Of a DNA stretch of 64,000 nt, positions 1 through 64,000 are shown one piece after another. Source of the DNA: a virus; IMG/VR virus record IMGVR_UViG_3300029922_000055, positions 1-64,000 of that record; one strand, 5' to 3'. The translations under genes and the position numbers were made by a program. How positions within the stretch are numbered: the stretch's first letter is position 1; each line of letters begins with the position of its first letter. Below the pieces are notes generated by a model, which saw nothing but the letters and a program-made list of their open reading frames with translations, had not been told where the DNA came from and ran no database searches.

Positions 1-169
1 TTTGTAGAATTCTTTCCATAACATTTTCTAAAAGGTCTATCTTAACGATTCTATTCTTTTCGAAATAATCCCATAGGAAATATTCTTTAAAATCTACTGC
101 AACTGGATATATAGGAATATCACAAACATCTCTAGTGATTCTAATGCAACATAAACCATAGTTAATCAT
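1..169 (-). CDS. Partial small protein, likely related to the micro-gene family
   Basis: Reading leftward, an ATG inside GATGATTAA overlaps the stop of the 170-residue upstream gene and opens a frame of 56 codons that runs off the window edge. The protein is rich in aromatic residues. Residues 26-39 (DFKEYFLWDYFEKN) match the core shared by the tiny genes at 6.8-8.5 kb, which have D-F-x-K-x-[FY]-[FLI] followed by D and N. It looks like an outlying member of that family. The function is unknown and the C-terminus is not visible. Confidence 0.6.
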   Translation of the reverse strand, partial: MINYGLCCIRITRDVCDIPIYPVAVDFKEYFLWDYFEKNRIVKIDLLENVMERILQ

Positions 170-674
170 CCGTATTCCAATCAGGATCTGCTTCAAACAA
201 ACCATCAAATTCTTTCTTAGGCTTTTCGGAATTTGGGTCTACAATAATTCTAAGATTTCCTTGTTCTGTCCTCCCAATCAAATCATCTATTTCTGACTGA
301 ACATCATGAGTAACAACTTGGTCTTCTGGTTTTTTAGAAAGCATCTTAGCAATCTTTGCATCTTCTTTATACTCTTCTTCGGAAAGCTCTTTCACAAAAC
401 TTATCTTAACGTCATTCACATTGCTAGACATCTTGATATAATTTTCTATAAAAGATGGAACAAATAATCCAGTCTCTACTCTTAAACAAATGTTACTAGA
501 AATCATTCCGGAAGCCATTAACTTTCCATTGATTTCTTTAATCCCCATCTGTTCGCGCACATCGGCATCAGGAAGCTGGTCTAACATTTCTTTAGGAATC
601 TTTTGATAAGCTAGTCCTTGAAATGCTACGAAAAAATATTTAGCCTTAGAGCAACCTTCTTTATCACAACTCAT
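162..674 (-). CDS. Hypothetical protein, 170 aa
   Basis: I do not recognise this protein. It starts MSCDKEGCSKAKYFFVAFQG, with two N-terminal cysteines four residues apart, and becomes acidic and charged after residue 90. The last 30 residues are rich in D, E and P and probably disordered. There is no signal peptide or membrane segment. It is the second gene of a leftward operon: its start overlaps the preceding gene by 11 bases and its stop overlaps the next start, so translation is probably coupled. The operon is driven by the sigma70-like promoter near position 900, which suggests early expression. Confidence 0.75.
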   Translation of the reverse strand: MSCDKEGCSKAKYFFVAFQGLAYQKIPKEMLDQLPDADVREQMGIKEINGKLMASGMISSNICLRVETGLFVPSFIENYIKMSSNVNDVKISFVKELSEEEYKEDAKIAKMLSKKPEDQVVTHDVQSEIDDLIGRTEQGNLRIIVDPNSEKPKKEFDGLFEADPDWNTDD

Positions 675-861
675 TCGAAACCTCCCTTGAAATGTTTACT
701 AGTTCGTCATCTCTAGAAATCCCGTTGATGAGATTTAAGAAAGCGTCATCCTTAGATTCGGAAAAACAAATCAAATTTCTACCAGACTTAGTTTTCCCTA
801 CATATAATCCAGGGATATGATTCTTAGGAATTTTATAAGGTTCGTTTCGAGTCCACTTCAT
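664..861 (-). CDS. Hypothetical protein, 65 aa
   Basis: I do not recognise this small protein (starts MKWTRNEPYKIPKNHIPGLY). It is the first gene after a strong promoter. The ATG at 861 was chosen because AAGGAG stands about 8 bases upstream and because the longer in-frame reading from 921 begins on the TTG of the promoter's own -35 box, which cannot be transcribed as a start. The protein is soluble and mildly basic at the N-terminus and acidic at the C-terminus. Confidence 0.75.
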   Translation of the reverse strand: MKWTRNEPYKIPKNHIPGLYVGKTKSGRNLICFSESKDDAFLNLINGISRDDELVNISREVSNEL

Positions 862-892
862 TTTGTATCTCCTTGGTTGAAGCAATTCTTTT

Positions 893-921
893 AAGATAAC
901 ACTTTTCAAAGGGTTTGTCAA
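893..921 (-). promoter_or_regulatory. Sigma70-type early promoter
   Basis: On the minus strand, TTGACA (921-916), a 17-base spacer and TATCTT (898-893) form a near-consensus promoter. The transcript would start near 886, giving a short leader with AAGGAG before the ATG at 861. The flanking CCTTGACAAAC and GTTATCTT recur at the other early promoters in the window. Confidence 0.85.
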
Positions 922-929
922 GGTCTTTT

Positions 930-1166
930 CTAAAAGTTTTCTAAATCTTTTTTGAAATTCTTTTCGGAAGATATTTCTTTAAGAGTCTTCTCGGTGTTAT
1001 ATTTTCTTGGATTTCCACAAGCATAACAAGAGCAAGATTTTCCGTGGGTAGAGTAGATTCTTCCTATATTCTTTTCATCGGTTTCTTGAATTCCCCAACT
1101 CTTAGCAATCTTCTTAGCCTTTGTTTTGAATCTAGATTCTTCTTGTCTGCGTCTTTCTAAACTCAT
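930..1166 (-). CDS. Small CSCxxCGNPRK-type phage protein, 78 aa
   Basis: The protein begins with a strongly basic helix (MSLERRRQEESRFKTKAKK) and carries CSCYACGNPRKY near residues 51-62. I recall this combination from a small conserved phage and bacterial protein family of unknown function. The three close cysteines suggest metal binding. The start at 1166 is preferred over the upstream ATG because GGAGG sits four to five bases before it. It is the last gene of a leftward operon and overlaps the preceding gene by four bases (ATGA), so translation is likely coupled. Confidence 0.8.
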   Translation of the reverse strand: MSLERRRQEESRFKTKAKKIAKSWGIQETDEKNIGRIYSTHGKSCSCYACGNPRKYNTEKTLKEISSEKNFKKDLENF

Positions 1167-1414
1167 AAAACCTCCAAAAAACATTTTCTAAAATATTTTA
1201 CATCATTAAAAGTTGCTTCGTTTTTTATATATTTAAATATCGCATTATTCCAATAGTCATCTAAAATTTTTGAACTTAAATTCCTTCTATCCCCTACGAA
1301 AAGTTTCCTACGATCTTCAGAAACATCTTCAGAAACATTTTGAAAATAACACGCAATAGTTTCTGCATATCCTTTTTGTTTAGGCATATAATAAAGAAAC
1401 TCAATTTTTCTCAT
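1163..1414 (-). CDS. Hypothetical protein, 83 aa
   Basis: Not recognised. This is a soluble protein rich in K, F and Y. The N-terminal half carries a QNVSEDVSEDRRK stretch with a short internal repeat (VSED twice). The C-terminal half (YFRKCFLEVL) resembles the aromatic, basic style of the small genes elsewhere in the window, but no shared motif is clear. It overlaps both neighbours (14 bases upstream, 4 downstream) in a tightly packed leftward operon. Confidence 0.7.
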   Translation of the reverse strand: MRKIEFLYYMPKQKGYAETIACYFQNVSEDVSEDRRKLFVGDRRNLSSKILDDYWNNAIFKYIKNEATFNDVKYFRKCFLEVL

Positions 1415-1601
1415 GTACTATACCAGTCCCACCGCAGCACGGGCAAATCTTTTTCGCAGTCTCTATAGAAATTTTTTTGTAAAGATTTTCTATAACATTT
1501 CCTAAAGAATCTAGATAAATCTTTCCTGTATTTTCGCAACAGTTCCCTTGATGGTGATACAGAGGAGATTGATGGCAAAAACATTTACAAATTTCTTTCA
1601 T
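1401..1601 (-). CDS. Small cysteine-rich putative zinc protein, 66 aa
   Basis: Three cysteine groups are visible: CKCFCH near the N-terminus, CC at residues 21-22, and CPCCGGTG near residues 53-60. The last resembles the CxxCxGxG knuckles of DnaJ-type zinc centres. Several other small phage proteins combine CxCxCH with CPCCGGTG, so a structural zinc site is likely. The role is unknown. The gene overlaps its neighbours by 17 and 14 bases and belongs to the operon read from about 2850. Confidence 0.75.
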   Translation of the reverse strand: MKEICKCFCHQSPLYHHQGNCCENTGKIYLDSLGNVIENLYKKISIETAKKICPCCGGTGIVHEKN

Positions 1602-1788
1602 AATATTTCCTCGTTACTATATATTTATCAAAATCTTTTCCGATCCATTGAAACTTCGTAGGATTGTTATTTACGTCGAACGCAATAAATTTATAAGAAA
1701 CTAATGGCAACCATGTTAAAATTATCGGACAGGAATGATTTAGAAAGTACCAATATGCAAAAACATGCACGTCATCTAGATTCGCCAT
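1585..1788 (-). CDS. Hypothetical protein, 67 aa
   Basis: Not recognised. The protein is very aromatic, with many F, Y and W residues and a hydrophobic centre (PIILTWLPLVSYKFIAF) that could be a buried strand pair or a weak membrane segment. The tail DFDKYIVTRKYYERNL faintly recalls the DF-K-Y-F core of the micro-gene family at 6.8-8.5 kb, but similarity is too low to assign it there. It overlaps its neighbours by 13 and 17 bases. Confidence 0.65.
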   Translation of the reverse strand: MANLDDVHVFAYWYFLNHSCPIILTWLPLVSYKFIAFDVNNNPTKFQWIGKDFDKYIVTRKYYERNL

Positions 1789-2024
1789 TTTTTCTTAAAG
1801 CTTTCTAAAAACTCTTCAAACTCCATCTTGGCGATTAGGTTCGGAGCATTTATGTTTATATTATCTTCCCAATCAAATTCAGAACAATTTTGCAAAACAG
1901 CGTCTTTAACTTTCTGTAAATCTTCTAAAGACATTTCGGAAATAAATCCTAAAACATCATCTAAATCTATTTCGATGTCTACATAAGTATCTATATTTTT
2001 TTCTATAGTATATGTTTTGCTCAT
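1776..2024 (-). CDS. Hypothetical acidic protein, 82 aa
   Basis: Not recognised. It opens with alternating residues (YTIEKNIDTYVDIEIDLDDV), predicted as a beta hairpin, followed by helices. The IDLDDVLGFI region resembles a style common in small phage proteins of unknown function. A good SD (AGGAG) lies before the ATG, and the start overlaps the preceding membrane-protein gene by four bases (ATGA). Confidence 0.7.
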   Translation of the reverse strand: MSKTYTIEKNIDTYVDIEIDLDDVLGFISEMSLEDLQKVKDAVLQNCSEFDWEDNININAPNLIAKMEFEEFLESFKKKWRI

Positions 2025-2284
2025 ATTTTAAATCTCCTTGAAATAAATTCTATAACACCACCGACAGGAATCATTAAAATACACATCCCAAATAAATTCA
2101 GAAAGTTTATAGTAACAATCCCACAAAATGCGAACCAAAGCAATATCAAAGGCAAGAATATAGCATTTGCAAAACCTATCTGAAAATAACTATAGAAGTT
2201 TACTAATCGTTCATTATAATTTTCTGGATTTACTAGTCTGTCTAAAATCCCTAAAACATAATTTTTAATTGTTTGTAAGATCAT
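2021..2284 (-). CDS. Small membrane protein, two segments, 87 aa
   Basis: After an amphipathic N-terminus, two hydrophobic stretches follow (about residues 34-55 and 60-78), ending in a basic tail SRRFKI. This is the layout of a small inner-membrane protein. The start at 2284 has AAAGGAAC upstream. The longer reading from 2362 is rejected because it runs through the membrane-protein gene located there. The function is unknown. Two successive two-segment membrane proteins suggest an accessory membrane function such as exclusion, which is inference. Confidence 0.7.
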   Translation of the reverse strand: MILQTIKNYVLGILDRLVNPENYNERLVNFYSYFQIGFANAIFLPLILLWFAFCGIVTINFLNLFGMCILMIPVGGVIEFISRRFKI

Positions 2285-2451
2285 TTTTGTTCCTTTGATG
2301 AGATGTAAATTGCTAGTTCTGTTGCAATAATAAATGCCACAAACTTTATAACAAATGACCAAATTTTATTATTTCCAGACCAAAAAATTTCGTCCAACAT
2401 TCCGCAAACATAAATTAGAAAAAACAACATTTGATATTTCAAAAAATTCAT
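2281..2451 (-). CDS. Small membrane protein, 56 aa
   Basis: This frame fills the otherwise empty space between neighbouring genes. It starts MNFLKYQMLFFLIYVCGM and has a second hydrophobic stretch (WSFVIKFVAFIIATELAIYI) before a short polar tail. Upstream lies GGAAAGGG as SD, and the stop overlaps the next ATG (ATGA). That tight coupling, shared with every other gene in this operon, supports it being real. No function can be named. Confidence 0.65.
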   Translation of the reverse strand: MNFLKYQMLFFLIYVCGMLDEIFWSGNNKIWSFVIKFVAFIIATELAIYISSKEQK

Positions 2452-2534
2452 AAAATACCCTTTCCATTTAGTTTATATTCTTTTAAAATTTCTTCTTTTA
2501 CCAATTCAAAAACATGCTCATTTGATATATTCAT
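2448..2534 (-). CDS. Possible minigene, 28 aa
   Basis: A 28-codon frame (starts MNISNEHVFELVKEEILKEY) exactly bridges the gap between two genes. It has AAGG upstream and a four-base overlap with the next start. The peptide is a charged helix. It may be a true small protein or a leader that couples translation to the membrane gene behind it. Size alone makes the call uncertain. Confidence 0.45.
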   Translation of the reverse strand: MNISNEHVFELVKEEILKEYKLNGKGIL

Positions 2535-2548
2535 TTCGAAAACCTTTC

Positions 2549-2827
2549 TTAAAATTTGATGCGATCTGTTTCAAGCTTTTCTATAAATGCTTGAACATCC
2601 TCGTCACCATTCTTAAAATTAAATAAACAATATCCTCCAGAAGAAGCAGATGTTTGATGATTCGCCTCTCCTAAAATATATGAATATTCTTTGTCTACAA
2701 TTTTGTAATTAACTAGTTCCGAAAATTTTAAACAAGCGTCTTTGATATCGCTTGCCCAAAATGTACCAGACGCTTTTGAAAGTTTTCCGTGAAGTTTCTT
2801 GCAGTTATACTTATATCGGTTCGCCAT
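2549..2827 (-). CDS. Hypothetical protein, 92 aa
   Basis: First gene of a nine-gene leftward operon. The ATG at 2827 is preceded by AAGGAGG at ideal distance. The longer frame from 2878 begins on the TTG of the -35 box and is not a real start. The protein (MANRYKYNCKKLHGKLSKAS...) has a basic N-terminus and a mixed C-terminal half ending QAFIEKLETDRIKF. I do not recognise the family. Expression should be early because of the strong promoter. Confidence 0.75.
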   Translation of the reverse strand: MANRYKYNCKKLHGKLSKASGTFWASDIKDACLKFSELVNYKIVDKEYSYILGEANHQTSASSGGYCLFNFKNGDEDVQAFIEKLETDRIKF

Positions 2828-2849
2828 AAGCACCTCCTTGTGATTTAAG

Positions 2850-2878
2850 AAGATAACAAATTTAGAGACGTTTGTCAA
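2850..2878 (-). promoter_or_regulatory. Sigma70-type early promoter
   Basis: TTGACA (2878-2873), a 17-base spacer and TATCTT (2855-2850) on the minus strand, followed by AAGGAGG and ATG. It drives the run of small genes from 2827 down to 930. It stands back to back with the rightward promoter at 2922-2950, so this is a divergent control region. Confidence 0.88.
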
Positions 2879-2921
2879 GGACTTTCTTCAAGATCTTTCG
2901 GAAAATTTTCTTAAAGGTTTC

Positions 2922-2950
2922 TTGACAGTCGAGATTAAAGATGCTACAAT
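2922..2950 (+). promoter_or_regulatory. Sigma70-type promoter, rightward
   Basis: TTGACA (2922-2927), a 17-base spacer and TACAAT (2945-2950). The transcript would start near 2957, just before the SD GGGAG and the ATG at 2973. The position of this promoter shows that the in-frame TTG at 2922 is not the gene start. Confidence 0.85.
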
Positions 2951-2972
2951 GGACTCAACAAGGGAGACTATA

Positions 2973-3386
2973 ATGAAACTAGAAAAGAAATACTCTGGAA
3001 TTTTAGCGGCTTTGAAGATCGTTTCCAAAAAAGTCCAGGGACCAGAGGAGTCGGATGAGAAGATTACTAAGCGTGTAGGAGTCTTGAAGGCAGAATTCGA
3101 ATATACTGATGGAGATCTTTCACATTTTGTGGATGGTCTTGTAGCAAATGATATTTATTATACTTCAGTGACTTGGGCAGAAGAAAGAACCGGAGCATAT
3201 CTTCTTAATATCAATGAGATTGAAATTCCAGTAAAGATTATGAAGATTGAACGAAAGAATAAGGACTCGGAAGCAAAGTTCGCGATTACTTTCGAAACAG
3301 AGGTCCTAGATAATCTTTCGGTTGTCGGAAATTACATTAAAGATAAGGAAAATCTTGCTACATTTATTTTAGAAAAATCTGAGTAA
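2973..3386 (+). CDS. Hypothetical early protein, 137 aa
   Basis: Not recognised. It is one of very few rightward genes, with its own promoter. The start at ATG 2973 has GGGAG nine bases upstream. The protein (MKLEKKYSGILAALKIVSKK...) has an N-terminal basic helix followed by an alpha/beta body with strands such as AYLLNINEIEIPVKIMKI. There are no cysteines, signal or membrane segments, so it is probably a soluble cytoplasmic early protein. Three bases separate its stop from the next rightward gene. Confidence 0.75.
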   Translation: MKLEKKYSGILAALKIVSKKVQGPEESDEKITKRVGVLKAEFEYTDGDLSHFVDGLVANDIYYTSVTWAEERTGAYLLNINEIEIPVKIMKIERKNKDSEAKFAITFETEVLDNLSVVGNYIKDKENLATFILEKSE

Positions 3387-3389
3387 AAT

Positions 3390-3752
3390 TTGTTAAAAGT
3401 TTCTTCAAGTTCTAGAACATTTTCTAAGTTTGGTGCAGGATGGTTGACAAAATTAGAATTCAAACTAATCTGCGAAAATCTTGAAGCAAAACTTTTAGAA
3501 GAAACTTTTAACATACGTATTCAAAAATTAGAAATAATCAGCGAACTCACTTTCCAAATATTTTTATTTAATAGTAAGTGGGTTCTTTCGGTTTATGTTA
3601 TTCATGACGAAGAAGAATCTTTAGAATATATTCAAAAAAGTTTTTCGGAAATCTTTTCTGAAAATTCTGGATATCTACTTATGATGAATGGAAAAACAAA
3701 ATATTGGAGCTTTTTGAGTGAGATGTTTTTGAAAGATTTAGAATTGTTTTAG
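3390..3752 (+). CDS. Hypothetical protein, 120 aa
   Basis: Second gene of the rightward unit. No ATG is available near the front, so TTG at 3390 is taken as start, with GAG seven bases before it. The protein is rich in S, E, F and L, and the frame is open up to a stop 20 bases before the convergent gene on the other strand. The family is not recognised. Coding on the opposite strand across the first third is short and unsupported. Confidence 0.6.
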   Translation: MLKVSSSSRTFSKFGAGWLTKLEFKLICENLEAKLLEETFNIRIQKLEIISELTFQIFLFNSKWVLSVYVIHDEEESLEYIQKSFSEIFSENSGYLLMMNGKTKYWSFLSEMFLKDLELF

Positions 3753-3771
3753 AGAAACTTATCAAAAGCTT

Positions 3772-4239
3772 TTAGAGATACTTTTTGAAAAAGTCTTCGT
3801 TAAGTTTTTTCGATTCTTTCTTTTCTTTTTCTCTCTGACGTTCTCTTTCTGCATGGACTTTAGAACTTACTTCCGCCTTGACGCTGTTCTTATTCGGAAA
3901 GGAAGATGCGTTTGTTTCGTTCCTTCCCCAAATCCGAAGACAAATTTTCTTACTGGTCCATTTACCATGTTCATCTTCTAAAGGACCTATATTACTTCGC
4001 GCCCTAGAAATGAATCTGACAGCAGTCGAAATTGTAGACCATTCAGAATCAGACAAATTGGGAACTTTTTTATATTGGCCACGATATTTAGAAACCTTTT
4101 TTAATATCTCTTCCAATTTTTTACTTTCTTCTTTACCCGCCTTTACGTTTGCTCCCACTTTTTGAGCATCCGCCGGGGTTTGGCTTACATTTTTTGCTTC
4201 GTCAGACTCTCTAGTCATACGAATTTCCGATGGAGTCAT
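3772..4239 (-). CDS. Hypothetical protein, 155 aa
   Basis: Not recognised. The start at 4239 (MTPSEIRMTRESDEAKNV) was chosen because AGGA lies about 8 bases upstream. The longer frame from 4302 lacks an SD and begins only four bases after a late-promoter-like box. The first 50 residues are polar, the middle has a W-rich folded patch (KICLRIWGRNE), and the last 35 residues are a highly charged helix (ERERQREKEKKESKK), probably a coiled coil. A late promoter box upstream suggests a virion or morphogenesis role. Confidence 0.7.
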   Translation of the reverse strand: MTPSEIRMTRESDEAKNVSQTPADAQKVGANVKAGKEESKKLEEILKKVSKYRGQYKKVPNLSDSEWSTISTAVRFISRARSNIGPLEDEHGKWTSKKICLRIWGRNETNASSFPNKNSVKAEVSSKVHAERERQREKEKKESKKLNEDFFKKYL

Positions 4240-4305
4240 ATTGATTATCCTGTCAAATCTAGCCCAAAGAATAATTTTCCGAATTGGTGTTTTAATATCC
4301 ATAAG

Positions 4306-4315
4306 ATTATTTATA
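4306..4315 (-). promoter_or_regulatory. T4-like late promoter box
   Basis: TATAAATAAT on the minus strand contains the T4 late consensus TATAAATA. The predicted start of transcription, about six bases further, leaves a leader of roughly 60 bases before the ATG at 4239. Confidence 0.6.
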
Positions 4316-4317
4316 CA

Positions 4318-4434
4318 TTAAAGAGATTCTAGTTGCCTAAGAATCTCTAAAAGTTTCTCAATAGTTTCCGGAGTTCCTTTTCCACATTTTATCTCAGCTA
4401 ACAAATCTTTCAATTCGGTTAGAAGAGATTGCAT
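4318..4434 (-). CDS. Possible small helical protein, 38 aa
   Basis: A 38-codon frame begins one base after the stop of the 228-residue gene (TAAAATG). It encodes an amphipathic leucine-rich helix pair (starts MQSLLTELKDLLAEIKCGKG). Its last nine codons lie in a perfect inverted repeat. The close coupling to the gene before it supports expression. The function is unknown. Confidence 0.5.
   Translation of the reverse strand: MQSLLTELKDLLAEIKCGKGTPETIEKLLEILRQLESL
4322..4348 (-). terminator. Perfect 9-bp hairpin, possible terminator
   Basis: AGAGATTCT and AGAATCTCT are exact complements around a 9-base loop. On the minus strand the stem is followed by a weak T-run (TTTAATG). It ends one transcription unit just before the late promoter box of the next. 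The poor T-run leaves open an mRNA-stability role instead of termination. Confidence 0.4.
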
Positions 4435-4435
4435 T

Positions 4436-5122
4436 TTATTCTAGACCAAATCTCTTCTTGTTAATCTTTGCAAACTCTGTTTCGTATTTTCCATTGACTC
4501 TAGAATCTTTTGAAAGAGAGATGGTAGGATGTTTCTTAATCTCATCACCTTTCTTCATAGCAATATCGATCAGCCATTCAACATCTTTTTTATCAATCTT
4601 TGGGTTGCTTCTCAAAAGGGATGCGCGAATGATTTCTCTACGTTCTTTAGTTTTCCCATTGCTAATAAATTGGTAAACGTCATGCAGAAGGTTTGCTAAA
4701 GGTTTTGGTAAAGTTGCTTCCCCGTTAGCTTTAGCTCTTACCAAAGTTCCAATAAGTGCGGCTCCTAAAATACTTAAACCTGGAATAGCTATCGCACCGA
4801 TTTGAGAAAGACTTCCGATATCTTCCTTAAGCAAAATTTTCTCACGGATATTGTCAAGGGCTTCCTGAATATTTGCCAAATCGTCTGCAATGTCTAGTTC
4901 GGTCACGACGGAGATTTCGGATTCGTTTAGTTCAATCGCATTAAACCTATCAAATGTTTCCGAAAAATTTTCTAAAAAGCTTTGAACGGGGGTATCTTCT
5001 TCTATTGAAAGATGTATTTCTTGCTCTTCGGTTTCTTGGACCTCTTGGATTTCAGTTCCATCAAAATCTAAACTAGTTCCACCCAACATTGAATTGAGCT
5101 TAAATAATTGTTCTTTGTGCAT
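4436..5122 (-). CDS. Hypothetical protein with one membrane segment, 228 aa
   Basis: Not recognised. The first 100 residues are strongly acidic with E-rich runs. Then comes a hydrophobic stretch (IGAIAIPGLSILGAALIGTLV) near residues 107-127, and a basic C-terminal third (KTKERREIIRASLLR). This layout suggests a membrane-anchored or membrane-active protein with an acidic disordered tail. It follows a TATAAATAAT late box and has AGAGGC as SD, so it is probably expressed late. A virion internal protein is another possibility. Confidence 0.7.
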   Translation of the reverse strand: MHKEQLFKLNSMLGGTSLDFDGTEIQEVQETEEQEIHLSIEEDTPVQSFLENFSETFDRFNAIELNESEISVVTELDIADDLANIQEALDNIREKILLKEDIGSLSQIGAIAIPGLSILGAALIGTLVRAKANGEATLPKPLANLLHDVYQFISNGKTKERREIIRASLLRSNPKIDKKDVEWLIDIAMKKGDEIKKHPTISLSKDSRVNGKYETEFAKINKKRFGLE

Positions 5123-5138
5123 GTTAGCCTCTTTTAGA

Positions 5139-5148
5139 ATTATTTATA
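5139..5148 (-). promoter_or_regulatory. T4-like late promoter box
   Basis: TATAAATAAT on the minus strand, 17 bases before the ATG of the 228-residue gene. It is an exact match to T4 late consensus TATAAATA with no -35 box nearby. Confidence 0.65.
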
Positions 5149-5174
5149 ATCACAAAGATTTTAAAAACTATTTC

Positions 5175-5819
5175 CTAAAACGTCTTTAGAAAATTTTTAC
5201 ATTCTATTTTTGATTTCTGAGATTTGTTAATTTGTTTATCATAATAACCCATCAATTTTGTATATAAGGATTTCAAAAATTGCTGGCGAGTAACTTGAAA
5301 ATTTAAACAAACTCTATTAGAATTTCTTAATTGAATCTGGCCTTTTCCTAACGCGCCTATAGTTAAACAATCAAATTCTATGTTTTCTACAGGAGTAAAA
5401 ATAACATCACTTACAACAAATATATTTTTATCTATGGTATATTTAACCAGTAAAATAGAAAAATAATTATTATTAGTTTTATACAATTCTTTTAATTTTT
5501 CTACGGAAGTCAGATTAGGCATATTAAATTTCGTATCTAATCTGTGAGACTTTACATCTATAATATGAATAAAATTATCACAATCGACAACAGTGAAGTC
5601 TGCCATTGATTTCCTACTATTCTTAAATCTAGTCTCTTTTACTAAATCTGTAGGAAATATTTCTAAAAGATTGTTTTTAATAATTTCTTCAAAAAGTTTT
5701 CCAATAGAACGAACATCATTTTTAGACAACTTTTCCTTTATTTCATTGTTATCGTTTAGAATAGTTTTCGTATTTTCTTCTATCGTTTTTATAACTGATG
5801 CGTCATATAATTTAGACAT
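5175..5819 (-). CDS. Probable type II restriction endonuclease, 214 aa
   Basis: A PD-(D/E)xK-type site is visible: D74 in the ADFTV strand and D88-V-K90 in the HIIDVKSH strand, with E44/E45 as a possible helix acidic residue. FNMPNL and CLTIGALGKGQIQLRN further on resemble conserved blocks I recall from type II restriction enzymes. It sits directly behind a DNA methyltransferase gene in the same operon, the usual order for a restriction-modification pair. It would cut unmodified DNA, either host or competing phage. The recognition sequence cannot be read from the protein. The SD is weak (AGAAAG). A modification-linked nuclease of other purpose is the main alternative. Confidence 0.65.
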   Translation of the reverse strand: MSKLYDASVIKTIEENTKTILNDNNEIKEKLSKNDVRSIGKLFEEIIKNNLLEIFPTDLVKETRFKNSRKSMADFTVVDCDNFIHIIDVKSHRLDTKFNMPNLTSVEKLKELYKTNNNYFSILLVKYTIDKNIFVVSDVIFTPVENIEFDCLTIGALGKGQIQLRNSNRVCLNFQVTRQQFLKSLYTKLMGYYDKQINKSQKSKIECKNFLKTF

Positions 5820-5859
5820 TTATATTCTTTCTGTTGTGATATTTAATAGCAAAAAAAAA

Positions 5860-6786
5860 TTAAGACTTCTGATTTCTCTCTAAAAATACACCATTGACGT
5901 AACCTTGTATATTTTTGTTTTCTTCGACTTTTTCTAAACGCTTTTCCGAAATCACACAATACTTTTCGTCAATCTCTATTCCAGAAAAATTTCTTCCCAA
6001 TTTTTTAGACACGACGGCAGTTGTTCCAGATCCCATAAAAACATCAAACACTACACCATTTTCCGGGCAGCTTGCCAAAATTAGTTTTGCTATTAGCTTT
6101 TCTGGCTTTTGGGTAGGATGAATTGTATTTTCCGGCATGGACCAATAAGGAACCGTAATATCATCCAAAAAATTCGAAGGAAACGTCATTCTAAATTTTC
6201 CAGATCCGTCTTCTACCCAATCTTTTGCAACGCCGTCTTGTTTATACGGAGCAATTACTTTCTTTTTGGTTTTAATAGAATCTACATCAAAATAATATTC
6301 GTCAGTCATTGTAGCAAATAGGATGTCTTCGGAACTATTTTTCCAATTTTTTGAAGCACCTCTTCCCTTTTCTCTTTGCCAGACAATCCTATTTCTTATT
6401 ATCGCATATTTTTCTAAAACTGTATATTGCTGAACAGAACATTTCCAATCACCACAAAGATATATTGTTGCTGTTGGTTTTAACAATCTTATAATTTTAC
6501 TAAACCAGGAATCCAAATATTCTAAGTATTTGTCGTTAGTTGTTTTTTTAAAATTTATTTCTCCAAAATTTTTAGATAAATTGTAGGGCGGATCTAATAT
6601 CAAAAGGTCTACGAAATTGTCTGGAAAATAATCTAACGCTTCAAATAAATCATTATTAAAAATTTTATTTAAAACATTTTCGACAGGTTCGTTGCTCGTT
6701 ATTTTATTCAATTTATTAGAATATGTTTCTAAATCTTTTTCATTAAAATCTATTGTTTTGTTTCTTTCTGATTTTTCTTTTATCAT
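5860..6786 (-). CDS. DNA methyltransferase, beta class (N6-adenine or N4-cytosine)
   Basis: The catalytic motif DPPY (residues 65-68) comes before the cofactor motif FMGSGTT (about 250-256). This order defines beta-class amino-methyltransferases. It transfers a methyl group from S-adenosylmethionine to adenine N6 or cytosine N4 within a target site. At 308 residues it is full length, and both motifs are intact. HPTQKPEKL before motif I and IQGYVNGVFLERN at the C-terminus are family-typical. A good SD (AAAAGGAAC) precedes the ATG, which overlaps the stop of the preceding minigene by four bases. The next gene is a probable nuclease, so this is likely the M part of an R-M pair that also protects phage DNA. 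Confidence 0.9.
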   Translation of the reverse strand: MIKEKSERNKTIDFNEKDLETYSNKLNKITSNEPVENVLNKIFNNDLFEALDYFPDNFVDLLILDPPYNLSKNFGEINFKKTTNDKYLEYLDSWFSKIIRLLKPTATIYLCGDWKCSVQQYTVLEKYAIIRNRIVWQREKGRGASKNWKNSSEDILFATMTDEYYFDVDSIKTKKKVIAPYKQDGVAKDWVEDGSGKFRMTFPSNFLDDITVPYWSMPENTIHPTQKPEKLIAKLILASCPENGVVFDVFMGSGTTAVVSKKLGRNFSGIEIDEKYCVISEKRLEKVEENKNIQGYVNGVFLERNQKS

Positions 6787-6890
6787 CTGTTCCTTTTATT
6801 AGTATTTAGTAATTTCATAAAATACTCCTGTATAGTTGCATGATGGATATCTTTTTTAATATTCCAAAAATATGATCTATTCCAATTCAT
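6783..6890 (-). CDS. Micro-gene array member 10, 35 aa, truncated
   Basis: A 35-codon frame (starts MNWNRSYFWNIKKDIHHATI) with four-base ATGA overlaps to both neighbours. It has the aromatic, W-rich start and a Q-E-Y-F segment like the core of the other array members, but lacks the C-terminal half. It may be a decayed or shortened copy. It couples translation of the array to the methyltransferase gene. Confidence 0.55.
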   Translation of the reverse strand: MNWNRSYFWNIKKDIHHATIQEYFMKLLNTNKRNR

Positions 6891-7063
6891 AAAAGTTTCC
6901 TGTAAAGTTCCCTAGAAGGTTTTCTTAAAATCATATTAAAATTACTATCAGCGAATATATAAAACCAATCATTAATAAATGCAGACTCTATATTTCGACA
7001 ACTATTTAATCCTGGATTCATATCAAAAAATTTATTTTCAATTTTATCAAACAATAGAATCAT
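6887..7063 (-). CDS. Micro-gene array member 9, 58 aa
   Basis: The frame opens at an ATG overlapping the upstream stop (ATGA) and closes with another ATGA overlap. The sequence MILLFDKIENKFFDMNPGLN continues to a polar middle and ends RELYRKLL, a short basic amphipathic helix like the ends of its neighbours. The D-F-K core is only weakly kept (IESAFINDWFYIFADSN). Function unknown. Confidence 0.65.
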   Translation of the reverse strand: MILLFDKIENKFFDMNPGLNSCRNIESAFINDWFYIFADSNFNMILRKPSRELYRKLL

Positions 7064-7245
7064 CTTAAACTTTCTTTAATAATCTTTCCAAACTCATATT
7101 CGTTTTTAATAGTTCTCATAATTCTGTTTAAGAAATCTCTATTCAAATAAAATTTCTTAAGGTCGGCACAAGAACTAGGATCGCTATTATAAAACGCATA
7201 ATGATTTTTTGCATCCCAATAAACAAAAGTTTCATACGTTTTCAT
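7060..7245 (-). CDS. Micro-gene array member 8, 61 aa
   Basis: The start at 7245 (MKTYETFVYWDAKN) sits in TGATGA, overlapping the upstream stop by one base. This is preferred to the frame's first possible start at 7260. The core ADLKKFYLNRDFLN (about residues 27-40) matches the family. The first seven residues resemble the T4 capsid-targeting sequence MKTYQEFIAE and those of member 3 (MKTFETFYRWD), but no cleavage-type glutamate follows. Function unknown. Confidence 0.75.
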   Translation of the reverse strand: MKTYETFVYWDAKNHYAFYNSDPSSCADLKKFYLNRDFLNRIMRTIKNEYEFGKIIKESLR

Positions 7246-7421
7246 CAAAAATTCAACCAACCTTTCGTCAAACTTTTCTTAAAATAGTAATCCAAAGATT
7301 TGAAATAAAAATTATAACCATCGTAATCTATAAAAACTTTTTCAAAATCTAACCAAACCCAACCAACATGCACATTTTCAAAAATATTCCAGCCATTTAT
7401 TCCTTTAGTATTGTATATCAT
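7245..7421 (-). CDS. Micro-gene array member 7, 58 aa
   Basis: An ATGA overlap joins it to the preceding gene and TGATG to the next. The core WLDFEKVFIDYDGYNFYF (residues 23-40) fits the family pattern D-F-x-K-x-F-I-x-x-D-x-x-N. The N-terminus contains a tryptophan (GWNIFENV) as in other members. It is aromatic-rich and has no cysteines or membrane segment. Function unknown. Confidence 0.7.
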   Translation of the reverse strand: MIYNTKGINGWNIFENVHVGWVWLDFEKVFIDYDGYNFYFKSLDYYFKKSLTKGWLNF

Positions 7422-7618
7422 TTGAAAAGTTCTTTATAAATATTTTCGAATTCAGTAAGACTCGCATGATGTCCTGCAACAAAAAAATCATTTGAAACAT
7501 CTTTGTTTATAAAATAATCCTTAAAATCTAATTTAGAAGTATAATTAAAAATATCCCGCCAATTGAAATGGATGATGCGATAAACATTAACTCTTTGAAT
7601 TTTCTTAAGTTTTCTCAT
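7418..7618 (-). CDS. Micro-gene array member 6, 66 aa
   Basis: Basic N-terminus MRKLKKIQRVNVYRIIHFNW, then the core LDFKDYFINKDVSNDFFV, then a C-terminal helix EFENIYKELFK. The core is one of the clearest family matches. Both ends overlap neighbours by four bases. It is probably a small soluble protein. The function is unknown. Confidence 0.75.
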   Translation of the reverse strand: MRKLKKIQRVNVYRIIHFNWRDIFNYTSKLDFKDYFINKDVSNDFFVAGHHASLTEFENIYKELFK

Positions 7619-7833
7619 AAACTCTTTCTAATATTTTCATAAACTCTTTTATAAACTCTTTTATAAAAACTCGGAACAAAATAATTTATAATAAAGTCAT
7701 TTCTATTGTCAGATTCCAGAAAATATTTCTCAAAGTCTACAGGGAAATCATAATCAAAACATCCAGCATGATAAGGAGGATTTCTGCAAAGTTTTTCTAA
7801 ATCTATCTTCATAAAATATTCAAAATTGTTCAT
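7615..7833 (-). CDS. Micro-gene array member 5, 72 aa
   Basis: Core VDFEKYFLESDNRNDFII, one of the best examples of the family signature. The C-terminus contains a short tandem duplication, KRVYKRVYENIRKSL, reflecting a repeated ATAAACTCTTTT-type segment in the DNA. It overlaps the preceding gene by 14 bases and the next by four. Function unknown. Confidence 0.75.
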   Translation of the reverse strand: MNNFEYFMKIDLEKLCRNPPYHAGCFDYDFPVDFEKYFLESDNRNDFIINYFVPSFYKRVYKRVYENIRKSL

Positions 7834-8017
7834 AAATTTTGTTCCAAGGCTTTCCGAAAACTTCTTTTATAAAATTATTTTGACAATCATTATCTAAAAA
7901 TGTTTCTAAAAAGTCTAATTCATCTTGGCCCATAATAAGAGCTTTTGTATCATATCCGTAAGTAAAAATGACATAAGAACATGCTAAATAAAATCCAGAA
8001 AATTTTTCATGAATCAT
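7820..8017 (-). CDS. Micro-gene array member 4, 65 aa
   Basis: Core ELDFLETFLDNDCQNNFIKE follows a tyrosine-rich N-terminus (FYLACSYVIFTYGYD). The C-terminus PWNKIYEQF again shows the W/F-x-x-[IF]-Y ending typical of the array. AAGGA seven bases before the ATG gives a good SD. It overlaps its neighbours by 11 and 14 bases. Confidence 0.75.
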   Translation of the reverse strand: MIHEKFSGFYLACSYVIFTYGYDTKALIMGQDELDFLETFLDNDCQNNFIKEVFGKPWNKIYEQF

Positions 8018-8207
8018 GGAAATCCTTTAACATTTCTTCAAAAAATCCTACATAACTTTTTCTATTAAAACCTACATAACTTTTTATATTAAAATTTTTA
8101 ACATCGTATTCTAAAAAGATTTTCTTAAAGTCTAGTAAAAGTTTTATATTCCAAGTTTCGAAACCATTTTCCAAATCCCATCTATAAAATGTTTCAAAGG
8201 TTTTCAT
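8007..8207 (-). CDS. Micro-gene array member 3, 66 aa
   Basis: Starts MKTFETFYRWDLENG, nearly the same opening as member 8. The core LLDFKKIFLEYDVKNFNI is a strong family match. A tandem duplication KSYVGFNRKSYVGFF follows and is visible in the DNA as repeated CATAACTTTTT-type segments. GGAAAG precedes the ATG. It overlaps the gene before it by 14 bases. Confidence 0.78.
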   Translation of the reverse strand: MKTFETFYRWDLENGFETWNIKLLLDFKKIFLEYDVKNFNIKSYVGFNRKSYVGFFEEMLKDFHDS

Positions 8208-8364
8208 AAAAAGCTTTCCAGAAAGTAATCGTATAATTTTTCTTCAAAAATAAATTTTTCGTTTCATATTTTAAGAAAGATTTTTTAAAATCTGCACCAG
8301 AACCAAATCCTAAATCATATCCAAATTTTTTATCACAAATTATAATATTAGAATATTTTATCAT
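8194..8364 (-). CDS. Micro-gene array member 2, 56 aa
   Basis: The frame runs from an ATG at 8364 to a TGA inside the next gene's first codons. Core ADFKKSFLKYETKNLFLK is clear, and the C-terminus ITFWKAFYENL is almost the same as that of member 1 (TNWKAFYDKIF). The start lies 14 bases inside the preceding gene's 3' end. Confidence 0.72.
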   Translation of the reverse strand: MIKYSNIIICDKKFGYDLGFGSGADFKKSFLKYETKNLFLKKNYTITFWKAFYENL

Positions 8365-8515
8365 AAAAAGCTTTCCAATTTGTCGGTGGTCTTTCTGTCA
8401 TTATACAATTTGATAAATGATAGTCTAAAAACCATTTTTCAAAACAGGGAATTCTTCCAGAGCACCAGTTTAAGGTTTTAGGATTTATTAAAAAGAAATC
8501 TCGAAAATCATGCAC
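8348..8515 (-). CDS. Micro-gene array member 1, 55 aa, GTG start
   Basis: A GTG at 8515, overlapping the ligase stop by eight bases, opens a 55-codon frame. The protein has a DFRDFF segment right at the N-terminus, a second match CFEKWFLDYHLSN in the middle and the ending NWKAFYDKIF shared with member 2. The GTG start is inferred because no ATG gives this frame. It links the array to ligase translation. Confidence 0.62.
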   Translation of the reverse strand: MHDFRDFFLINPKTLNWCSGRIPCFEKWFLDYHLSNCIMTERPPTNWKAFYDKIF

Positions 8516-10328
8516 AGATATACTCCAGAAACTCCTCTACGGAAAGAATCTTAATTCCTAATTCTCTCGCCTTGGTAGCTTTCGAAGAAGTAGTAGAAGG
8601 ATCCTTAACAACGAGCACTTGAGTATTCTTAGAAACCGAACTTGCTTCTGACCAACCAGCGGCCTCAACTTTTACTAAATCGTCTCCATGAAATCTTACT
8701 CCAGTGATTACATATTTACCTGCGTTTACTGACATCTTTTTCTCCTGTTTAATTTGTTTTAAATTTACGAACTCGAAGAACAATTCTTTTTTGTCAACCA
8801 TTTCGGAAATAACGTTTGAATTGAAATTTGAAAGATTGTTCAATTTGTTTATTTCTGTAGCATCTTCGAAAAACTCTATCAAATCGAACCCAGAATCTAC
8901 AATCTTTTGAGCAAGCCTTTCACCACAACTATTCAGAAAAGTATTGTAGACGATCTTAACATCAACTGTTCCGGAAATATTTTCTAAAAATTTGTTAATC
9001 TTTTCTATATGACTTTCTCCTAGTCCATAAACGTTTCCGGAAAACTTTTTATTATACTTTATCAAATCATATACAGTATAAATCTCTTCGCTTTCAAAAA
9101 ACTTTTCTATAATCTTTTCGGAAAGTCCTTCCGGATAAAAGTATGAAGAAAATGTATAAAGCCTTGACGAGTTTAAATTCTCACAGCTAGGATTTACACA
9201 AAATATATGCTCTCCATTTTGTTCTCCGTTAGAATTACAAACAGGGCATTTAGGAACAATTTCGGAAAAACTTTGCTTAAATATTGTATTAAGATTTTTC
9301 GAAATTGTTCTCTCTACATGAGGAATAATTTCATTGGCTCTAGAAATTTCTACCACATGGTCTGCAAAAACTGGCCAGCAATCCTTTTCTAAAGCCTTTG
9401 CATAGCTTCCTAGACTTGCCTTAGAGATAGTGGCTCCAGCTAATTGAACCGGCTCTAGAATGGCTACAGGAGTTAATCTTTGGTCTTTTCCTATGCTCCA
9501 TTTGACTGACAGCAGTTTTGTATTTACTACTTCATCATCAAATTTGAAAGCGAGATATTCAGGGCCAGTTTTGAAAACTACTCCGTCAGCATCATATGTA
9601 TAATCGTCTTTATATTTTTTCTTGAATGCTTTCACATCAGTAAAAATTAAATTATCTACAGGAATTTGTTTTTCTACATTGAACCAAGTTTCCCAAGGAT
9701 ATTTTTCGGTTATGTCTTCCTTAGTATCTATATTTGTAAATGTATATGAAATAACATCTACCCATTTGAAAATATTCTCCCAATCATCTTGCCTAGAAAT
9801 TGCACCAGCTACAGCATTCCTAGAAGATTTAGAAATATCGAATCCATTGTCTATTGTGTAATTTACTTTTTTAATCGCCGCCTCACTTCGAACAGCAAAG
9901 TTTTCTTTTACGGGAACAGTTTTCGGAAACTTTTTCTCAAATTTCGCGGTCCTGTCTATTCCTATATTATCTTTTCCTCTGGTCGCAACTTTATATTGAT
10001 GCCCATTTTTATATGTGGCTAAAATAGAATTTCCATCAATTTTTGTAGATTGTGTAGTATTGGCATTAAGAAACTTTTTTAAAACGTTTATATCTTTTGT
10101 CTTAATTTCAATAGAACCAACTGGAATAGGATGTTGAGTTTTTTCCTTCTCATCAATTCCCTTCAAAACGTAACCATGGCCGACTTCAGTTAAAATACCA
10201 TGATTAGGATCTAGCTTCCGGACTTGTTCTAACTTTTCGTCAAATTCTTTATCAGTAGCTGACGAAGTTCCCGTATCATAATATTCTTGAGATAGTTGTT
10301 TAATTTCTTCTACTAGTTTTTGTAACAT
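8508..10328 (-). CDS. ligA: NAD-dependent DNA ligase
   Basis: This is a 606-residue LigA-type ligase, slightly shorter than the typical bacterial enzyme of about 670. It joins DNA nicks using NAD+. The adenylation site K96-I-D-G is present, followed by the OB-fold region, a four-cysteine zinc finger (CPVC...CVNPSC, around residues 378-400), helix-hairpin-helix repeats, and a C-terminal BRCT domain (about 530-606). The N-terminal Ia domain (YYDTGTSSATDKEFDEKL) is present, so the enzyme looks complete and active. It is the first gene after a strong early promoter. It presumably replaces the ATP-dependent ligase used by T4 for replication and repair. Confidence 0.95.
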   Translation of the reverse strand: MLQKLVEEIKQLSQEYYDTGTSSATDKEFDEKLEQVRKLDPNHGILTEVGHGYVLKGIDEKEKTQHPIPVGSIEIKTKDINVLKKFLNANTTQSTKIDGNSILATYKNGHQYKVATRGKDNIGIDRTAKFEKKFPKTVPVKENFAVRSEAAIKKVNYTIDNGFDISKSSRNAVAGAISRQDDWENIFKWVDVISYTFTNIDTKEDITEKYPWETWFNVEKQIPVDNLIFTDVKAFKKKYKDDYTYDADGVVFKTGPEYLAFKFDDEVVNTKLLSVKWSIGKDQRLTPVAILEPVQLAGATISKASLGSYAKALEKDCWPVFADHVVEISRANEIIPHVERTISKNLNTIFKQSFSEIVPKCPVCNSNGEQNGEHIFCVNPSCENLNSSRLYTFSSYFYPEGLSEKIIEKFFESEEIYTVYDLIKYNKKFSGNVYGLGESHIEKINKFLENISGTVDVKIVYNTFLNSCGERLAQKIVDSGFDLIEFFEDATEINKLNNLSNFNSNVISEMVDKKELFFEFVNLKQIKQEKKMSVNAGKYVITGVRFHGDDLVKVEAAGWSEASSVSKNTQVLVVKDPSTTSSKATKARELGIKILSVEEFLEYICA

Positions 10329-10359
10329 TTTTAATTATCCTTTCAATGGGGTCTAAAAC

Positions 10360-10388
10360 AAGATAACAAATTTAATCTAGCTTGTCAA
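10360..10388 (-). promoter_or_regulatory. Sigma70-type early promoter of the ligase operon
   Basis: TTGACA (10388-10383), a 17-base spacer and TATCTT (10365-10360) on the minus strand, just before the ligase gene. It lies partly in the 3' end of the upstream protease-like gene. The whole run ligase, micro-genes, methyltransferase and nuclease could be read from it, since no other promoter is evident before 5.1 kb. Confidence 0.87.
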
Positions 10389-11018
10389 GGACTTTTTAGA
10401 GTATTTCCGAAAAATTTCTTCAAACCCTTTCGGAAGTCTTTTGAACTTTCCTCGAAGATGTATATTTTTCATGCTTCTAAGTTCTTTTATATCTGACAGC
10501 CCCACACTTTGTTTGAACCATGTCCGATGCTTTTTAACATAATTATAAAAGTTTAGATAAGTATATGCAACAAAAACATACTCTTTTATATCTATGGGAA
10601 GAGAAAATTCTTTAATCATTTTTACGGAACGTCTTTCACAATCTAATTCCATATCTATAATTGATTGTATAATTTCCGAAATTCTTTTTTTGGGTAATTC
10701 AATTTCGTGGTCGAGCCATGACCACAAATCTTCAGACATGTTAGAGCCACTTTCGGAAAGTTTTAGAAAAATTGGTTCTTGTTGTATATATTGTAGAAAA
10801 TGATTAAACTCATGAACTAATACTTCTAGCCATCCTTCATCTTTGATTGATATTTCTAATTTCTTATCAATCTCGTCAAAAGTTCCTCCTACAGTATTTT
10901 TTCCTACTGTTAAATCATCCATAGAAAGAACTAAAGTAAAACGATACTTCTTTAGAGTAGAATCCACATAATCTAAAAAATTTTGCGTTGGTTCATCTAA
11001 AGAAGATATCTTAATCAT
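10377..11018 (-). CDS. Putative zinc metallopeptidase (zincin), 213 aa
   Basis: H69-E-F-N-H73 within EVLVHEFNHFLQY is a clean HExxH zinc-binding site, preceded by hydrophobic residues as usual. A glutamate about 50 residues later, in MELDCERRSVKM (E124 or E128), could be the third ligand. There is no signal peptide, so it would act in the cytoplasm or be packaged. The substrate is unknown. The start overlaps the PhoH-type gene's stop by one base (TAATG), so the two are co-translated. It might process host regulators or phage proteins, but that is speculation. Confidence 0.7.
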   Translation of the reverse strand: MIKISSLDEPTQNFLDYVDSTLKKYRFTLVLSMDDLTVGKNTVGGTFDEIDKKLEISIKDEGWLEVLVHEFNHFLQYIQQEPIFLKLSESGSNMSEDLWSWLDHEIELPKKRISEIIQSIIDMELDCERRSVKMIKEFSLPIDIKEYVFVAYTYLNFYNYVKKHRTWFKQSVGLSDIKELRSMKNIHLRGKFKRLPKGFEEIFRKYSKKSLTS

Positions 11019-12007
11019 TACTCAAACGCCCTAATTATTTCTCCGACTAACTTATGCCTTTGAATATCTTGAAGGCCGAATTTTACCATACCAACATCAT
11101 CCACATCTTTCAAAAGTTCTACAACGCATTCTAATCCGGATTTTTCTGGTTTTGAAGATTTTATATCAGATTGGCTTCTATCTCCAGTAATACAAACTTT
11201 AGTATTGTGACAGATACGAGTTAAAAGAGTTAGAATTTCATGCTTAGATAAATTCTGTGCTTCATCAATTATTATGAAAGCATTTTCGAAATTTCCTCCT
11301 CGAACGAAACCAACAGGAGTGTATAAGATTTTATTTTCTTTTAGTTTTTGCTCATATCCACGTTCGCCAAGCATTTCCAAAAAGGTTTCGGCAATTGGAG
11401 AAACATACACACCATATTTCTCGTCTAAATTTCCAGGAAGATATCCAATAGCATTTCCAACAGTTATCATAGGACGGACTACAATAATTTTATCGTATCT
11501 ACCATCATCTAGCATTTTGAGTGACATGCAAACACTTAGCTTTGATTTTCCAGTTCCTGCATGACCATACAACACAGAAATAGTTTTATTCTTAATCATT
11601 TTAATAGCTAGTTCTTGATTTTCTGTTCTAGGACTGAAATCTTCGCCTTTATGGTTCTTATAAATCCCTTTGTATTTGCTTCCTGCTAAAGGTTTTGGTA
11701 AGAGCGAAGATATCAATTCATCTATATCAGAATCTTGAATATCGAAGTTTCTATCAAATGCATCAAAAAGCTTTTCTAAAACTATAGCCGCTTTTCGACA
11801 ATCATTTATTTCATTAGATGTGATAGTAAATCTTTCGCCCTTTGTATCAATCTTTACGTTAAAACTTTTCGAAATGTTTACTAAATCTGTAGAAGCAAGT
11901 TTTCCTAACAAGTCTCTATCTGCCACATAGATAACTGTAGGAGATTGTTTGACTTCATCTACCTTTTCGATTTCCTTCACCTTAGCTTTCTTAGTAATTT
12001 TCGGCAT
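11018..12007 (-). CDS. phoH: PhoH-like ATPase
   Basis: The C-terminal 200 residues form a PhoH-type P-loop domain: GHAGTGKS (148-155) as Walker A, FIIIDEAQN (about 246-254) as Walker B, and TGDRSQSD as the sensor region. The N-terminal 110 residues form a separate domain of the kind found in longer PhoH proteins. PhoH-family proteins bind and hydrolyse ATP and are linked to RNA or nucleic-acid metabolism. They are very common in large phages, where their role is not settled. The start has an SD-like GGAG, and the gene is coupled to the zincin gene. Confidence 0.9.
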   Translation of the reverse strand: MPKITKKAKVKEIEKVDEVKQSPTVIYVADRDLLGKLASTDLVNISKSFNVKIDTKGERFTITSNEINDCRKAAIVLEKLFDAFDRNFDIQDSDIDELISSLLPKPLAGSKYKGIYKNHKGEDFSPRTENQELAIKMIKNKTISVLYGHAGTGKSKLSVCMSLKMLDDGRYDKIIVVRPMITVGNAIGYLPGNLDEKYGVYVSPIAETFLEMLGERGYEQKLKENKILYTPVGFVRGGNFENAFIIIDEAQNLSKHEILTLLTRICHNTKVCITGDRSQSDIKSSKPEKSGLECVVELLKDVDDVGMVKFGLQDIQRHKLVGEIIRAFE

Positions 12008-12035
12008 AAATCTCCAAAATGGTTAATAGTAAATT

Positions 12036-12212
12036 CTAGATAAAACTTAAATCATCTGACTCTAAATCTTCTTCATTATCAAAAAACTTATCATCAATAG
12101 ATTCTACGTCACGTTTTTCGGAAAGTTTGTGCATGTGTGCGAAATCTTCCGGAAATGGATTATTCTTAATTATTTCATCAAACTGGTCGAAAGAAAAATT
12201 TTCACTTTCCAT
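12036..12212 (-). CDS. Hypothetical acidic protein, 58 aa
   Basis: Not recognised. The start at 12212 (MESENFSFDQFDEIIKNNPF) has GGAGACGA just upstream and overlaps the end of the holin-like gene by 11 bases. The longer frame from 12248 has no SD. The protein is strongly acidic with a D/E-rich C-terminus (FDNEEDLESDDLSFI), as in small DNA-mimic or regulatory proteins. A DNA-mimic role is only a possibility. Confidence 0.6.
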   Translation of the reverse strand: MESENFSFDQFDEIIKNNPFPEDFAHMHKLSEKRDVESIDDKFFDNEEDLESDDLSFI

Positions 12213-12474
12213 CTTTATCGTCTCCTTCCATATCTTTCTTAGATTCAAATTTATTTGTCAGCGCATATGTTCCAGCAGATACGCCACAAAGCGCAGTCAG
12301 AAGTATTAACATGTTATTTGTAATATCTTGATGATGGACTACAGAAAAAATTGCTATATAAATCGCAGCATAGTAACTTGATACTTTTACTAACCTCTTA
12401 GAACTTGAAACTCCGTTCTTATCTTGAAGAAAATTTCCGAAATATTTCAAAACTTTTTTAGTAAATTCCCACAC
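12202..12474 (-). CDS. Small two-segment membrane protein, holin-like
   Basis: Ninety residues: an amphipathic N-terminus, two hydrophobic segments (about 32-50 and 54-73, with the short turn HHQDITN between), and a charged C-terminal tail (KFESKKDMEGDDKDGK). This is the size and plan of a class II holin, but many small phage membrane proteins look the same. The start is GTG with AAAGGAG upstream. It lies behind the TnpB gene, and another membrane protein lies before TnpB, suggesting a lysis cassette split by an insertion. Confidence 0.6.
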   Translation of the reverse strand: MWEFTKKVLKYFGNFLQDKNGVSSSKRLVKVSSYYAAIYIAIFSVVHHQDITNNMLILLTALCGVSAGTYALTNKFESKKDMEGDDKDGK

Positions 12475-12490
12475 GTTTAGTCTCCTTTGG

Positions 12491-13705
12491 TCAATGTCCT
12501 GTCAGTATATAGTTGTCTGGCAAATTGCCTGATTTTTTAGACGCTTCTGCTTCAACTGCTTGTGTTGTCCAAGTCTCACATCGAATCGGCATCCGTAGAG
12601 CACAAGCAACTCCTTGTGCTATTTGTAAGGCTAATTTTTCTATGTTCTTAGCGGCGTTAATGTCTCTGTCTAGGATAGCATGGCAATGAGGGCATTCCCA
12701 AGTTCTATCTTCTAATGTTAAATCATCATTGATACAACCACATTCATTACAAGTTTTAGAAGAAGGGAACCAACGATCAATTGCTTGAATTTGTTTTTGA
12801 TTCCACACTGCTTTGTATTTTAAGAAATTGATGAACTGACTCCAACCAGCATCTGAAATTGCTCTAGCTAGTTTTCTATTTTTCACCATTCCTTTGACAT
12901 TTAAAGATTCTATTCCTATAAAGTCAAACCTCTTGATTAGGTCTAAAGAAAGATTGTGATGAAACCAACTTCTTTGATTAGCTACTTTTTCATGGACTCT
13001 AGCAACCTTCACTCTTGTTTTCTTGTAACGGCTAGAACCCACCACTTTTCGACTCGGGTTCTTTTGAGTCTTTCTTAGCTTCGCTTGACTCTTGCGAAGC
13101 CATCTTGGATTCTCAATTTTTTCTCCATTAGATAAAATCAAGAAATCTTTCAATCCTAAATCTAATCCTACGATTTTATTAGTTTGTTCAAATCTAGGAC
13201 TCGCTTCTTCTTCTACGAGGATAGATGCAAAATACTTTCCAGAAGGAGTTTTCGAAATTGTTACTGACACGAATTTAGAATTTTTCTTAGGCAAACGATC
13301 TATTCGAATTTCTATGTCTCCTATCTTTTCTAACCAAATTGAATTTTGTTCTAATCTGAATTTTTGATTTGGGAGTCTGAAAGATTGGTGGTTGGATTTC
13401 TTTTTGAATTGTGGTCTACCAATTTTCTTTTTTCTAGATTTTGAAAAATATTGAGTTTTGAATTTTTCAAAATCTCTTACTTTTTGTTGTAGTGCTCCCG
13501 CATTGACTTCCGTCATCCATAAGAATTCTAATTTTAGTTCAGGTGGTGATTTGTAAATTGGCTTAGTGTTAATTTCTTTATCGTATGAATTAAAAATATC
13601 TACCATTTGATTCCAAACAAATCTTACACAACCAAAAGTCTTAGATAAAATTATCTTCTGTTCTTCAGTTGGATAGATTCTATATTTGTAAGCTCGTTTG
13701 GTCAT
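12491..13705 (-). CDS. tnpB: TnpB RNA-guided nuclease (IS200/IS605 family accessory protein)
   Basis: 404 residues starting MTKRAYKYRIYPTEEQ, the classic TnpB opening. All three RuvC acidic positions are present: D182 (GLDLGLKD), E266 (IGIES) and D348 in LDRDINAAKN. The zinc finger is intact (CNEC at 319-322, CPHC at 338-341). TnpB cuts DNA using a guide RNA whose scaffold normally comes from the 3' end of its own gene. The C-terminal 45 residues, from QIAQGVACAL onward, may overlap that RNA. There is no tnpA gene nearby, no SD before the ATG, and only 16 bases lie between its stop and the next gene. It stands between two small membrane-protein genes. Confidence 0.93.
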   Translation of the reverse strand: MTKRAYKYRIYPTEEQKIILSKTFGCVRFVWNQMVDIFNSYDKEINTKPIYKSPPELKLEFLWMTEVNAGALQQKVRDFEKFKTQYFSKSRKKKIGRPQFKKKSNHQSFRLPNQKFRLEQNSIWLEKIGDIEIRIDRLPKKNSKFVSVTISKTPSGKYFASILVEEEASPRFEQTNKIVGLDLGLKDFLILSNGEKIENPRWLRKSQAKLRKTQKNPSRKVVGSSRYKKTRVKVARVHEKVANQRSWFHHNLSLDLIKRFDFIGIESLNVKGMVKNRKLARAISDAGWSQFINFLKYKAVWNQKQIQAIDRWFPSSKTCNECGCINDDLTLEDRTWECPHCHAILDRDINAAKNIEKLALQIAQGVACALRMPIRCETWTTQAVEAEASKKSGNLPDNYILTGH

Positions 13706-13709
13706 ATAA

Positions 13710-14258
13710 CTATTTAATAAAAATATATGCAACCAAAAAAGCGAGCCCAACACCAAAACCTATACCAGAATCTCTCCAAAAATGTTCTTCGGAAACTCTT
13801 ACATTTTTCAAAGAATCTACATTAGTTTTCATTTCGGAAATAGTCTCATCAGCATTTTTAACATTATCTAAGCAAATTCCTAAAAGCGCGGAATCTCTTT
13901 CCATCAAGTATTTTGCTTCTATAGCTTGCTTGGCTTGGTCTTGAGAAATATCTAAAAACTTTGTAGTGTCTTTTGAATAATAAACACTATCAAACAACGT
14001 GACTTTTTTTGCAGAATCTTTTCCGGAAAATACTGAGTCAAGATTTCCAGAAACTTTTTCGAAATGATTGACCACGACTTTCTGCTTGACTATTACAGTA
14101 TCATGAATATAACTCTGCCTATCTTTGTATAATGTATCTACTCTTGCAACAACATTTTGAATAATTTTGGATTCTTTTGGTTGAAAAAATTGCTTCCCTC
14201 CAAAAAACCCTATTAGCAAAGCAACAACAATTAGCACCCACCACATTTTTGTATTCAT
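13710..14258 (-). CDS. Membrane protein with periplasmic helix, spanin-like
   Basis: 182 residues: a strong N-terminal membrane segment (WWVLIVVALLIGFFGGKQFF), a long polar helical region with many D, K and V residues, and a second hydrophobic end (GIGFGVGLAFLVAYIFIK). An anchored N-terminus with an extended periplasmic helix is the plan of inner-membrane spanins, which help disrupt the outer membrane at lysis. The second terminal segment is unusual for that family, so the call is tentative. It overlaps regA by four bases and ends five bases before tnpB. Confidence 0.6.
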   Translation of the reverse strand: MNTKMWWVLIVVALLIGFFGGKQFFQPKESKIIQNVVARVDTLYKDRQSYIHDTVIVKQKVVVNHFEKVSGNLDSVFSGKDSAKKVTLFDSVYYSKDTTKFLDISQDQAKQAIEAKYLMERDSALLGICLDNVKNADETISEMKTNVDSLKNVRVSEEHFWRDSGIGFGVGLAFLVAYIFIK

Positions 14259-14632
14259 GTCAATGTCCTCGGATTAAATTTAGGCTGAATTAACCAATCT
14301 TTTTTCTCAGCATTAGATAAAGTAAAAATGAATACCGTATCATTTTCTTCTGGGAGATTTAATATTTCTATCATATCCCAATCTTCTAAAAGTAAAGCGA
14401 CCGAGTTTCTTCTCAACAAATCATCTTCGGAAAAATTATTAAAGCTTGGTCGAGTAGAGCGCAACAAAAACATTTCTTTGAAGTGACAAAGATAATAATG
14501 AGAGTCTATGTCTTTGTAAAGGTGACAGGAAGGATATAAGATTTTTCTTTTCTTATCTCCTACACCCATTCTCATCAAAGTTTCGTTTATAATATTTTCA
14601 TTAACTTTCGGAATAATTTCTAACAAATCCAT
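14255..14632 (-). CDS. regA: RegA translational repressor
   Basis: The 125-residue protein aligns with T4 RegA along most of its length: ETLMRMGVGDKKRKILYPSC corresponds to the RegA segment around residues 18-37, HFKEMFLLR to HFKEML, and RRNSVALLLEDWDMIEI to the RRDSIAWLLEDW region. RegA binds ribosome-binding sites of early phage mRNAs and represses their translation. In T4 it sits in the replication cluster. Here it lies between a tail-tube-like gene and a membrane-protein gene, which is unusual. It begins directly after the preceding stop. Confidence 0.85.
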   Translation of the reverse strand: MDLLEIIPKVNENIINETLMRMGVGDKKRKILYPSCHLYKDIDSHYYLCHFKEMFLLRSTRPSFNNFSEDDLLRRNSVALLLEDWDMIEILNLPEENDTVFIFTLSNAEKKDWLIQPKFNPRTLT

Positions 14633-15163
14633 TTAACAGTCCCCAGGTTCTACCCTTAAAAACTCGTAAGCAATAGTAGTAGAAAATGTTATTTCTTCGT
14701 CTACTCCATTTGTCATAGATAGTGAACCTAAATCTGTTAAGAAAGCATTCTCGAAAATAAATTTCATCTTAGTTCTTTTCATATTATCTAAAAACAATAA
14801 TTTAAGTTCCTTTATGCAATTCAATCTAAAATATTTCTGACTATCCATATTATGCTCTTCTCTCAATTCACTAATCCAAGTTCTAAAAATAAGATAATTC
14901 ATACATCCTTCGGAAACTTTGAAATCCATAGTAATAGAATTCAAATCATCATTTATTTTAGATACGGGATGATTGATAGAATAGTTCATAAAATTTGATT
15001 TTACTAATTCTAAAGTATATGAAGGAAACGTTACCGACTTTACATAATTATCGAACAACGACATATCATTTATATAGGCGGAAATAGTTGGAGAGAAGCC
15101 AGGAATATTAGAAAATACGGCTTGCCATTTATCGCTGTGTTGAACATTTGGAAAGCCGGACAT
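14633..15163 (-). CDS. gp19-like tail tube or tube-initiator protein, 176 aa
   Basis: The pattern of a beta-rich body with KELKLLFLDNMKRTKMKFIF followed by ENAFLTDLGSLSMTNG and a closing strand (EEITFSTTIAYEFLRV) is typical of T4 gp19-type tube proteins and their paralogs. It is one of three such proteins in the window and lies far from the other two, at the baseplate end of the tail module. It may therefore be a specialised tube or baseplate-adaptor protein and not the main tube subunit. Confidence 0.65.
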   Translation of the reverse strand: MSGFPNVQHSDKWQAVFSNIPGFSPTISAYINDMSLFDNYVKSVTFPSYTLELVKSNFMNYSINHPVSKINDDLNSITMDFKVSEGCMNYLIFRTWISELREEHNMDSQKYFRLNCIKELKLLFLDNMKRTKMKFIFENAFLTDLGSLSMTNGVDEEITFSTTIAYEFLRVEPGDC

Positions 15164-15177
15164 AAAATTATTCTAAC

Positions 15178-15681
15178 TTACTTCAAAAGGTCTGCAAAAG
15201 ATTCTTTCACAAACACCTTCAAAGGTTCCCAAACATGCTTCTCAATCTCTGTTGGAAAATGTTCGAAAGAAATCTTGGGCAATTCTACTTCAATCTCTTC
15301 TTTAAGAAATGCTTCAAATTCTCTTTTAGCAGTTTCAAACTTTTCAATAGCGCCTTTATGTGTGGTCACCAAGTCTTCAATTTCTTTAGATGCCAATTGA
15401 ATAGATTCTTGAGGAACTTTTACTTGGTCGTTGGTTACAATAGCATTTCCAGCAGCATCCTTTTCGGCATACTTAGACAAAATTGACACTCTAAGATTGT
15501 TAAATTTTGCATACTCTTCCGAATAAAGCTCTCTAGTTTTATCTTCAATTTCTTTTACAATAGGCTCTAAAATAGTTTTTGCATGTGTTATAGCAAGCAA
15601 AAAATACTTGTTATAAATTTTCACATCAAGTTCTGAAATTTTCTTACTCAAATTAAAAAGGGTTTCCCTGCTCAAGTTCAT
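15178..15681 (-). CDS. Hypothetical helical protein, 167 aa
   Basis: A largely helical protein with the layout seen in many small phage proteins of unknown role: long N-terminal helices (KIYNKYFLLAITHAKTILEP), a KYAEKDAAGN turn, then an acidic region (FLKEEIEVELPKISFEHFP) near the end. Its neighbour behaves as a shorter relative: both have the K-x-x-Y-x-x-E-D/Y-x-K-F segment and the ending V-E/Y-I-x-L-P. A chaperone or assembly role next to the fibre gene is possible. Confidence 0.65.
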   Translation of the reverse strand: MNLSRETLFNLSKKISELDVKIYNKYFLLAITHAKTILEPIVKEIEDKTRELYSEEYAKFNNLRVSILSKYAEKDAAGNAIVTNDQVKVPQESIQLASKEIEDLVTTHKGAIEKFETAKREFEAFLKEEIEVELPKISFEHFPTEIEKHVWEPLKVFVKESFADLLK

Positions 15682-15686
15682 GTGTA

Positions 15687-16076
15687 TTACTCCTTAGTTA
15701 TCAAAAAAATTGTCTCAAGTGTTTCTTTATCGAGTTCCGTTATGTCATCCGGAAGTTCGGAAATATTTATGTAAACAAGATTTCCGGAAAAAATTTTCGA
15801 AAGATGTTCTTCAAACTCTTTGTTCCTTTTTTCTTGTGTCTGTATTGCTTCCGAAAATTTAGAAATTACTTCAGATTTATTTTCCGAACTATTGTATTCC
15901 TGGGAAAACTTTACATAGTCTTCTGCATATAGATTCTTCTTTAACTCTTCTATTATTTGAAACTCTGATTCTACAATTTTCTTATTTTGCAGAATCTTTG
16001 CTTGAATACTTATAGAAAAACTTTTAGGAATCTTTTCGAATAATGTGTAGATTTTTTCGATTTGTTTTAGTTTCAC
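15687..16076 (-). CDS. Hypothetical helical protein, 129 aa, relative of its neighbour
   Basis: Helical, charged protein (MKLKQIEKIYTLFEKIPKSF...) with LYAEDYVKFSQEYN, then an acidic stretch ending in ISELPDDITELDKETLETIF. Length, order of features and position match the 167-residue gene next to it, suggesting an old duplication. It overlaps the fibre gene by four bases (ATGA), so it may be made together with the fibre. A fibre assembly factor is one option, but there is no direct evidence. Confidence 0.65.
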   Translation of the reverse strand: MKLKQIEKIYTLFEKIPKSFSISIQAKILQNKKIVESEFQIIEELKKNLYAEDYVKFSQEYNSSENKSEVISKFSEAIQTQEKRNKEFEEHLSKIFSGNLVYINISELPDDITELDKETLETIFLITKE

Positions 16077-19000
16077 GATAACTTTATTCCTGAAATTACT
16101 GAATGGGTATTACTATTCACAAACAACCCAGTAGATATTGCGGTTTGTGTTCCTGGGCCATATTTAATATTATTATATGGAGATGGAAGAATGGCAAAAA
16201 TCTGGCTAACGTCTCCTGCGCCCCGACCTGTTGTTGCTGTTACTGAAACAGTTCCAGTAGTTTGAACGTCATCATAATTATCATCATTTTGAAACATTAT
16301 TCTAGACCCATAATTAGATTCTGCAACGGTGCTATTATATAAATTGAAAGAACAAACCCCGTCACCATTTATTGGACTCGCGTTTATAATCGTGGTTACA
16401 TTATTGTTGGGTCCTTTATCGTAAGAAATAAAAGAGTCTATAATATTTAAATTTTGTATCCAATTTATTATATGTAAATCTTCTCCAGTGTTACTATTGC
16501 CGCAATTTGTTTGATATATTGTGTTTGAATTGTCTGGAGTAAATGTATATGGTATTGGAGAACCTAGATTAGTAGCATTATACACAAAAAATATAAGATC
16601 GTTTGTTGCTCTATTTAATGAAATACTTATATTATATATTGTTCCAGAAAAGAATGAAACTCCAGGAGTACATATGATTTGGCCGCCATTTCCACCATTA
16701 GAAAGTTTGTAATATGTAGTAAATGGATTCGCGGTAGCTATTAAAACATCGGCCCCAATAGTTCCAAATGGAGAACCAATATTAAAAATATTCGTATTAT
16801 ATCCAGTTTCCGTAAACGTAATAACTCTACGATACCCAGCCCTAGAAAAATCAACAGAAAACGTTCTAGCGACATTTCCTGGGGTGGTTCCTCTTGCACC
16901 CGTAGAAAAATTTATAGCAAGTCTCATAGAATCATTTAATTGAGATATGCCAGGAATAGTAACTACTGAATTAGAACAATTTCCCCCAATTTGAATGTTT
17001 GCTCCTTGAATTAGAACATTATTCGAACAACCGCCAATAATAATTTGGTTGTTTTGTGTTGTAGAAACATTATTTCCAATAGCTATAGAATTATCATATG
17101 CCGCAAAAGATGTATTTCCTAATGCTACAGAATATTTTCCTCCAGCATTGTTTATATATCCTAAAGCTACAGAATAATCTCCTCCAGCAATTGAACTAAA
17201 ACCACCAGCAATTGAATCTATACCAATCGCAGAAGTGTTTTCATTAAATGCAAAGGAGTTTGTGCCGAAAGAAACTGTGTTCACGCCGACAGATAAGGAA
17301 TTGTCGCCATGTGCATACGTAGTATTTCCAAAACCAAATGAATTATTTCCATCAGACAATACTTTATAACCAAGAGCAAAACAACCTGTTCCAAGAATTG
17401 CAGATGTTCCTTGACCAATAGCGACAGAATTTACACCATTTGATACCGTCATCGCTAGATATGGATTCGACAAAGGATTAAAATTTTGGCCAATGGCTAT
17501 AGAATTATATTGTGATGCTAGAGAATTCGTTCCTAAAGCAATTGAATAAGAAGTAGTCGCACTTACATTTTGGCCAATTGCAATAGCTAATGGTGTAGAT
17601 TTACTTCCCAACGAACTGGCTTGAGCGTTTACACCATATACAAAATTATATGGGCCAAATGCAGAAACGTTACTACCTAAAGCAAAACCAACATCCGACA
17701 TTGCTACAGAATTTATTCCACCAGCAATAGAAAATACACCGTTTGCTAATGTTTGTTGACCCAACGAAAATGAACCAAACCCTAACGCAGATGTCAATAT
17801 ACCATGTGCAAAAGAAACGCCCCCACCAGCATATGTTTGAAAGCCAAATGCCACATTAGACCCATCTGCGTCTTCCAACATATTGCCAGCCAGTTGAATA
17901 TAATCAAAATTTGTTGGGTTCGCTCTAGAAATCGCGGTTACAGATTTTCCATAAGCAAAATTTAATCCGTTTATTGGCGTAACGTTTAATCCAGGGTCCG
18001 CTCCGCCACCGTATAAAAGATTCAGAGATGCTAATGAACTATCGCCACCCGCAAAATTCAAATATCCGATTGATGACGTATTATATCCTAACGCAACAGA
18101 GCCGAAGCCTTGCGCTAAAGATTTGACGCCTATAGAAACGGTATATCCGCCTTCGCCACCGATGTCAACTTCTGCGGACGTAGTATTGCCATTTGTCGTG
18201 GAATATCCAGTGGCGGAGGCATAACAACCTATTGCTACAGATTTAATACCAAGAGCAGATGTTTGATATCCTAATTGAAGCAAAGAATCTTGAGGACAAC
18301 TAGTATCAATTGAGAGCACCGCCATATCAGTAGAATTAGGAAAAACTCCACCAATGCTAATCGGAAATCTTATTGTTCTGAAATCGGTAAACTTAGTCAT
18401 ATCATAACCAAGTCTAAGCTGTTGTTTAGATGGTTCGGTAACTGTTAATTTCGCAGCAGGAAACCACGATCCACCCACAGCGGAAGAAGATATTACAATG
18501 TCTCCAGTATAATTTAACCCGGACGCGGAAGTTGTGGTAGATGTAGGAAGTTTTACCCAATAGTTATTGTTGATATAAATTGGATTTCCAGAAACTCCAG
18601 GAGAAACCGTGTTCCAATCAAACCCCAAATCTACACTAATTTCAAAATCGTTTATTCCGCCAGTTTGTGATTGTTTGAATTGAGCTTGGTTTAAGAGAAC
18701 AACCGAAAATAGAACTGGATTAAATGCGAACGCCACCCCATTTCCATAATCATCGATTCCGTTACTATTGACTTTTACCGCATATAACGCTAAACCATTA
18801 AACTTAAAAGAACTATTAGATGGAGGAATGCGACACTTGAATGTTCCTGTAGCGCATGTTAATCCATTAGCATTTGGAGAATATGAATCAACTCTATAGA
18901 AAGCAGATAGTGGCCAATTAGTTCCAGAAATAGGATTATATGTAGAAACTTGCCCAGCAGTATATTGGTGCGTTCCTGAAATGTTAAAAAATCCTGGCCC

Positions 19001-19414
19001 AGAAGGAGAAGTAAAATTAGTGCCAGAAACCACAACAGAAAGTGGAAGACCATTAGCATCTAAATTTACAGGAGTTGTTACGCTTTGTGGAGAGGGGACA
19101 TTAGTATTTCCACCATCTGACAAAGAACCCATAGTAGATTTCCAATAAAGAAAATTATTATTAGAAATCGTATAGGAAGTATTTGAAAAAATCTTTTCAC
19201 CAAATAAATTTTGAGAAGTTGCCGAAACATAATTCAAAGAGCTTATAGACAATGCTGTAGTATTTGCGTTTTCGCCTCTAGAAATAGTTGTGTCTAATCT
19301 ATAATCATAAAAAGGAACGAAATATTTAATGGCAAAATAAGGACCTACAGGACCAGATGAAGTAACTGCTTGTAAGCCTGCCGAAGTAATATATGAAGAG
19401 ATGTTCAAAAGCAT
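16073..19414 (-). CDS. Tail fibre with YadA-like head repeats, 1113 aa
   Basis: Residues 375-850 consist of about thirty short repeats of the kind S-x-A-x-G-x-x-S/x-A, for example NSIAIGQNFNPLSNP and KYSVALGNTSFAAYDNSIAI. These are the left-handed beta-roll repeats of YadA and other trimeric adhesin heads. In a phage this points to a trimeric fibre. The N-terminal 370 residues likely attach to the baseplate, and the C-terminal 240 residues (after SVVTIPGISQLNDSMRL) form a separate beta domain, probably the receptor-binding tip. A late-promoter box lies 28 bases upstream. Three further tail genes lie directly upstream. Confidence 0.85.
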   Translation of the reverse strand: MLLNISSYITSAGLQAVTSSGPVGPYFAIKYFVPFYDYRLDTTISRGENANTTALSISSLNYVSATSQNLFGEKIFSNTSYTISNNNFLYWKSTMGSLSDGGNTNVPSPQSVTTPVNLDANGLPLSVVVSGTNFTSPSGPGFFNISGTHQYTAGQVSTYNPISGTNWPLSAFYRVDSYSPNANGLTCATGTFKCRIPPSNSSFKFNGLALYAVKVNSNGIDDYGNGVAFAFNPVLFSVVLLNQAQFKQSQTGGINDFEISVDLGFDWNTVSPGVSGNPIYINNNYWVKLPTSTTTSASGLNYTGDIVISSSAVGGSWFPAAKLTVTEPSKQQLRLGYDMTKFTDFRTIRFPISIGGVFPNSTDMAVLSIDTSCPQDSLLQLGYQTSALGIKSVAIGCYASATGYSTTNGNTTSAEVDIGGEGGYTVSIGVKSLAQGFGSVALGYNTSSIGYLNFAGGDSSLASLNLLYGGGADPGLNVTPINGLNFAYGKSVTAISRANPTNFDYIQLAGNMLEDADGSNVAFGFQTYAGGGVSFAHGILTSALGFGSFSLGQQTLANGVFSIAGGINSVAMSDVGFALGSNVSAFGPYNFVYGVNAQASSLGSKSTPLAIAIGQNVSATTSYSIALGTNSLASQYNSIAIGQNFNPLSNPYLAMTVSNGVNSVAIGQGTSAILGTGCFALGYKVLSDGNNSFGFGNTTYAHGDNSLSVGVNTVSFGTNSFAFNENTSAIGIDSIAGGFSSIAGGDYSVALGYINNAGGKYSVALGNTSFAAYDNSIAIGNNVSTTQNNQIIIGGCSNNVLIQGANIQIGGNCSNSVVTIPGISQLNDSMRLAINFSTGARGTTPGNVARTFSVDFSRAGYRRVITFTETGYNTNIFNIGSPFGTIGADVLIATANPFTTYYKLSNGGNGGQIICTPGVSFFSGTIYNISISLNRATNDLIFFVYNATNLGSPIPYTFTPDNSNTIYQTNCGNSNTGEDLHIINWIQNLNIIDSFISYDKGPNNNVTTIINASPINGDGVCSFNLYNSTVAESNYGSRIMFQNDDNYDDVQTTGTVSVTATTGRGAGDVSQIFAILPSPYNNIKYGPGTQTAISTGLFVNSNTHSVISGIKLS

Positions 19415-19441
19415 GTAGTTACCTGTAATTTGTTCGTTTCA

Positions 19442-19450
19442 ATTATTTAT
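19442..19450 (-). promoter_or_regulatory. T4-like late promoter box
   Basis: ATAAATAAT on the minus strand, preceded by TTTC, 28 bases before the fibre ATG and just after the stop of the preceding tail gene. It matches seven of eight positions of the T4 late consensus. Confidence 0.5.
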
Positions 19451-19457
19451 GAAAGCC

Positions 19458-20480
19458 TTAATGAATGTTTATTTGAGAAGCCCTAGTAACATTTAGATTC
19501 GCCATTGTCTTAAAATTCAAAGCGACAACAATAGATGGTGCAGGAATATCTGTTATATATCCTTGCAAACCTTCTATAACAACATTTGCTGGTCTTATGT
19601 CTTCCATAGCGTTTAATATATGAGAAGTTTGGTCAGAATAAACTACAGAATTGTCGCTGTTTGCTAAATCAATACCTACGGAAATATGCGGAGTAGGATA
19701 CCAATCAGAAGGAATATCATCGGCTACATATTGCCCAGCAACAACTTTATTTTGTATCCAATTGTTAGCATAGTCATTCGTATAATAATCTACAATATCT
19801 CCAATTATTCCGAAAGATAGTAGCAAAATTCTAACAGCGTTTCTAGTAGTTTTTATAGAATACCAATTAGGCAAATTTCCTACAACGAATCTTAAACATT
19901 TATTTTGATATTCTGTCATAGAATCGGCATATAGTTTTGAAGAATTTGTCGAAAATGTCCCTAGTTCTCCTTTATTGATTCCTACATTATATCCTAACAT
20001 CTGAGCATAATAAGGAATATATCCGGTTTCTATCTGGTCTATGTCATGTAAGTCTTGAAGTCTTTTGGTTTTCTCTAGAACCGATAAATTACAAGGATTA
20101 TCTACATCTGTATAAATTGTGTTAAGATAACTTTCGAAAAATTGAGTAAACTGAAAAAACTCACTAGGACTTCCATCATAATCATCTCTCAAATATTGCG
20201 GAAGATAGTTCGTTAAATTTATTGTCCTATTAGTATCACAAGCTATTATAAAATTTTGTTCCGTGAATATTGTAGATTGGCCTACATAATTCATAGCAGA
20301 TATTTGAACTACACCGTTTGCTGAAACATTTACAGGAACAGAATATTTAGAAACTCCTGCCAAAGATTGAATTCCAGATGTTACAATAGTTCCGGTGCTT
20401 GCAGACGTTAATCCGATTGAAGCGGAAACTATTCCATTTGTAAAATCAGAAATTCCAAAAACGGCGCTAATTGAAGTCAT
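19458..20480 (-). CDS. Baseplate/tail protein, possibly P2 gpI-like, 340 aa
   Basis: After a beta-rich first 80 residues comes a helical core: YLPQYLRDDYDGSPSEFFQF, FFESYLNTIYTDVDNP and LQDLHDIDQIETGYIPYYAQ. This resembles tail protein I-type baseplate proteins, where helices of this kind link the wedge to fibres. The C-terminus holds a PHISVGIDL strand pair. Its position, between a giant adhesin and the YadA-like fibre, fits a fibre-attachment role. The T4 counterpart is not clear. Confidence 0.6.
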   Translation of the reverse strand: MTSISAVFGISDFTNGIVSASIGLTSASTGTIVTSGIQSLAGVSKYSVPVNVSANGVVQISAMNYVGQSTIFTEQNFIIACDTNRTINLTNYLPQYLRDDYDGSPSEFFQFTQFFESYLNTIYTDVDNPCNLSVLEKTKRLQDLHDIDQIETGYIPYYAQMLGYNVGINKGELGTFSTNSSKLYADSMTEYQNKCLRFVVGNLPNWYSIKTTRNAVRILLLSFGIIGDIVDYYTNDYANNWIQNKVVAGQYVADDIPSDWYPTPHISVGIDLANSDNSVVYSDQTSHILNAMEDIRPANVVIEGLQGYITDIPAPSIVVALNFKTMANLNVTRASQINIH

Positions 20481-20488
20481 AAAATTAT

Positions 20489-23400
20489 TTAGCGGCTAGG
20501 AAGAATCTGATAGGTAGCTTTTCCTGGAGGGTTTACGGAAATTATTTCTATAACCGGATAAGAAGTTTGTCCAGAAAACGTATTAACATAAACATAAAGA
20601 TTTTGAGAAGCTATTGCGCCATTACTGTCTACAACATATGCAACAATTGTGTTCGTTTGTCCAGGAATTAAATACTGACTTGCCAAAATATTTCCGGAAA
20701 AATTATTCAAAGATGAACTTGTTAATCCTACAACGGTTCCTGATATATTAAGATATGATGCTACCAACGTTCCACTAGTATTTGAATAACCAGAAACATT
20801 TACAGTAAACATTTGATTAAAATTAGTATTTGCAGAAGTTGTTCCAGAAATACTTGCAGAAATACTTGGCAAAATTCCTGTAAAGAATTTTTCCGAAACT
20901 GTAGTAGATTGCCCTAAAGTGTCATAAGCAATTGCCGAAATACTGTATGCAGATATTGAATTGCTTAATGCCGATAATGTAGCAGACCATATAGAACCCC
21001 CTTGGAACGTAGCTGATTGAGAAATTCCAGGAGAAGCTATTACAGAAACTGCCGAAACATTTGCCGGAAGATTTGCTTTAGCATCTACAGTAACGGACAA
21101 TATAGTTCCTGCATTGTAATAACTATTTGCTACTGGTGTTATAATATTAACAACAGGGCCGTTTGAAATTGTTATAGTATCTGAAGACACAGCGACACAA
21201 CCACCATTAGTCAAAACTACAGCAGATACCGAATATATTCCAGGAAGCTTTTCGCCAAGCCAAGAATAAATATTTCCGTTATAGTTGAATTGACTAACTG
21301 CTAAAAGATTTCCATTTGAATATATTTTTACAGCATTTATATCATCTCCAGAAGTAGATACATTAAAATTTATAGGAGTTGTTTGAGAATATATTGCACC
21401 ATTTACGGGACTGTTTATAACAATTGTAGGAGCTTGCGATATTTGTCTAGGAAGATTTTGAGAAATAGTCTGAGTTGCGCCAGTTCCATTTGTGACTTTA
21501 AGATAAACACTTGTCGCACCTACTGTAGGAATTGACCAAGAAACTATCCATGGTTGAGAAGTTCCTACATTTGAAAGTTGTGGTGTTATATCTTGAATCA
21601 AATTATTAAAATTATCATAAAGTTTTGCACTAACAGAATACCCAAAGGTTCCTATAAGATTAGCATTATTATAATTAAAATCTGTATAATTTCCGGATAT
21701 GCTTAACGGAGTTCCATTACAATAGCAACTTGCACAATTGTTTGGAAGAATATTTGCGGAAACGTTTTGGTAAACAATATAACTATATACGGTAGAATAA
21801 TTTACACAATTTCCGGAATTCGTTATTTGAGAATATATGGTTGTTGTATCATTGCTTGCCGATATATAAAAACTAGCAGAATTGTTTACTGAGCTTAATA
21901 TTGTTTGCCCTAAAGAATTAGCAACAACATATTGAACAGATGCTATATTAGCTCCGGAAATAGTAGACGATAAACTAATTGTTCCGGCTGATATTAAAAA
22001 TGTTTGGAATAGTGGACTATAAGAATAATAATTTGTAGATGATAATAAGTTAATATATGGAACTTGGTTTATCAATCCATAATTTATAACAGCAGAAGAA
22101 ACTATACCATAAGAATCTTGAACATAAAATTTTACAGCAGAGACCGAAGAAGATGGATTAGAATAAGAATATGTAAAAGGAACTAGTTCGTTGGGTCTTG
22201 TCCCACCCGAGGAAAGATTTCCCAAATATGTGTTGTGTGTTCCATCATAAATTACAGCAGAAACAGAGTTGTCTATTATTGCAGAGGATGGATTGACTGC
22301 TACATCGCTATCTAAAAAGTTTCCGGAAAATACTATAGGATTGCTACAAGTGCTGTTTTGAATACTTGCCGAAATTCCTTGTTCTTTAACATAAAATTGT
22401 AAAAGATTACTATCAATTACTGTCCCATTGGTGCTAGTAGCTTCTGCTAAAATCCCCCAAAATTTATATTGAGATTGTGTAGAAGACGTATAATATCTAG
22501 AAGAAGGAAGCTGAACAGTAGCATTATAAGGACTTGTAACATCTGTAGAAAGAACCGAGTCTCTTACGAAAGCATTTGCAACAGGGTCGAATTTGTATCT
22601 CCAAAAAACGACATTAGAAATATTGCTTCCGATTACATTCGCGGACAAATTTATATTAGTAGAAGTTGTTATTACATTTACTTTAGGAGAAATCAAAGAC
22701 CCTTGAAAAGAAGCTCCAGGAAATGTCTGTGAAGTCAATGATATAGAAGCACTATTAAGATTAAAATTTAATGGAGTTACCGTATAGTCCGAAGATAATG
22801 AAGGAGAACCATCATAAACTTTCGCAGATAATGTAAATGTTCCTGAAGCAGGATTACTCCAATTCCAAGTAAAGTTTCCAAAGCCGTTCGCATAACCAGA
22901 GAAAAGTATAGACGCTCCAGAAAGGATATCTACTCTATTATTATAAGTTCCATTTACATCATTTACTTGGGCTTGATAAGGATAAGAGCCACTAAATGTA
23001 GAAGATAATGGAGAAATTTGTATTAACGTCGGCGGGGTATTTACTACGAAAGGAACTGGATTTGCGGAAGCACTTACTCCGGAAATATCAGAAGCAATTG
23101 CATAAAGATTATAAAGACCAGCAGAAAGAGTTGCCGAAGGAGTTAATGATCGTGTCCAAATATTTCCGGCAGATGTTCCAGAACCTATTAAACCATTTGT
23201 GGCAGATTGAATGTAAAAATTTACAGCAGATACTGGATTTGTAATATACTGAGTAGACGCACTTAAAATGAATGGAGAATTAAGAGGGATTATTTGGTTT
23301 ACAATAGGAGAAAGAATTGTAACAGAAGGAACAGCAACAATAGTATTAAATGAAATGGATGCTATTGCGGATGTTCCATAATTTGTAGTAGCTATTGCCG

Positions 23401-26400
23401 AAAGTTGATTAACACCGGCTATAGGAGAAGACCAATCAAATTCAAACGAAGCACTAGAACCAGTCAATGTTCCTAATGTTGCATTTCCTACCGTTATAAA
23501 ATTTCCGGCAGAAGTATATCCAAATACCACAGAAGTTAAACTATCTTTATAAGAAACGCCATTAACTATTATAGGGTTGCTAAAATCTAAATCAGAAACA
23601 TTTCCGAAAAACTTTATAATACTATTTGTAAAATTATTTCCGGAAACTGGTGTTAAATTTATTACTGGTTGATTAGTAGCATATACAGCAAATGGAGAAC
23701 TTGTAGCAGAACAATTATTATTTGAAGCAGCAACCCTAACGTAATTAAATGTTCCGGGGATTTGAGTTTCGAAAATTTGCTCATCTAAAGAATTTATATA
23801 TGAATAATAAGATGACCAAGGACCGCTGGGTTGTCCGGACTTTTGAACGAATACATTAACAGAATCACCATTAGAAACATCCAAATAATTGTTTACAGAA
23901 TATTCTAAAATCTTTTTTGAAATGTTGGGCTGGATTGTTAAAAGATTCGTATTTGGATAAACTATACTTAAACCAATCTGTTGTTCCGTATTAAGATTAA
24001 AAGAACTAGTATATACAACATTTCCTGGATAATTAAAAGAAACATTATATCCAGTATTTCCATAAACAGGAGATGTTACATTTGCAGACCAAGTATTTCC
24101 GGCAACTGTTACGGGAACATTTATAGAACTGTTCGAAAAGTTTTGCCAAGTATAAGATCCCGGAGAATTGGAAATTACACTAACACCGACATCAGTTCCA
24201 ACCCAAAGATAATTATCAGAACTGGTGACAATTATTTTATTAACATTGTTAGAAAGTATTCCAGAATAATTAGATTTATCTAGAACAACCCAGCCGGAAC
24301 CAACTGAAGTTAAGTTATTTCCAGAATATTCTACAACACCACCATTATAAACACCATTGGCTGTAGAGAATCCTATCACTTTAGTATTAGTAGGAGTTAT
24401 GTGAATTGTTTTTGCTTGAACGTTAGATAAATGTCCTGCACCAGAATTTAATCCATTGGGCCAAATTGGTGTAGCAGATGATTGCAGTTCTGTAAAAGTG
24501 CTTCCGGAAAGTGTGGCAATCCCAGAATCCGTTGCAACCCAAACTGTTCCTAAACTATCTATCTTAAAATCATTTATGTTTTGAAATGTAGGTAACGAAT
24601 AATTAGTCCAACTACCAGCAGAATATTTGAAAATTCTATTATCAGAAGTAGATACAAAGATAGTCCCAGAACTTGCTAACACCTTTCTAGGGTATATTCC
24701 TATATTATATTTTGTTACATATTGGTCGGTAAATGTAGCACCAGATAAAGATAATACGGAGTTTATGTTCGCCCAAGTTAATCCGAAATATTTTACGTCA
24801 TTAGAATCTATACTAAAGCTAGTTATATCTATTGCATTTATAGGATATGCTGATAAAGAACTATTTGCGGTAGTATACAAATACCAATCATTAGATGTTT
24901 GTGTCGCCCAATTTTTAGAATTAAATGTTCCTACACCATTTCCAGAATAAGCTATCCAAATGAACCCAAGAGAATCCATAGAAAGATGAGTAATATTTTG
25001 AAAAGCTATATTGGAATTTGTTGTAGTAAATCCAGTAACGGAATTTGTGTTTCTGTTTACTCTATATAAACCATTACCATCAGTTCCCACCCAAACTACA
25101 CCAGAATTTAATCTGTCTTCTATTAAAGATGTTATTTTTTGGTTGTTGGGAATATAAGAATTAACATAAGAAAGACTTCCGGAAGTTGGGGGTCCGTTTG
25201 TAATATCTATTGTTCCATTTATAGTAATGTTTCCTGGATGACAAATAGAATTGCTAGTAACTGTTATTGCTGGGGACGTAGAGAAAACAATAGTATCTAC
25301 AAGGCTTTGCCCGAAATTTCCTAAATCACTTAAAGCTCTAACAATAAAGTCATAAGAACCGGGGACCAACGAAGTAAACGTATTCTGCCAATTTCCTAAA
25401 GTTGTTTGAAAAAGACTTCCTAAAAATTGATAAGGACTTACTGAATTGGTTGCTCTATAATATGCACTAACACTTTCTACAGAACCTCCGGAAATACTTG
25501 TAGATGCTTGAATAGTAAATGTAGGATTAAAAATTACAGAACTTGCAGATGGTGATGTTATTGTTGCTGAAGGCGTTGGTCCAGAAGTGTTTAAAGAATT
25601 ATAAGAAATCAACAATTCAGGATATGCAGCAATAGGACCAAAACCACTTACCCTACCAGAATTAAACCCTATAGAAATGTTTGAAGCATTATTTTCATTA
25701 CCACTATCGAAAAGGCTTACCAAAAATCCAAAGTTATTTGCTGGATTTTGTCTCCAATTATCTACAATAGTAGTTACATCAAAGTCCATCCAAAATTGAT
25801 TTGCAGACGTAGAAGAAGTAAATGAATTTGAAAGATTAGAATTTCCTATCCATAAGGCGGGAGAATTTATATAATCCCCACCAGAAGTAACCCAATTTGC
25901 GGAAGAGCTACGCTGACCCCACGTTACTTGATTCTCTACCCAAGAAGAAGAAACCTGATATACCGCAACCGAACCAGTAGTAGTAGGATAGTTCCAAGCA
26001 TTTGTTAAATTATTTGTATTAAGCCTTAAAACAGCACTCTTGATACTTGTTGCAGAAGAAGGAATGACAGAAGTATCAAATTTTATTAAAGACCTTCTAC
26101 GGGCGTCTGAGCCACTTCCTTTTGATTGTATATATAATTCTCCGGAATCAAATGTTCCAGCAGATATAGGATTGTTTCCGGAAACTGAAATATAAACTGA
26201 GTTATTGTTTCCAGTAGCACTATTAACAAGTTTTATAAAATTACTATCTGTTAATAATTGTCCAGTTAAAGTATCTAAAGTATTTGCATCAGTATATTCT
26301 TGAACGTTTACCCAAGAACTTCCATTAAATTGCTGAAGTATGAAATAAGGATTGTTAGAAAGTATTGTAGAATTTGGAGAAGAATACCAAGCAGATGTTA

Positions 26401-27085
26401 TAAAAGAACTAGGAAATAATCCGGGATTTATTTGTAAATATACATCGGTTCCAGTTAAAGCAAAACCATTCGGAATAAGTGCCGGAGAGTTTGGCCAAGA
26501 TACTATAATTTGACTATCGTATTTGTTTCCTTTTGCTCTAATATATTCAGGAATTTTTTGAATAGAAATTGAAGGAGAAGAAGTTAAAGAAACGGAACTA
26601 GTATACGTGTTATAATTTCCTGGAAGAAACCAAGAAACCGTATACCCAGGAACAGGAACAACATCATCTAAAATTATATCAAAATATGTAGGATTGTTAT
26701 TCGCATAAGCCACTACCGCAATGTTTGAAGACTGTCCATTAGGAGCATTCAAAGTCAACTGAGGGGCTATCTTGTTGCTATCTACTATATTATGAAAAAC
26801 TCTATAAGAAGTTGCAGTAAGATTTATAGAAACTATGCCGGACTGTGGAAGACCATTTGTAGGGTCAACTGCCGAAGATATTTGCGAAAATGTTCCTAAA
26901 GAATTTACACCAGAGGTAAACTGAGTCCCTATATTAGTTTCTTGAAGCCATGCATAAGATACGACACGAACTGCCGAAAGAGGAACAGACGACGTGTCAA
27001 AATTTTGAATAGCTAAAGATACGTCAAAATTATTCTGAGTATTAAATCCTGTTCCTTGAGCAACCAGCAAATTAAGTTTTGACAT
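20489..27085 (-). CDS. Giant virion adhesin with DNRLRE, propeller and Ig-like domains, 2198 aa
   Basis: Largest gene in the window. In order: a beta-rich N-terminus (1-290); a DNRLRE-type carbohydrate-associated domain (about 295-500, with RRRSLIKFDTSVIP and FWMDFDVTTIVDNWR); an Ig-like domain (505-605); a beta-propeller of the two-component-regulator type (about 645-1015, repeats such as VWVGTDGNGLYRV and LWVGTDVGVSVIS); then eight or more Ig-like domains to the end. No signal peptide is present, as expected for a virion protein. It probably binds host polysaccharide. A late-promoter box and a good SD (AGGA) precede it. It sits beside baseplate genes. Confidence 0.85.
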   Translation of the reverse strand: MSKLNLLVAQGTGFNTQNNFDVSLAIQNFDTSSVPLSAVRVVSYAWLQETNIGTQFTSGVNSLGTFSQISSAVDPTNGLPQSGIVSINLTATSYRVFHNIVDSNKIAPQLTLNAPNGQSSNIAVVAYANNNPTYFDIILDDVVPVPGYTVSWFLPGNYNTYTSSVSLTSSPSISIQKIPEYIRAKGNKYDSQIIVSWPNSPALIPNGFALTGTDVYLQINPGLFPSSFITSAWYSSPNSTILSNNPYFILQQFNGSSWVNVQEYTDANTLDTLTGQLLTDSNFIKLVNSATGNNNSVYISVSGNNPISAGTFDSGELYIQSKGSGSDARRRSLIKFDTSVIPSSATSIKSAVLRLNTNNLTNAWNYPTTTGSVAVYQVSSSWVENQVTWGQRSSSANWVTSGGDYINSPALWIGNSNLSNSFTSSTSANQFWMDFDVTTIVDNWRQNPANNFGFLVSLFDSGNENNASNISIGFNSGRVSGFGPIAAYPELLISYNSLNTSGPTPSATITSPSASSVIFNPTFTIQASTSISGGSVESVSAYYRATNSVSPYQFLGSLFQTTLGNWQNTFTSLVPGSYDFIVRALSDLGNFGQSLVDTIVFSTSPAITVTSNSICHPGNITINGTIDITNGPPTSGSLSYVNSYIPNNQKITSLIEDRLNSGVVWVGTDGNGLYRVNRNTNSVTGFTTTNSNIAFQNITHLSMDSLGFIWIAYSGNGVGTFNSKNWATQTSNDWYLYTTANSSLSAYPINAIDITSFSIDSNDVKYFGLTWANINSVLSLSGATFTDQYVTKYNIGIYPRKVLASSGTIFVSTSDNRIFKYSAGSWTNYSLPTFQNINDFKIDSLGTVWVATDSGIATLSGSTFTELQSSATPIWPNGLNSGAGHLSNVQAKTIHITPTNTKVIGFSTANGVYNGGVVEYSGNNLTSVGSGWVVLDKSNYSGILSNNVNKIIVTSSDNYLWVGTDVGVSVISNSPGSYTWQNFSNSSINVPVTVAGNTWSANVTSPVYGNTGYNVSFNYPGNVVYTSSFNLNTEQQIGLSIVYPNTNLLTIQPNISKKILEYSVNNYLDVSNGDSVNVFVQKSGQPSGPWSSYYSYINSLDEQIFETQIPGTFNYVRVAASNNNCSATSSPFAVYATNQPVINLTPVSGNNFTNSIIKFFGNVSDLDFSNPIIVNGVSYKDSLTSVVFGYTSAGNFITVGNATLGTLTGSSASFEFDWSSPIAGVNQLSAIATTNYGTSAIASISFNTIVAVPSVTILSPIVNQIIPLNSPFILSASTQYITNPVSAVNFYIQSATNGLIGSGTSAGNIWTRSLTPSATLSAGLYNLYAIASDISGVSASANPVPFVVNTPPTLIQISPLSSTFSGSYPYQAQVNDVNGTYNNRVDILSGASILFSGYANGFGNFTWNWSNPASGTFTLSAKVYDGSPSLSSDYTVTPLNFNLNSASISLTSQTFPGASFQGSLISPKVNVITTSTNINLSANVIGSNISNVVFWRYKFDPVANAFVRDSVLSTDVTSPYNATVQLPSSRYYTSSTQSQYKFWGILAEATSTNGTVIDSNLLQFYVKEQGISASIQNSTCSNPIVFSGNFLDSDVAVNPSSAIIDNSVSAVIYDGTHNTYLGNLSSGGTRPNELVPFTYSYSNPSSSVSAVKFYVQDSYGIVSSAVINYGLINQVPYINLLSSTNYYSYSPLFQTFLISAGTISLSSTISGANIASVQYVVANSLGQTILSSVNNSASFYISASNDTTTIYSQITNSGNCVNYSTVYSYIVYQNVSANILPNNCASCYCNGTPLSISGNYTDFNYNNANLIGTFGYSVSAKLYDNFNNLIQDITPQLSNVGTSQPWIVSWSIPTVGATSVYLKVTNGTGATQTISQNLPRQISQAPTIVINSPVNGAIYSQTTPINFNVSTSGDDINAVKIYSNGNLLAVSQFNYNGNIYSWLGEKLPGIYSVSAVVLTNGGCVAVSSDTITISNGPVVNIITPVANSYYNAGTILSVTVDAKANLPANVSAVSVIASPGISQSATFQGGSIWSATLSALSNSISAYSISAIAYDTLGQSTTVSEKFFTGILPSISASISGTTSANTNFNQMFTVNVSGYSNTSGTLVASYLNISGTVVGLTSSSLNNFSGNILASQYLIPGQTNTIVAYVVDSNGAIASQNLYVYVNTFSGQTSYPVIEIISVNPPGKATYQILPSR

Positions 27086-27111
27086 TAAAAATTCCTATCA
27101 ATGATATATGG

Positions 27112-27120
27112 AATTATTTA
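27112..27120 (-). promoter_or_regulatory. Late promoter-like box
   Basis: TAAATAATT on the minus strand in the gap before the giant adhesin, 26 bases before its ATG and followed by an AGGA SD. It is slightly off the TATAAATA consensus. Confidence 0.45.
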
Positions 27121-27133
27121 GAGATATTATTTT

Positions 27134-28696
27134 TTATATTGTATATCCTTGAAGAGGCAAATTTATCAATTCCGAAGAATATACCGCCGATGCTTGAAGA
27201 GACTGCCCTATACCAGCACCAATATAACAATGAACATTATCATACGAATTCGCTGACAAATGTCTTAAATGATCGATCGGGTCCCAAATCGAAGAATTGA
27301 CGTTCCAAAAACTATTTGGCGCAAACCCAGATATATATGATACTTGATTATTATATATCAATTGTTGTTGGGTTGTAAAATCAAGCGGGACGGCAGAAGT
27401 AGTTTCGGATTGTCCCATTGGGGATAATATACCCACACCAAAGGCTCGACCACTCCCGGTTATTATTGATTTGTCGGATGTAAGAGCATTTTGCATTGTT
27501 GTGTTATCCGAATCGTCCCTGTCGTTCCAAGACCAGCCCTGAACGATAACTTTATCACAAAAAGAAAAAAATCCACCGGCACTTAAACTAGAGATTCTAG
27601 TGTTGGTTTGGGACATTGTATCTCCGCCTTGGCCGACGGATGTTATTCTAAATTTTTTTCCGTTGGTGCGAGCTATATTATTTACTACTTCACACCAATG
27701 GTCACCGTATGTTTGGGAACCGCTAACAATTGGAGGGACGCCAGCCCAGACAGAGTCGCCGCCAGCTATAATGTTTACCAAGGGCGGGGCACCAGCCGAG
27801 GTTTCATATGTGCATAGCAAAAGCGCGACCGGACCCCCTAAATTTTGATTTGTCCAAGTAGGCGTGCCGCTTGTTCCAACAGAAGCATAATCTCCGCCGC
27901 AGAAATTTCCGGCCATATATACAGACGGCAAATAATTATTTTTATTTTCCCCTGGCCACTGAACATTTAATGCAGAACCGCCCGTTGCTGCGTTCCACAT
28001 AATCACAGAATTTCCGGCTGGACAGGATGGAATAAGAGTTATTTCGTCCGATACGATTGCGTTTAGATTATAATTATCATAAGATCCGATTGGTGGGGTC
28101 CAGGAAGTTGCACTATTAAATGTCACCTGCGACCAACCATATTGCGGAACCTGCACTGTTCCAGAACCCATCGTCGCCACACGGGCCGATTGAATGGCTG
28201 CGCCGCTAGTGCCGTAACCAGTAGCATAAAGAAGCCTGACGGATTTTATAGGCCAAGATTCTTTGTTAATAAATCCTAAAGCATTAGTCATAGCCGACAT
28301 AGTTGAACCAGCAAATGCATTTGTCAAAGTTCCTATAGAGTTAACGCTTCCTTGCATTGCCAAATTTCGCCCGACCCAAGCACGGGCTAATGGAGTCGTT
28401 GGAGACGAAGCAGCGCCAGTATATGCAACAATTTTACCGGCGGCATTTTTAGCAAATACTTCAAACGTATATTGTGCAGACGTGTTTAATCCAGTCACCA
28501 CAAACGAATTTCCAGAAACAGTAGAAGCAAATGTTCGGACACTTCCTAAAGTATACCAAATATCATAAAAATTAGCTCCAGGAACTGACGACCAGGACAA
28601 TGTAACAGAGGTGCTTGATGTAATGATACTAACGGTCGGCGTTAAAGTTAATCCATTTCCGAGACCCAAATTTATATAAGACCCAATCAACTGCAT
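27134..28696 (-). CDS. Tail protein with Fn3 and SGNH/GDSL hydrolase domains, 520 aa
   Basis: Residues 15-110 look like a fibronectin type III domain. Residues 305-520 carry the four SGNH blocks: G-D-S (313-315) with the nucleophile serine, a glycine block GQGGD (355-359), G-W-S-W-N-D (387-392), and D485-N-V-H488 as the catalytic pair. Such enzymes remove acetyl or other ester groups from polysaccharides. In tails they trim capsule or O-antigen during adsorption. The DNA here is visibly richer in G and C than its neighbours, suggesting recent acquisition. It lies between gp6-like and the giant adhesin. Confidence 0.75.
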   Translation of the reverse strand: MQLIGSYINLGLGNGLTLTPTVSIITSSTSVTLSWSSVPGANFYDIWYTLGSVRTFASTVSGNSFVVTGLNTSAQYTFEVFAKNAAGKIVAYTGAASSPTTPLARAWVGRNLAMQGSVNSIGTLTNAFAGSTMSAMTNALGFINKESWPIKSVRLLYATGYGTSGAAIQSARVATMGSGTVQVPQYGWSQVTFNSATSWTPPIGSYDNYNLNAIVSDEITLIPSCPAGNSVIMWNAATGGSALNVQWPGENKNNYLPSVYMAGNFCGGDYASVGTSGTPTWTNQNLGGPVALLLCTYETSAGAPPLVNIIAGGDSVWAGVPPIVSGSQTYGDHWCEVVNNIARTNGKKFRITSVGQGGDTMSQTNTRISSLSAGGFFSFCDKVIVQGWSWNDRDDSDNTTMQNALTSDKSIITGSGRAFGVGILSPMGQSETTSAVPLDFTTQQQLIYNNQVSYISGFAPNSFWNVNSSIWDPIDHLRHLSANSYDNVHCYIGAGIGQSLQASAVYSSELINLPLQGYTI

Positions 28697-28711
28697 AAAA
28701 ATTTCTCCGAC

Positions 28712-31324
28712 TTAATTGTATAGATATTGATTCAATGCTGGTGCAGTTATTCTAGGAATCTCGTTTGTTAAAGAAAAATTAACGATATTTCCATAACCAT
28801 CCAGCAAATTTTCAGTAATAGGAGTTTCCAAACTATTCACAAGCCATGTAGCAACGTTTATCAAATCATTTTGAACAAAAGAATTAAGTTCATTTAGATT
28901 TACTGTAGTTAATGCTTGAACACACACACTGGTTTGATTTTGTGTTACGGAATTTTGATTTTGAGAAATTTGTCCCAAAGAACAAAAACAATTTCCTCTA
29001 TTCGCCAAAAACTCGTCAAAAATCTTTATCAAACTCTGGGCAGTATTTGTATTACTTAAAGAAGGATTTTGAGAAAGTAATAATTGAATGTTACTATAAA
29101 AACATTGCAAAAGTCCTAGATAAAGATTTCTTTGAGATGGGTCGAAAGAAGTATTCACATTACCATTTGTGGAATATGTAACACCACAACTATCATCATT
29201 CAGCATATTGGTGCTAGGCCAAATAACTTCTGTTCTTACTGTAGTGTTATCATACTTATACATTTTTAATTCTAATTTCGGCAAAAGACAGCAAATAGCA
29301 TTTATAGTATTTTGGGAATATGCCGAAAGACTATTGATTTGAATAATTGCCTTCTGATAAAAAGAAACTATATCATCCGTTCCAGAAACCGAATATTCTC
29401 TTACTCCACATTGTCCAGTAGAAGATATAGAAGAATTGAACACATACCCTACAGGAACATTTGGAAAAATTGCTGAAATGCTTGGCATCTCTGCTGCTGA
29501 ATTTGTAGTATAAAGATAATATTGGTTTGGATTTATATTAGGTTGAAAAGAAAGATTCGCATGATTTACTTGTGGAAAATTTTGAACAACATCTATAACG
29601 TCGGAAAGATATACTGGAGAATTAAAATTTGTGCTATTGTTAAAGAAATTATAAAGAGCATCAGTAATCGTCGAATATGTGCTAGGAATATCTACCAAAG
29701 GATTTAGATAAATGTTTCCAGCTAATTGAAAATCTCTTATCTCTGGTGTTACATAAATGTTTTTAATTGTTATCATAGACCTTGCGTAAAGATTTGAATA
29801 AATTGTTGCCAAGTCTGAATTACTCGTTATTAAAGAATTTATAGCAGGATCTTTCAAAGGCGTAGAAGAATCTGAAAGAACCATTAAATTGAACCAATCA
29901 TTAGATGTAGAATTTACTAGCAACACATTTGAATCATCTTTAACACCTACATATTTTCCGTTAAGTTGATAATAAAGATTTGGGAGAACCGAAAATAATA
30001 CGGTATTGAACATCTTTATATTAGGAACTTTATATGTATTATCTCTAGTTATTTCTTGTTCTCCAAAAGTAATGGCGTTCTCAATTTGACTGCCCATTAT
30101 CGTTAAAGTTTTTAAATAGCTAACATAGTCTCTTGGCGTAACGCATCTGTCTAAACTATAAAAAATTTCTGGAGAATTTACTTTAATAGAATCTATGCTT
30201 TCTATATCAGCACCACCAACAACATTTGATGCTAATGTAAATTTCATATTAGACGTAGTAAAAGTATTTCCATTTCCAAAAGAATTTGCTTGAGATTGAA
30301 TACTTCTTCCAATTACTCCAACAGTATTTCCAGCAGAACCTAATGTAGAAAGATATTGAATGTAAATATTATCATTTCCAGTAGCACCGATAGAAGCAAT
30401 CACATCATCGGCAAATTTTAATTGAACGGTATCGTCTAAATTGGTTGACAAAACACACCACTGAATGTCCTGACCTGCTCCAGCGGATGTTTGTAACGGT
30501 ATTGTATAATTGTTTAAGAAAGACCTTCTATCAATTGTAAATTCTCTATCCGAAGATGCAGATGCTGTAAATACGGTAGGGTCCGAACCACAAGCAACTC
30601 TAGTCATATTTGATGTTAATGTAATATTTCCTGTATCGGCGTCAAACCCAAAATCTTGGTCTCCAAAATAATTACTAAAGGTTACGTCTGGAATTTGATA
30701 AGATTGAAACCTCTGGTCAGCTTGGGTTTGGCTATTGTTTATAGTGAAAACTTTCTGAGATGCTTGAACCAATTGGATAGTATTCTGGTATTGTTGAGGA
30801 ATTAACTCTGTAGAAAATAATTGATAGTTATACCCAGGCTGTGAAGACCAATACTTAAATGTTAAAAAGAAACTAGGATTAGCGAAATTGTTTATATCAG
30901 TCTGAGTTAAAATATACTGCAATGGTTGAAGAAGCAAAAATGATTGCCCATTAAAAGTAAATTGAGAAAATTTAGGGAAAGTTATAACCTGTCCAGCAGC
31001 AGCACCATTTGGAATAGAATTTATATTAATGTTAATTGAAGTAGTGGCTGGAATAGGTCTTCGAATAACATATCCAAGAATTTTCGAAAGCTCTACGATA
31101 GAACTTCTTAATTGTGCCGTAGATGGAAATGATTCATTAGCTCTACGATCAATATAAAAGTTCGTCATGTCAGTAGCCGCTAAGAAAATTTCCGAAATTA
31201 CACTATACAACTGAGACTGAGAATAATTAGCAAATCGACTATCCTGGGCTAAACGAGAAATTACAGAATCTCTCATTTCGTTGTATGTTAATCCAGTGTA
31301 AGATAATATGTTGTTCGTGGGCAT
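28712..31324 (-). CDS. gp6: gp6-like baseplate wedge protein (baseplate J family)
   Basis: 870 residues, larger than T4 gp6 (660). The N-terminus (MRDSVISRLAQDSRFANYSQ, then EIFLAATDMTNFYIDRRAN and SIVELSKILGYVIRRPIPA) is typical of T4 gp6 and baseplate J-type wedge proteins. The middle has VTPRDYVSYLKTL and a region resembling the J-protein core. Wedge gp6 forms the inner ring that transmits the contraction signal from baseplate to sheath. The late box TATAAATAAT lies 22 bases before the ATG. Confidence 0.85.
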   Translation of the reverse strand: MPTNNILSYTGLTYNEMRDSVISRLAQDSRFANYSQSQLYSVISEIFLAATDMTNFYIDRRANESFPSTAQLRSSIVELSKILGYVIRRPIPATTSINININSIPNGAAAGQVITFPKFSQFTFNGQSFLLLQPLQYILTQTDINNFANPSFFLTFKYWSSQPGYNYQLFSTELIPQQYQNTIQLVQASQKVFTINNSQTQADQRFQSYQIPDVTFSNYFGDQDFGFDADTGNITLTSNMTRVACGSDPTVFTASASSDREFTIDRRSFLNNYTIPLQTSAGAGQDIQWCVLSTNLDDTVQLKFADDVIASIGATGNDNIYIQYLSTLGSAGNTVGVIGRSIQSQANSFGNGNTFTTSNMKFTLASNVVGGADIESIDSIKVNSPEIFYSLDRCVTPRDYVSYLKTLTIMGSQIENAITFGEQEITRDNTYKVPNIKMFNTVLFSVLPNLYYQLNGKYVGVKDDSNVLLVNSTSNDWFNLMVLSDSSTPLKDPAINSLITSNSDLATIYSNLYARSMITIKNIYVTPEIRDFQLAGNIYLNPLVDIPSTYSTITDALYNFFNNSTNFNSPVYLSDVIDVVQNFPQVNHANLSFQPNINPNQYYLYTTNSAAEMPSISAIFPNVPVGYVFNSSISSTGQCGVREYSVSGTDDIVSFYQKAIIQINSLSAYSQNTINAICCLLPKLELKMYKYDNTTVRTEVIWPSTNMLNDDSCGVTYSTNGNVNTSFDPSQRNLYLGLLQCFYSNIQLLLSQNPSLSNTNTAQSLIKIFDEFLANRGNCFCSLGQISQNQNSVTQNQTSVCVQALTTVNLNELNSFVQNDLINVATWLVNSLETPITENLLDGYGNIVNFSLTNEIPRITAPALNQYLYN

Positions 31325-31345
31325 TAAAATTCCTTATTCAATAGA

Positions 31346-31355
31346 ATTATTTATA
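31346..31355 (-). promoter_or_regulatory. T4-like late promoter box
   Basis: TATAAATAAT on the minus strand, overlapping the stop of the glycosyltransferase gene and 22 bases before the gp6-like ATG. Confidence 0.6.
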
Positions 31356-32504
31356 GTCGAACAAATTACTAGAACAAGAATTCATTTCAAATTTTTCTAC
31401 ATCATCTTCAAAAACCACTTCACCATTTCGGAAATAGAACTTCAAATATCCTAAAAACTCTTTATAAAAATGTATATCAAAATCAGAAATGTCTTTACAA
31501 GAAATTCCTAAAAAGCTTTCCTTTCGATTGTTCGTCAAAAAATTCTTAAAAACTATTTTATCATTTTTAGAATACTTTTCCGAAATCCATTCTAAAATAT
31601 TCCAAACACGAAAATCAACACCTTCGACATCTACTATATTTTTAATATTGTTTCTTTCATGTTGTCCAAAAGAAATCCATAAACCTTTTTTAACATTTTG
31701 AATAGGACCTTCGAAAACTCCTGACAAAACCATTGCTTCAAGTTTTTTCGAAAGTTCTTTAAGTTTTTTATTCTTTTCTATATGATTCTTCTTTTGTTCT
31801 AGATGATAAAAATGATTTACAAAACAATCTTCAGAAGTAAGTAAAATGTATCCACCACATCTATAAAGAATATGCGAAATAAAATTATCTTCTCCCCCCC
31901 AACTTCCATCAAAATAACTATTGAAAACTCTTTTGCCAGATCCCAATTTTTCATTAACACTCTGGCAAAGTTCTACAGAAAGTTTATTAAATCCTAGATT
32001 ACAAGAATAAGTAAATATAGTTTCCAATGTTAAATAATTTGCCACAATCATTCTTCCATTTTTGTTTGTGAAAGAATATTCATTTACCAATTTTTTATCG
32101 CATCTCTCATCATCTTGAAAATTTCCATCCATGTCTTGCTTAAATCGTTTTCCGCAAGATACTATAGGAAAGTTTTGATTAAGATTTTCTAAATGTCTTT
32201 CTAAAAACTTTTCCGAAGGTATACAATCACCATCTGAAAAAATGATCGTATTATAGTCTGGATAATTTTCTTGAACGAAAGATACCCCGAAATCTCTTGT
32301 CAACCCCGCCGAAAAATTCTCTCCAGTAGTTTTTGTGATGTATTTGACTAGTATTTTTTCGGAAAAGATTTCTTGAAAATTTTCGGAATACCTATCTAAA
32401 ACAAATAACAAAAGGTCTGGTAAAATAGTTTGATTAGAATATGCTGAGATAATTTTCGGAATATGTTCTGCTTGATCGTGAGAAGGAACTATTACGATAT
32501 TCAT
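31347..32504 (-). CDS. GT-A fold glycosyltransferase, 385 aa
   Basis: The N-terminus IVIVPSHDQAEHIPKIISAY is the start of a family 2-type glycosyltransferase. FSDGDCIP (about residues 90-97) is the DxD-type metal and sugar-nucleotide site, and SWGGEDNFISH is the acceptor-side GEDD-like motif. It transfers a sugar from an activated nucleotide. A second, related enzyme lies at 54.8 kb beside the other large fibre. In the tail module it may glycosylate virion adhesins or alter host surface sugars. It starts directly after the gp25 stop (TAAATG). The C-terminal 150 residues are unassigned. Confidence 0.82.
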   Translation of the reverse strand: MNIVIVPSHDQAEHIPKIISAYSNQTILPDLLLFVLDRYSENFQEIFSEKILVKYITKTTGENFSAGLTRDFGVSFVQENYPDYNTIIFSDGDCIPSEKFLERHLENLNQNFPIVSCGKRFKQDMDGNFQDDERCDKKLVNEYSFTNKNGRMIVANYLTLETIFTYSCNLGFNKLSVELCQSVNEKLGSGKRVFNSYFDGSWGGEDNFISHILYRCGGYILLTSEDCFVNHFYHLEQKKNHIEKNKKLKELSKKLEAMVLSGVFEGPIQNVKKGLWISFGQHERNNIKNIVDVEGVDFRVWNILEWISEKYSKNDKIVFKNFLTNNRKESFLGISCKDISDFDIHFYKEFLGYLKFYFRNGEVVFEDDVEKFEMNSCSSNLFDYK

Positions 32505-32882
32505 TTAGAAAACAATCTTTTTTGTAAACTGTCCTGGAGTCTGATCTTCATTAAGAAAGTAAACCAATTTCAAAGTAATAGAATGTTGACTTTGAGAAAT
32601 TTGCATAGAACATAAATTAGAAATTACAGTAATCCTTTTCTCATATTGTATTACTAAATTTATAATAGCATCTAGCAACTTTTCCGCAGAATTTGATGTA
32701 AGACTTTCGAAAACTATTCCGGAAAGAAACGAACCGTAATTTGGAGAAAATACTCTTTCATTGGGCTCCGTCATAAGTATCGACTCAATTGACTGTGAAA
32801 TGGCTTGTAGGTCTAATGCATCTACGTCTGATATAACTTTCTTCGCAATATCCAAAGCATATTCGTTGGCATATAAATTCAT
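32505..32882 (-). CDS. gp25: gp25-like baseplate wedge protein
   Basis: 125 residues with the GPW/gp25 signature: SIESILMTEPNERVFSPNYG (about 43-62), with the conserved E-P-x-x-R and P-x-x-G residues, followed by helices and a final strand (SITLKLVYFLNED). T4 gp25 is 132 residues. It joins the baseplate wedge to the first sheath ring and triggers contraction. One base separates it from the preceding gene. Confidence 0.9.
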   Translation of the reverse strand: MNLYANEYALDIAKKVISDVDALDLQAISQSIESILMTEPNERVFSPNYGSFLSGIVFESLTSNSAEKLLDAIINLVIQYEKRITVISNLCSMQISQSQHSITLKLVYFLNEDQTPGQFTKKIVF

Positions 32883-32883
32883 T

Positions 32884-33945
32884 TTAATCTACCTCAGAAG
32901 AGTTTGGAGAAGACAATCTAATAACTGTTCTTACTGGTGTTCCGTCTGTTATTCCTGGAGTCATTAAAGATTTTCTATTTGCAAGATTATTTTTAATGGT
33001 TGCTAATTCATCGCTATTGTATGGAAGAGTTTGATTAGAGTTTGGGGTGACTGGCGCTGGAGTGTTGTTTGGTGTAATTTTGAAAATTGTTGAAGCACCA
33101 TTTATAGGAGCCATTAGAGTATTATTGAAAGTAACCATTTCCGAATTAGCTTGAGAAAAACTTTGAGTAAGATCTGCGTAAAGTGCTTCCTTAGTTATAG
33201 ACCATTGATTTCCTACTGGTTTCGTAGCATCTCTATTTGCCTTATATATTGCCGAGAACGAATCATAGTAATTTAGGGTGCTAGCTGTATAGGAACAAAT
33301 ACTCCAACTACAACCTAAAAACAAATCCAATTTATTCATAAATGGCAATATAGTATTATTAAAAATTGCATCATATTCGGCAATCAATAATAAAAGTTGT
33401 CTACCAATAAACGTATTCTCCAACCAAAAATTTATGTCAAAGTATTTCGTAAATTTGTTTATAAATGTTAAGATATTGTTTATTAAAGTGTCCGTAATAC
33501 TTTGCAGAATTCCTTGTAGACTTAAACGGCAAAAAACATACTCAAACAATTCATACCTACTGTTAAACTCCGTGGTTATTCCGTATTTAGACAAGTCTAT
33601 TCCGTTTATGGGATGGTTTCCGAAAATTTCATTATACAATTCTGGAGAAATTGATTTGCTAATCATTTCTATCGCGAATTCACATTTATACAAGACACTA
33701 CAAAAATCTTGTCTAGCTTTTGCCGAATCAATTGCTCTTAATCCTAACAAGCTACTTATATTCTCTTCGAGACTTCTTATAGTATTCAGGATTTGGTTTA
33801 TAATAGTGTTCTTAATTCTATCTATAATTGCTTGAATCTGTGCTTTAATTCTATCTAAAAGAGTTGCAAGATAGTTTATTAAAGTAACTATAGAATACCA
33901 CTCACCCTTTAACGCATTACAAATAGTTTGTGTGTTATCTGACAT
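32884..33945 (-). CDS. Hypothetical tail/baseplate protein, 353 aa
   Basis: Not recognised. The first 75 residues form long hydrophobic helices (LINYLATLLDRIKAQIQAII...), the middle is helical and aromatic, and the last 80 residues are proline- and asparagine-rich. Position between gp25-like and gp5-like genes strongly suggests a baseplate or hub component. It lacks a signal peptide. The late box before it is weak. Confidence 0.7.
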   Translation of the reverse strand: MSDNTQTICNALKGEWYSIVTLINYLATLLDRIKAQIQAIIDRIKNTIINQILNTIRSLEENISSLLGLRAIDSAKARQDFCSVLYKCEFAIEMISKSISPELYNEIFGNHPINGIDLSKYGITTEFNSRYELFEYVFCRLSLQGILQSITDTLINNILTFINKFTKYFDINFWLENTFIGRQLLLLIAEYDAIFNNTILPFMNKLDLFLGCSWSICSYTASTLNYYDSFSAIYKANRDATKPVGNQWSITKEALYADLTQSFSQANSEMVTFNNTLMAPINGASTIFKITPNNTPAPVTPNSNQTLPYNSDELATIKNNLANRKSLMTPGITDGTPVRTVIRLSSPNSSEVD

Positions 33946-33966
33946 AGGAATATTTATCTAACAAAA

Positions 33967-34461
33967 TTATTCTAAAATTAAAGGAACAGTAGGAATAGGA
34001 ATTTGAGGAGGAATTACTACGCCCAAACTAGACAAACCATTTTTAATTAAATTTAGTTCCTGCCCCAAAACTATAAGTGCTTCGTGAACATTTGTTGTAG
34101 CAGGGAGACCGACTTGATTTAGTAATAATAATTCTGTTGCTGGGTTTACAACAAAACTTATATTCGCGCACCCATCACTTTTCAAAACACCTTGCGAAAA
34201 GCCTTGTTGAAACCCTATTAAAATAGCTCTCGAAATAGCATCTACAATTGTTTCTAAAGCTACTGAGGCTGTTGGTGTGCCGTTTGGACTATCGTATATT
34301 TGAATCCCGCCAGAAGTGATTGGAAGGATTCTAGCGGGACTACCCATAGCTAAATTTTCATTCAACAAGCCAGCCGATTCTAATATTTGTAACGCTTGTA
34401 AAAAAACAGGATTAGGAATATTAGAAATGTTATTTTTATCATTTATTGTTTCGGCTATCAT
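33967..34461 (-). CDS. Hypothetical baseplate-module protein, 164 aa
   Basis: Not recognised. It has helices rich in A, L and I (NPVFLQALQILESAGLL), a proline-rich end (GVVIPPQIPIPTVPLILE) and a glycine-serine middle. It sits between the 353-residue protein and the spike gene, four bases downstream of the latter, so it is probably a structural or spike-associated protein. Confidence 0.65.
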   Translation of the reverse strand: MIAETINDKNNISNIPNPVFLQALQILESAGLLNENLAMGSPARILPITSGGIQIYDSPNGTPTASVALETIVDAISRAILIGFQQGFSQGVLKSDGCANISFVVNPATELLLLNQVGLPATTNVHEALIVLGQELNLIKNGLSSLGVVIPPQIPIPTVPLILE

Positions 34462-34465
34462 TTAA

Positions 34466-35926
34466 TTACTCCGTGAAAAGACCAGCGCCTATACTTAAAT
34501 CTTTAGCATTGGTTTTATTTGTTATATCCAAAGCCGCCGTAATAGTGGCTGCTGGAAGTGTAACAGTATTATATATATTTCTCTTACCCTCTGGAGAAGT
34601 TGTATCTAAAGTTGTTCCGAAAAGTGGTTTAGAAAGGTAATCTCCATATGTAGTATCAATGTTGGACAATTCTTGATTCATAGCATCTGTTAGAGAGGTC
34701 TGCAATGATAAAAGTTCTATCGCTTGTTGTTGTGCAATTATCGAACTCCCCTCTATGCTTGATGCGGCGACAACGAGTTGTGCTAAAGAATCTATAGAAG
34801 CATATTTCTTAGCCATTGTAGTGACTAAATCTGCTTGACGTTTTGTATATTTCGCAACCACCTTAGCTTTTAGTGTAGCAATTTCGGCAGCAACTTGAAC
34901 ATTATCTATAGCAAACCCAATCGGATTTATTATTCCAGTTGCTATACGACCTTGATGCGGAACTCCTGTGAGTGGATCGAAAAGCAAACAATTAAATGGT
35001 CCTCCAGTCGGATCGGGAGTTACGAACATTGTAGAAACTTTTGTCAAATCATTTCCAATACTTACTTGAAAGGTTGGAGAAACTATTCCTGGAATTCCAT
35101 TTTGGTCTACTGTAGTTGTTGTAGGAGGGGTGGCTGGCAAAAGTTCAAAAGAGTTTGTTTGAATATTTGTTTCTAAAGTCGAGACCAAGACTTCTGACCT
35201 AGACTTTATAGAAACTCTTCCACCATTTTCTATATCAAAGTCTCTATTAGTTTGAAAAGAAATATCATCTAAGCATTGAACCGAGATTCCTGCATTAGAC
35301 ATTAAAGAAACATCCGAGAAAGCTGAGACCGAGATTGCTTGAGATATTTGGTAATAATTTGCAAGCCTATTATCTACAGTAAAATTCCCTCTAAACTTAA
35401 AATTTACATCTCCTGTTTCTGTAGCATTGTTTGTTAAATTTATTGTTCCGTCTTGATGTAATTTAAAAAAACATCCAGCACCAGTTTTTAATGTAAATTC
35501 TCCTTTTTGTCTATTTATTTTTTGGTAACTACCATCTTCACATTCATACAAAATAACACTATCGGGATAACTTTCTAGATAGTCGGCTTCAAAATTAAGA
35601 TTATTTCTATCTATAACTTTTCCAAAATAAACGGGCTCGTATAAATCCGCATCATCATAACGAATTTTTACTAGGGTGTTAATTTCCGGAACCATAAAGG
35701 AACCTTTTACAGAAAACGCCATAGGAAATTCCGGAATTGCCCAAGGCAAATCTTCAACGTGAATACTATCCGTAATTCCATATACTTCTACTTTAACTCT
35801 TCCCATTTTCAAAGGATCGTTATTATCTAAAACTATCCCGATGTATTCTCCAGTATACGGATCTTCCTTTTCCGAAAGGTATTCTTTAACGGTTTCCTGC
35901 AAAGAGTTTCCTAAAAATTCTCTCAT
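34466..35926 (-). CDS. gp5: gp5-like central spike, OB-fold hub protein without lysozyme
   Basis: 486 residues. An OB-fold near the start (YTGEYIGIVLDNNDPLKMGR, VEVYGITDSIHVEDLPWAIP, residues 20-100) is the T4 gp5 and baseplate-assembly V type domain. After it come beta-helix-like repeats (TLKTGAGCFFKLHQDGTINL and following). No lysozyme domain follows the OB-fold as it does in T4 gp5. The tail lysozyme domain is found instead in the 717-residue protein. The C-terminal 150 residues are helical. It overlaps the hub gene by four bases (ATGA). Confidence 0.82.
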   Translation of the reverse strand: MREFLGNSLQETVKEYLSEKEDPYTGEYIGIVLDNNDPLKMGRVKVEVYGITDSIHVEDLPWAIPEFPMAFSVKGSFMVPEINTLVKIRYDDADLYEPVYFGKVIDRNNLNFEADYLESYPDSVILYECEDGSYQKINRQKGEFTLKTGAGCFFKLHQDGTINLTNNATETGDVNFKFRGNFTVDNRLANYYQISQAISVSAFSDVSLMSNAGISVQCLDDISFQTNRDFDIENGGRVSIKSRSEVLVSTLETNIQTNSFELLPATPPTTTTVDQNGIPGIVSPTFQVSIGNDLTKVSTMFVTPDPTGGPFNCLLFDPLTGVPHQGRIATGIINPIGFAIDNVQVAAEIATLKAKVVAKYTKRQADLVTTMAKKYASIDSLAQLVVAASSIEGSSIIAQQQAIELLSLQTSLTDAMNQELSNIDTTYGDYLSKPLFGTTLDTTSPEGKRNIYNTVTLPAATITAALDITNKTNAKDLSIGAGLFTE

Positions 35927-37188
35927 GGGTTTACCAAATTTCCTTCAAAAAGAATATTCGTAAGATTAGATTGATTTGTTCCATTTCTAAACAATGTCAA
36001 AATCATAGAATATAAACCATCCTTTTTAATATCATGACTAATTCCGCCCACCAAATATTCTCCAGAGTTTACAGCATCTACGTTTGGTGTTCCGTTCAAA
36101 AGTCTTCCCAAGTTATCGTAAATCAATACATCAATCTTATCTCCTATATTTATATTCATGTTTGGATTGATAGTGATTTGAAGATAGTTTCCGAAAAAAC
36201 TTTGCTTCAAATATAGGTTTTGTGATTTAGCAAGGAGATAATTTTCGTGAACATTTTTTGAAAGGCTATTATAAGTTATTCCGTTAGTATATTTTCCTAC
36301 ATTATTCTTATTCTTATTCTCAAACTTAGACAAAGGTGCATATGGAAAGTTTAGAGAATAGTCAAAGAAATTGGTGTGGTCGAAATATGTAAAATCAATT
36401 CCATAGCCATTCATTTTATTAAGGATTGGAGAAAGGTTTTTATAAGTTATTCCAGTTCTATAAAAAAGTGTTTCCGAATCTTTTCCTATTTGTTCTTTAA
36501 TTTTTGCTATAGTTGTATCATTGCCATTATCCATAAAAGCATGGTCATTGTTGATAGCTAAGAATTTTGGTTTAGAATTTGTCTTATAAGAAAGAGAAGA
36601 ATATACAGCTTGATTGTGTCTATTAAAATAAAATAAAGGCAAATCTTCGGGGCGTATAAATGCTCTAGCCATTAAATGTTTTGTGAAAGCGTAATTACAA
36701 ACATTAGACTGTATCCAAGTTTGGTTGTCATTTGAGGAATCTTCTAAAACGAAATCTATTTCAGACTCTTGACAAACAAACTGTAAAGCATCTGAAGAAC
36801 CTTGATTAGAAAATGGTCTAAAACGAATTGGATAAAAGTAATCAGTGGTTTTTTGAAAAGCTATGAAATGTATTATGTAAAGAGAACCATCATCCGCATC
36901 TACTCTTTCAATTTCCCAGGCATTTATTACCATATCCATTTTGACTTTGTCTAGGTCTCCATTTTTCGAAAACTCTATTTGAACAGGGCATTCATCATAG
37001 AGAGGAGATAGTTCTACAAAAGTTCCAGTATCCATAAAAGTGCATTCATATGTAACTATCTGGTCAAAAATCCATTCTCTTAAAACTGAAGAATTTACAT
37101 TTACAGGAGATACGGAAACATTATTGATAGTTAATGATAAGTTGAATTGAGAACCAACTACATTTTGGTCGAAAGTTTTGTCAGACAT
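35923..37188 (-). CDS. Baseplate hub protein, gp27/gpD-like
   Basis: 421 residues. It opens with beta strands (FNLSLTINNVSVSPVNVNSS) and has the MDTGTFVELSPLYDECPVQI and INPNMNINIGDKIDVLIYDN segments, the latter typical of hub proteins of the gpD/gp27 group, which form the collar above the spike. It is directly coupled to the gp5-like gene by a four-base overlap, as hub and spike usually are. Sequence similarity to T4 gp27 is low, so the name is by position and fold pattern. Confidence 0.7.
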   Translation of the reverse strand: MSDKTFDQNVVGSQFNLSLTINNVSVSPVNVNSSVLREWIFDQIVTYECTFMDTGTFVELSPLYDECPVQIEFSKNGDLDKVKMDMVINAWEIERVDADDGSLYIIHFIAFQKTTDYFYPIRFRPFSNQGSSDALQFVCQESEIDFVLEDSSNDNQTWIQSNVCNYAFTKHLMARAFIRPEDLPLFYFNRHNQAVYSSLSYKTNSKPKFLAINNDHAFMDNGNDTTIAKIKEQIGKDSETLFYRTGITYKNLSPILNKMNGYGIDFTYFDHTNFFDYSLNFPYAPLSKFENKNKNNVGKYTNGITYNSLSKNVHENYLLAKSQNLYLKQSFFGNYLQITINPNMNINIGDKIDVLIYDNLGRLLNGTPNVDAVNSGEYLVGGISHDIKKDGLYSMILTLFRNGTNQSNLTNILFEGNLVNP

Positions 37189-37191
37189 TTT

Positions 37192-37542
37192 TTATTGTTT
37201 CTTATTAAAAGTGTAAAAGTCTTGGATATCTAAAATTGAAGGAATGCTTATCATTTCTCCGGGAACCAATGCTGTAGGATATTGAGTTTCTTGGTCTGAA
37301 TTTATTGCCATGTCATTCCAAATATCTTCTATGTTAGGATTTGTTAAAAGTATTATCCACCAGTAATCTATAGTTCCATAATTTTTTTGAGAGATTAAAT
37401 CAGGGCGCATATAATCTTCATAAACTATTCTATAATTTTTGAAAGCTCTTTTCCAAACAAATTTCGAAAAAGAGTTTAACAGAAAATCTTTTTCTCCATT
37501 TACAGTCTTTATAAAATTTGAACGATTAAAAAGTGTGGACAT
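37192..37542 (-). CDS. gp53: gp53-like baseplate wedge protein
   Basis: 116 residues with the pattern YEDYMRPDLISQKNYGTIDY, then WWIILLTNPNIEDIWNDMAI and a LysM-like tail GEMISIPSILDIQDFYTF. This order matches the gp53 / LysM-type wedge proteins that link neighbouring baseplate wedges. Three bases separate it from the hub gene behind it. Confidence 0.78.
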   Translation of the reverse strand: MSTLFNRSNFIKTVNGEKDFLLNSFSKFVWKRAFKNYRIVYEDYMRPDLISQKNYGTIDYWWIILLTNPNIEDIWNDMAINSDQETQYPTALVPGEMISIPSILDIQDFYTFNKKQ

Positions 37543-37550
37543 ATTTTCCT

Positions 37551-38519
37551 TTAGCTATCAAACGAAACTCTTCCGGTGGATTTAGAACCATTTAATCCGG
37601 AACCGAAAATTAACTCTTGTTGGCTGGAATTTCCTACATCTCTCAAAGTTGCAGCATTGAAAAGAGATTGGAACGATACATCAAAATCCCCGTATAGAGG
37701 AACGCCTTGCCAAATATATTCTTTAGAAAATTTTACATTAACTGACTTAACAAACATTAAATCCTTTTCGAAAATGTTTCCTATAGTTACATGACAAACT
37801 GGTGGTTTTTTAGAAACGAATTGGTCAAGTTTTATATTTGATGCGGTTTTTACGAAATCTGATGCTGAATCGTTCGCTACCTTATCCGCAACAACATCCG
37901 TGAGGCCAGTAGATACACCAAAGGAAGGTAATAAACTATTTACGCCTTTAATCGCAGTAGCAGCGGCGGCGGTTCCAACAGATGCAAGACCATTTCTAAC
38001 AGGTTCAAATCCAGTATTATTTGCTAGACCTTTAAAAAAATTAGTTGTTCCAGTTGCATTAAATATATTATCCGAAGCAACTCTTGGTAATGTTGCTCCA
38101 ACCAAACCATTCGCAATTGTAACTGGATTTGTAGCTCCGAAGTTTGTAGGATGGTCTTCTATATCTCCAGCCCAGCACCTAAAGCTAACATCCAAGACTG
38201 GTGATTCTCCATTCATATAAACTTTTTTTGTAAGAACCCCATAGTTCATAATATTTCTCTGAGTTTCGTCTCTTAAAATATTTGCAACTAGACCATTAGA
38301 AAATCCGAATTGATTATTAAAAATGTTTGTATAATTTGCTTGGCAACTATATTCAAACTCTTTCGTCATATATCCTTGAATAGAACCGAATGATTGGTAT
38401 TGGTCTAAAAGTCCCGCCTCATCATGAAACTCAATAGTAATTAAATGCTCTTGGGAAGCTTCCGGAAAGTTTTTAGTCGTTCCCGGTTTAGAAGTATCGT
38501 ATATCGAAAAGCTTGCCAT
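37551..38519 (-). CDS. Tail tube-baseplate adaptor-like protein, 322 aa
   Basis: Beta strands at both ends (HLITIEFHDEAGLLDQYQS; LMFVKSVNVKFSKEYIWQGV with PLYGDFDVSFQSLF) surround an alanine/glycine-rich middle (residues 140-215). The C-terminal strand pattern resembles proteins that start the tail tube on the baseplate, such as T4 gp48/gp54. The assignment is by position and strand pattern only. It overlaps the lysozyme-bearing gene by one base (TAATG). Confidence 0.55.
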   Translation of the reverse strand: MASFSIYDTSKPGTTKNFPEASQEHLITIEFHDEAGLLDQYQSFGSIQGYMTKEFEYSCQANYTNIFNNQFGFSNGLVANILRDETQRNIMNYGVLTKKVYMNGESPVLDVSFRCWAGDIEDHPTNFGATNPVTIANGLVGATLPRVASDNIFNATGTTNFFKGLANNTGFEPVRNGLASVGTAAAATAIKGVNSLLPSFGVSTGLTDVVADKVANDSASDFVKTASNIKLDQFVSKKPPVCHVTIGNIFEKDLMFVKSVNVKFSKEYIWQGVPLYGDFDVSFQSLFNAATLRDVGNSSQQELIFGSGLNGSKSTGRVSFDS

Positions 38520-40672
38520 TATTCCGTCCCATAATTTAATTTAATATGTTCCGCTAGAGCCGGTATAACTTTATTTATCAAGAAATTAGCATCGGCATCT
38601 CTTTTCGAAAGTGGTTGTTCAACAGTTTTAATATTGTTTGAAGAAGATAATTCAACTTCTTTCTGAGGAGTTTCGGCAAACATTTCTCGTTGTGTCTGGT
38701 CACGATTCAACCAACCAGAAAGATACCCAGTTTGATTTTTGCGATATGCCTGTTCTGTAAATTTCTGGTCTCTTAATTCTAAAAATTTATTAGCGTCTCC
38801 ATTTATTCCGCCCGCTTGTTTTAATAATGTATTTGCTCTATCTGGTCCATTTATATAAGCATCAAAATAAGCATATGCAAGTTTTGGGTCAGAGATTTGG
38901 GGGGCTTGGGAACCATACCAATAATTTTCTCTATATATTTCTATAGACTCCTCTTTGGTCATTTGCTTTACTGATTGCTTTGGAAGACCGTTTTTCTTTC
39001 TATATGCATCGTATGTTAAATGAGTAATCCCAAATTTAGTTTCCCCGCCAGAATCTCTAACATCATTAGCATATCCACCCTCAAACGCATAAACTTGATT
39101 TATAAATGTTTTGAATCTATCATCTGGATTTTTAGAAACATTAGAAAAATCTATTAACTTTTGGAAACCACTTTTAGAAAGTTTTCCTACACCCCTTTCT
39201 ATATTTTCTGTAACATTTACTAATTTATATGTGAGTGTTTCTGGAGTAAATACTTGAAGAAACTTTTCGAAATTTATTTTAGAAACTATTTTCTTAAAGC
39301 TTGAATTGATTTCCGAAAAAGTATTCTTAAATAACTCAGATTCGTTTTTAGATTTCGTTTCATTAGTTTGAAAAGCTTCTGGACCATTTTCACCAACCAA
39401 ATATGTAGAATCTTTCTTTACATTTCCCCCAGCTTTTTTAGGACTTATTTCCGAAATGGTGTCTCCAAGTTTCATCTTAGGTTTTCCATTTTCTAAAATT
39501 AAATCTGCGAGACCGTTAGCAGTTTGAATCTTATATTTTAAAACTCCTTTATCATCAGAACCAGCTTGTTGAATTCTATCTTTTCCAGAAAGCATAGATA
39601 ACGGTTTTCCATCAGAAGATAATAAAGGAACCCAATCATCTGAATCATAATCTTTATAAAGCCAAGTTAAATCTGTAGAAGGCTTTAATTGAACTATCCC
39701 ATATTTCTTTCCTTGGTCTAATCTATCCATAGCATAAGCAGCTTTTTGTTTGTCTTGTATTCCTTTATTACTTTTGTCTGCTATTACACTATCGTAATCA
39801 GAAGAGGTTTCTTTCATGAACATTCCTAATCCAAGCAACAATGGACCTAATGGAAACGGAATCCAACCAGACGCTCCTTGAAACAAATCTCCAAAACCAC
39901 CAACAACAGTTTTATAAATTACACCATCTGCCTTTACATTATCTCCTAAAAGTTTTGCCGCATTATAATCAGCTATCCCACCTTTTATTCTAGAAATTAA
40001 ATCTATAATTCCCATAATCGGCATAACAACTTTAGATGCGACTTTTCCTACAGTTTTTGCTACAGTTTTGAATCCGAATTTTCCTATTAAACCACCAACA
40101 GCAGATCCAGCTAAAAGGTTCTTAATTTTATCAAAGGCGGTCTCTTGTTTTTCTTCTGGTTTCTTTTCATCTTTTCCAGAACCTTTCATTAAATCTAATT
40201 TAGAAGAGATTGATTTCAAAGTCTTCAATTTTTCTTCTTGAATATCAAAATCATCATTATCATTTCTAGTAAAATCTATTTGGGACTTTTGAGAAGATAT
40301 TTTAGGAAATTTTGGCAAAGTTATTTTCAAAGATTTTTGCGAAGAGTTTTTAGAAATATTTTTCGGAAACAACTCGGAAAAGGAACCTATAGTGATTCCT
40401 AAATTTCTTTTTACTTTATCTGTTTCGTTATTCTTTTTTTCTTTCGGAACCAACTCTAAAAAATTAGATATGGCAGAATTTATTTTCTTATCTACGTCTA
40501 CAGGAACCAATTTCTTTTTTTTAGCTTTGGCTTTTTTCTCTTTAATGTTCTCTATTTCTTTTAAGATACTTTCTAATTCTATCCCTTTATTTTCGGAAAG
40601 TTTTCTTAACAATGAAGCAATCTTTTCATTTGTCTTTGCTAAATCGTCTATCAACTTAGGATTTATTATCAT
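38519..40672 (-). CDS. Tape-measure-like protein with GH108 lysozyme domain, 717 aa
   Basis: Residues 1-200 are highly charged helices. Residues 205-260 are glycine-rich with hydrophobic segments. A KAGGNVKKDSTYLVGENGPE patch (about 412-431) is typical of tape-measure-type proteins. Residues 523-665 form a glycoside hydrolase 108 (N-acetylmuramidase) domain: FEGGY with catalytic E531, FGITHLTYDAYR and AYFDAYINGP. It would degrade peptidoglycan during DNA injection. It shares the charged N-terminus, a DFTR...DIQE-x-x-L segment and the GG-x-V-x-K-x-x-x-YLVGE motif with the next gene, so the two are paralogs. Confidence 0.83.
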   Translation of the reverse strand: MIINPKLIDDLAKTNEKIASLLRKLSENKGIELESILKEIENIKEKKAKAKKKKLVPVDVDKKINSAISNFLELVPKEKKNNETDKVKRNLGITIGSFSELFPKNISKNSSQKSLKITLPKFPKISSQKSQIDFTRNDNDDFDIQEEKLKTLKSISSKLDLMKGSGKDEKKPEEKQETAFDKIKNLLAGSAVGGLIGKFGFKTVAKTVGKVASKVVMPIMGIIDLISRIKGGIADYNAAKLLGDNVKADGVIYKTVVGGFGDLFQGASGWIPFPLGPLLLGLGMFMKETSSDYDSVIADKSNKGIQDKQKAAYAMDRLDQGKKYGIVQLKPSTDLTWLYKDYDSDDWVPLLSSDGKPLSMLSGKDRIQQAGSDDKGVLKYKIQTANGLADLILENGKPKMKLGDTISEISPKKAGGNVKKDSTYLVGENGPEAFQTNETKSKNESELFKNTFSEINSSFKKIVSKINFEKFLQVFTPETLTYKLVNVTENIERGVGKLSKSGFQKLIDFSNVSKNPDDRFKTFINQVYAFEGGYANDVRDSGGETKFGITHLTYDAYRKKNGLPKQSVKQMTKEESIEIYRENYWYGSQAPQISDPKLAYAYFDAYINGPDRANTLLKQAGGINGDANKFLELRDQKFTEQAYRKNQTGYLSGWLNRDQTQREMFAETPQKEVELSSSNNIKTVEQPLSKRDADANFLINKVIPALAEHIKLNYGTE

Positions 40673-42390
40673 AGGAAAGGACTCGAAACAGGACTAGACA
40701 TAGAAAAATCTTTAACTTTTTTAATCTTAATAGCAGATGCAAATGTAGGAAGAAATTGTTTCATCCAAAATGTTTCATCTAATGCACCATCATCCGAAGA
40801 AACTTGATTAGAAACTTTCAAAGAATAGTTAGATTGAATTTCCGGTGCAGCTTTAGGAACACGCATATCAGGAAAAGTATTGGCTTGAATATCAGGAGTA
40901 ATTTTAGGAATTTGAACATCTGGAACTGGATTATATTGAGAAAGAACATCCGACGTTTCCGAAACATTACTATCAGATTTTTTATTAAACTTCATAAAAT
41001 CTGGTGGAGTAGTTGTTGTAGTTTCTTTCTTATCTTTAATTCCTAAAAGTTTCTTACCAGCATCTCCAACATTCTTAATAATATCTTTAGCGCCATTTAC
41101 AATCAACGAAGGAATGTTTTTAACCTTATCTCCGAAATCTCTCAAACTATTTTTAACACCATCAAACCATTCGGAAAGCCTATCAGAAATGCTTTTCCCA
41201 AGATTCGTAAATGTGTTGTTAAACTTTCCTACAAACAAATTTATATTCTTGTTAAACCCTGTCTTAAAATCATTCAAAATAATTGCAAAAGAACTTCCCA
41301 AATCACTTTCCGAAGATGTTTTTAACAATCTATGGTTCGGAACTATAACACCATCTCTATCAGGAACGAACAATTCTTTACCAGCCTCTCCAACCAAATA
41401 TGGAGAATTTTTCTGAACATCTCCTCCAAATTGCCTAGGCTGAACTATTTGAGAAGAATCATCTTTATCTTCGGAAGAAAAATATTTATAAGCACCATAA
41501 CTAGCTAATCCAGCACCAGCAATAACCGCAGTTGAGGGAGTAGCAATTTTTCCTAACATGCTCCCAGCTTCACCAATTTCTCCTAACTCTCCTAATGCTC
41601 CAGCAGCTTCAGTAGTAGCAGAACCAGCCTCAGAGACCTTCCCAGCCGCACCAGCACCTTTTCCGAGTAATCCTTTAAGCTTTCCTAAAAGACCTACAGC
41701 ACCTGCTCCTCCGGCTCCAGCGCCAACTTCACCTGCTCCAGCGAGAAGACTTGATATACCATTCTTAAGAAAATCAAAAATACTTCCAGACCCTTCCATA
41801 GACAAATTATCTATCTTAGAATCAATCTGTTTTAATACGTGTAATTGGTCCTCTTGTATATCTGCATGTTCTTCTTTTCTAGTAAAATCTAAAAGACTAT
41901 TTGATTTAGGTTTTTCTTCTGTCTTAGAAAACATTTTAGAAAAATTTTGTAAAATACTTTTAGAAGAATCTTTCGCAAATGGAGTCCTCTTTTTTTTAGC
42001 ATCCTTTTCTTGAAACAATTTCTTCAAAGACTTTAGAGAATTTCCTACAATCTCTCCTATATCTTTTGTAGATTTAGAATTATCAAAACCTATTCGAAAC
42101 TCTTTCTTAGAAAGTTTTCGAGAAGCTTCCGTAAGATTTTTCAGAATAATCTTTTTAGAAGCCGTTACTTTCTTTTCTTGTATCTCGGTTTTTAATTCTG
42201 TCTTTCGTTCTTCTTTCTGCAATGCCTCTAATTTCTTAGTAGCATTCTTAATCTTATCATCGGCTTCTAATAATTTTTTATGCTCTTCAAAAATCTTCTC
42301 TACACTTTCTAATTCAGTTTTCGAAAGCGTTTCTAAAGTTTTATATATCTCGTTAAGTATTTTCGCAGCATCATTTGGATTCGGAGGCAT
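40669..42390 (-). CDS. Tail tape measure-like protein, 573 aa
   Basis: Length is close to T4 gp29 (590), consistent with a T4-sized tail. There is an N-terminal coiled coil (about 1-130), an alanine/glycine-rich central part (210-300), the GGDVQKNSPYLVGEAGKELF motif with the FVPDRDGVIVPNH extension, then helices and a repetitive P-D/E-I/M stretch (DVQIPKITPDIQANTFPDM). Tape measures set tail length and leave through the tube at infection. It overlaps the lysozyme-bearing paralog by four bases. Confidence 0.78.
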   Translation of the reverse strand: MPPNPNDAAKILNEIYKTLETLSKTELESVEKIFEEHKKLLEADDKIKNATKKLEALQKEERKTELKTEIQEKKVTASKKIILKNLTEASRKLSKKEFRIGFDNSKSTKDIGEIVGNSLKSLKKLFQEKDAKKKRTPFAKDSSKSILQNFSKMFSKTEEKPKSNSLLDFTRKEEHADIQEDQLHVLKQIDSKIDNLSMEGSGSIFDFLKNGISSLLAGAGEVGAGAGGAGAVGLLGKLKGLLGKGAGAAGKVSEAGSATTEAAGALGELGEIGEAGSMLGKIATPSTAVIAGAGLASYGAYKYFSSEDKDDSSQIVQPRQFGGDVQKNSPYLVGEAGKELFVPDRDGVIVPNHRLLKTSSESDLGSSFAIILNDFKTGFNKNINLFVGKFNNTFTNLGKSISDRLSEWFDGVKNSLRDFGDKVKNIPSLIVNGAKDIIKNVGDAGKKLLGIKDKKETTTTTPPDFMKFNKKSDSNVSETSDVLSQYNPVPDVQIPKITPDIQANTFPDMRVPKAAPEIQSNYSLKVSNQVSSDDGALDETFWMKQFLPTFASAIKIKKVKDFSMSSPVSSPFL

Positions 42391-42398
42391 ACATATAT

Positions 42399-42635
42399 TT
42401 AGAATCTATTACCATCCGCTACATTCTTTTTAGAAGTCTTTTCTTGAATCATTTTGAAATGTTCTTGAAGCCTAGCAAATTTCTTCTCTACTTCAAAAAA
42501 TTCTAAATGATTAAAGTAAGGAATATGAAGATGGAGACTCAGTTGAAACTCCATCTCCAATATATCATCAAGTCCTATATCTGGGAAGAAAAAACTCCGG
42601 TCGAAAGCTAACTGGTATCTTGTTAACCTCACCAC
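42399..42635 (-). CDS. Small baseplate-assembly protein, gp51-like position, 78 aa
   Basis: The frame overlaps the 3' end of the gp26-like gene by 68 bases in the +1 frame and begins with GTG (AAGAG five bases upstream). Features: FFFPDIGLDDILEMEFQLSL, HIPYFNHLEFFEVEKKFARL and a charged end. Small proteins of this kind accompany gp26 in T4-type genomes (gp51 position) and help assemble the hub. A +1 frameshift product fused to gp26 is possible, but an independent start is simpler. Confidence 0.65.
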   Translation of the reverse strand: MVRLTRYQLAFDRSFFFPDIGLDDILEMEFQLSLHLHIPYFNHLEFFEVEKKFARLQEHFKMIQEKTSKKNVADGNRF

Positions 42636-43377
42636 AACTCTTACAAGAATGTTTAATCTCAGGAATTACTCCGAAATCCATTTCCAAAATCTTAGAATGT
42701 AGATAAGCATAATCTTCGGGATCGTTTTCTAAAGATGCTATAAACTCACACGCTTGTCTTAAAGAAACCGGAGACCCATCTACTAGTTTAATTGCAGAAG
42801 CCATTGCTAATACATCTTCGTCAATTTTTCCGTAACCATTTTTCAAATTTTCTTGAAATGCCTTTACCTTATTCTCATCACGAATTCTAAGAATATCCAA
42901 AGTAAGTTTCTTATCACTATTCAAAAGCTCTAGTTCCTTTTTGTCATAGTTTTCCGGAAGGTATTCTATGTCAAAACTGTCTAAATCAAATTTATATTCA
43001 TTCTTAGTTTCGCAATGATCGCAACTATATTTTGCAACGAAATTTGAATTCTTAAATGTGTTAGCCCTTAACCAAAATATTATGTAAACTTTATCGGCAA
43101 CACAAATATCCTCTATATCTATACCCCTTAAAGTAGCTGTTAAAATATCTTTCAAAATAACATTGAAATTGTTTTCATTCATCGTTGTTAATTTTTTCAC
43201 TTCAGACACTTTAAGAGTTCTTCCGAAAATCTTGGTTCCTTCTGGATACAACTTATAGCGAGAAGGAAGATCTTCAATAGGAAAAAAATTATCTTCAAGT
43301 TTTTGCTCTACAACTTTCGGAACTTCAACTACTTCATCTACATCTACCATTCTAGGTCTTTTAACTTTATCAACCAT
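42568..43377 (-). CDS. gp26: gp26-like baseplate hub assembly protein with zinc ribbon
   Basis: 269 residues. DNFFPIEDLPSRYKLYPEG begins the folded part. One cysteine pair, CDHC (near residue 119), and a second, CKSCG (near residue 250), would form a zinc ribbon as in T4-type gp26 proteins of many phages. It is an assembly factor for the baseplate hub. It lies between tail tube and tape measure genes, the usual place for tail assembly chaperones. A late-box-like TAAATAAA precedes it. Confidence 0.75.
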   Translation of the reverse strand: MVDKVKRPRMVDVDEVVEVPKVVEQKLEDNFFPIEDLPSRYKLYPEGTKIFGRTLKVSEVKKLTTMNENNFNVILKDILTATLRGIDIEDICVADKVYIIFWLRANTFKNSNFVAKYSCDHCETKNEYKFDLDSFDIEYLPENYDKKELELLNSDKKLTLDILRIRDENKVKAFQENLKNGYGKIDEDVLAMASAIKLVDGSPVSLRQACEFIASLENDPEDYAYLHSKILEMDFGVIPEIKHSCKSCGEVNKIPVSFRPEFFLPRYRT

Positions 43378-43406
43378 TTTTATATTACCTCAATTGTTAC
43401 TTTTAT

Positions 43407-43991
43407 TTAGTCTTCCGGGGCATTATAATCTTCATCAAAATGAGCAGTTCCGTAAGTGGTTTCGAAATGGTCGGCTTTGAATGTTATATCATATTCTATT
43501 TTTTCGGAATTATTATAGGAATAGGTTGGCGTAGAGCTTTTTAAGAAATAACAATTGAAGAAATTCCTTTTATAAATGTTTGTTCCGTTTGGGCGAAAAA
43601 CAGAAACTTGAATTTGGTCTATAACTGTATTAGCATATGTATTATAATATCCAGAAGATTTTATATTTTTTCTAGTCAACTTATCTATAAGACTTTGAAT
43701 AGTTCCTTGGTCATCTTCTTCAAATTTTATAGTAAATGCGAAACCATGATGCTCTAACACTGGAAACGTTTTTACAAAAGATCCTATTCTATATTCTTCA
43801 TCTTTGAATTCATAATTAGGAACTTCTATAGATGTTGCATAATAATGACTGTTGTTAAAATTCCAAGCATTATTATCTATCAAATTAGAAAGACTAGAAT
43901 TCTCAAAATAAATATGGTAGTTGTAAGTCCTTTGTATCGATTTTGTCTGATAAAAGGACCTAGTAGTTTGTGTTACAGGTCCATTATCCAT
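43407..43991 (-). CDS. Second tail tube-like protein (gp19 family), 194 aa
   Basis: Opens SIQRTYNYHIYFENSSLSNL and continues with strands ATSIEVPNYEFKDEEYRI, VIDQIQVSVFRPNGTNIYKR and FKADHFETTY, the gp19-type beta-barrel order, followed by an acidic tail. It is adjacent to and parallel with the main tube gene and a likely paralog. It could form the tube's terminal ring or a distinct tube segment. Confidence 0.65.
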   Translation of the reverse strand: MDNGPVTQTTRSFYQTKSIQRTYNYHIYFENSSLSNLIDNNAWNFNNSHYYATSIEVPNYEFKDEEYRIGSFVKTFPVLEHHGFAFTIKFEEDDQGTIQSLIDKLTRKNIKSSGYYNTYANTVIDQIQVSVFRPNGTNIYKRNFFNCYFLKSSTPTYSYNNSEKIEYDITFKADHFETTYGTAHFDEDYNAPED

Positions 43992-44002
43992 TGTCTATTA
44001 CC

Positions 44003-44653
44003 TTAGTTTGAAGATTCAGGTGTTATCACAGGATTAGAAATATTTCCATTACCAATCTGTGGATCGGTTGGAGAATATACCCAGAAATCATATTGGAAAG
44101 TTGCATTAAACTTTACAGAATCTCCAGCCTGATTGTAATCGATATTTACTTCGGCAACATTCTGCAACCACGCATTGTAAAGATAATACTTGTTTGGTTC
44201 TTGACTAGGATCGGTTCCGGCTCCACCATTTCTATAAGCAGTGATAACAATATGGTCACAAATACCAGTATCGGCAATTGAACCAGCGGCATTGTTTCCA
44301 CGCTTCCTGCTATAATTAGAATGTCCAGCAGTTACATCAAATATCTTTTGCTGCCAAGAATAAAGAAATGTTGCCACACCCTGACTTTCAGTTTCTTCAA
44401 AAGTAATATCCGAAGTATTTGAGAAAGTTGGTTTGCCAGGAAAGAATTGTTTCATGGCTCCATAACTAGATTCTATTGCTTCGTTACCACGTTGAGGAAT
44501 GGTGAAAGAACGTGCTCTTAGAGTAACATCATCAGAAGTCCAACCAGGAATAAGACTCCCAGCATTTATAAAACTAACTTCATAATTATAGTTTCTCTGA
44601 ATATCGGCAAAGTTCCTGATATTCCTTCCTTCTATATATAGTCCACCCGGCAT
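44003..44653 (-). CDS. gp19: Tail tube protein, gp19-like
   Basis: 216 residues, longer than T4 gp19 (163). It has RNYNYEVSFINAGSLIPGWT at the start, then RARSFTIPQRGNEAIESSYG, a conserved F-P-G-K-P segment, and the ending EVNIDYNQAGDSVKFNATFQ typical of tube proteins. Its place right after the sheath gene (three-base gap) is the standard T4 order 18-19. It forms the inner tube through which DNA passes. Confidence 0.85.
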   Translation of the reverse strand: MPGGLYIEGRNIRNFADIQRNYNYEVSFINAGSLIPGWTSDDVTLRARSFTIPQRGNEAIESSYGAMKQFFPGKPTFSNTSDITFEETESQGVATFLYSWQQKIFDVTAGHSNYSRKRGNNAAGSIADTGICDHIVITAYRNGGAGTDPSQEPNKYYLYNAWLQNVAEVNIDYNQAGDSVKFNATFQYDFWVYSPTDPQIGNGNISNPVITPESSN

Positions 44654-44656
44654 GTT

Positions 44657-46426
44657 TTATCCCTCACTCACGGAAACAGAGTCCGAAGAAATTGTTACTG
44701 TCAAACTAATAAACTCGATTGTGTATGTTGGCTGAATATATACAGCAACATTTAAGATATTCTGAGCAATGGTTGTAGAAGTGTTATTCGAATTATCACA
44801 AACAACTCCGAAACTCTGAACACCATTTCCTGCAAGAACACTAGAAAGGAACGCATTTATTAAAGAACTTACACGCTCCCTAGCTTTCACAGTATTTCCC
44901 GTGAACAAGAATCCATTAAGAATTGAAGTAATATTGTCCTCTACATAAATCAACATCTTTCTTACATTCAATCTATCTCTAGCAGTTGTAAGAAGTTGTG
45001 CAGTCTTTTGTCCCCAAATAACTCCGCCAATTCCATTTAAGAACTTGATAGTGTTTAGGTTATATTGGTTGTAAAGAGGACCAGCTTGTGCAGGAGTCAA
45101 GTTTACATTCTGAGTGCCCGAAGGAAGCTGACCAACAGCAATACCAGCAGGAGCATCCCAAGGATTACCAACACGACTAGCTCTTAAAGAAACTTCAGCA
45201 CCATAAATTCCATTTGGCAAGTAAACTCGAACTTTATTGTAACGATCAAACACTAAGTTCCATCCGACATATTTTCCGAAATAACTTGGATTAGATGCTA
45301 CAACAATATTTGAAGAATCTTGTATGATAGCGTTTACCGAAGTAGATGTTAAAGCTGTTGCCTGAATGTATCCAGTAAAATCTAACCTTTGACCAACCAA
45401 AGAATCTAAAGCAGCAATTTCATTAGGATCGGAATAAGAATTCATGGTTCTAGGAGTTACAAAAGCAACATCTACCGGAGAAGTTTCTTTATTAGCAAAC
45501 AATCCCCAAACAGTTGATGCATTTATCGGAGAGAGAGTTCCGGCATCATTTCCACCAGTCAACCCAAAAGCAGTAGTAGTATAAGCAGGAAGAGTCCCAT
45601 CAGTCTTATTACTAGTAACGTAAACATAATTTGAATTCCCATTGATAACAGATTGAATAAACAAATCATTCCCATTAGGATCGTTGTCTAGGAAATTTGT
45701 AGACCCATACCAAGTCTCTACAGGTGAACCAGAAGTTAATGACCACCAAGTAGCATCAAAGTTCTGATTAAAAAGCTTTGTGAAAACCTGAACCTTAAAA
45801 ACTCTATTTCCAACCCTTGAAGCAGCAGAAGAAATAGCAGTGGAATCATACTTGTTATACCAGTCATAGAAACCAGATAAACTAGTTGCGGAAATTGCAG
45901 GTGTCCAAACAGCTACGGCAATGTTGTTTCCAGTAGCGCCAGGACCAATAGCAGCGAATCTAAGACCAGCAGGAGAACCATTATAGATAGTCAAATCGTA
46001 ATTATTGTTTGGCAAGTTCCCATCAGGAAATCCAGCAATGTTAGGATATGCCGTAGAAGCAGCAGCAGATACGGTTCCATATGTTCCGGATGTCGCAGCA
46101 GATGAATTGGTGGGGACAGTTACGTTTGCATATGTCTCGGTTCCATCTGTCAATCTAACGTAATAAAGATTGGTAGTTTCTCTTAAAGCTTCTATCCCAG
46201 CATAAATCCCATAGTCTATTGCAGAAACTAATGGATATGAACCAGACACCATCGGAATACCAAATGTCTGAACTAGTTGTGATTCGCTCTGAACCAAAAC
46301 CTTTGAATTGGGAATGCCCTGAAATGCCCTTCCCATTACCGCCGCATATGACGCATTAGGATTTGACGGAACAAAAGAATTATCTATCTCTTGTAAATAA
46401 GTTCCTGGATAAGTTCCTACAGCCAT
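44657..46426 (-). CDS. gp18: Tail sheath protein, gp18-like
   Basis: 589 residues. YPGTYLQEIDNSFVPSNPN near the start, GRAFQGIPNSKVLVQSESQ, and a C-terminal region beginning GIGGVIWGQKTAQLLTTARD with LNVRKMLIYVEDNITSIL and the final strand TIEFISLTVTIS are all conserved in contractile sheath proteins. The protein forms the contractile tube around gp19. Two late-promoter boxes lie upstream, one an exact TATAAATA. Confidence 0.95.
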   Translation of the reverse strand: MAVGTYPGTYLQEIDNSFVPSNPNASYAAVMGRAFQGIPNSKVLVQSESQLVQTFGIPMVSGSYPLVSAIDYGIYAGIEALRETTNLYYVRLTDGTETYANVTVPTNSSAATSGTYGTVSAAASTAYPNIAGFPDGNLPNNNYDLTIYNGSPAGLRFAAIGPGATGNNIAVAVWTPAISATSLSGFYDWYNKYDSTAISSAASRVGNRVFKVQVFTKLFNQNFDATWWSLTSGSPVETWYGSTNFLDNDPNGNDLFIQSVINGNSNYVYVTSNKTDGTLPAYTTTAFGLTGGNDAGTLSPINASTVWGLFANKETSPVDVAFVTPRTMNSYSDPNEIAALDSLVGQRLDFTGYIQATALTSTSVNAIIQDSSNIVVASNPSYFGKYVGWNLVFDRYNKVRVYLPNGIYGAEVSLRASRVGNPWDAPAGIAVGQLPSGTQNVNLTPAQAGPLYNQYNLNTIKFLNGIGGVIWGQKTAQLLTTARDRLNVRKMLIYVEDNITSILNGFLFTGNTVKARERVSSLINAFLSSVLAGNGVQSFGVVCDNSNNTSTTIAQNILNVAVYIQPTYTIEFISLTVTISSDSVSVSEG

Positions 46427-46450
46427 TTTGATACCTCTGAATTTTATAAA

Positions 46451-46485
46451 ATTATTTAGCTAATTTTTCTTTAGAAGTATTTATA
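46451..46485 (-). promoter_or_regulatory. Two late promoter boxes before the sheath gene
   Basis: On the minus strand, TATAAATA (46485-46478) is an exact T4 late -10 element, and TAAATAAT (46458-46451) follows 19 bases later. Both face the sheath gene, which has AGAGGT as SD. Strong, possibly doubled late transcription fits the high demand for sheath and tube. Confidence 0.6.
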
Positions 46486-46488
46486 AAT

Positions 46489-48114
46489 TTAGTTATAACC
46501 ATTTCCGAAATATATATCATTGTTTTGAGAGTTTTGGAAATTTTGGGGGGTATCTTGGAAATCGTTTGAAAAAGCATTTCCGAAAAAGTTTGAATGAATA
46601 TCTTCCGAACTTAAGAATGTTGGAACTTCTTCATCTGAACCTTTATTAGATTTTCCGGAATCTTTTGCATTAGTTGTTGCATCATAAAATCCAGAGATTA
46701 GATAATACAACCCAATCCACATGGAACAAACAGTATCGTCATTTTCGTTTTGTCCAATTGCTTGCCAAACTCCAGGATTTTTCTCTTCAAATCTACTCAA
46801 TTCATAGAGAGTCTTCATATCATTTATTTGAAGCCAACCATTTTCTATATACTTTTTCATTAGCAAAACACCTGCTAGTTTTGTTTTTTTTGTAGAACGA
46901 ATACCTAGGCCATTCTTATCGAAATTTATAAGTTTGTCACAATCGTATTCGTAAAAAATCTTATCACAAACCAATTCTCCTATATCATTACTTTCAACCA
47001 TCATCTCTGCTTTATTATAATATTCTGAAATACCCACACATATACCAGCAAACGTTTCCGGGTCGGTTTCATTATTGCGAAAAACTGCAACTTGGTCTAT
47101 ATCTTTTTCGGAATTTATTTTTAATACTTGAACAACAGAATAATCAGAACCAGTGCCTCTACTTGGATCGACCCCTAATACATATTCACAGCCATCTATA
47201 GGTAATTCATATATCAGCATTGCTCCATTGTATTTATTTTCTATTGGTGTTCTTGTATCTATTCTTTCTAAAATTCCAGGAGTTATTAAGGTATTTGAAC
47301 TTCCTTGGAATTGGCCCTCATGCTCCTGAAGGAACGCTTGTGTTGTCATATCTTTTTTTGTATCTTCTGCCCATTTTTCATCTCTATCTGGATGGTCTCT
47401 CCAAGTTATTTTAATAGGATAAAAATTGTTTTCTCCTTTAACTGCCTTTGAATAAATTTCATAAAAATGATTCAAGCCTTTTGGCGTAGATACCATAATA
47501 AGCTTTGATTTTTTTCCAGATGACATAATAGAATAAACAGAATTCCAAAATTGCTCCCAGATATGCGGTGGCACGAAACTTGCTTCGTCAAGAAAAACTA
47601 ATCCTGAAGTTTTTCCACGGACAGAATCTGACGAACTAGAAGCAGCTAAAATAGTCATTCCGTTTTCAAACTGAACAGAATTCTTATTCCAACCGCCATT
47701 AACAACCCCTTTTTGAAGCCATAGAGGAAATTTCTGAATCGCTATTTTAATTTTTTCCAAAGTATCTTTGGCTGTTGCTTCTTTGTTTGCTAATATAATA
47801 ATATTGTCATCTTTTTCAAATAGAGAATAATGAGTAAGAAAAATACTAGTCATCATCCCCTTCCCGACCTGCCTAGCTGCCAGAAGACATATGTGTTTTT
47901 TTCCATTTGGGGGATCGGACATAGCTTTTAATACTTTTTTTTGATATCCATACAATTTTACTAATTGCCTACCACCATCAATAGTTTGAATATAAAAATA
48001 ATGTTCCGCAAAATATATTATATCATTTTTACATTTAACATATTCGTCTATTTGTTCTTTCGTTATTACTACCTTTTCTCCAGCGGCGCGAAGGGATGGG
48101 TTTCCTTGATACAT
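46489..48114 (-). CDS. gp17: Terminase large subunit, gp17-like
   Basis: 541 residues, slightly shorter than T4 gp17 (610). ATPase half: Walker A AARQVGKG (79-86), where the usual final S/T is glycine, Walker B LVFLDEAS, and STPKGLNHFYEIY. Nuclease half: GVDPSRGTGSDYSVVQV with the first catalytic aspartate, and MMVESNDIGELVCDKI. It drives DNA into the head and cuts it. The start overlaps the stop of the GIY-YIG gene (TAATG). The ATG is followed by a plausible N-terminus (MYQGNPSLRAAGEKV). Confidence 0.93.
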   Translation of the reverse strand: MYQGNPSLRAAGEKVVITKEQIDEYVKCKNDIIYFAEHYFYIQTIDGGRQLVKLYGYQKKVLKAMSDPPNGKKHICLLAARQVGKGMMTSIFLTHYSLFEKDDNIIILANKEATAKDTLEKIKIAIQKFPLWLQKGVVNGGWNKNSVQFENGMTILAASSSSDSVRGKTSGLVFLDEASFVPPHIWEQFWNSVYSIMSSGKKSKLIMVSTPKGLNHFYEIYSKAVKGENNFYPIKITWRDHPDRDEKWAEDTKKDMTTQAFLQEHEGQFQGSSNTLITPGILERIDTRTPIENKYNGAMLIYELPIDGCEYVLGVDPSRGTGSDYSVVQVLKINSEKDIDQVAVFRNNETDPETFAGICVGISEYYNKAEMMVESNDIGELVCDKIFYEYDCDKLINFDKNGLGIRSTKKTKLAGVLLMKKYIENGWLQINDMKTLYELSRFEEKNPGVWQAIGQNENDDTVCSMWIGLYYLISGFYDATTNAKDSGKSNKGSDEEVPTFLSSEDIHSNFFGNAFSNDFQDTPQNFQNSQNNDIYFGNGYN

Positions 48115-48779
48115 TATTTTATTCTTTGTCCTGGTTCAAAACTCCAACCAAGCTCTTTCCAAGTTTTTCCAATATCACTTTCTTTCAAATCTTTATCATA
48201 AAAAAGACTCCAAGACTTAACGGTATTATCGTTAATAAATCTACATCTATTTCTAATTGTAATTCTACTTAAACCGATTCCTTTATTAGCAAATATTAAA
48301 GATTCGAACTTTCCATATGGCGTAATATAATATCCAATAAATCCAGTATGTTTTGCTCCTGGGTATTTTCCTTTCTGAGCGATTGACATTTTAAGTTTGT
48401 CTTCTGGAAGATGTTGGCGACCCCGTTGTAAATTACCCATTTTAGTTTTATGTTCTTCCGTATGGTGTTTACCTTTGAAACCATTAACAGAATATATTTT
48501 TCCACCCTTACCACCTAATTGTAAATTATATATATCGTCTCTTTTTAAAAATTCTTTATTTACAATCTCAATTTCTTTGTTATAAGCTTCTTCTTTGTTA
48601 TCAAACTCAAAAAGTATATCTTTTCTAAAATTTTTTCTGCCATATTTTTTAAACGCGAATTTTAATGCTTTTCCGCTGCCCTTATAATAATGGTCACGCG
48701 AATCCGAATATTTATGAACACCAATATATATTTTTCCGTTTACTAAATTCGTAGTTTGATAGATGTAATATTTCTTCAT
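48114..48779 (-). CDS. GIY-YIG homing endonuclease with NUMOD3-like motif
   Basis: 221 residues. KYYIYQTTNLVNGKIYIG is the GIY-YIG core in Y-I-Y form. A conserved YKGSGKALKFAFKKYG stretch and E/N residues follow. HTEEHKTKMGNLQRGR is a NUMOD3-type DNA-binding motif, and SLIFANKGIGLSRITIRNRC fits a NUMOD1-type helix-turn. Free-standing enzymes of this type (Seg family in T4) cut related genomes lacking them and spread by repair. It sits directly before the large terminase gene, and no intron is visible. Confidence 0.88.
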   Translation of the reverse strand: MKKYYIYQTTNLVNGKIYIGVHKYSDSRDHYYKGSGKALKFAFKKYGRKNFRKDILFEFDNKEEAYNKEIEIVNKEFLKRDDIYNLQLGGKGGKIYSVNGFKGKHHTEEHKTKMGNLQRGRQHLPEDKLKMSIAQKGKYPGAKHTGFIGYYITPYGKFESLIFANKGIGLSRITIRNRCRFINDNTVKSWSLFYDKDLKESDIGKTWKELGWSFEPGQRIK

Positions 48780-48828
48780 AAAGTTTTCCTAAAAATTTCT
48801 CAAAAAGTCTTTCAAACCTTTTCTAAAA

Positions 48829-48836
48829 CTATTTAT
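48829..48836 (-). promoter_or_regulatory. Late promoter-like box
   Basis: ATAAATAG on the minus strand, 50 bases before the GIY-YIG gene, in a 144-base gap that otherwise holds the rightward promoter of the next gene. Homing genes in T4 often use late promoters. Confidence 0.4.
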
Positions 48837-48888
48837 GAAAGATCCGTCAAGGTTTCCTAAAAAAATCTCATAATCGATAAAAAAGTTC

Positions 48889-48917
48889 TTGACAAACAAC
48901 CCTAAAAGTGTTATCTT
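48889..48917 (+). promoter_or_regulatory. Sigma70-type early promoter, rightward
   Basis: TTGACA (48889-48894), a 17-base spacer and TATCTT (48912-48917). The predicted transcription start lies next to or just before the ATG at 48924, so the mRNA would be leaderless or nearly so. TTGACAAAC and GTGTTATCTTA are shared with the promoter at 893-921. Confidence 0.8.
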
Positions 48918-48923
48918 ATATAT

Positions 48924-49274
48924 ATGAATAAAAATCCAGAAGAATTCCAAAAAGAACTTAACATGCTTTTGATAGAGCCTTTTCTAGAAAATTTAGAAAA
49001 AATTCCAGCAGTCGATATAGAAAGGGATTTCAAACTTTTTCTAATAAGCATAAATTACAAAAACAAGATTCAAATGGATATAAGAATTTACGAAAAACAT
49101 ATAGATTTCTTTTGGTTTGATAAAGATTGTAAACTGTTTGATAATGATAGCTTAAAAATTTATAAGCACAATTTCAAATTATGTTTAAGAGAAGCATTAG
49201 CATTTACAGCAGATAATATATTGGAATTGAAAAAGGAGGCTATTAAGAAAAGAAGAAATTTAAGAAGACACTAA
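48924..49274 (+). CDS. Hypothetical protein, 116 aa, inverted-pair copy A
   Basis: Not recognised. It is the rightward partner of a tail-to-tail paralog pair. Both proteins are 116 residues and align end to end: NPEEFQKELNMLLIEPFLEN against STNFQKELNVMLVDSFFEDF, and both end in K-R-R-x-L-R-R-H. The C-terminus is very basic, which suggests nucleic-acid or membrane contact. It is read from a strong early promoter with almost no leader, whereas its twin is read from the other side. Confidence 0.78.
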   Translation: MNKNPEEFQKELNMLLIEPFLENLEKIPAVDIERDFKLFLISINYKNKIQMDIRIYEKHIDFFWFDKDCKLFDNDSLKIYKHNFKLCLREALAFTADNILELKKEAIKKRRNLRRH

Positions 49275-49275
49275 A

Positions 49276-49626
49276 TCAATGTCTCCTCAAAATTCTCCTA
49301 CGTTTAACCAAAGTTTTCTTCATGCTCTTAAAAACTGCCGTCCAATTTTCTAAAACACTTTTAAAATTTTCTATATCCCAATCGTAGGCAAAATAGAAAT
49401 CATCCTCATCAAAAACTTGGTGCCATTCATTAAAATGATTCACATGAAAATATTTCGAAAACACTTGGACATGCATTCTCACACGGCCTTTATAAATTAC
49501 TCCTATATGTAGTTGTTCTAAATCTGGCAAAACTTCTACGCCTCTTATTTTCTTAAAGTCTTCAAAAAAGCTATCTACAAGCATTACGTTCAATTCTTTC
49601 TGAAAGTTCGTAGAATTTTTCTTCAT
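49276..49626 (-). CDS. Hypothetical protein, 116 aa, inverted-pair copy B
   Basis: Leftward twin of the preceding gene, separated by a single base between the two stops. It has the same length and the same conserved ends (FQKELN near residue 8, RRRILRRH at the end), while the middle has diverged (HVQVFSKYFHVNHFNEWHQV). It lies at the end of the cassette of MSFK-type genes and might be co-transcribed with them. Function unknown. Confidence 0.78.
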   Translation of the reverse strand: MKKNSTNFQKELNVMLVDSFFEDFKKIRGVEVLPDLEQLHIGVIYKGRVRMHVQVFSKYFHVNHFNEWHQVFDEDDFYFAYDWDIENFKSVLENWTAVFKSMKKTLVKRRRILRRH

Positions 49627-49663
49627 AGTTTTCCTTAAATTATTTCAAAAAGTTTTCTAAAAT

Positions 49664-49981
49664 TTAATGAGAAAGTTTCATCAAATGTTTTCTAGTATCT
49701 TTTTCTCCAACAGGTGCGTCATATACGTTATCACTATTGAAAAACTTGAATTTTCTTTTGCCATTTTCTTCTAGTTCTGTAGTTTCTAACCATTCTCCAG
49801 AGTTAATTTCTTCTTCGTGGGTTTCGTTCCATTGTTTCATCTCTGTATAGGAATGATTTAGAGAAAATAGTTTTAGCAATTCATGGGTCTTTTTATTTCG
49901 CATTCCATAACCAATTTTAGAACGACCTGGAAATTTATATTCAGATTCTTCCATTAGTTTTCTGTAAAGTTTGAAGCTCAT
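49664..49981 (-). CDS. MSFK-cassette protein 4, 105 aa
   Basis: Starts MSFKLYRKLMEESEYKF. The opening matches the other three cassette members and ends in L-M-E-E, compatible with T4-type prohead protease cleavage (L-x-E). The rest is charged, with KTHELLKLFSLNHSYTEMKQ and a lysine-histidine tail. It overlaps the preceding gene by four bases. The function is unknown. By analogy it may be packaged in the capsid, but no head genes are visible here to test this. Confidence 0.7.
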   Translation of the reverse strand: MSFKLYRKLMEESEYKFPGRSKIGYGMRNKKTHELLKLFSLNHSYTEMKQWNETHEEEINSGEWLETTELEENGKRKFKFFNSDNVYDAPVGEKDTRKHLMKLSH

Positions 49982-50289
49982 GGAAATACCTTATTTAATT
50001 TTTCTTCTATATCGTTTCTGGAAGCTTCTAAAATGTTTTCTCCATAAATTTCGTCAAACCATTCTCTTGAAAGAACATTTTCCCGATTTTCAAGAACTAA
50101 CATTAGAGAATCTTTATCACCTTCCTCAAGCAAAAGCAACCACTTATCATACCATTTTTGCTGAGATTCTTTAATAACATTTTTAGAAATCTTTCCGAAA
50201 TAGCCTTTAGAATAGTATTTCTCAAAGACTGATTCAAAGATTTCTTGTTTGTCTGTTTTAGCTTTGTAATAGAAGTGTTTAAATGACAT
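49978..50289 (-). CDS. MSFK-cassette protein 3, 103 aa
   Basis: Starts MSFKHFYYKAKTDKQ, sharing the M-S-F-K-x-F-Y opening but lacking the cleavage-type glutamate. The body is helical and acidic (KWLLLLEEGDKDSLMLVLEN). It overlaps the last gene of the cassette by four bases. Only eight bases separate it from the kinase-like gene before it. Function unknown. Confidence 0.7.
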   Translation of the reverse strand: MSFKHFYYKAKTDKQEIFESVFEKYYSKGYFGKISKNVIKESQQKWYDKWLLLLEEGDKDSLMLVLENRENVLSREWFDEIYGENILEASRNDIEEKLNKVFP

Positions 50290-50297
50290 GAAATTAT

Positions 50298-50930
50298 TTA
50301 GTGTTTCTTTTTCGAATAGTGTGTATTAGCTACTGTATTATTAAACCCCAAATCAAGCAACCTAGCTTTTCCATTAAAATCTCCCCAAGAAGCCAGTCTA
50401 CAAATATCTCCTGGAGGCATATCAAAGTTTATCATTAAATCTACTACTTGATAAACTATAGAGTCCTCGTCATTCAGCATTTCTTTAGTTTTTTCGGATA
50501 TATTTTCCTTTTTTATTTTTCCGCGATAATCTAAATCAGCTTCGGAAATAGCTTTTGTAAAATCTTGCCAAGAAACTTTCGAAAGAGCTTGAAATTTGCT
50601 TGGAGTCATCTTGGTTCCTTTTTTCATAATCAACCAAGAACAATCATCTTCTTCATCTTTATCAATCAATTCAGAAATAATATCAGGATACATTTTTTGC
50701 ATTCCCCAATCGCCTTCTGTATTGTTCTGGTCATATCCCTTTTCGTTTTTAGCAAGTTTTAATACATTTCCGTCACCCATGTCATATACAATTCTAGAAG
50801 ATCCGGTTCCAATTTTCGGAAAGTATCTAGCAACGTATTGAGCCTTTTTCGAAAAACTTTGAAAAGTATCTATAGAATCTTTATTAAACTTTTCTTCATC
50901 TTCTTTTAAGTAGAATTTTTTGAAAGACAT
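50298..50930 (-). CDS. Kinase-like fold protein A with capsid-targeting-like N-terminus, 210 aa
   Basis: After MSFKKFYLKE comes a glycine-rich loop IGTGSSR (residues 40-46), a strand with lysine NVLKLAKNEKGYDQN (K58), a hinge-like SWLIMKKGTKM, and near the C-terminus D193-L-G195, in place of the kinase D-F-G. I recall this G-x-G-S-S-R...V-L-K-x-A-x-N-x-K-G-x-x-Q-N pattern from uncharacterised phage proteins. No H-R-D loop is seen, so it may be a pseudokinase or an atypical kinase. It is paralogous to the next gene upstream (three-base gap). Confidence 0.7.
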   Translation of the reverse strand: MSFKKFYLKEDEEKFNKDSIDTFQSFSKKAQYVARYFPKIGTGSSRIVYDMGDGNVLKLAKNEKGYDQNNTEGDWGMQKMYPDIISELIDKDEEDDCSWLIMKKGTKMTPSKFQALSKVSWQDFTKAISEADLDYRGKIKKENISEKTKEMLNDEDSIVYQVVDLMINFDMPPGDICRLASWGDFNGKARLLDLGFNNTVANTHYSKKKH

Positions 50931-50933
50931 AAT

Positions 50934-51569
50934 TTATTTCCTATGTTTCTTATAAAAAGTGTTAAAAAAATCCTTCTGCAAACCCGGATCGAGTATAACT
51001 AATCTATTTCCAATTTTTCCCCATGAAGACGTTTTAATTACATCACCAACAAGCAATCCTAAAGAGAATGTTAAATCCTGAACCAAATCTAAGAAGTGAG
51101 AAGTTTTTAATAGTTCTTTGGTTTCTTCTGAGACATCTTTCTTTTCTTTGTAATTAACTAGTTTCATTTCTTTCATAGCTTTTTGAAAAGTTTTGAAAGG
51201 TATTTTAGAAATCTTTTCGAAAGTTTCCTCATCAACTGGCTTGGCTTTTTCCATAACTATCCAATATATTTTATCACCTTGACATTTCTTTTTTAATGCC
51301 GGAACCAAATCTCCGAAAAGTTTATGGATTTGATCTGACTGTTCCATCAAATTTTGGCCTAATCCTTTTTCGTTCCAGGCCAATTTCAATACAGAATTTT
51401 TAGAAAGGTCGAATACTAATCTGGAACTACCTTTGCCAATTTGATTTAGATTTTCTTTACAAAATTTAATTTTTTCTTCAAATGTTTCTAAAGAATCTAA
51501 ATGCACGAAATTGAATTTACTTTCGGCAAGTTTTTCAGATTCTATTAAATAAAAATTTCTAAAAGCCAT
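50934..51569 (-). CDS. Kinase-like fold protein B with capsid-targeting-like N-terminus, 211 aa
   Basis: First gene of the cassette. It starts MAFRNFYLIESEKLAESK, where Y-L-I-E fits a T4-type prohead protease site. Glycine loop IGKGSSR (44-50), SVLKLAWNEKGLGQN with K62, hinge-like IYWIVMEKAKPV, and C-terminal D194-P-G196 align with protein A over the whole length. Some positions of the DFG-like motif differ (DPG against DLG). AAGGA serves as SD, and a late-type box lies 30 bases upstream, supporting synthesis during head assembly. Confidence 0.7.
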   Translation of the reverse strand: MAFRNFYLIESEKLAESKFNFVHLDSLETFEEKIKFCKENLNQIGKGSSRLVFDLSKNSVLKLAWNEKGLGQNLMEQSDQIHKLFGDLVPALKKKCQGDKIYWIVMEKAKPVDEETFEKISKIPFKTFQKAMKEMKLVNYKEKKDVSEETKELLKTSHFLDLVQDLTFSLGLLVGDVIKTSSWGKIGNRLVILDPGLQKDFFNTFYKKHRK

Positions 51570-51598
51570 TTGGAAAAATCCTTGGAAACATTTTAGAA

Positions 51599-51606
51599 AT
51601 ATTTAT
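51599..51606 (-). promoter_or_regulatory. Late promoter-like box
   Basis: ATAAATAT on the minus strand, 30 bases before the first gene of the MSFK cassette, in a 66-base gap. It matches most of the T4 late consensus. Confidence 0.45.
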
Positions 51607-51635
51607 GGAGATTAAAATCATTTCGGATATTTTTA

Positions 51636-52172
51636 TTACTTTATTTGAGAATCTACTTCGAAATCAACTTCTATAGCATCCAATTGGTTATTATTTTTAG
51701 CATTTGAAATAGACTTTGAAATAAGATTGTCAAGTTCATTTGAAGAGAGATTGAATGTATTGTTGTTCTGAATATTTTGCGTAATGTTTCCAGTGCGTAT
51801 TTGAAATGAATTTTCTGCTCTTAATACATTTAGTTCTAGGTCGGCAACATTAACACACATTTTTCTATATTCTACTACCAAATCTTTACATTGGGAGACT
51901 AAAATTGAGTAAGATTCGATCATACTTGCCGAGAAACCGGGACGGGCCAATTCTTTTTCAACAATATTTTTAACCATCGAGGCAGAATTTAATAATTGAA
52001 CTAATTCTTTTTTAATTATATCTACATCTTGAATTTCAATTTTATTTTTATTATATTTCTCGGTCTGTTTTTCTAAATCTGTTAAACTAGCCATCACTGA
52101 ACGTTCTTGAACAGGTTCGGAAAAATCATTTTCAAAGCTAGTGTCAAGTTTTTTTGAAAGTCCATCGATCAT
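51636..52172 (-). CDS. gp16: Probable terminase small subunit, gp16-like
   Basis: 178 residues, near T4 gp16 (164). The order of features agrees: an acidic N-terminus, a helical core with IIKKELVQLLNSASMVKNIV and LARPGFSASMIESYSILVSQ, then IQNNNTFNLSSNELDNLIS, comparable with the T4 segment IQNATVFMGSPTELMDEI. gp16 forms a ring that recognises DNA and stimulates gp17. It is coupled to the upstream zinc-ribbon nuclease gene by four bases. It lies 3.5 kb from the large subunit, not next to it. Confidence 0.65.
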   Translation of the reverse strand: MIDGLSKKLDTSFENDFSEPVQERSVMASLTDLEKQTEKYNKNKIEIQDVDIIKKELVQLLNSASMVKNIVEKELARPGFSASMIESYSILVSQCKDLVVEYRKMCVNVADLELNVLRAENSFQIRTGNITQNIQNNNTFNLSSNELDNLISKSISNAKNNNQLDAIEVDFEVDSQIK

Positions 52173-53143
52173 TTTTTCAAACCCTCTAAGAACTCTATAA
52201 TTATATCCTTCATTACAAGTTTGTCTGTATATTTTATTTCTAATAATTCTAAATCAGAATCGATACACCATTTCTTTTTTGTATAATCACTTAATTTAGT
52301 TTCTTCTAAGTTTAATATAGCTCTATCCATAGATATTCCACCAAAAGTTGTTGGAAAATAATGCTGAATTCCTTGATATTCTATTAAGCATAAAACTTTT
52401 TCAAACTCATCCAAAATAGCAAAATCAAATCTCAAAACAGCTTTTAGCTTACATTTAGAATTTTTATATTGGGGTTTATTTTTAATATCTAATTCTTTGA
52501 GAATATTAAAAATTGATTTTTCTCCTGTCGAACTTTTACACTTAGGACAACCGCATAATTTATATTTACTTAAGTGGTCATGAGGTCTTTGTGAAAATTC
52601 ATATTTGCACACATTACAAATTAAATTTACTGGAGTATCGGTATTTATATAATGAACGTTTGAATAATCAAAAGCATCGGAGCCATGTTTATTTTTAGAT
52701 TCTTGTATAAATTCATCTTGTGTTGTTCTATTAACGTCTTTGTTTTTTTCAATTGCACATTTTTGACAACCACATTTTTTAATACCTGTATGATCTTGCG
52801 GAAATTGCCAAAAATATTCCTGACAATCATTACAAAATATCTTTATTTTAGTATAATTATTTTTATAATATACTTCAGAATAATTATATTTTTCTGTTCC
52901 GTGTATACTTTGGGCATACACAATATATTCTTTCGTAGTTCTTCTCTTAAGATTTTTACATTCAGAGCAGCCACATCCATTTATGTGATGGCCTGGAAAT
53001 TGCCAAAACTCGTGCCCGTTTGGACAAATTATTAAAACCTTGTATTTATTTCCTTTATAAACTGCTTTAGAATAATCAAAAATTTCATGGTGTGTTGCGT
53101 TAGCTTCATCTTCAAACATTTCTTGTGTTTTCATTTTAGTCAT
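52169..53143 (-). CDS. Zinc-ribbon repeat endonuclease (DUF723-type with Vsr-like nuclease end)
   Basis: Three repeats of about 60 residues each contain Y-x-Y-S-x-V-x-Y, I-x-C-x-x-C/G-H, a W/R-Q-x-P-x-x-H segment and G-C-x-x-C, as in DUF723-type zinc modules that bind DNA. The last 120 residues (VLRFDFAILDEFEKVLCLIE, YQGIQHYFP, SDYTKKKWC) resemble the EDxHD/Vsr-like nuclease of phage homing endonucleases. It is located just before the small terminase gene. The start has GGGAGA as SD. It is probably a selfish element. Confidence 0.82.
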   Translation of the reverse strand: MTKMKTQEMFEDEANATHHEIFDYSKAVYKGNKYKVLIICPNGHEFWQFPGHHINGCGCSECKNLKRRTTKEYIVYAQSIHGTEKYNYSEVYYKNNYTKIKIFCNDCQEYFWQFPQDHTGIKKCGCQKCAIEKNKDVNRTTQDEFIQESKNKHGSDAFDYSNVHYINTDTPVNLICNVCKYEFSQRPHDHLSKYKLCGCPKCKSSTGEKSIFNILKELDIKNKPQYKNSKCKLKAVLRFDFAILDEFEKVLCLIEYQGIQHYFPTTFGGISMDRAILNLEETKLSDYTKKKWCIDSDLELLEIKYTDKLVMKDIIIEFLEGLKK

Positions 53144-53162
53144 TTTAAGTTTCTCCCGATAA

Positions 53163-53221
53163 GTTGGAATGGTTTTCGCAAGGTCCTATTTCAGCCTTCA
53201 TTCCAACCATCGAGCGAAAAC
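53163..53221 (-). ncRNA. Interlocked inverted repeats in the 5' leader, possible RNA pseudoknot
   Basis: Two inverted repeats interleave: GTTGGAATG (53163-53171) with CATTCCAAC (53199-53207), and GTTTTCGC (53172-53179) with GCGAAAAC (53214-53221). The pairs, nine and eight bases, cannot both form nested hairpins. They would make a pseudoknot or two exclusive states. The element lies between a late-type box at 53237-53244 and the ATG at 53143, so it is in the mRNA leader. A weaker CCATC/GATGG pair overlaps it. Confidence 0.55.
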
Positions 53222-53236
53222 TATGGATGGAACATA

Positions 53237-53244
53237 ATTATTTA
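53237..53244 (-). promoter_or_regulatory. Late promoter-like box
   Basis: TAAATAAT on the minus strand, giving a leader of about 85-90 bases before the zinc-ribbon nuclease gene. The leader contains the interlocked repeats. Confidence 0.45.
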
Positions 53245-53304
53245 GTTAAAAAAGGACTTTCGGAAAAATTCTTCAAAACTATTTAGAAAATCTCAAAAAA
53301 GTTC

Positions 53305-53333
53305 TTGACAAACGACCAATCTTTGATTATATT
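53305..53333 (+). promoter_or_regulatory. Sigma70-type promoter for the secreted-protein gene
   Basis: TTGACA (53305-53310), a 17-base spacer and TATATT (53328-53333). The transcript would begin near 53340, leaving about 48 bases of leader with AAAAGGAG before the ATG. Confidence 0.83.
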
Positions 53334-53387
53334 ATTAGAAAGGACTAAAATGGTTCTTAAAAATAAATATCTAAAAAGGAGCACATA

Positions 53388-54764
53388 ATGAAAAGTTTAA
53401 TTTTGAGTCTTTTAATTCTGGTAGGTCTTTCAAAAGCTGCTGATATAAATCTTTCTGGAAAAATTGATTTATCTCAAGCCGGGCGCTCAGCAACAGTTTC
53501 TGTAGTAACATCGACAGGGCTTGTAGGAAGTGTTTCGCAAGATGGTACTTATACTATTACAGGAACAACATCACTTCGTTCTACAAGCATTCAGAAAGAT
53601 TCTCCAAAGATTTCTTGGAAAACTTTCGGAAAAGAGTTGCAAATTACTGGAGTAGGAAATTCGGAAAATTATACAGTAGATGCTTGGACTATTGATGGAA
53701 AGAGTGTCGGGGTTCGAGTTCCTTTCCAAAATGGTATTGCAAAGTTTCCCACATCTTCAGAGAAAGTTTTCGTAAGACTTAACCATTCTGGAAACTCTAT
53801 GAATGTTGCTTCTAGGAGGTTAGTAGATTCAACTTTGGGAACTGTTTACTTTATTGTAAACGATCCTAGCAATGGGGTTGTAAATGATACCCTTGTAGAG
53901 ATTCCTGTTACAAATTGGATTGGGGTTCTTGGTCCTAAGTATATTGTAGGAAGAAATGTAGATGTAACTGTTCCTAATGCTTTTGTAGGAGATACTGTTA
54001 AAGTTGGTTGGTTTAATGTTTATACAAATCCTAGCAACTATTATAGCACCGTCCTAGGAAGATCTTATTCAGGTTCTTATAGCGGATTTGTTTATACTGC
54101 TTATGATTCGGCAAGTTTCGGAAATAATTCTTATCTTTATTCAGCAGTGTCTATCATCAAAAATGGAGATTCTGTAGTAGCTTTTTCGAAAGATCTTGAC
54201 ACAGTTACTGCAAAGGTAGGAAATTTTAAGTTTGATTCTAGCCGATTTGTTACTAAAATTCTTTCGGCACTTGATACTACTTTGACCATCCCTTGGTATG
54301 CGTTTTCTTTGAATGGAACATCTGTTAGTCTTTATTCTAGCGTTGTAAAGCATTTGGATAGTGTCGTTACTTTCGACACCATCACAACGAAAGAAGATAC
54401 AACTGGAATGTTTTTCTCAATATATTGGCAAAAAGTAGAAACATTAAACCATGATACTAGTTTTGAGATTACCGACACAATCATTTCAAAAAAATTATTC
54501 GGAGCATTCATTCATGAAAAGACACACAATCTTCCAGACACATTAAGCATATCGGTTAATGATTGCGGGGCTGAAGAGCTTGTGTACGGGGTCAATTCTT
54601 CTATTGATACTACAATTTTCCTACCAATAAACAATGGGACAAATGGATGCTTAGATCTACAGACGACGAATAGAACGGCAATCATGGGATTAAAGACATA
54701 TAACGCATACACATATATTCAAACAAGCATAGTATATGCTATAACCAAAAAATATTACAAATAG
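53388..54764 (+). CDS. Secreted beta-rich protein with signal peptide, 458 aa
   Basis: The start MKSLILSLLILVGLSKAADI is a typical Sec signal peptide, probably cleaved around residues 17-18. The mature protein is beta-rich, S/T/V/N-rich and contains five cysteine-poor strands-and-loops regions. Near residues 98-145, VDAWTIDGKSVGVRVPFQNG leads into a segment resembling the sorting-type beta domains of secreted bacterial proteins. It is read rightward from its own early promoter with a strong SD (AAAAGGAG), opposite to the surrounding virion genes. It would be exported from the infected cell to periplasm or surface. Such isolated cargo genes often alter the host. The function is unknown. Confidence 0.8.
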   Translation: MKSLILSLLILVGLSKAADINLSGKIDLSQAGRSATVSVVTSTGLVGSVSQDGTYTITGTTSLRSTSIQKDSPKISWKTFGKELQITGVGNSENYTVDAWTIDGKSVGVRVPFQNGIAKFPTSSEKVFVRLNHSGNSMNVASRRLVDSTLGTVYFIVNDPSNGVVNDTLVEIPVTNWIGVLGPKYIVGRNVDVTVPNAFVGDTVKVGWFNVYTNPSNYYSTVLGRSYSGSYSGFVYTAYDSASFGNNSYLYSAVSIIKNGDSVVAFSKDLDTVTAKVGNFKFDSSRFVTKILSALDTTLTIPWYAFSLNGTSVSLYSSVVKHLDSVVTFDTITTKEDTTGMFFSIYWQKVETLNHDTSFEITDTIISKKLFGAFIHEKTHNLPDTLSISVNDCGAEELVYGVNSSIDTTIFLPINNGTNGCLDLQTTNRTAIMGLKTYNAYTYIQTSIVYAITKKYYK

Positions 54765-55648
54765 CCTTTCTGAAGATTTTCGAAATATTTTCTAGAATAA
54801 CTTTGCATATCGGTTTTCGAAAAATGAAGGCCGGTTGCATTTTTTTTATGTGCCAATTCTAATAATTTTTCATATTCTTTTTTAGAGTTTTTTAGAAAAT
54901 CTTCATTTGATTTTGATTCATGCCAAATATGTTTAACGTTATGTTCCGGATTTATTGCTACAACATCTATTCCGAACAACATAGCAGATAACCCTACAAA
55001 ATCATCCTCTCCACCCCATGTTCCATCAAAAGCCGGAGAAAATATTCTTTCTATATTATAAAGATTTTTGTTAATATTCTTTACTTCAGTTATTGCTAAA
55101 GAATTCATTCCTAAACAACAAGACCAAGTAATCATTCGCAATCTAGATAAATCCATATTTTTTACTATATTGTTTTTACCATCGACAAATATTAAATCTT
55201 TTAACCAAGGATTTCCAACTCTACTATCCGACAAATAAACGGACGAATCTTTTTCAAATTGATTTAATCTGGAATTAATGGTTATCGTTTGTTTAGGAGT
55301 TTTTAATATATTTGAAACTTCTAAAAATAAATCATGTGTAGGTATACAATCTCCATCCAAAAATAATATGTTAGCATTTATATTCTCTTTTTGAATTGCG
55401 TTTGTTCCAAGATCTCTGCAATAACCAGACATAAATCCTTTTCCAAAAGTGTTTTGTATTATTTTTGTGTTGTGATTTTCTGAAAATTTTTTTAATATAT
55501 TTTCCGAATTATCTGAACATCTATCTAATACAAACACAAAACTATCTGGTATAAATGATTGACTAGAATACGCATCAAGAATACTTTGTAAATTTTCTTC
55601 TTGATTATGTACCAAGGTTAATGTATAAAAATTATTAATAATTTGCAA
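54755..55648 (-). CDS. GT-A fold glycosyltransferase, about 297 aa, start uncertain
   Basis: The family 2-type start LTLVHNQEENLQSILDAYSS, the metal site FLDGDCIP, and TWGGEDDFVGLSAMLFG match the enzyme at 31.3 kb, to which it is clearly related, including FVFVLDRCSDNSENI versus LLFVLDRYSENFQEI. No ATG lies outside the neighbouring fibre gene. TTG at 55648, with GGGG seven bases upstream, is the best start, overlapping the fibre stop by 14 bases. The longer frame from 55708 has no SD. Its 3' end overlaps the convergent secreted-protein gene by ten bases. It may modify the adjacent fibre or host surface sugars. Confidence 0.78.
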   Translation of the reverse strand: MQIINNFYTLTLVHNQEENLQSILDAYSSQSFIPDSFVFVLDRCSDNSENILKKFSENHNTKIIQNTFGKGFMSGYCRDLGTNAIQKENINANILFLDGDCIPTHDLFLEVSNILKTPKQTITINSRLNQFEKDSSVYLSDSRVGNPWLKDLIFVDGKNNIVKNMDLSRLRMITWSCCLGMNSLAITEVKNINKNLYNIERIFSPAFDGTWGGEDDFVGLSAMLFGIDVVAINPEHNVKHIWHESKSNEDFLKNSKKEYEKLLELAHKKNATGLHFSKTDMQSYSRKYFENLQKGYL

Positions 55649-58600
55649 TGAATGACCCCGTAAACCACCAATGAGTACCATCATATACGAACCAATTGTA
55701 TGGGCCATTTGAAAAAGAGGCTGGACTTGCGATTGCTACACTACTAGCGAAGTTGTTGTATATTGTGCTTATAATAGCAGAACCAGCATTAACAGTAACA
55801 CCATACGCCGTCGCATTTACTACACAAAAAGCACACCCAACACTTGGAGATGATGGCAAATTAATAACGACACTATTTGTATTGGCAAATACCCAATATG
55901 GAGATATGTTTCCAAGATTATATGGATTCGTGTTTGCCGTTTGTGATGCTTGTCTTCCTAGCATTGTCCCGGAAACGTTTAATCCACCAGATAAAGTAGC
56001 TGTTCCTGTAAATCCTAGAGTGTTAGACGTTCCATTATTATCTATATCAAGATATGCCGCGGCTGTTTGTAATCTTATCCCCCAATATCCGGCCAGTTGT
56101 GTGCGAGATCCTGAACCCATATTAAGATTAGAATAACCAAGACCATACCAAGGAGAATTATTTACTGTATCAGTGGCAGTAGAAAAAACTCTCCATTTTC
56201 CTAAACCAGTATTTGAAAGTATATCTCCAACAAAATTAGAAGAACCGGAGACGTTTAGGTTTCCATAATTTGTAGTGTTTCCAAAAGTATCTATAGTAAA
56301 AATATTTGAACCATTTTTAACAATACCAAAAGGCCAATGTGATGCGGCAGCGGAAATAGAAATTCCTAATTCAAAATTATTACTACCAAAATTTCCGGTG
56401 GTTCCTATTCCTAAAGAATTTGTGGAAGTTGAATTGAATGGTAATGAAACGACATTTCCTAAAGTAGTTGTTCCGGAAACATTTAGATTCCCAGGAGTAA
56501 CAATATTACCACCTGGGAAAAATTGGATATTCTTTGTCCAAGTAGATGTTCCAGCACAAGTAAGATTCCAAAAATCCCAAGTATTAGAAGTTCCTAATTG
56601 TGCTACCCAACCTTGATTTGTAGTATTTTGTGCGGCAACATAAGGACCACCGCCAATGACATTACTACTATTTCCTATAGAATTGACTCCGCCAGATATA
56701 GCCATATAAGTAGTAGACTGTAAAACTCCTGTTAAAGTTCCTCCAGATAAAGGAAGATAAAGATTCGAAAGATTTCCTACATCACTTGCGGAAATACTTC
56801 TAGAAACTACTGTAGAACCATTATTAAAAAGATATCCATTAAATGCTAAAGATAAAGGATGCCCGACTAAACCTAAAACAGTCGGAGTTTGTAAATTACC
56901 TGTTAAATCTCCTCCGGCAGATGTTGTTAAAATGTTTAGAGTAGTTGTTCCGGAAACATTTAGATTTTGTGAAACTGTAGTATTAGCATTTAAGGAAAGT
57001 GTTTGTAAAGATGCGTTACTATTTCCCTTACCGACGATTAAAGAACTAGCTAATTCGTCAGCGGAAGAAGACCTATTCATTACATCTAATATTAACGTTT
57101 GTAAAGGATTTGCCTGATAATATCCAGCAGAATAACCCAAAAAGGTATTATATGCACCGTTAATATCTGTTGCCCCAGCATTAGTTCCTATGTATACATT
57201 ATTACCCTTGTTAGAATTCGATCCGGCATTTGTTCCTATATAAACGCTATTTTGAGCTGTTAGTATTGATGACCCGGCATTATTACCAATCAACACATTA
57301 TATTTGCCAGTGGAAATATTTTTCCCAGCACTAAGACCTAAATTTGTATTATAATTCACATTATCGTATGTTAAAAAATTATTAACATTAAACGCCCCAG
57401 AAACGTTTAAATTTCCTGGACCAGATAACGTTCCTCCAGATAATGGAAGATACAATCCAGAAAAGCTAGGAAAATCCGAAGATGTGGCAATAGATACAAC
57501 ACCTGAAGTTCCTTTCAAAATGCCATTCAAAGTTCCTAGAGTAGTTGTTCCGGAAACATTTAATTTTTGAGAAACCGTAGTATTAGCATTTAAGGAAAGT
57601 GTTTGATTTGCCGGAGATAAATTTGCTTGGCCAACAATCATATATGCCGATGTTTGAGAATTTCTAAAAAGGTCCGAACCACCAGCATCTATAATTATTT
57701 GATTATTAGAAGATGTTTGGTATGAGCCAGCAGTTCTTCCTATATAAACATTGCCGTGACCAATATTGTTTTGTCCTGTCTGATTTCCTATATAAACATT
57801 ACTATCTCCAGACGCATTTAATTGACCAGCCGCCTGTCCTATAAATGTATTTGCGCCTCCTGCTGAAGTATTTGATTGGCCAGCTTGTGCTCCTATAATA
57901 ACATTATTAACACCTAAACGGCTATTTAAAGAACCAACGACTAAATTATAAGAATCTGTATAAAAATTCGAAGCAATTATTGTTCCCGCTACGATTTCAT
58001 TTCCGGAAACACTTAAATTTCCTGGACCAGATAACGTTCCTCCAGATAATGGGAGATAATTTAGAGTTGGCATAGCAGAAAGATATGGAAGAGCCGGAAA
58101 ATCCGAAGATGTGGCAATAGATACAACACCTGAAGTTCCTTTCAAAATGCCATTCAAAGTTCCTAGAGTAGTTGTTCCGGAAACATTTAGATTTTGAGAA
58201 ACGGTAGTATTAGCATTTAAGGAAAGTGTTTGTAAAGATGGAAAAGTGTGACCTGTTCCGACGATTAAACTATTAGACAATTCGGCACCGCCCGACCCAC
58301 GGCCACCGCCAGTATCTATCAATAAAAGATTCGTCGCGGATAATTGATTATATCCAACAGAAAATCCCAGGAAGGTATTATTCGATCCGGCATTTACTTG
58401 TCCATTAGAAGATCCTACATATACATTTCCACTACCTGATATATTATTCGATCCGGCATACGGACCAATAAAAACATTAAACGTGGCAGCAGATGTTAAA
58501 CTGTTACCCATTTGAGACCCTATTAATATATTGTTGTTTCCATTATTATTTGGGTTACTAATAGAAATGTTTTGGTTGGCATCTGTATAAAAATTCGAAG

Positions 58601-60371
58601 CAATTATTGTTCCCGCTACGATTTCATTTCCGGAAACACTCAAATTTCCTGGACCAGATAACGTTCCTCCAGATAATGGGAGATATGCACCAGACATTAA
58701 ATATTTCTTGTCAAACAGATTATCAGAACTTGTAATACCATATCCGGAAAGTGTTGTTGGTGTTCCTGAAATTTTAGTCCAAGATATAGAAGAGCTTGTA
58801 GGATAATATGGTAATACAGGAATATCACCAGAAGTCAAAGTAGTTCCAGAAATTACTCTTCCATAAGCATCCGAAGAAATCTTTGTATAAACTCCACTAG
58901 TTCCAATGGGAGAAAGGTTTACGGAAATATTTCCTGAAGTTGTTACCGGAGTCAATCCTATTGTTAATGTTGTTGAACTTAAACCAACAGAAGAAACCGA
59001 ACCATAATTTAATGATGGAATGGTAGACAAATATGGAAGAACTGGAATGTCGGCAGAAGTTAAAGTAGTCCCGGAAATAACGCGCCCTTTCGAATCCGTT
59101 TGAACTTTAGTATATATACCAGAAGTTCCAACTGCCGAAAGTGTTGAAGAAAGTATTACAGACCCGGTTCCATTAAAAGAAATATTTGAAGCTACGATAT
59201 CACCAACAATTCCGAAATTCTGAGGAGTAGTTAATTGATTTGCTGTAAGACTTTGTAAAGATGTTCCGGAAAGATTTCCAAAATGTGTTCCAGAAATATT
59301 AGTTGCCGATATGTTGGTTCCTGTTAATGGTCCAGTTAATGTTCCACCGCTTAAAGGAAGATAAAGACTTAGTCCAGATAAAGAGGGAATCGCGGAAAGT
59401 TGAGCATACTTACTATTAAATAAAGTATCACTAGATGTAATTCCATATCCAGATAAAGTGCTTGGTGTTCCAGAAATATTGTTCCAAGAAATTGAAGCAC
59501 TCGCAGGATAATATGGAAGAATAGGTATATCAGAACTTGTTAAAAATCCACCCGACACAATTCTTCCATATTTGTCTACTTGTGTTTTTGTATATGTTCC
59601 TGAAGTTCCGAACAAAGAAAGGTTTACTAGAATATTTCCGGAAGTTGTTATGGGAGTATTAGAAATTGTTAATGTTGTTGAGGACAATCCAACGGAAGAA
59701 ACCGAACCACCACTGCCTGCACCCGCTGAAGAAAATGGAATCCACGTTAAATTTCCTGAACCATTATTAGCCAAAACACCAATAGCATTCGTAGGAAATA
59801 TTAAATTGTCGTTAAATTGAATAGAAACATTTTGTGCATAGTTGGAACCATTTACTTCGAGCACCCAAGAACCCGCCGGAATAGAATTATTATACAAAGC
59901 AACACTTACGCTAGTATTTGCAGCAATAGTCCATAAAGTACTTCCACCATTTGCACTCACGACAACACTATTGACAGTATTATTAAAAAAGTTATATGAA
60001 ATTCCACTAGTCAAAGTTGTCGCATCCGGCAAAACTATTAAAGTGGTTGCTCCGTTTAATACAGTATTATAAGGAGATGCGGAAGTCATTGTTAAAGTGC
60101 TTCCAGCAAATGTTTGAATACCTGGAGAGAAAGAATTTGTAACAAGATTTCCGGAAATACTTATATTAGTTCCAGACAGATTTCCAGTCAATGTTCCGCC
60201 AGATAAAGGTAAATATCCAGAAACTAAAAGATATCTATAAATACCAAATTCATCAACTGTATATAAAATGTTTTGGGTATTTACAGCAAGGAGAATATTT
60301 GCTGGGTCGGCGTTATTAGCAATCGAATCTTTTTTTCTTAATTCTAACGCACCAGACTTAAATCCCGACAT
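55635..60371 (-). CDS. Large tail fibre with modular repeats, 1578 aa
   Basis: The N-terminus (MSGFKSGALELRKKDSIANN) resembles virion-attachment ends. The body repeats Y-L-P-L-S-G-G-T-L-x-G/S units, a common phage fibre motif, at least seven times. Three blocks contain YadA-like N-x-x-I-G-x-x-A-G repeats (NVYIGNQTGQNNIGHGNVYI and similar). Two successive blocks are near-identical in DNA with a period of 627 bases (209 residues). The C-terminus ends in a compact beta domain (YNWFVYDGTHWWFTGSFIAN), probably the tip. An SD (CAGGAG) and a late box precede it. Confidence 0.85.
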   Translation of the reverse strand: MSGFKSGALELRKKDSIANNADPANILLAVNTQNILYTVDEFGIYRYLLVSGYLPLSGGTLTGNLSGTNISISGNLVTNSFSPGIQTFAGSTLTMTSASPYNTVLNGATTLIVLPDATTLTSGISYNFFNNTVNSVVVSANGGSTLWTIAANTSVSVALYNNSIPAGSWVLEVNGSNYAQNVSIQFNDNLIFPTNAIGVLANNGSGNLTWIPFSSAGAGSGGSVSSVGLSSTTLTISNTPITTSGNILVNLSLFGTSGTYTKTQVDKYGRIVSGGFLTSSDIPILPYYPASASISWNNISGTPSTLSGYGITSSDTLFNSKYAQLSAIPSLSGLSLYLPLSGGTLTGPLTGTNISATNISGTHFGNLSGTSLQSLTANQLTTPQNFGIVGDIVASNISFNGTGSVILSSTLSAVGTSGIYTKVQTDSKGRVISGTTLTSADIPVLPYLSTIPSLNYGSVSSVGLSSTTLTIGLTPVTTSGNISVNLSPIGTSGVYTKISSDAYGRVISGTTLTSGDIPVLPYYPTSSSISWTKISGTPTTLSGYGITSSDNLFDKKYLMSGAYLPLSGGTLSGPGNLSVSGNEIVAGTIIASNFYTDANQNISISNPNNNGNNNILIGSQMGNSLTSAATFNVFIGPYAGSNNISGSGNVYVGSSNGQVNAGSNNTFLGFSVGYNQLSATNLLLIDTGGGRGSGGAELSNSLIVGTGHTFPSLQTLSLNANTTVSQNLNVSGTTTLGTLNGILKGTSGVVSIATSSDFPALPYLSAMPTLNYLPLSGGTLSGPGNLSVSGNEIVAGTIIASNFYTDSYNLVVGSLNSRLGVNNVIIGAQAGQSNTSAGGANTFIGQAAGQLNASGDSNVYIGNQTGQNNIGHGNVYIGRTAGSYQTSSNNQIIIDAGGSDLFRNSQTSAYMIVGQANLSPANQTLSLNANTTVSQKLNVSGTTTLGTLNGILKGTSGVVSIATSSDFPSFSGLYLPLSGGTLSGPGNLNVSGAFNVNNFLTYDNVNYNTNLGLSAGKNISTGKYNVLIGNNAGSSILTAQNSVYIGTNAGSNSNKGNNVYIGTNAGATDINGAYNTFLGYSAGYYQANPLQTLILDVMNRSSSADELASSLIVGKGNSNASLQTLSLNANTTVSQNLNVSGTTTLNILTTSAGGDLTGNLQTPTVLGLVGHPLSLAFNGYLFNNGSTVVSRSISASDVGNLSNLYLPLSGGTLTGVLQSTTYMAISGGVNSIGNSSNVIGGGPYVAAQNTTNQGWVAQLGTSNTWDFWNLTCAGTSTWTKNIQFFPGGNIVTPGNLNVSGTTTLGNVVSLPFNSTSTNSLGIGTTGNFGSNNFELGISISAAASHWPFGIVKNGSNIFTIDTFGNTTNYGNLNVSGSSNFVGDILSNTGLGKWRVFSTATDTVNNSPWYGLGYSNLNMGSGSRTQLAGYWGIRLQTAAAYLDIDNNGTSNTLGFTGTATLSGGLNVSGTMLGRQASQTANTNPYNLGNISPYWVFANTNSVVINLPSSPSVGCAFCVVNATAYGVTVNAGSAIISTIYNNFASSVAIASPASFSNGPYNWFVYDGTHWWFTGSFIANY
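57471..58724 (-). repeat. 627-bp in-frame tandem duplication within the fibre gene
   Basis: Segments around 57471-57607 and 57958-58070 recur at an offset of exactly 627 bases (58098-58234 and 58585-58697) with only a few differences, while the middle of each unit has diverged. The period is a multiple of three (209 codons). A further partial copy of one segment lies near 56933-57012. Confidence 0.75.
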
Positions 60372-60412
60372 TTGATAAACTCCTGAATGGACGCTCGAAA
60401 GCCTTTATCAGA

Positions 60413-60421
60413 ATTATTTAT
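60413..60421 (-). promoter_or_regulatory. T4-like late promoter box
   Basis: ATAAATAAT on the minus strand, overlapping the gp15 stop and about 42 bases before the fibre ATG, with CAGGAG as SD between them. Confidence 0.55.
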
Positions 60422-61206
60422 CAAAGTTCGAAATAATTATTATCTACTTTTGTATAACCAGTTGCGGAAGTGTTTACAGGAAAACTCCAATTATAATTTG
60501 CAGGAGGAGTTGCGGATGTTGGTAAACCAGAAGTAGAATAAAACTCTCCAAGATTAGCACCGAAATTATAATTTGTATTAATGATTTTAATTATAGATCC
60601 ATAGGAAATTGGCCTATACATTTGACCATCTACTTTAAAAGAAATCTTTGCATTAAAATATCTAGACTGTTCTTCCGAAAGTTCTGTAGGTTGGTCTAAT
60701 GTAACGCCCAACAATTCTACTCTTAAGTTTCTTTCTAAATTTAAGAAATCGAATTCTTGTATTCTCAAATAACTTGTAGGAGAAAAGAAAGGGCATATTT
60801 GTTCTAATACTTGAAAAAGATGGTCCATGCTTTCCGTAGCTATTTCTAATTGAAAAGAATAATCATACGGAACTGGTTGGATATCTTCTACGAAAGAATC
60901 TCCAAAAGCTGACGTATAAAATTCCCGAGCATCGTTTACGGACCTTGCTCTATCTTGAGAAAACCCTAAAGAATCTATAGATGCAAGAATCGATGGCAAA
61001 GAGGGATAATATTTTTTTCCTGATTGCTGTTGAAGATTAAACAAATAAGCTTTATCTGCTACACCATATTTCAAAGGAACTGGAATAATTTGCGTCACTA
61101 CATTACTAGTTCCTGAAGTATAATTATAAACAGAAATATTATTAAACATATCTAGAAAAGCTACTAAAATCTTTCTAGATGTTCTTGGATAATAATAAGA
61201 TTCCAT
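60421..61206 (-). CDS. gp15: gp15-like tail sheath completion protein
   Basis: 261 residues against 272 in T4. The start SYYYPRTSRKILVAFLDMFN corresponds to the T4 FGYFYNSSFRRYATLMGDLF region. IIPVPLKYGVADKAYLF, QPVPYDYSFQLEIATESMDH with LFQVLEQICPFFSP, and ISFKVDGQMYRPIS all align with gp15. It caps the head-end of the tail and stabilises the sheath before head joining. SD AAGGAAA is good. Confidence 0.85.
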   Translation of the reverse strand: MESYYYPRTSRKILVAFLDMFNNISVYNYTSGTSNVVTQIIPVPLKYGVADKAYLFNLQQQSGKKYYPSLPSILASIDSLGFSQDRARSVNDAREFYTSAFGDSFVEDIQPVPYDYSFQLEIATESMDHLFQVLEQICPFFSPTSYLRIQEFDFLNLERNLRVELLGVTLDQPTELSEEQSRYFNAKISFKVDGQMYRPISYGSIIKIINTNYNFGANLGEFYSTSGLPTSATPPANYNWSFPVNTSATGYTKVDNNYFEL

Positions 61207-61213
61207 CGTTTCC

Positions 61214-61639
61214 TTATTTTGTATTCACTACAGTTGTGCTTCTAGCTGTTTTAGTGACTTCTGGAATTGATGGAAGATTACCATTCAATAGATTAGATGT
61301 GGTAGATACAGATTTTTCTATAGCGGTGGTTTGTGTATGATTCAAAGTAGCGCCTAAATAAAATATCAGAAAAGCTAAGAATAAAATTGGCTGGCCATAT
61401 TTTAATATATTATCAAATCCAAATTTTGTGGGTTTGTTATATTCTATATGATCTTCAATCTTTACTAAGCGAACTTCGTGATTGTTTATAGTAGTATCAA
61501 TCTTATCTAATTTTTCGTCTATTTTGTTGAACCTTTGTTCCATCCTATTAAATCTATCATTGTTGCTGTCATTTATAGAGCGAGTCTGATTATCCAAAAG
61601 TTGCTGAAAGTGTTTCAGAATATCTATGTCATCGCCCAT
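61214..61639 (-). CDS. Coiled-coil protein with one membrane segment, 141 aa
   Basis: An N-terminal coiled coil with regular I/L spacing (NRMEQRFNKIDEKLDKIDTT, residues 30-65) is followed by one membrane segment (ILFLAFLIFYLGATL, about 85-100) and a polar S/T-rich end. This resembles small phage membrane proteins with a coiled coil, such as XhlA-type proteins in lysis modules, though a virion role is also possible. A perfect TATAAATAAT box and AAGGGGA precede it. Confidence 0.7.
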   Translation of the reverse strand: MGDDIDILKHFQQLLDNQTRSINDSNNDRFNRMEQRFNKIDEKLDKIDTTINNHEVRLVKIEDHIEYNKPTKFGFDNILKYGQPILFLAFLIFYLGATLNHTQTTAIEKSVSTTSNLLNGNLPSIPEVTKTARSTTVVNTK

Positions 61640-61660
61640 TTTTTATGTTCCCCTTTTAGA

Positions 61661-61670
61661 ATTATTTATA
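61661..61670 (-). promoter_or_regulatory. T4-like late promoter box
   Basis: TATAAATAAT on the minus strand, 22 bases before the coiled-coil membrane gene; an exact T4 late consensus core. Confidence 0.65.
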
Positions 61671-61693
61671 AAAAATTAAAGACGAAATGTTAT

Positions 61694-62065
61694 CTATTCC
61701 TCTGGTTCAATTTTCTTTAATAACGAATAATAATTAGGAACTTGCTTCAAATGATCCTTAGCAATTATTTCGGCAATTAGTGGTTCATCGCTATGTTCAG
61801 ATTCTTCTTTAATTCCAGATTTTAATTCTTCTTTATTTCCAGTAAACTTTTCGTAACGTCTATAAAGAAAATGGTTCAATATTTCAAAAACCATTTCGAA
61901 AATTTCTTCCGGAGTTTTGTCATTCTCTTTGGCAATTTGTTCTAGTTCTTTTATAGTTACTTTCTTATCAAAATTAAACCTTTTAATAAGTTTTGCTTTA
62001 AGAATGTCCGATTTTTCTTTAAGACTTTTTTGAGAACTTTCTTTAATGTATGTCGTTAGGTTCAT
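61694..62065 (-). CDS. DUF5661-like protein with capsid-targeting-like start, 123 aa
   Basis: The last 40 residues, GIKEESEHSDEPLIAEIIAK and DHLKQVPNYYSLLKKIE, fit the pattern E-x-E-H followed by I-A-x-x-H-L-K-E-x-P-x-Y-Y-x-x-L found in DUF5661-type proteins of unknown function. The N-terminus MNLTTYIKESSQ has Y-I-K-E, compatible with I-x-E cleavage by a T4-type prohead protease. The middle is helical and charged. AGGA provides an SD, and the start overlaps the HNH reading frame by four bases. Confidence 0.68.
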   Translation of the reverse strand: MNLTTYIKESSQKSLKEKSDILKAKLIKRFNFDKKVTIKELEQIAKENDKTPEEIFEMVFEILNHFLYRRYEKFTGNKEELKSGIKEESEHSDEPLIAEIIAKDHLKQVPNYYSLLKKIEPEE

Positions 62066-62732
62066 TCGTAGTATCCTAAAATAATATTGAGTATGTAAAC
62101 TAATTCTGAATTTTCGTAAACGTAATCTAAAATATCATCTGATTTATGAATATTTTCTGACCCTGGAAGCCATTGAAGATTACGAGGAAGATGAGCTAAT
62201 CTAACATGCTCCGGATTATCTAAATCAAAAATAGAAATTGGAATAATATGATCTAAATGCATTCTTTTCCTGGACCTGGGCCTTGTCCAACTTTTTCGAA
62301 AATTGTTTCAAAATCTATTCCGTATTCTTTACAACTCTTTGTCTTACCATTTTTCGAAAAATATTTAAATGCTTGAGATATTCTACATCTAAGTTTTCTA
62401 GTTAAATCATATTTATGATCTCTTGTCCGTCTATTTCTATCATATAGTTTTTTATTGTTTAATATATTTTCTTTATTTTCTATTCTCCAATTTAATATTT
62501 TTTCTTTATTTTCCGACGCATATTTTTTATAATATGGTTTGATTTTTTCTTTATTTTCAACAGAATAAATTCTATGTTTCGCGTCTATTTCTTCTTTATT
62601 ATCTAAATAATATTCTTTGCCATTTTTATGACAACAATCTTTACAAACTTTTCGCATTCCATCCAAACAATCTTTTCTTTTGGTAAATTCTGATTCGTCT
62701 TTTAATTCATGACATTGATTACATTCACGCAT
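62062..62732 (-). pseudogene. HNH endonuclease split by a -1 frameshift
   Basis: The first 159 codons encode a zinc-ribbon start (CNQCHELKDESEF...CKDCC) and a charged linker with repeated K-E-K-I/N units, ending shortly after GQGPGPGKE at a TAG. In the -1 frame, overlapping the last ten bases, MHLDHIIPISIFDLDNPEHV and LPRNLQWLPGSEN supply the HNH core (L-D-H, N-L-Q-W-L, N). One added A in the GGAAAAGAATG run would restore a full protein of about 225 residues. It is either an inactivated gene, a frameshift site (slippery AAAA), or a sequencing slip. Confidence 0.75.
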
Positions 62733-62753
62733 TATAAATACCTTTTTAAGTAT

Positions 62754-63494
62754 TTATGTATTCCACCACTCATTGAACGGATCTTTTGGAGGACATTCCG
62801 AAATGGCTGGCTGATATGCTATTGTGTTATTTTCTTGGTTTATAAAATTACCGATGTTGAATAAGTCACTCTGATTTACATATTGAAGTAAGTCTGTCAT
62901 TGTTCCAGAAGTATCCGGAGAAACATTTAAGTGTTTGTCCCTAAAGACTCTCAAAATTATTTGCCAAGAATGTTTTCCTTGTAAGAAAATTTCAGTACTA
63001 TCTTTTACACTAATAATTTCATACAGAACGGAATTATAACTTGTTTCAAGCAAATCTGCAACTTGAGGAATATAAGAAGGATACGCAGATAAATTCCCAG
63101 TCGAATCACAAGTAGATGCAACGTTTAAGTGAGCTTTCGAAACATATGCTGTTATGATCTCACTCCAACCTATTCCAGCATTCGAAAAAGTCTTAGTTTC
63201 TCTCGGCAAATCAAAATAAGCCATAATATTAAAACGTCTTTCTATTGTTCGGCTATTATCTTCTTTAAATAATTTATCATAATTTAGATCATAGGAAATT
63301 TTTATATAAGAACAACAAACACCATGTTTATTATATGCTTCTGCTAACAACAAATCATACAGAAATCTTTCATTGTCATAATTCGAATTAAAATGATTGA
63401 AATAAACTTGACTAGGAACTCTTGAAGTAGAGAACGCCGTCTGATTTGGGTATACAATAGCAGGACTTGTATTGAAAAGAAGTAATAAACTCAT
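62754..63494 (-). CDS. gp14: gp14-like neck (head completion) protein
   Basis: 246 residues against 256 in T4 gp14. VYFNHFNSNYDNERFLYDLL aligns with the T4 [20 protein letters not shown] region, then AEAYNKHGVCCSYIKISYDL and MAYFDLPRETKTFSNAGIGW. gp14 helps close the head-tail neck. ATG 63494 is preferred; the frame extends to a GTG at 63509. A TATAAATAT-like box (ATAAATAT) is nearby but very close to the start. Confidence 0.78.
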   Translation of the reverse strand: MSLLLLFNTSPAIVYPNQTAFSTSRVPSQVYFNHFNSNYDNERFLYDLLLAEAYNKHGVCCSYIKISYDLNYDKLFKEDNSRTIERRFNIMAYFDLPRETKTFSNAGIGWSEIITAYVSKAHLNVASTCDSTGNLSAYPSYIPQVADLLETSYNSVLYEIISVKDSTEIFLQGKHSWQIILRVFRDKHLNVSPDTSGTMTDLLQYVNQSDLFNIGNFINQENNTIAYQPAISECPPKDPFNEWWNT

Positions 63495-63523
63495 GCAGAT
63501 ATTTATCACTTCATAAATAGTTC

Positions 63524-63955
63524 TTACAAAAATCTATACAAAGGGTTTCCGGAAGCTGAGACAATATATACATTCTGCCCGTTAGAAAGAGGCTCATCCC
63601 AATTTACTCCAATATCATTTCCAAATAATGTAAAATATGGAGAACCAGTTGCTGAATTAGATATAGAATATGATATCAAATCTCCAGGATGTAAATAAAA
63701 TCTAACCGAAGAATAATATGAAGGAGAGTTTAAAGAAGTTCCTGAAGAAGTTCCCGAAGGAATACTTTGCAAATAACCTACACCTAAACCATTTGAAACA
63801 GGTAATGGAGAAGCTGATGAAATATATTGCTGAACATCTTGAGAACCAAACACCGGCTTTACTACTTGACACTGTGCTGATAATACACCAAATGTTTCAG
63901 ATGCTATTAAAGCTACTTGATTATTTGCCGCATTTATAGAAACATTATCAGTCAT
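63524..63955 (-). CDS. Hypothetical beta-rich virion protein, 143 aa
   Basis: Not recognised. It is rich in S, N, V and G. SSVRFYLHPGDLISYSISNS and FTLFGNDIGVNWDEPLSNGQ look like beta-sandwich strands. It lies before gp14-like and has AAAGGA as SD, so it may be a head decoration or neck-associated protein. No T4 homolog is evident. Confidence 0.65.
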   Translation of the reverse strand: MTDNVSINAANNQVALIASETFGVLSAQCQVVKPVFGSQDVQQYISSASPLPVSNGLGVGYLQSIPSGTSSGTSLNSPSYYSSVRFYLHPGDLISYSISNSATGSPYFTLFGNDIGVNWDEPLSNGQNVYIVSASGNPLYRFL

Positions 63956-63969
63956 TTTTTAAAAATCCT

Positions 63970-64000
63970 TTAAGAAATTATTCCAGCACTAGTAGCGAAA
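63970..64000 (-). CDS. Possible 3' end of an upstream gene
   Basis: The last nine codons of one leftward frame (FATSAGIIS, then TAA) remain before the window edge. All three frames contain a stop in this short stretch, so the frame is a guess. The SD AAAGGA for the next gene follows directly. Confidence 0.25.
   Translation of the reverse strand, partial: FATSAGIIS

Follow-up and report, generated by a model that had tools for sequence, protein, structure and literature searches.

A tandem array of diverged small genes with overlapping ends in an uncultured T4-like phage

Introduction

What could a virus gain from a run of very small genes that follow one another without a real gap, each beginning inside or at the end of the one before? 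This question is raised by a locus between a DNA ligase gene (ligA) and a DNA methyltransferase gene in a stretch of 64,000 nt of viral DNA (hereafter the window), which comprises bases 1–64,000 of the 67,680-base virus record IMGVR_UViG_3300029922_000055 (G000). An earlier reading, made from the letters of the window alone (the sequence-only reading), had described ten paralogous genes at this site, had ascribed them to repeated duplication with fast divergence and had proposed an arms-race role or a family of host-takeover proteins. Here we analyze the layout of the array, the relatedness of its members, their change relative to a related genome and their possible function.

Results

The virus and its relatives

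Judged from its gene content, the source of the window is an uncultured T4-like myovirus, with Pfam profile matches to the large terminase (PF03237/PF17289) and to a T4 baseplate protein (PF12322). The best matches of the terminase (35–39%) belong to cyanophages, pelagiphage HTVC008M and others, and no close cultured phage was found in the phage collection searched. Three other IMG/VR contigs are related to the window phage. G001 (3300050021_000053) is 92–98% identical along most of its length (overall ~93%) and terminates inside the third array gene, T3; G002 (3300029985_000079) is 100% identical across the array region, and its end coincides to the base with that of the window, within a probable further family member at the left edge; G003 (3300021077_000008), detected via its 99% identical terminase, is a fragment that spans parts of the genome other than the array and holds no array match. 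That G000, G001 and G002 break off inside family members may be due to strain variation at these places.

The relatives also differ elsewhere. The terminase of the window (46489–48114) shares only 60% identity with its counterpart in G001 and 99% with the one in G003, while the sheath (43407–44653) shares 99% with the G001 sheath, which points to module swapping among these phages. A TnpB-type (IS605 OrfB) gene at 12511–13723 is cleanly missing from G001 and thus looks like a recent insertion in the window phage; it gave no useful pointer to the host. Gene content near the array varies as well: in G001 an additional frame of ~200 codons separates ligA from the gene at 10377.

Layout of the array and its junctions

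We observed that ten overlapping minus-strand frames, T1–T10, of 35–72 codons fill the interval between ligA and the methyltransferase gene from 8515 to 6783 (Table 1), in agreement with the sequence-only reading. In chain order, ligA and T1 overlap by 8 nt, the array genes by 17, 14, 11, 14, 4, 4, 1, 4 and 4 nt, and T10 and the methyltransferase gene by 4 nt. The previously given range of 1 to 14 nt thus holds for eight of the nine junctions within the array, the exception being T1/T2. We doubt that gene calling would miss four of the frames for their shortness, as common gene callers usually accept frames from 90 nt upwards and all ten are longer.

Table 1. Coordinates of the array genes, their neighbours and the frame at the left edge of the window (LOO, leave-one-out profile score; fractions give the shuffles that score as high)
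Feature	Position	Strand	Remarks
Candidate HincII-like restriction endonuclease	5175..5819	-	PF09226, E=6e-4, 19.6 bits, under the curated cut-off of 23.7
N6/N4 DNA methyltransferase	5860..6786	-	downstream neighbour; PF01555, E=1e-42; PADLOC type II MTase
T10, 35 aa	6783..6890	-	part of the chain; family membership unsupported, 626/2000; atypical codon usage; overlaps methyltransferase start by 4 nt
T9, 58 aa	6887..7063	-	part of the chain; family membership unsupported, 904/2000
T8, 61 aa	7060..7245	-	T3-like start MKTYETF; LOO 20.5 bits, 0/2000
T7, 58 aa	7245..7421	-	LOO 19.1 bits, 0/2000; DNA 75% identical to T3 across 53 bp
T6, 66 aa	7418..7618	-	LOO 19.7 bits, 0/2000
T5, 72 aa	7615..7833	-	short internal repeat YKRVYKRVY; LOO 22.1 bits, 0/2000
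T4, 65 aa	7820..8017	-	LOO 23.8 bits, 0/2000
T3, 66 aa	8007..8207	-	closest to consensus; short internal repeat KSYVGF; LOO 37.9 bits, 0/2000
T2, 56 aa	8194..8364	-	start codon within Tyr-Asp codons of T1; ending WKAFYENL; LOO 22.7 bits, 0/2000
T1, 55 aa	8348..8515	-	GTG start within ligA end; ending WKAFYDKIF; LOO 15.2 bits, 1/2000
ligA, NAD-dependent DNA ligase with OB and BRCT domains	8508..10328	-	upstream neighbour; PF03120, PF01653, PF00533
Left-edge frame	2..169	-	cut by contig end; starts 8 nt inside gene 162–674; 10.8 bits, above all 2000 shuffles

Each downstream gene starts before the preceding one is over or at its very end. At the T1/T2 and T2/T3 junctions the sequence TGG AAA GCT TTT TAT GA specifies the upstream ending W-K-A-F-Y-[DE] and at the same time holds GGAAAG and the next ATG; the T4/T5 junction (TGG AAC AAA ATT TAT GA) is arranged similarly. 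The aromatic ending is thus in part dual coding, as the codons of the upstream C-terminus also contain a Shine-Dalgarno-like site and the start codon for the gene that follows. Dual coding is not its sole cause, since T6 and T9 keep the Tyr in a similar ending that contains no start codon. Pairing with the anti-Shine-Dalgarno sequence is better at array starts than at random ATGs (p=0.003), and other starts of the phage show no significant difference from the array starts; a Shine-Dalgarno-like sequence precedes most array starts, with almost none at T7 and T9. Taken together, the junctions suggest that the copies are probably translationally coupled via termination and reinitiation.

The same phage carries further small overlapping genes of uncharacterised role at 664–2878 and, at 48924–49274 (+) and 49276–49626 (-), two more small genes that resemble each other and point in opposite directions. 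With regard to the restriction-modification genes downstream, GTYRAC is rarer in the window than expected from dinucleotides (13 versus 36.5 sites), as are several other palindromes, and in the whole window GTAC occurs at 0.10 and GATC at 0.34 of expectation, GATC being avoided in G001 and G003 too. The avoidance of GTAC and GATC suggests host restriction pressure. The adjoining methyltransferase and the possible HincII-like endonuclease give no direct clue to the role of the array.

Relatedness of the copies

To evaluate paralogy, each member was scored with a hidden Markov model (HMM) profile built from the others (leave-one-out) and compared with 2000 composition-preserving shuffles per member. 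T1–T8 scored 15–38 bits, for each of them at most one of the 2000 shuffles matched the observed score, and in a leave-one-out search of 1236 six-frame ORFs the E-values ranged from 4e-10 to 2e-3. T9 and T10 scored no better against the family profile than their shuffles did (Table 1). By these profile comparisons, T1–T8 are one family beyond chance and form a tandem paralog array of homologous neighbours that all run in one direction; for T9 and T10 membership is not supported. Of the ten paralogs described earlier eight therefore stand, and for these eight duplication with divergence is borne out.

The left-edge frame carries VDFKEYFLWDYFEKN and, as it outscored all of its shuffles, is a probable family member, as the sequence-only reading had supposed. 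It starts inside the preceding gene just as T1 starts inside ligA, so that a second array may begin there, with this frame perhaps as its first gene.

The copies share the core D-F-[KE]-K-x-F-[LI]-x-x-D-x-x-N; a variable stretch comes next, and most copies have a C-terminal [FIV]-Y-[DEK]. Pairwise identities are mostly 10–35%, the family alignment contains no conserved stretch of 7–10 columns, and the net charge on the common core ranges from -5.4 to +4.5 among T1–T8. Neighbouring copies did not resemble each other significantly more than expected for a random order (p=0.11), and recent stepwise tandem duplication is thus unsupported. Codon usage like that of non-coding sequence had been named as an observation that would speak against genes. 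The codon usage of T2–T8 stays inside the range spanned by genes of this phage; that of T1, of T10 and of the left-edge frame is atypical. Overall, the tandem arrangement and the divergence of what appears to be a translated family are well supported.

Change relative to a related genome

We compared rates of change with the one related genome, G001, that holds array genes (T1–T3), and used the genes from 10377 to 48114 as the rest-of-genome reference. T1–T3 occur in G001 in the same order and with the same overlaps as in the window, so that the lack of homologs in related phages, which would have told against the array, is not what we found. The T1 orthologs share 61% amino-acid identity with a dN/dS of 0.34, indicating net purifying selection; the T2 orthologs are 93% identical (dN/dS 1.07), and the T3 orthologs are 92% identical across the 52 codons that G001 holds. 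For T2 and T3 together we counted 9 nonsynonymous changes and 1 synonymous change, compared to 1240:1586 in the rest of the genome (Fisher p=0.007), and for T1 34 nonsynonymous and 15 synonymous changes (p=0.0004 against the same reference). On these small numbers, the counts support the view that the array proteins change faster than most other proteins of the phage, in line with the fast divergence claimed before. For T2 and T3, with ten changes only, relaxed constraint fits the pattern as well as positive selection does. Along the region, identity to G001 is ~100% in phoH, 57–98% in ligA, 69% in T1 and 96–98% in T2–T3, and these sharp shifts show mosaic recombination.

Searches for relatives and structure

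None of the ten array members gave a significant match in Pfam, PHROGs or NCBIfam, including AcrID1 and other known anti-CRISPR or anti-defence families, and no relative of the family was found among PDB sequences. A tblastn search with T3 against 50,697 phage records returned no relative, and single-protein scans of IMG/VR with T3 and of GTDB genomes with T2 returned the same phage lineage only, or nothing. Two scans of IMG/VR with degenerate DNA motifs yielded 21 and 53 stretches, of which only G001 and G002 proved to be true relatives after HMM scoring; these scans demand a fairly strict motif, which strongly diverged arrays may escape. Loci with relatives of the adjoining methyltransferase (L040, L041 and L042) hold no such array. 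A Bbp19-like protein (L074, ~22 bits), whose stretch DFKEVFLNSDAGN matches the array core across 36 residues, was rejected as a relative, as it had been found by motif selection and the reverse profile test was negative: the Phage_Bbp19 profile (PF25181) matches nothing in G000 even at E<=10, and no array member matches it.

AlphaFold models of T3 and T2 were of low confidence (mean pLDDT 53 and 49); both are helical at the core and at the C-terminus and differ in their N-terminal halves, so that no fold could be assigned with confidence. As far as these searches reach, the protein family appears to be new, and a comparable overlapping array was not reported in the literature searched. The earlier statement that no system with such a layout has been described can accordingly be kept for this exact family; the general kind, in which small viral accessory genes occur as clusters of diverged copies, is known already and has precedents (PMC11065993, PMC9391042, PMC12373910).

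Discussion

From the observed order, overlaps and rate of change of the array we infer a function with caution. The reading that we tentatively prefer, at a little under an even chance, is that of a lineage-specific family of small proteins (55–72 aa), duplicated in tandem and translated in a coupled manner, whose copies would inhibit variants of a host target, with defence proteins as the most likely target. Tandem duplication would have expanded one family into a run of at least eight diverged copies, and ribosomes would terminate and then re-initiate along the run, so that all copies are made together. One scaffold, composed of the core D-F-x-K-x-F-L-x-x-D-x-x-N and a C-terminal helix, would show differing surfaces by which the copies bind and block the target variants, while further copies would come from recombination at short homologies and would diverge afterwards. 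A host-facing, defence-blocking role is suggested by the precedents of T4 TifA, the T4 Ip proteins and archaeal AcrID1, and the fast change of the array proteins is expected of proteins aimed at a moving host target and is compatible with an anti-defence or arms-race role. An unlikely possibility is a self-expanding counter-defence array: as the C-terminal codons of a unit would include the start of the following unit together with its ribosome-binding site, a duplicated unit would be coupled into expression at once, and the phage would maintain a set of variants of one inhibitor against a variable host target.

The array could also encode host-takeover proteins that act on ordinary machinery (transcription, metabolism, nucleases), kept in several copies for dosage or for different partners and engaged in no arms race. 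The small overlapping genes at 664–2878 would make a non-structural small-gene region normal in this phage, and the net purifying selection on T1 fits such a role; dosage alone, however, fails to explain identities of mostly 10–35% or the raised amino-acid change, and we regard this account as rather improbable. Unlikely, too, is a non-adaptive expansion in which recombination copies a tolerant, non-essential stretch and the copies drift under relaxed constraint. The near-neutral ratio of T2 and T3 agrees with it, T9 and T10 resemble decayed or unrelated remnants, the short internal repeats of T3 and T5 are signs of slippage, and the contig of G001 stops inside T3. None of the eight copies, however, has lost its open frame or start, most of the core motif is preserved in all of them, most retain Shine-Dalgarno-like sites, and together with the dN/dS of T1 this points to some selection on translation and sequence.

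We consider it very improbable that the genes encode internal head proteins like T4 IpI–III, which would be packaged via an N-terminal capsid-targeting sequence and injected. The starts of T3, T8, T5 and T1 (MKTFETF, MKTYETF, MNNFEYF and MHDFRDF) do resemble MKTYQEF of T4 and the phage's own N-termini MSFKKFYLKE and MAFRNFYLIE. But when the ten N-termini were tested for internal-protein features, the acidic position held D or N where E is expected, no member had in this region the [LI]-x-E site seen in the other candidate internal proteins of the phage, and the array sits with the ligase and methyltransferase genes, away from the head-gene region. These other candidates lie at 49664–51569 and in L006 (record positions 64281–65039), where several proteins start like T4 capsid-targeting sequences (the two starts just given and MSKLSFEKFLLKES); the genes at 50298–50930 and 50934–51569 are tandem paralogs, both of PHROG 4301, with a stretch GSSRxVxD...VLKLAxNEKG that looks kinase-like. 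That the frames arose by chance in AT-rich DNA is hardly credible: the atypical codon usage of T1 and T10 would agree with it, but ten chained starts, the Shine-Dalgarno-like sites, the constraint on T1 and, most strongly, the mutual homology speak against it.

For now, the array represents an orphan family with an unusual layout. If its copies are specificity variants of one inhibitor, as in our preferred reading, the array would record the versions of the host target that the phage has met and would be a source of small inhibitors that can be tested one by one. Letting C-terminal codons double as the ribosome-binding site of the following gene would be a simple route to add coupled gene copies.

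Among known systems, AcrID1 of the rudiviruses SIRV1, SIRV2 and SIRV3 forms clusters of diverged, duplicated copies for which functional diversification is possible (PMC11065993), and it resembles the array in that a single virus genome carries a close-set group of many divergent members of a small protein family. In contrast to the array, whose genes overlap in one run, the early genes of these archaeal viruses are located at genome ends and are mostly single with their own promoter sequence, and AcrID1 is an anti-CRISPR (PMC11065993); library searches found no sequence relation between the two. In T4, tifA, a gene for an anti-toxin of 85 aa, was experimentally amplified in tandem via microhomologies of 6–10 bp (PMC9391042). 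The dmd-tifA case shares with the array a T4-like phage and a small gene amplified in tandem, there via short homologies and in counter-defence, whereas its repeats are recent and laboratory-selected and the array copies are strongly diverged (PMC9391042). Finally, T-even phages possess a set of specific internal proteins, of which Ip1, Ip2 and Ip3 of T4 each block a different GmrSD (PMC12373910). The Ip proteins bear a capsid-targeting signal and are injected (PMC12373910), whereas the array proteins have no cleavage site; nevertheless, both are small, variable accessory proteins of T4-like phages, and each Ip protein is specific for one variant of a defence family.

Follow-up and report, generated by a model that had tools for sequence, protein, structure and literature searches.

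A late-operon gene and an early-promoter paralog in a variable slot beside the large terminase gene of a T4-type phage

A pair of convergent genes beside the large terminase gene

On balance, we favor the view that the 64,000-nucleotide stretch of virus DNA analyzed here (the window), which belongs to a 67,680-base virus record and contains a T4-type late block, carries a resident late gene followed by an exchangeable early paralog. The two genes encode 116 residues each, lie on opposite strands, and end tail to tail with their stop codons flanking the single base 49275, exactly as an earlier note on this DNA had described. The inverted layout looks incidental, whereas the pairing of an early with a late gene looks like the real feature. 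Read in this way, the locus illustrates how small "unknown" genes beside packaging genes may turn over, with one member fixed late and an early-promoter copy replaced between close relatives in either orientation. The genes and their surroundings are as follows.

48924–49274, plus strand: plus gene (slot copy), 116-residue ORF, the early-promoter paralog, inverted relative to its neighbors
49276–49626, minus strand: minus gene (resident copy), 116-residue ORF in the late-strand operon, found in all four records
48114–48779, minus strand: GIY-YIG homing endonuclease gene, adjoining the slot (HNH/EndoVII-like gene in its place in contigs L001 and L003)
46489–48114, minus strand: large terminase gene (T4 gp17 type), identified by a profile match, with two allele groups across the four records
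44657–46426: putative sheath gene, next to the large terminase gene, read from gene order against T4 and from sequence
44003–44653: putative tube gene, read in the same way
51636–52172: putative small terminase gene, assigned by position only

A BLASTP comparison of the plus and minus proteins gave 64.3 bits with 39 of 120 identities (E of 2e-19 for this single comparison), and their Smith-Waterman score was 169, compared with a mean of 31.8 and a maximum of 74 in 2,000 shuffles. The likeness extends beyond chance motifs at the ends, because proteins trimmed of the first 13 and last 12 residues still scored 94, against a maximum of 58 in 2,000 shuffles. Overall, the copies are 35% identical; at the DNA level, aligned codons show 52% identity, and synonymous sites are saturated. 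Judged by sequence, the two genes are true paralogs.

The interval from the putative small to the large terminase gene holds two PHROG_4301 genes, two small orphan genes, the minus gene, the plus gene, and the GIY-YIG gene. The putative small terminase had no PHROG, Pfam, or phage match. While genes 16 and 17 overlap in T4, two unrelated cargo genes are found between them in Pelagibacter phage HTVC008M, so the gap between the terminase genes is a cargo site elsewhere too. In the reading favored here, the minus gene would be the last gene of a late operon within this cargo site, and the slot would lie right behind it, followed by the homing endonuclease and large terminase genes.

The slot holds different paralogs in different phages

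The family was found in four records, namely, the window's own and three IMG/VR contigs (L001, L002, and L003), with two records per slot class, so that correlations among them rest on small numbers. The slot behind the minus gene is occupied in all four, always by a member of the minus gene's own family. The arrangement seen in the window recurs in part: in the window and L002, the slot contains the inverted plus gene followed by the GIY-YIG gene, whereas in L001 and L003 it contains a different paralog in direct orientation, i.e., the same as that of the resident gene, followed by an endonuclease gene of the other class. The best PHROG match of the latter is endonuclease VII, and it was classified as HNH by reading of its motif. 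The three lineages (resident, inverted, and direct) display 29 to 37% mutual identity.

L001, 5407–5757: direct paralog with an in-frame stop at codon 103, which would remove the conserved basic tail

The direct paralog of L003 is intact, as are three of the four slot copies overall, and the conserved C-terminal tail is present in the intact copies, with a different last residue in L002. For the minus gene, dN was far below dS in comparisons across records. A homing endonuclease gene of either the GIY-YIG or the HNH/EndoVII-like type adjoins the slot, directly upstream of the large terminase gene, in each of the four records. The large terminases of the window and L001 are 99% identical and those of L002 and L003 80%, while the window's protein shares 58 to 60% identity with those of L002 and L003. 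The terminase alleles thus vary independently, and the four records show every pairing of slot type with allele group. As both orientation and type of the paralog differ between phages, the working unit would be the promoter plus the paralog, swapped in either orientation by recombination at an endonuclease/terminase hot spot.

Slot copies lie within near-identity islands

Between the window and L002, the plus genes differ by one nucleotide and by no synonymous change, whereas dS of the neighboring minus gene is 0.26. Likewise, the direct slot copies of L001 and L003 show no synonymous change, with a dS of 0.13 for the minus gene. At the neighbor's rate, the chance of observing zero synonymous changes is 3e-6 for window/L002 and 9e-4 for L001/L003, and the zero synonymous differences thus point to recent spread of the slot copies. 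In both within-class comparisons, the slot sits inside one near-identity island.

48876–49323, unstranded: near-identity island of window and L002, 1 difference in 448 bases, taking in the end of the minus gene together with the plus gene and the plus-gene promoter
L001, 5287–5878: near-identity block of L001 and L003, approximately 592 bases with one substitution and one indel

A scan for near-identity stretches (399/400), which used BLAST pieces of at least 400 columns only and 40,000 of the 40,293 bases of G3, found such stretches at five places between the window and G1, eight between the window and G3, two between the window and G2, two between G1 and G3, two between G2 and G3, and none between G1 and G2. 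The slot island was accordingly rejected as unique proof of homing, since similar islands are common elsewhere among these phages, and the recent exchange of the slot may represent ordinary mosaicism rather than homing. Given the in-frame stop in L001, the slot copy may also be dispensable.

These data bear on the possibility that the slot copy is passenger DNA, i.e., a linked piece that homing or recombination at the endonuclease gene brings with it and that lacks a selected role of its own. The constant neighborhood of a homing endonuclease gene, the interrupted copy in one of four records, and the signs of recent spread all agree with such a passenger. However, the slot copy always belongs to the same family as its neighbor, three of four copies are intact and have promoters and the conserved tail, and the endonuclease bodies, with 44% and 63% protein identity within their classes, did not move with the slot copy. 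We consider this explanation unlikely, though it deserves to be taken seriously.

Barth et al. 2023 (PMC10448857) describe a clustering of endonuclease genes around terminase genes, where they delimit regions of exchange. The slot resembles the HEG islands described there in that cargo lies near a terminase gene and beside endonuclease genes, with sharp identity breaks, and endonuclease genes stand beside an essential gene such as terminase in all four records. Their HEG islands comprise more than 10 kb of high identity, whereas the segments found here span about 0.45 to 0.6 kb with one small gene, and here the cargo is better conserved than the bodies of the endonucleases. In addition, the homing endonuclease SegB can amplify neighboring genes (PMC13096335).

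Early-type and T4-like late promoter motifs around the two genes

The earlier note had ascribed a strong early promoter to one of the copies, and the sequence upstream of the plus gene agrees.

48889–48917, plus strand: sigma70-type early promoter of the plus gene with an extended −10 region (TTGACA-17-TATCTT); the −10 region ends 6 nt before the ATG

The form TTGACA-N14-TGTTATCTT occurs at four exact sites in the window, compared with 0.03 expected even when one mismatch is allowed in the expectation, and these sites precede the plus gene, the NAD-dependent DNA ligase gene (8508–10328), and two other ORFs. Only this specific repeated form is significant; promoter-like sites as such showed no excess over positions 46000 to 53000 (31 versus 32.3 by chance). 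The direct paralog has a promoter of its own, TTGACA-17-TACGAT, starting 9 nt beyond the resident stop codon.

48830–48837, minus strand: T4-type late promoter CATAAATA preceding the genes for the endonuclease and the large terminase
51600–51607, minus strand: late promoter CATAAATA, probably heading the operon that ends in the minus gene

The core CATAAATAGTTYTAGAAA of the late promoter at 48837–48830 is present in all four records. Support for the late promoters comes entirely from a location test of the longer motif [TC]ATAAATA, in which 9 of 15 minus-strand sites fell within 70 nt upstream of 50 listed minus-strand starts (binomial p of 1.6e-8); the simple count of ATAAATAG in the window was below chance (3 versus 7.5). 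No clear promoter could be assigned to the minus gene itself, which is probably part of the operon that starts from the site at 51607. At the sequence level, we infer early expression for the plus gene and late expression for the minus gene. In every record found, the slot holds a second, distant family member with its own sigma70-type promoter, so that one version of the protein would be made early and the other late, and the endonuclease and large terminase genes would restart from their own late promoter. The earlier suggestion of two halves of a switch with different timing thus finds backing for the timing, in the contrast of early-type and late promoters; as for the remainder, we infer that the two proteins do the same or opposing jobs at different times.

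A moron is an independently transcribed accessory phage gene, and the slot copy is similar in having, in silico, a promoter distinct from the surrounding operon (plus gene and direct paralog alike). Unlike a moron, the plus gene is followed by no strong hairpin on its own strand that could act as its terminator (z of −0.64 for the plus strand), and the strong hairpin at its end serves the other strand.

Predicted leaderless starts

Since the −10 region of the plus-gene promoter ends 6 nt before the ATG, this ATG coincides with the predicted +1. No Shine-Dalgarno sequence was seen for the plus gene (duplex energy of −0.4 kcal/mol), and no in-frame ATG, GTG, or TTG occurs upstream of its ATG before a stop codon. 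For comparison, the other three members of the promoter family have leaders of 22 to 31 nt with Shine-Dalgarno-like stretches as read by eye. In a table of start sites, in which m2857 and m13711 were wrongly placed and given no weight, approximately 15 of 52 starts had weak Shine-Dalgarno matches, so a missing Shine-Dalgarno sequence alone does not single out the plus gene. The plus-gene mRNA is probably leaderless in the window. Expression from a leaderless mRNA is known for lambda cI, which the plus gene would resemble in that its start codon falls on the +1 predicted for a sigma70-type promoter; this likeness concerns the design of the start and not the proteins, and the transcription start site of the plus gene is a predicted one.

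A comparable spacing was observed at late genes. Among minus-strand ATG ORFs of at least 90 aa, a TAAATA ending exactly 5 nt ahead of the start codon was counted for 7 of 54 in the window's record, 5 of 45 in G1, and 3 of 30 in G3, the expected counts being 0.05, 0.04, and 0.02, respectively. In the window, these minus-strand starts are located at 4302, 13705, 20480, 33945, 42390, 50289, and 63494, of which 13705 and 63494 are maybe not true starts. The same arrangement was found at none of 56 starts in the 70- to 119-kb region of T4 and at 3 of the 44 plus-strand starts examined in HTVC008M. T4 late promoters extend to −6 relative to +1, and a 5-nt spacer therefore places +1 on the A of the ATG. 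The mRNAs of these late genes are predicted to be leaderless; if true, some late genes of T4-type phages beyond the enteric group are expressed from leaderless mRNAs. In a limited literature search, none of the papers listed dealt, judging by title or opening of the abstract, with leaderless late genes of T4-like phages; one of them, PMC9004378, was also checked in its text.

A terminator-like hairpin forms at the convergent junction

49252–49298, minus strand: junction hairpin with a U-rich 3′ side, built from the two genes' C-terminal codons; its terminator-like character is confined to minus-strand RNA

Folding of the junction gave −26 kcal/mol (z of −5.9) for minus-strand RNA, compared with a z of −0.64 for plus-strand RNA. 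The LRRH codons of the two genes make up the stem, after which the RNA is U-rich. The junction of L002 behaves similarly (−24.3 kcal/mol; z of −4.3), whereas the direct junction of L001 has a z of −0.43, i.e., the strong hairpin is present only in the convergent form. Synonymous shuffles encoding the same protein ends had a mean of −19.9 kcal/mol, and the ends of nine unrelated genes placed tail to tail reached only −5.1 to −15.6 kcal/mol. The hairpin was rejected as a specially selected element, as 11% of the synonymous shuffles attained the observed energy. Together, the two controls indicate that it follows from putting paralogs tail to tail, and two such genes can yield a terminator-like hairpin from coding sequence alone. 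Over positions 46000 to 53000, terminator-like sites are at chance level (3 versus 2.5).

The earlier note had proposed that overlapping convergent transcripts make the two genes antisense regulators of each other. Stated fully, the 3′ ends of the transcripts would overlap and silence each other, forming an early/late switch at the RNA level. This proposal draws on the one-base gap between convergent genes and on the plus strand, where the first terminator-like site downstream of the plus gene is a weak one at 50602, so early plus-strand RNA could run antisense to the late gene. There is also a precedent in cyanophage S-PM2, for which PMC2984593 describes CfrI, an antisense RNA of approximately 225 nt linking an endonuclease gene and psbA; in both cases a T4-like phage may produce antisense RNA next to a homing endonuclease gene. 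In contrast to the CfrI case, both strands here carry paralogous protein genes, and orientation varies between phages. In two of the four records, the slot copy points the same way as its neighbor and has its own promoter, so that convergent overlap is not a conserved trait as in a cis-antisense pair; moreover, late RNA would run into the strong terminator-like hairpin at the junction, and outside the junction the complementary stretches of the region are short (12 to 16 nt). Mutual antisense control as a conserved function is therefore improbable, and we give the antisense pair somewhat less credence than the passenger explanation. If the slot instead holds an exchangeable early paralog, the LRRH-codon hairpin of the inverted form would probably stop late transcription short of the early gene, which it would otherwise cross in antisense.

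PMC2988022 reports that promoters and antisense transcripts can arrive with an invading endonuclease and that T4 segD is a free-standing gene on the opposite strand inside a late head operon. The plus gene is similar to segD in being an opposite-strand gene inserted among T4-type late genes. However, segD encodes an endonuclease and has no known promoter, whereas the plus gene is a paralog of its neighbor with an early-type promoter.

Further explanations for the slot

A more speculative idea, to which we attach little weight, is that the slot is a locus of allelic competition. Each phage would carry one of several early-made versions, which would either enter mixed complexes with the late homologue of its own or a co-infecting phage or block that homologue. 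The versions would be traded together with their promoters, in either orientation, while the homing endonucleases next to them change. An origin by local inverted duplication of a single gene and later divergence, as put forward in the earlier note, is very improbable: the paralogy and tail-to-tail layout stand, and equal length, common end motifs, and adjacent inverted position would suit such an event, but the 35% identity, the saturated synonymous sites, and the third lineage, which occupies the same slot directly in two of four records and shares 37% identity with the resident and 29% with the inverted copy, leave no single local inversion that explains the slot.

The protein family

No above-cutoff match was obtained for the plus and minus proteins in Pfam, PHROGs, NCBIfam, and PADLOC or for the direct paralog in NCBIfam and PADLOC, and a profile search of PDB sequences returned nothing. 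In 50,697 phage records, tblastn with the minus protein gave only four weak matches (E of 1e-2 to 9e-2), and the plus and direct proteins gave none. From viral contigs, profile patterns retrieved only the same three contigs, and from genome contigs no relative; an HMM of A3 applied to 98 loci plus the window, and then to 8 pattern-match loci (three of which were the same contigs), detected no further member.

AlphaFold models were based on five to six sequences. The minus protein was predicted to adopt an α-β5-α architecture (pLDDT of 76), while the model of the plus protein was poorer (pLDDT of 67), with residues 74 to 95 being unreliable. Foldseek searches against PDB and BFVD gave no match at an E of ≤0.001. 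Comparison with frataxin/CyaY-like structures yielded Z scores of 7.0 to 7.3, an rmsd of 3.6, 91 to 93 aligned residues, and 9 to 11% identity, a range which the tool calls common, for a model with a pLDDT of 76; as these matches lie within background, no function was drawn from them. The family protein is thus modeled as a small α-β5-α domain with a conserved basic C-terminal tail.

Other features of the window

The tandem PHROG_4301 paralogs (50298–50930 and 50934–51569, minus strand) contain a GxGSSR...VLKLA motif and appear kinase-like by eye; a homologue in Klebsiella phage K64-1 is annotated as a protein kinase. A further opposite-strand gene among the late genes, at 53305–54764 (plus strand), has a TTGACAAAC-type promoter and is conserved in the contig of L001; its product had no Pfam match at an E of 0.01, and its N terminus resembles a signal peptide by eye. 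The endonuclease gene at 52169–53143 (PHROG HNH endonuclease) corresponds to an insertion of approximately 1.07 kb at 52186–53256 of the window, for which L099 has the matching uninterrupted site at about 6956–6957. A TnpB/OrfB_IS605-type gene is located at 12491–13756 (minus strand) within the structural gene region, and a DNA methylase gene (N6_N4_Mtase; E of 1e-42) occupies 5860–6786 on the same strand.

What the first reader, a model, noticed from the sequence alone, without database searches (positions are those of the whole stretch)
49664..51569. Four-gene cassette with a shared N-terminal tag like the T4 capsid-targeting sequence
Seen: four adjacent proteins start MAFRNFYLIE, MSFKKFYLKE, MSFKHFYYKAK and MSFKLYRKLMEE, then diverge fully. 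Known: T4 internal proteins carry MKTYQEFIAE, which directs them into the prohead and is cut after I-x-E or L-x-E by the gp21 protease. Three of the four have L-x-E at the right place. Inference: these proteins are packaged inside the capsid and injected with DNA, making this a candidate effector cassette. Two micro-genes at 7.1 and 8.0 kb (MKTYETFVYWD, MKTFETFYRWD) and the 61.7 kb protein (MNLTTYIKES) have related starts.
Basis: partly seen in the sequence, partly recalled or inferred. Interest (0 to 1): 0.8.

Follow-up and report, generated by a model that had tools for sequence, protein, structure and literature searches.

The report
Capsid-loading tags on phage effector genes
This uncultured T4-like virus of bacteria appears to mark a set of unrelated proteins, including kinase-like enzymes, with a short removable start tag that loads them into the virus head, so that they can be injected into the next cell together with the DNA.

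Summary
Four adjacent minus-strand genes (49664-51569) start MAFRNFYLIE, MSFKKFYLKE, MSFKHFYYKAK and MSFKLYRKLMEE. The two largest do not "diverge fully": they are full-length paralogs with a predicted kinase-like fold. The micro-genes at 7-8 kb do not belong.

Close relatives (mostly 83-95% DNA identity) extend past the window. They carry a gp21-type prohead protease (E 1e-20), a T4-type scaffold and a gp23-type capsid protein. Beside these lie more tagged proteins: a three-paralog family, an ADP-ribosyltransferase-like protein, an acetyltransferase-like protein and DUF5661.

Across 13 phages the kinase's tag differs and tends to match tags of non-homologous neighbours in the same phage (P 5e-4; control positions null). 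As outside validation, in cyanophage S-CREM2, with a published virion proteome, a T4-type tag marks 5 of 15 virion-detected non-structural proteins, one a kinase, against 2 of 127 undetected ones (P 1e-4).

Best reading: a phage-specific capsid-targeting sequence that loads an effector cargo, a new variant of the T4 internal-protein system. Packaging, cleavage and injection in this phage are inferred, not shown.

The parts
50934..51569 (-). Kinase-like protein A (211 aa), start MAFRNFYLIE
   Evidence: phrog_4301 E 1.7e-12; AlphaFold with 14 homologs pLDDT 83.7, residues 1-15 disordered; kinase-like fold matches
51540..51569 (-). Predicted capsid-targeting tag of protein A, cut predicted after LIE-10
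50298..50930 (-). Kinase-like protein B (210 aa), paralog of A, start MSFKKFYLKE
   Evidence: phrog_4301 E 4.6e-10; 35% identical to A
50901..50930 (-). Predicted tag of protein B, cut predicted after LKE-10
49978..50289 (-). 103-aa protein of unknown function, start MSFKHFYYKAK; no [LI]xE before IFE-19
   Evidence: no family or phage relative; conserved in L001 and L002
49664..49981 (-). 105-aa protein of unknown function, start MSFKLYRKLMEE, cut predicted after LME-11
   Evidence: no family or phage relative
61694..62065 (-). DUF5661 protein, start MNLTTYIKES (MKFTTYIKES in a relative), cut predicted after IKE-9
   Evidence: PF18905 E 3.9e-8; a tagged DUF5661 also in L023
50295..50301 (-). 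Late-promoter-like box CTAAATA upstream of the 103-aa gene
   Evidence: box type upstream of 22 of 73 minus-strand genes against 2.9% of random 40-mers
51600..51606 (-). Late-promoter-like box ATAAATA upstream of protein A
46489..48114 (-). T4-type terminase large subunit next to the cassette (lineage marker)
   Evidence: phrog_2 E 5.5e-53; 35-39% identity to T4-like cyanophages and a pelagiphage
44657..46426 (-). Tail sheath protein (context)
   Evidence: phrog_23 E 6e-45

Best explanation
The four proteins carry a phage-specific capsid-targeting sequence that works like the T4 one. During late infection the 10-11 residue tag (aromatic residues at positions 3 and 6 or 7, hydrophobic-x-Glu at the end) binds the scaffold core of the assembling prohead. 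The phage's gp21-type protease then cuts after the Glu of L/I-x-E, freeing the folded body inside the head, and the bodies are injected with the DNA at the next infection. The cargo of this phage group comprises two kinase-like proteins, two small proteins of unknown fold, DUF5661 and, in close relatives, ADP-ribosyltransferase-like, acetyltransferase-like and a large three-paralog family. These probably modify or inhibit host proteins before phage genes are expressed. Shown here: the shared tag, gp21/scaffold/capsid genes in close relatives, covariation of tags within phages, and the tag-packaging association in S-CREM2. Inferred: packaging, cleavage, injection and effector activity in this phage.
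For: T4-derived start pattern enriched; independent profile ranks all four genes high; gp21, scaffold and Gp23 in close relatives beside further tagged genes; tag covaries with neighbours' tags across 13 phages, P 5e-4, with null controls at other residues; Slicko01 has eight consecutive genes with a shared tag, one an ART-PolyVal, and encodes gp21; the T4-type tag marks 5 of 15 virion-detected against 2 of 127 undetected proteins in S-CREM2; tag disordered and body folded in the model; late-promoter-like boxes; peptide rather than DNA conservation.
Against: No virion data for this phage. The own record lacks gp21, which is seen only in relatives. The 103-aa protein lacks the early cut motif. 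Pattern-free test null on the own record. The bodies are not basic like the T4 IPs. The S-CREM2 pattern test is post hoc, and 10 of its 15 virion-detected non-structural proteins lack the tag.
Confidence: 0.82

Rival explanations
1. Packaged but not injected: the tag recruits these proteins to the scaffold core, where they act in head assembly or DNA condensation, as the T4 core proteins gp67 and gp68 do.
For: The tag and protease logic is shared with core proteins. A charged 246-aa tagged protein, MSKLSFEKFLLKES, lies beyond the window.
Against: Kinase-like folds and ADP-ribosyltransferase-like and acetyltransferase-like relatives suit host modification. Gene content varies between close relatives, unlike essential core genes.
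Confidence: 0.1
2. The shared starts are ordinary inheritance: duplication of one gene followed by divergence, so the resemblance is only ancestry.
For: Two of the four are true paralogs.
Against: Bodies of the other two and of the relatives' tagged proteins are unrelated. The start alone covaries across phages while other residues do not. Ser2 codons differ between genes.
Confidence: 0.03
3. The tag is another kind of address, for instance to the membrane or to a tail or baseplate part, not to the head core.
For: Localisation is not measured. The cassette lies beside terminase and tail genes.
Against: L/I-x-E is the gp21 cut motif, gp21 is encoded, and the same tag type marks virion-detected enzymes in S-CREM2.
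Confidence: 0.03
4. Chance resemblance of AT-rich gene starts.
For: Singly no start is unusual and the unsupervised test on the own record is null.
Against: Enrichment in relatives with unrelated bodies, covariation across 13 phages, independent S-CREM2 test.
Confidence: 0.02

Closest known systems
T4 internal proteins IPI/IPII/IPIII with the 10-residue capsid-targeting sequence, and Alt
   Same: Short shared N-terminal tag on unrelated bodies, L/I-x-E end, gp21-type protease, gp22/gp23-type head, late-promoter-like boxes.
   Different: Tag sequence differs (MSFK/MKFxxY instead of MKTYQEF); bodies are not basic and include kinase-like folds; packaging not shown.
Virion-associated kinases and enzymes of T4-like cyanophages (S-CREM2, S-CRM01, S-TIM5)
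   Same: Kinase-like proteins; in S-CREM2 virion-detected enzymes with a T4-type tag.
   Different: S-CREM2 ORF14 is 755 aa and homology to the window kinases was not shown; the published paper does not mention a tag.
phrog_4301 / jumbo phage 'putative protein kinase' (121Q, RaK2, Munch)
   Same: Homologous body with G-x-G-S-S-R loop, Lys and D-x-G.
   Different: 121Q and RaK2 copies lack a comparable tag.
Polyvalent proteins of phages and conjugative elements
   Same: The same domain types (kinase, ADP-ribosyltransferase, GNAT) predicted to be packaged and injected (PMC5512222).
   Different: Here the domains are separate proteins joined by a common tag, not fused into one chain.

Membership tests
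T4-type capsid-targeted internal proteins | Short shared N-terminal tag on otherwise unrelated proteins | tested here: met
   Three unrelated families in the cassette plus others in relatives
T4-type capsid-targeted internal proteins | Tag ends in L/I-x-E | tested here: met
   Met in three of four (LIE-10, LKE-10, LME-11) and in DUF5661; not met in the 103-aa protein before IFE-19
T4-type capsid-targeted internal proteins | gp21-type prohead protease encoded | tested here: met
   Peptidase_S77 E 9.7e-21 in close relative L022; absent from the own fragment
T4-type capsid-targeted internal proteins | gp22-type scaffold and gp23-type capsid | tested here: met
   T4_CASP E 1.5e-9 and Gp23 E 1.9e-70 in L022
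T4-type capsid-targeted internal proteins | Present and cleaved in the virion | not testable with these tools
   No virion data; indirect support from S-CREM2
T4-type capsid-targeted internal proteins | Injected into the host | not testable with these tools
   Needs experiment
T4-type capsid-targeted internal proteins | Basic body, as in the T4 IPs (typical, not defining) | tested here: not met
   Net charge of bodies between -6 and +7
Protein-kinase-like superfamily | Glycine loop, catalytic-pair Lys, D-x-G | tested here: met
   G45, G47, K62, D194, G196 invariant in 14 homologs
Protein-kinase-like superfamily | Kinase-like fold | tested here: met
   Foldseek prob 1.00, E 4e-5 to APH(2''); structural Z up to 8.0 with APH, MPS1 and PRPK; TM about 0.4, so a distant match
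Protein-kinase-like superfamily | Catalytic-loop Asn | tested here: not met
   Asn in the distant homologs, Ser in both window copies and their ortholog; activity uncertain

The most novel reading that the evidence does not exclude
Across the T4 superfamily each phage lineage has its own head-loading code word, co-evolving with its scaffold, and uses it on ten or more interchangeable effectors (kinases, ADP-ribosyltransferases, acetyltransferases, nucleases). Reading the code word in any genome would list that phage's injected arsenal. The kinase copies of the window phage have lost a catalytic residue and may act by binding rather than phosphorylation.
Probability: 0.5. Interest if true: 0.82.

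Novelty: new variant of a known kind. Interest (0 to 1): 0.68.

Why it matters
What a phage injects besides DNA is known for very few phages. If a phage-specific N-terminal tag marks the injected proteins throughout the T4 superfamily, the injected arsenal of many uncultured phages can be read from sequence, and each candidate tested for counter-defence or host take-over. The tags could also serve as loading signals for phages other than T4. The S-CREM2 result suggests that the rule already works on existing mass-spectrometry data.

Tried and rejected
Micro-genes at 7.1 and 8.0 kb as tagged proteins: rejected, no cut motif, part of a tandem micro-gene set.

Unsupervised pairwise similarity of N-termini in the own record: no excess over internal positions. 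Reported as a negative; the signal needs the motif or the relatives.

Single-sequence AlphaFold of the kinase-like protein: useless, pLDDT 40. Redone with 14 homologs.

PDB sequence search: one weak N-lobe match to a kinase with alignment A3 (E 0.0012), lost with the larger A4; not relied on.

Pfam, PHROGs and NCBIfam for the 103- and 105-aa proteins: nothing significant; no phage relatives.

XacN1 virion proteome for its tagged kinase ORF170: the main text does not name it; supplements were not available.

The first covariation run counted one kinase against itself and was redone.

PF03420 search of the own record: nothing, but the record is a fragment.

Full report
What the window is. The window is positions 1-64000 of a 67,680-base IMG/VR virus record classed as a virus record that may be a fragment. 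Its terminase, sheath and baseplate genes are of phage myovirus type. The terminase is 35-39% identical to those of T4-like cyanophages and a pelagiphage. No DNA relative was found in the annotated phage collection for 45-60 kb.

The observation. The four ORFs and their starts are real. Two corrections are needed. The genes at 50298 and 50934 are homologous over their whole length, so their shared start alone proves little; the independent comparisons are among kinase pair, 103-aa protein and 105-aa protein. The micro-genes near 7-8 kb do not fit. The MNLTTYIKES protein does (DUF5661).

Is it more than chance? A pattern written from the T4 tag (two aromatic residues three apart, then [LI]xE) matches 3 of 76 gene starts in the own record, all in the cassette, against 0.2% of internal positions (P 6e-4). 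In the adjoining region of a close relative it matches 6 of 19 (P 3e-10; three of these are paralogs). A profile built only from tagged proteins outside the cassette ranks the four genes and DUF5661 4th to 8th of 76. Singly none stands out, and a pattern-free pairwise test on this record alone is null. The case therefore rests on the set and on relatives. The MSFK starts use different serine codons (TCT, TCA, AGC), which argues for conservation of the peptide rather than copied DNA.

Close relatives supply the missing genes. L001/L018 (one 50-kb contig), L002, L021 and L022 align to this record or to each other, mostly at 83-95% identity, and continue beyond the record's end. L022 encodes a prohead protease of the gp21 family (Peptidase_S77 E 9.7e-21; phrog_207 E 3e-44), a T4-type scaffold (T4_CASP) and a gp23 capsid protein (Gp23 E 2e-70). 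The capsid protein has an LTE at residue 51, in its presumed propeptide region. Between these and the neck genes lies a run of tagged genes: MKTLVEYIESLLLES, MKFADYIGMLAES, MKFSEYITE, MRFLEYLKLNES, MKFGQYIELFED, MKFSQYLNED and MQKDYQEFLADLLED; further on come MSKLSFEKFLLKES and MKFTTYIKES. Apart from one three-paralog family their bodies are unrelated. One is ADP-ribosyltransferase-like: it aligns with tagged Slicko01 and L034 proteins and keeps H-x-T, S-T-x-R and E-x-E; this is a motif-level call. One is weakly acetyltransferase-like, below the Pfam cut-off. Gene content differs between close relatives: the GNAT-like gene in L021 carries the same 30-nt leader that precedes the next gene in L018, so genes appear to be swapped in and out.

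The kinase-like family links many phages. Searches gave homologs in Slicko01, XacN1 and further IMG/VR contigs. Their starts differ, and they often resemble those of unrelated neighbours in the same phage. Examples are MKFADFLLTEA with MKYKDYITES, MKYKDFLNEN and MKYSQFLIES; MRAFEFLTE with MRASEFIVE and MRAKDFIDE; MKLDNLYRTLIQEA with MKIDQLYESLLG and MNIDQLYTTLTES. Across 13 phages the best neighbour match at residues 2-9 exceeds that expected when loci are shuffled (P 5e-4). The same test at five other residue ranges gives nothing. Some loci (L025, L026, XacN1) show no matching neighbour in the stretch held. In Slicko01 eight consecutive genes share MKIxxLYESLLEE-like starts, one of them with an ART-PolyVal domain (E 2e-11), and the phage encodes gp21 (E 2e-22). 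In two contigs (L031, L032) the tagged kinase lies beside genes that look like scaffold and capsid (by inspection of the sequence only). The 121Q and RaK2 homologs lack a comparable tag.

Outside test. In cyanophage S-CREM2 the virion proteome was measured (PMC10665884). I read the starts of 152 of its genes. Five of 15 non-structural virion proteins match the T4 tag spacing: SAM hydrolase MKDFDSFLEE, kinase MKRFDAFLTE, cytidylyltransferase MKNFSSFLTE, and two unknowns, MKDLHSFLTE and MQTFSMFFSE. Two of 127 undetected proteins do (Fisher P 1e-4; 4e-5 to 1e-3 for the three pattern variants tried). The paper does not mention a tag, and a library search for capsid targeting with cyanophage found only a T4 review. 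This is a post hoc but independent link between such tags and packaging.

Structure. With 14 homologs AlphaFold gives a confident body (mean pLDDT 83.7) and a disordered first 15 residues, as expected for a detachable tag. The nearest solved folds are aminoglycoside phosphotransferases and protein kinases, distant matches. The glycine loop, lysine, catalytic aspartate and D-x-G are conserved, but the catalytic-loop Asn is Ser in both window copies.

Mechanism. By analogy with T4 (review PMC9026906), the tag should bind the core, with residues 4 and 7 of the T4 tag directing targeting and residues 8 and 10 directing cutting. gp21 then frees the body, and bodies leave with the DNA. In T4 such proteins block type IV restriction enzymes (PMC12373910) or modify RNA polymerase (Alt). 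Late-promoter-like boxes upstream of cassette and virion genes fit late synthesis.

Verdict. The system is a variant of a known one. What is new is the phage-specific tag, its spread over enzyme-like cargo in uncultured T4-like phages, and evidence that the rule predicts packaged proteins in an existing dataset.

Noticed in passing
64278-65018 of the own record (L010:4278-5018), just beyond the window: A 246-aa charged protein with start MSKLSFEKFLLKES, no confident family; may be a prohead core protein or another cargo protein of this phage.
   Followed up: partly
window 6783-8364, minus strand: Tandem array of about nine micro-genes (35-72 aa), several sharing a D-F-x-K-x-F-L-like motif; two begin MKT[YF]ETF but lack a cut motif.
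   Followed up: partly
window 48924-49274 (+) and 49276-49626 (-): Two paralogs in opposite orientation share a start with FQKELN; a third paralog in L001 (11685-12020) has LIE near residue 20 of its second Met, so they may carry a longer tag.
   Followed up: partly
upstream of minus-strand genes throughout the own record: T4-late-promoter-like [ACT]TAAATA boxes within 40 nt upstream of 22 of 73 minus-strand genes against 2.9% of random 40-mers.
   Followed up: partly
window 48114-48779, 52169-53143 and 62062-62732: Homing endonuclease-like genes flank the terminase and the cassette; their number and type differ between close relatives.
   Followed up: no
window 53388-54764, plus strand: A 458-aa protein with a signal-peptide-like start, encoded against the direction of all neighbouring late genes and kept in L001.
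   Followed up: no
window 12491-13705, minus strand: Start MTKRAYKYRIYPTEEQK looks like a TnpB/IS605 OrfB protein (recognised by eye, not searched).
   Followed up: no
L037:7704-10313 (S-CREM2 ORF12, Cas9-like, virion-detected): A tag-like stretch RFASFMAEA lies at about residues 18-26, so the annotated start may be too early or the tag internal.
   Followed up: no
L023 (end of a 527-kb contig), 8837-18509: Several proteins with tag-like starts (MKFSEYLITSE, MRTFKEYVSLKEA, MNFKQFFES on a DUF5661, MKFKQWLAEV) in a very large phage.
   Followed up: partly
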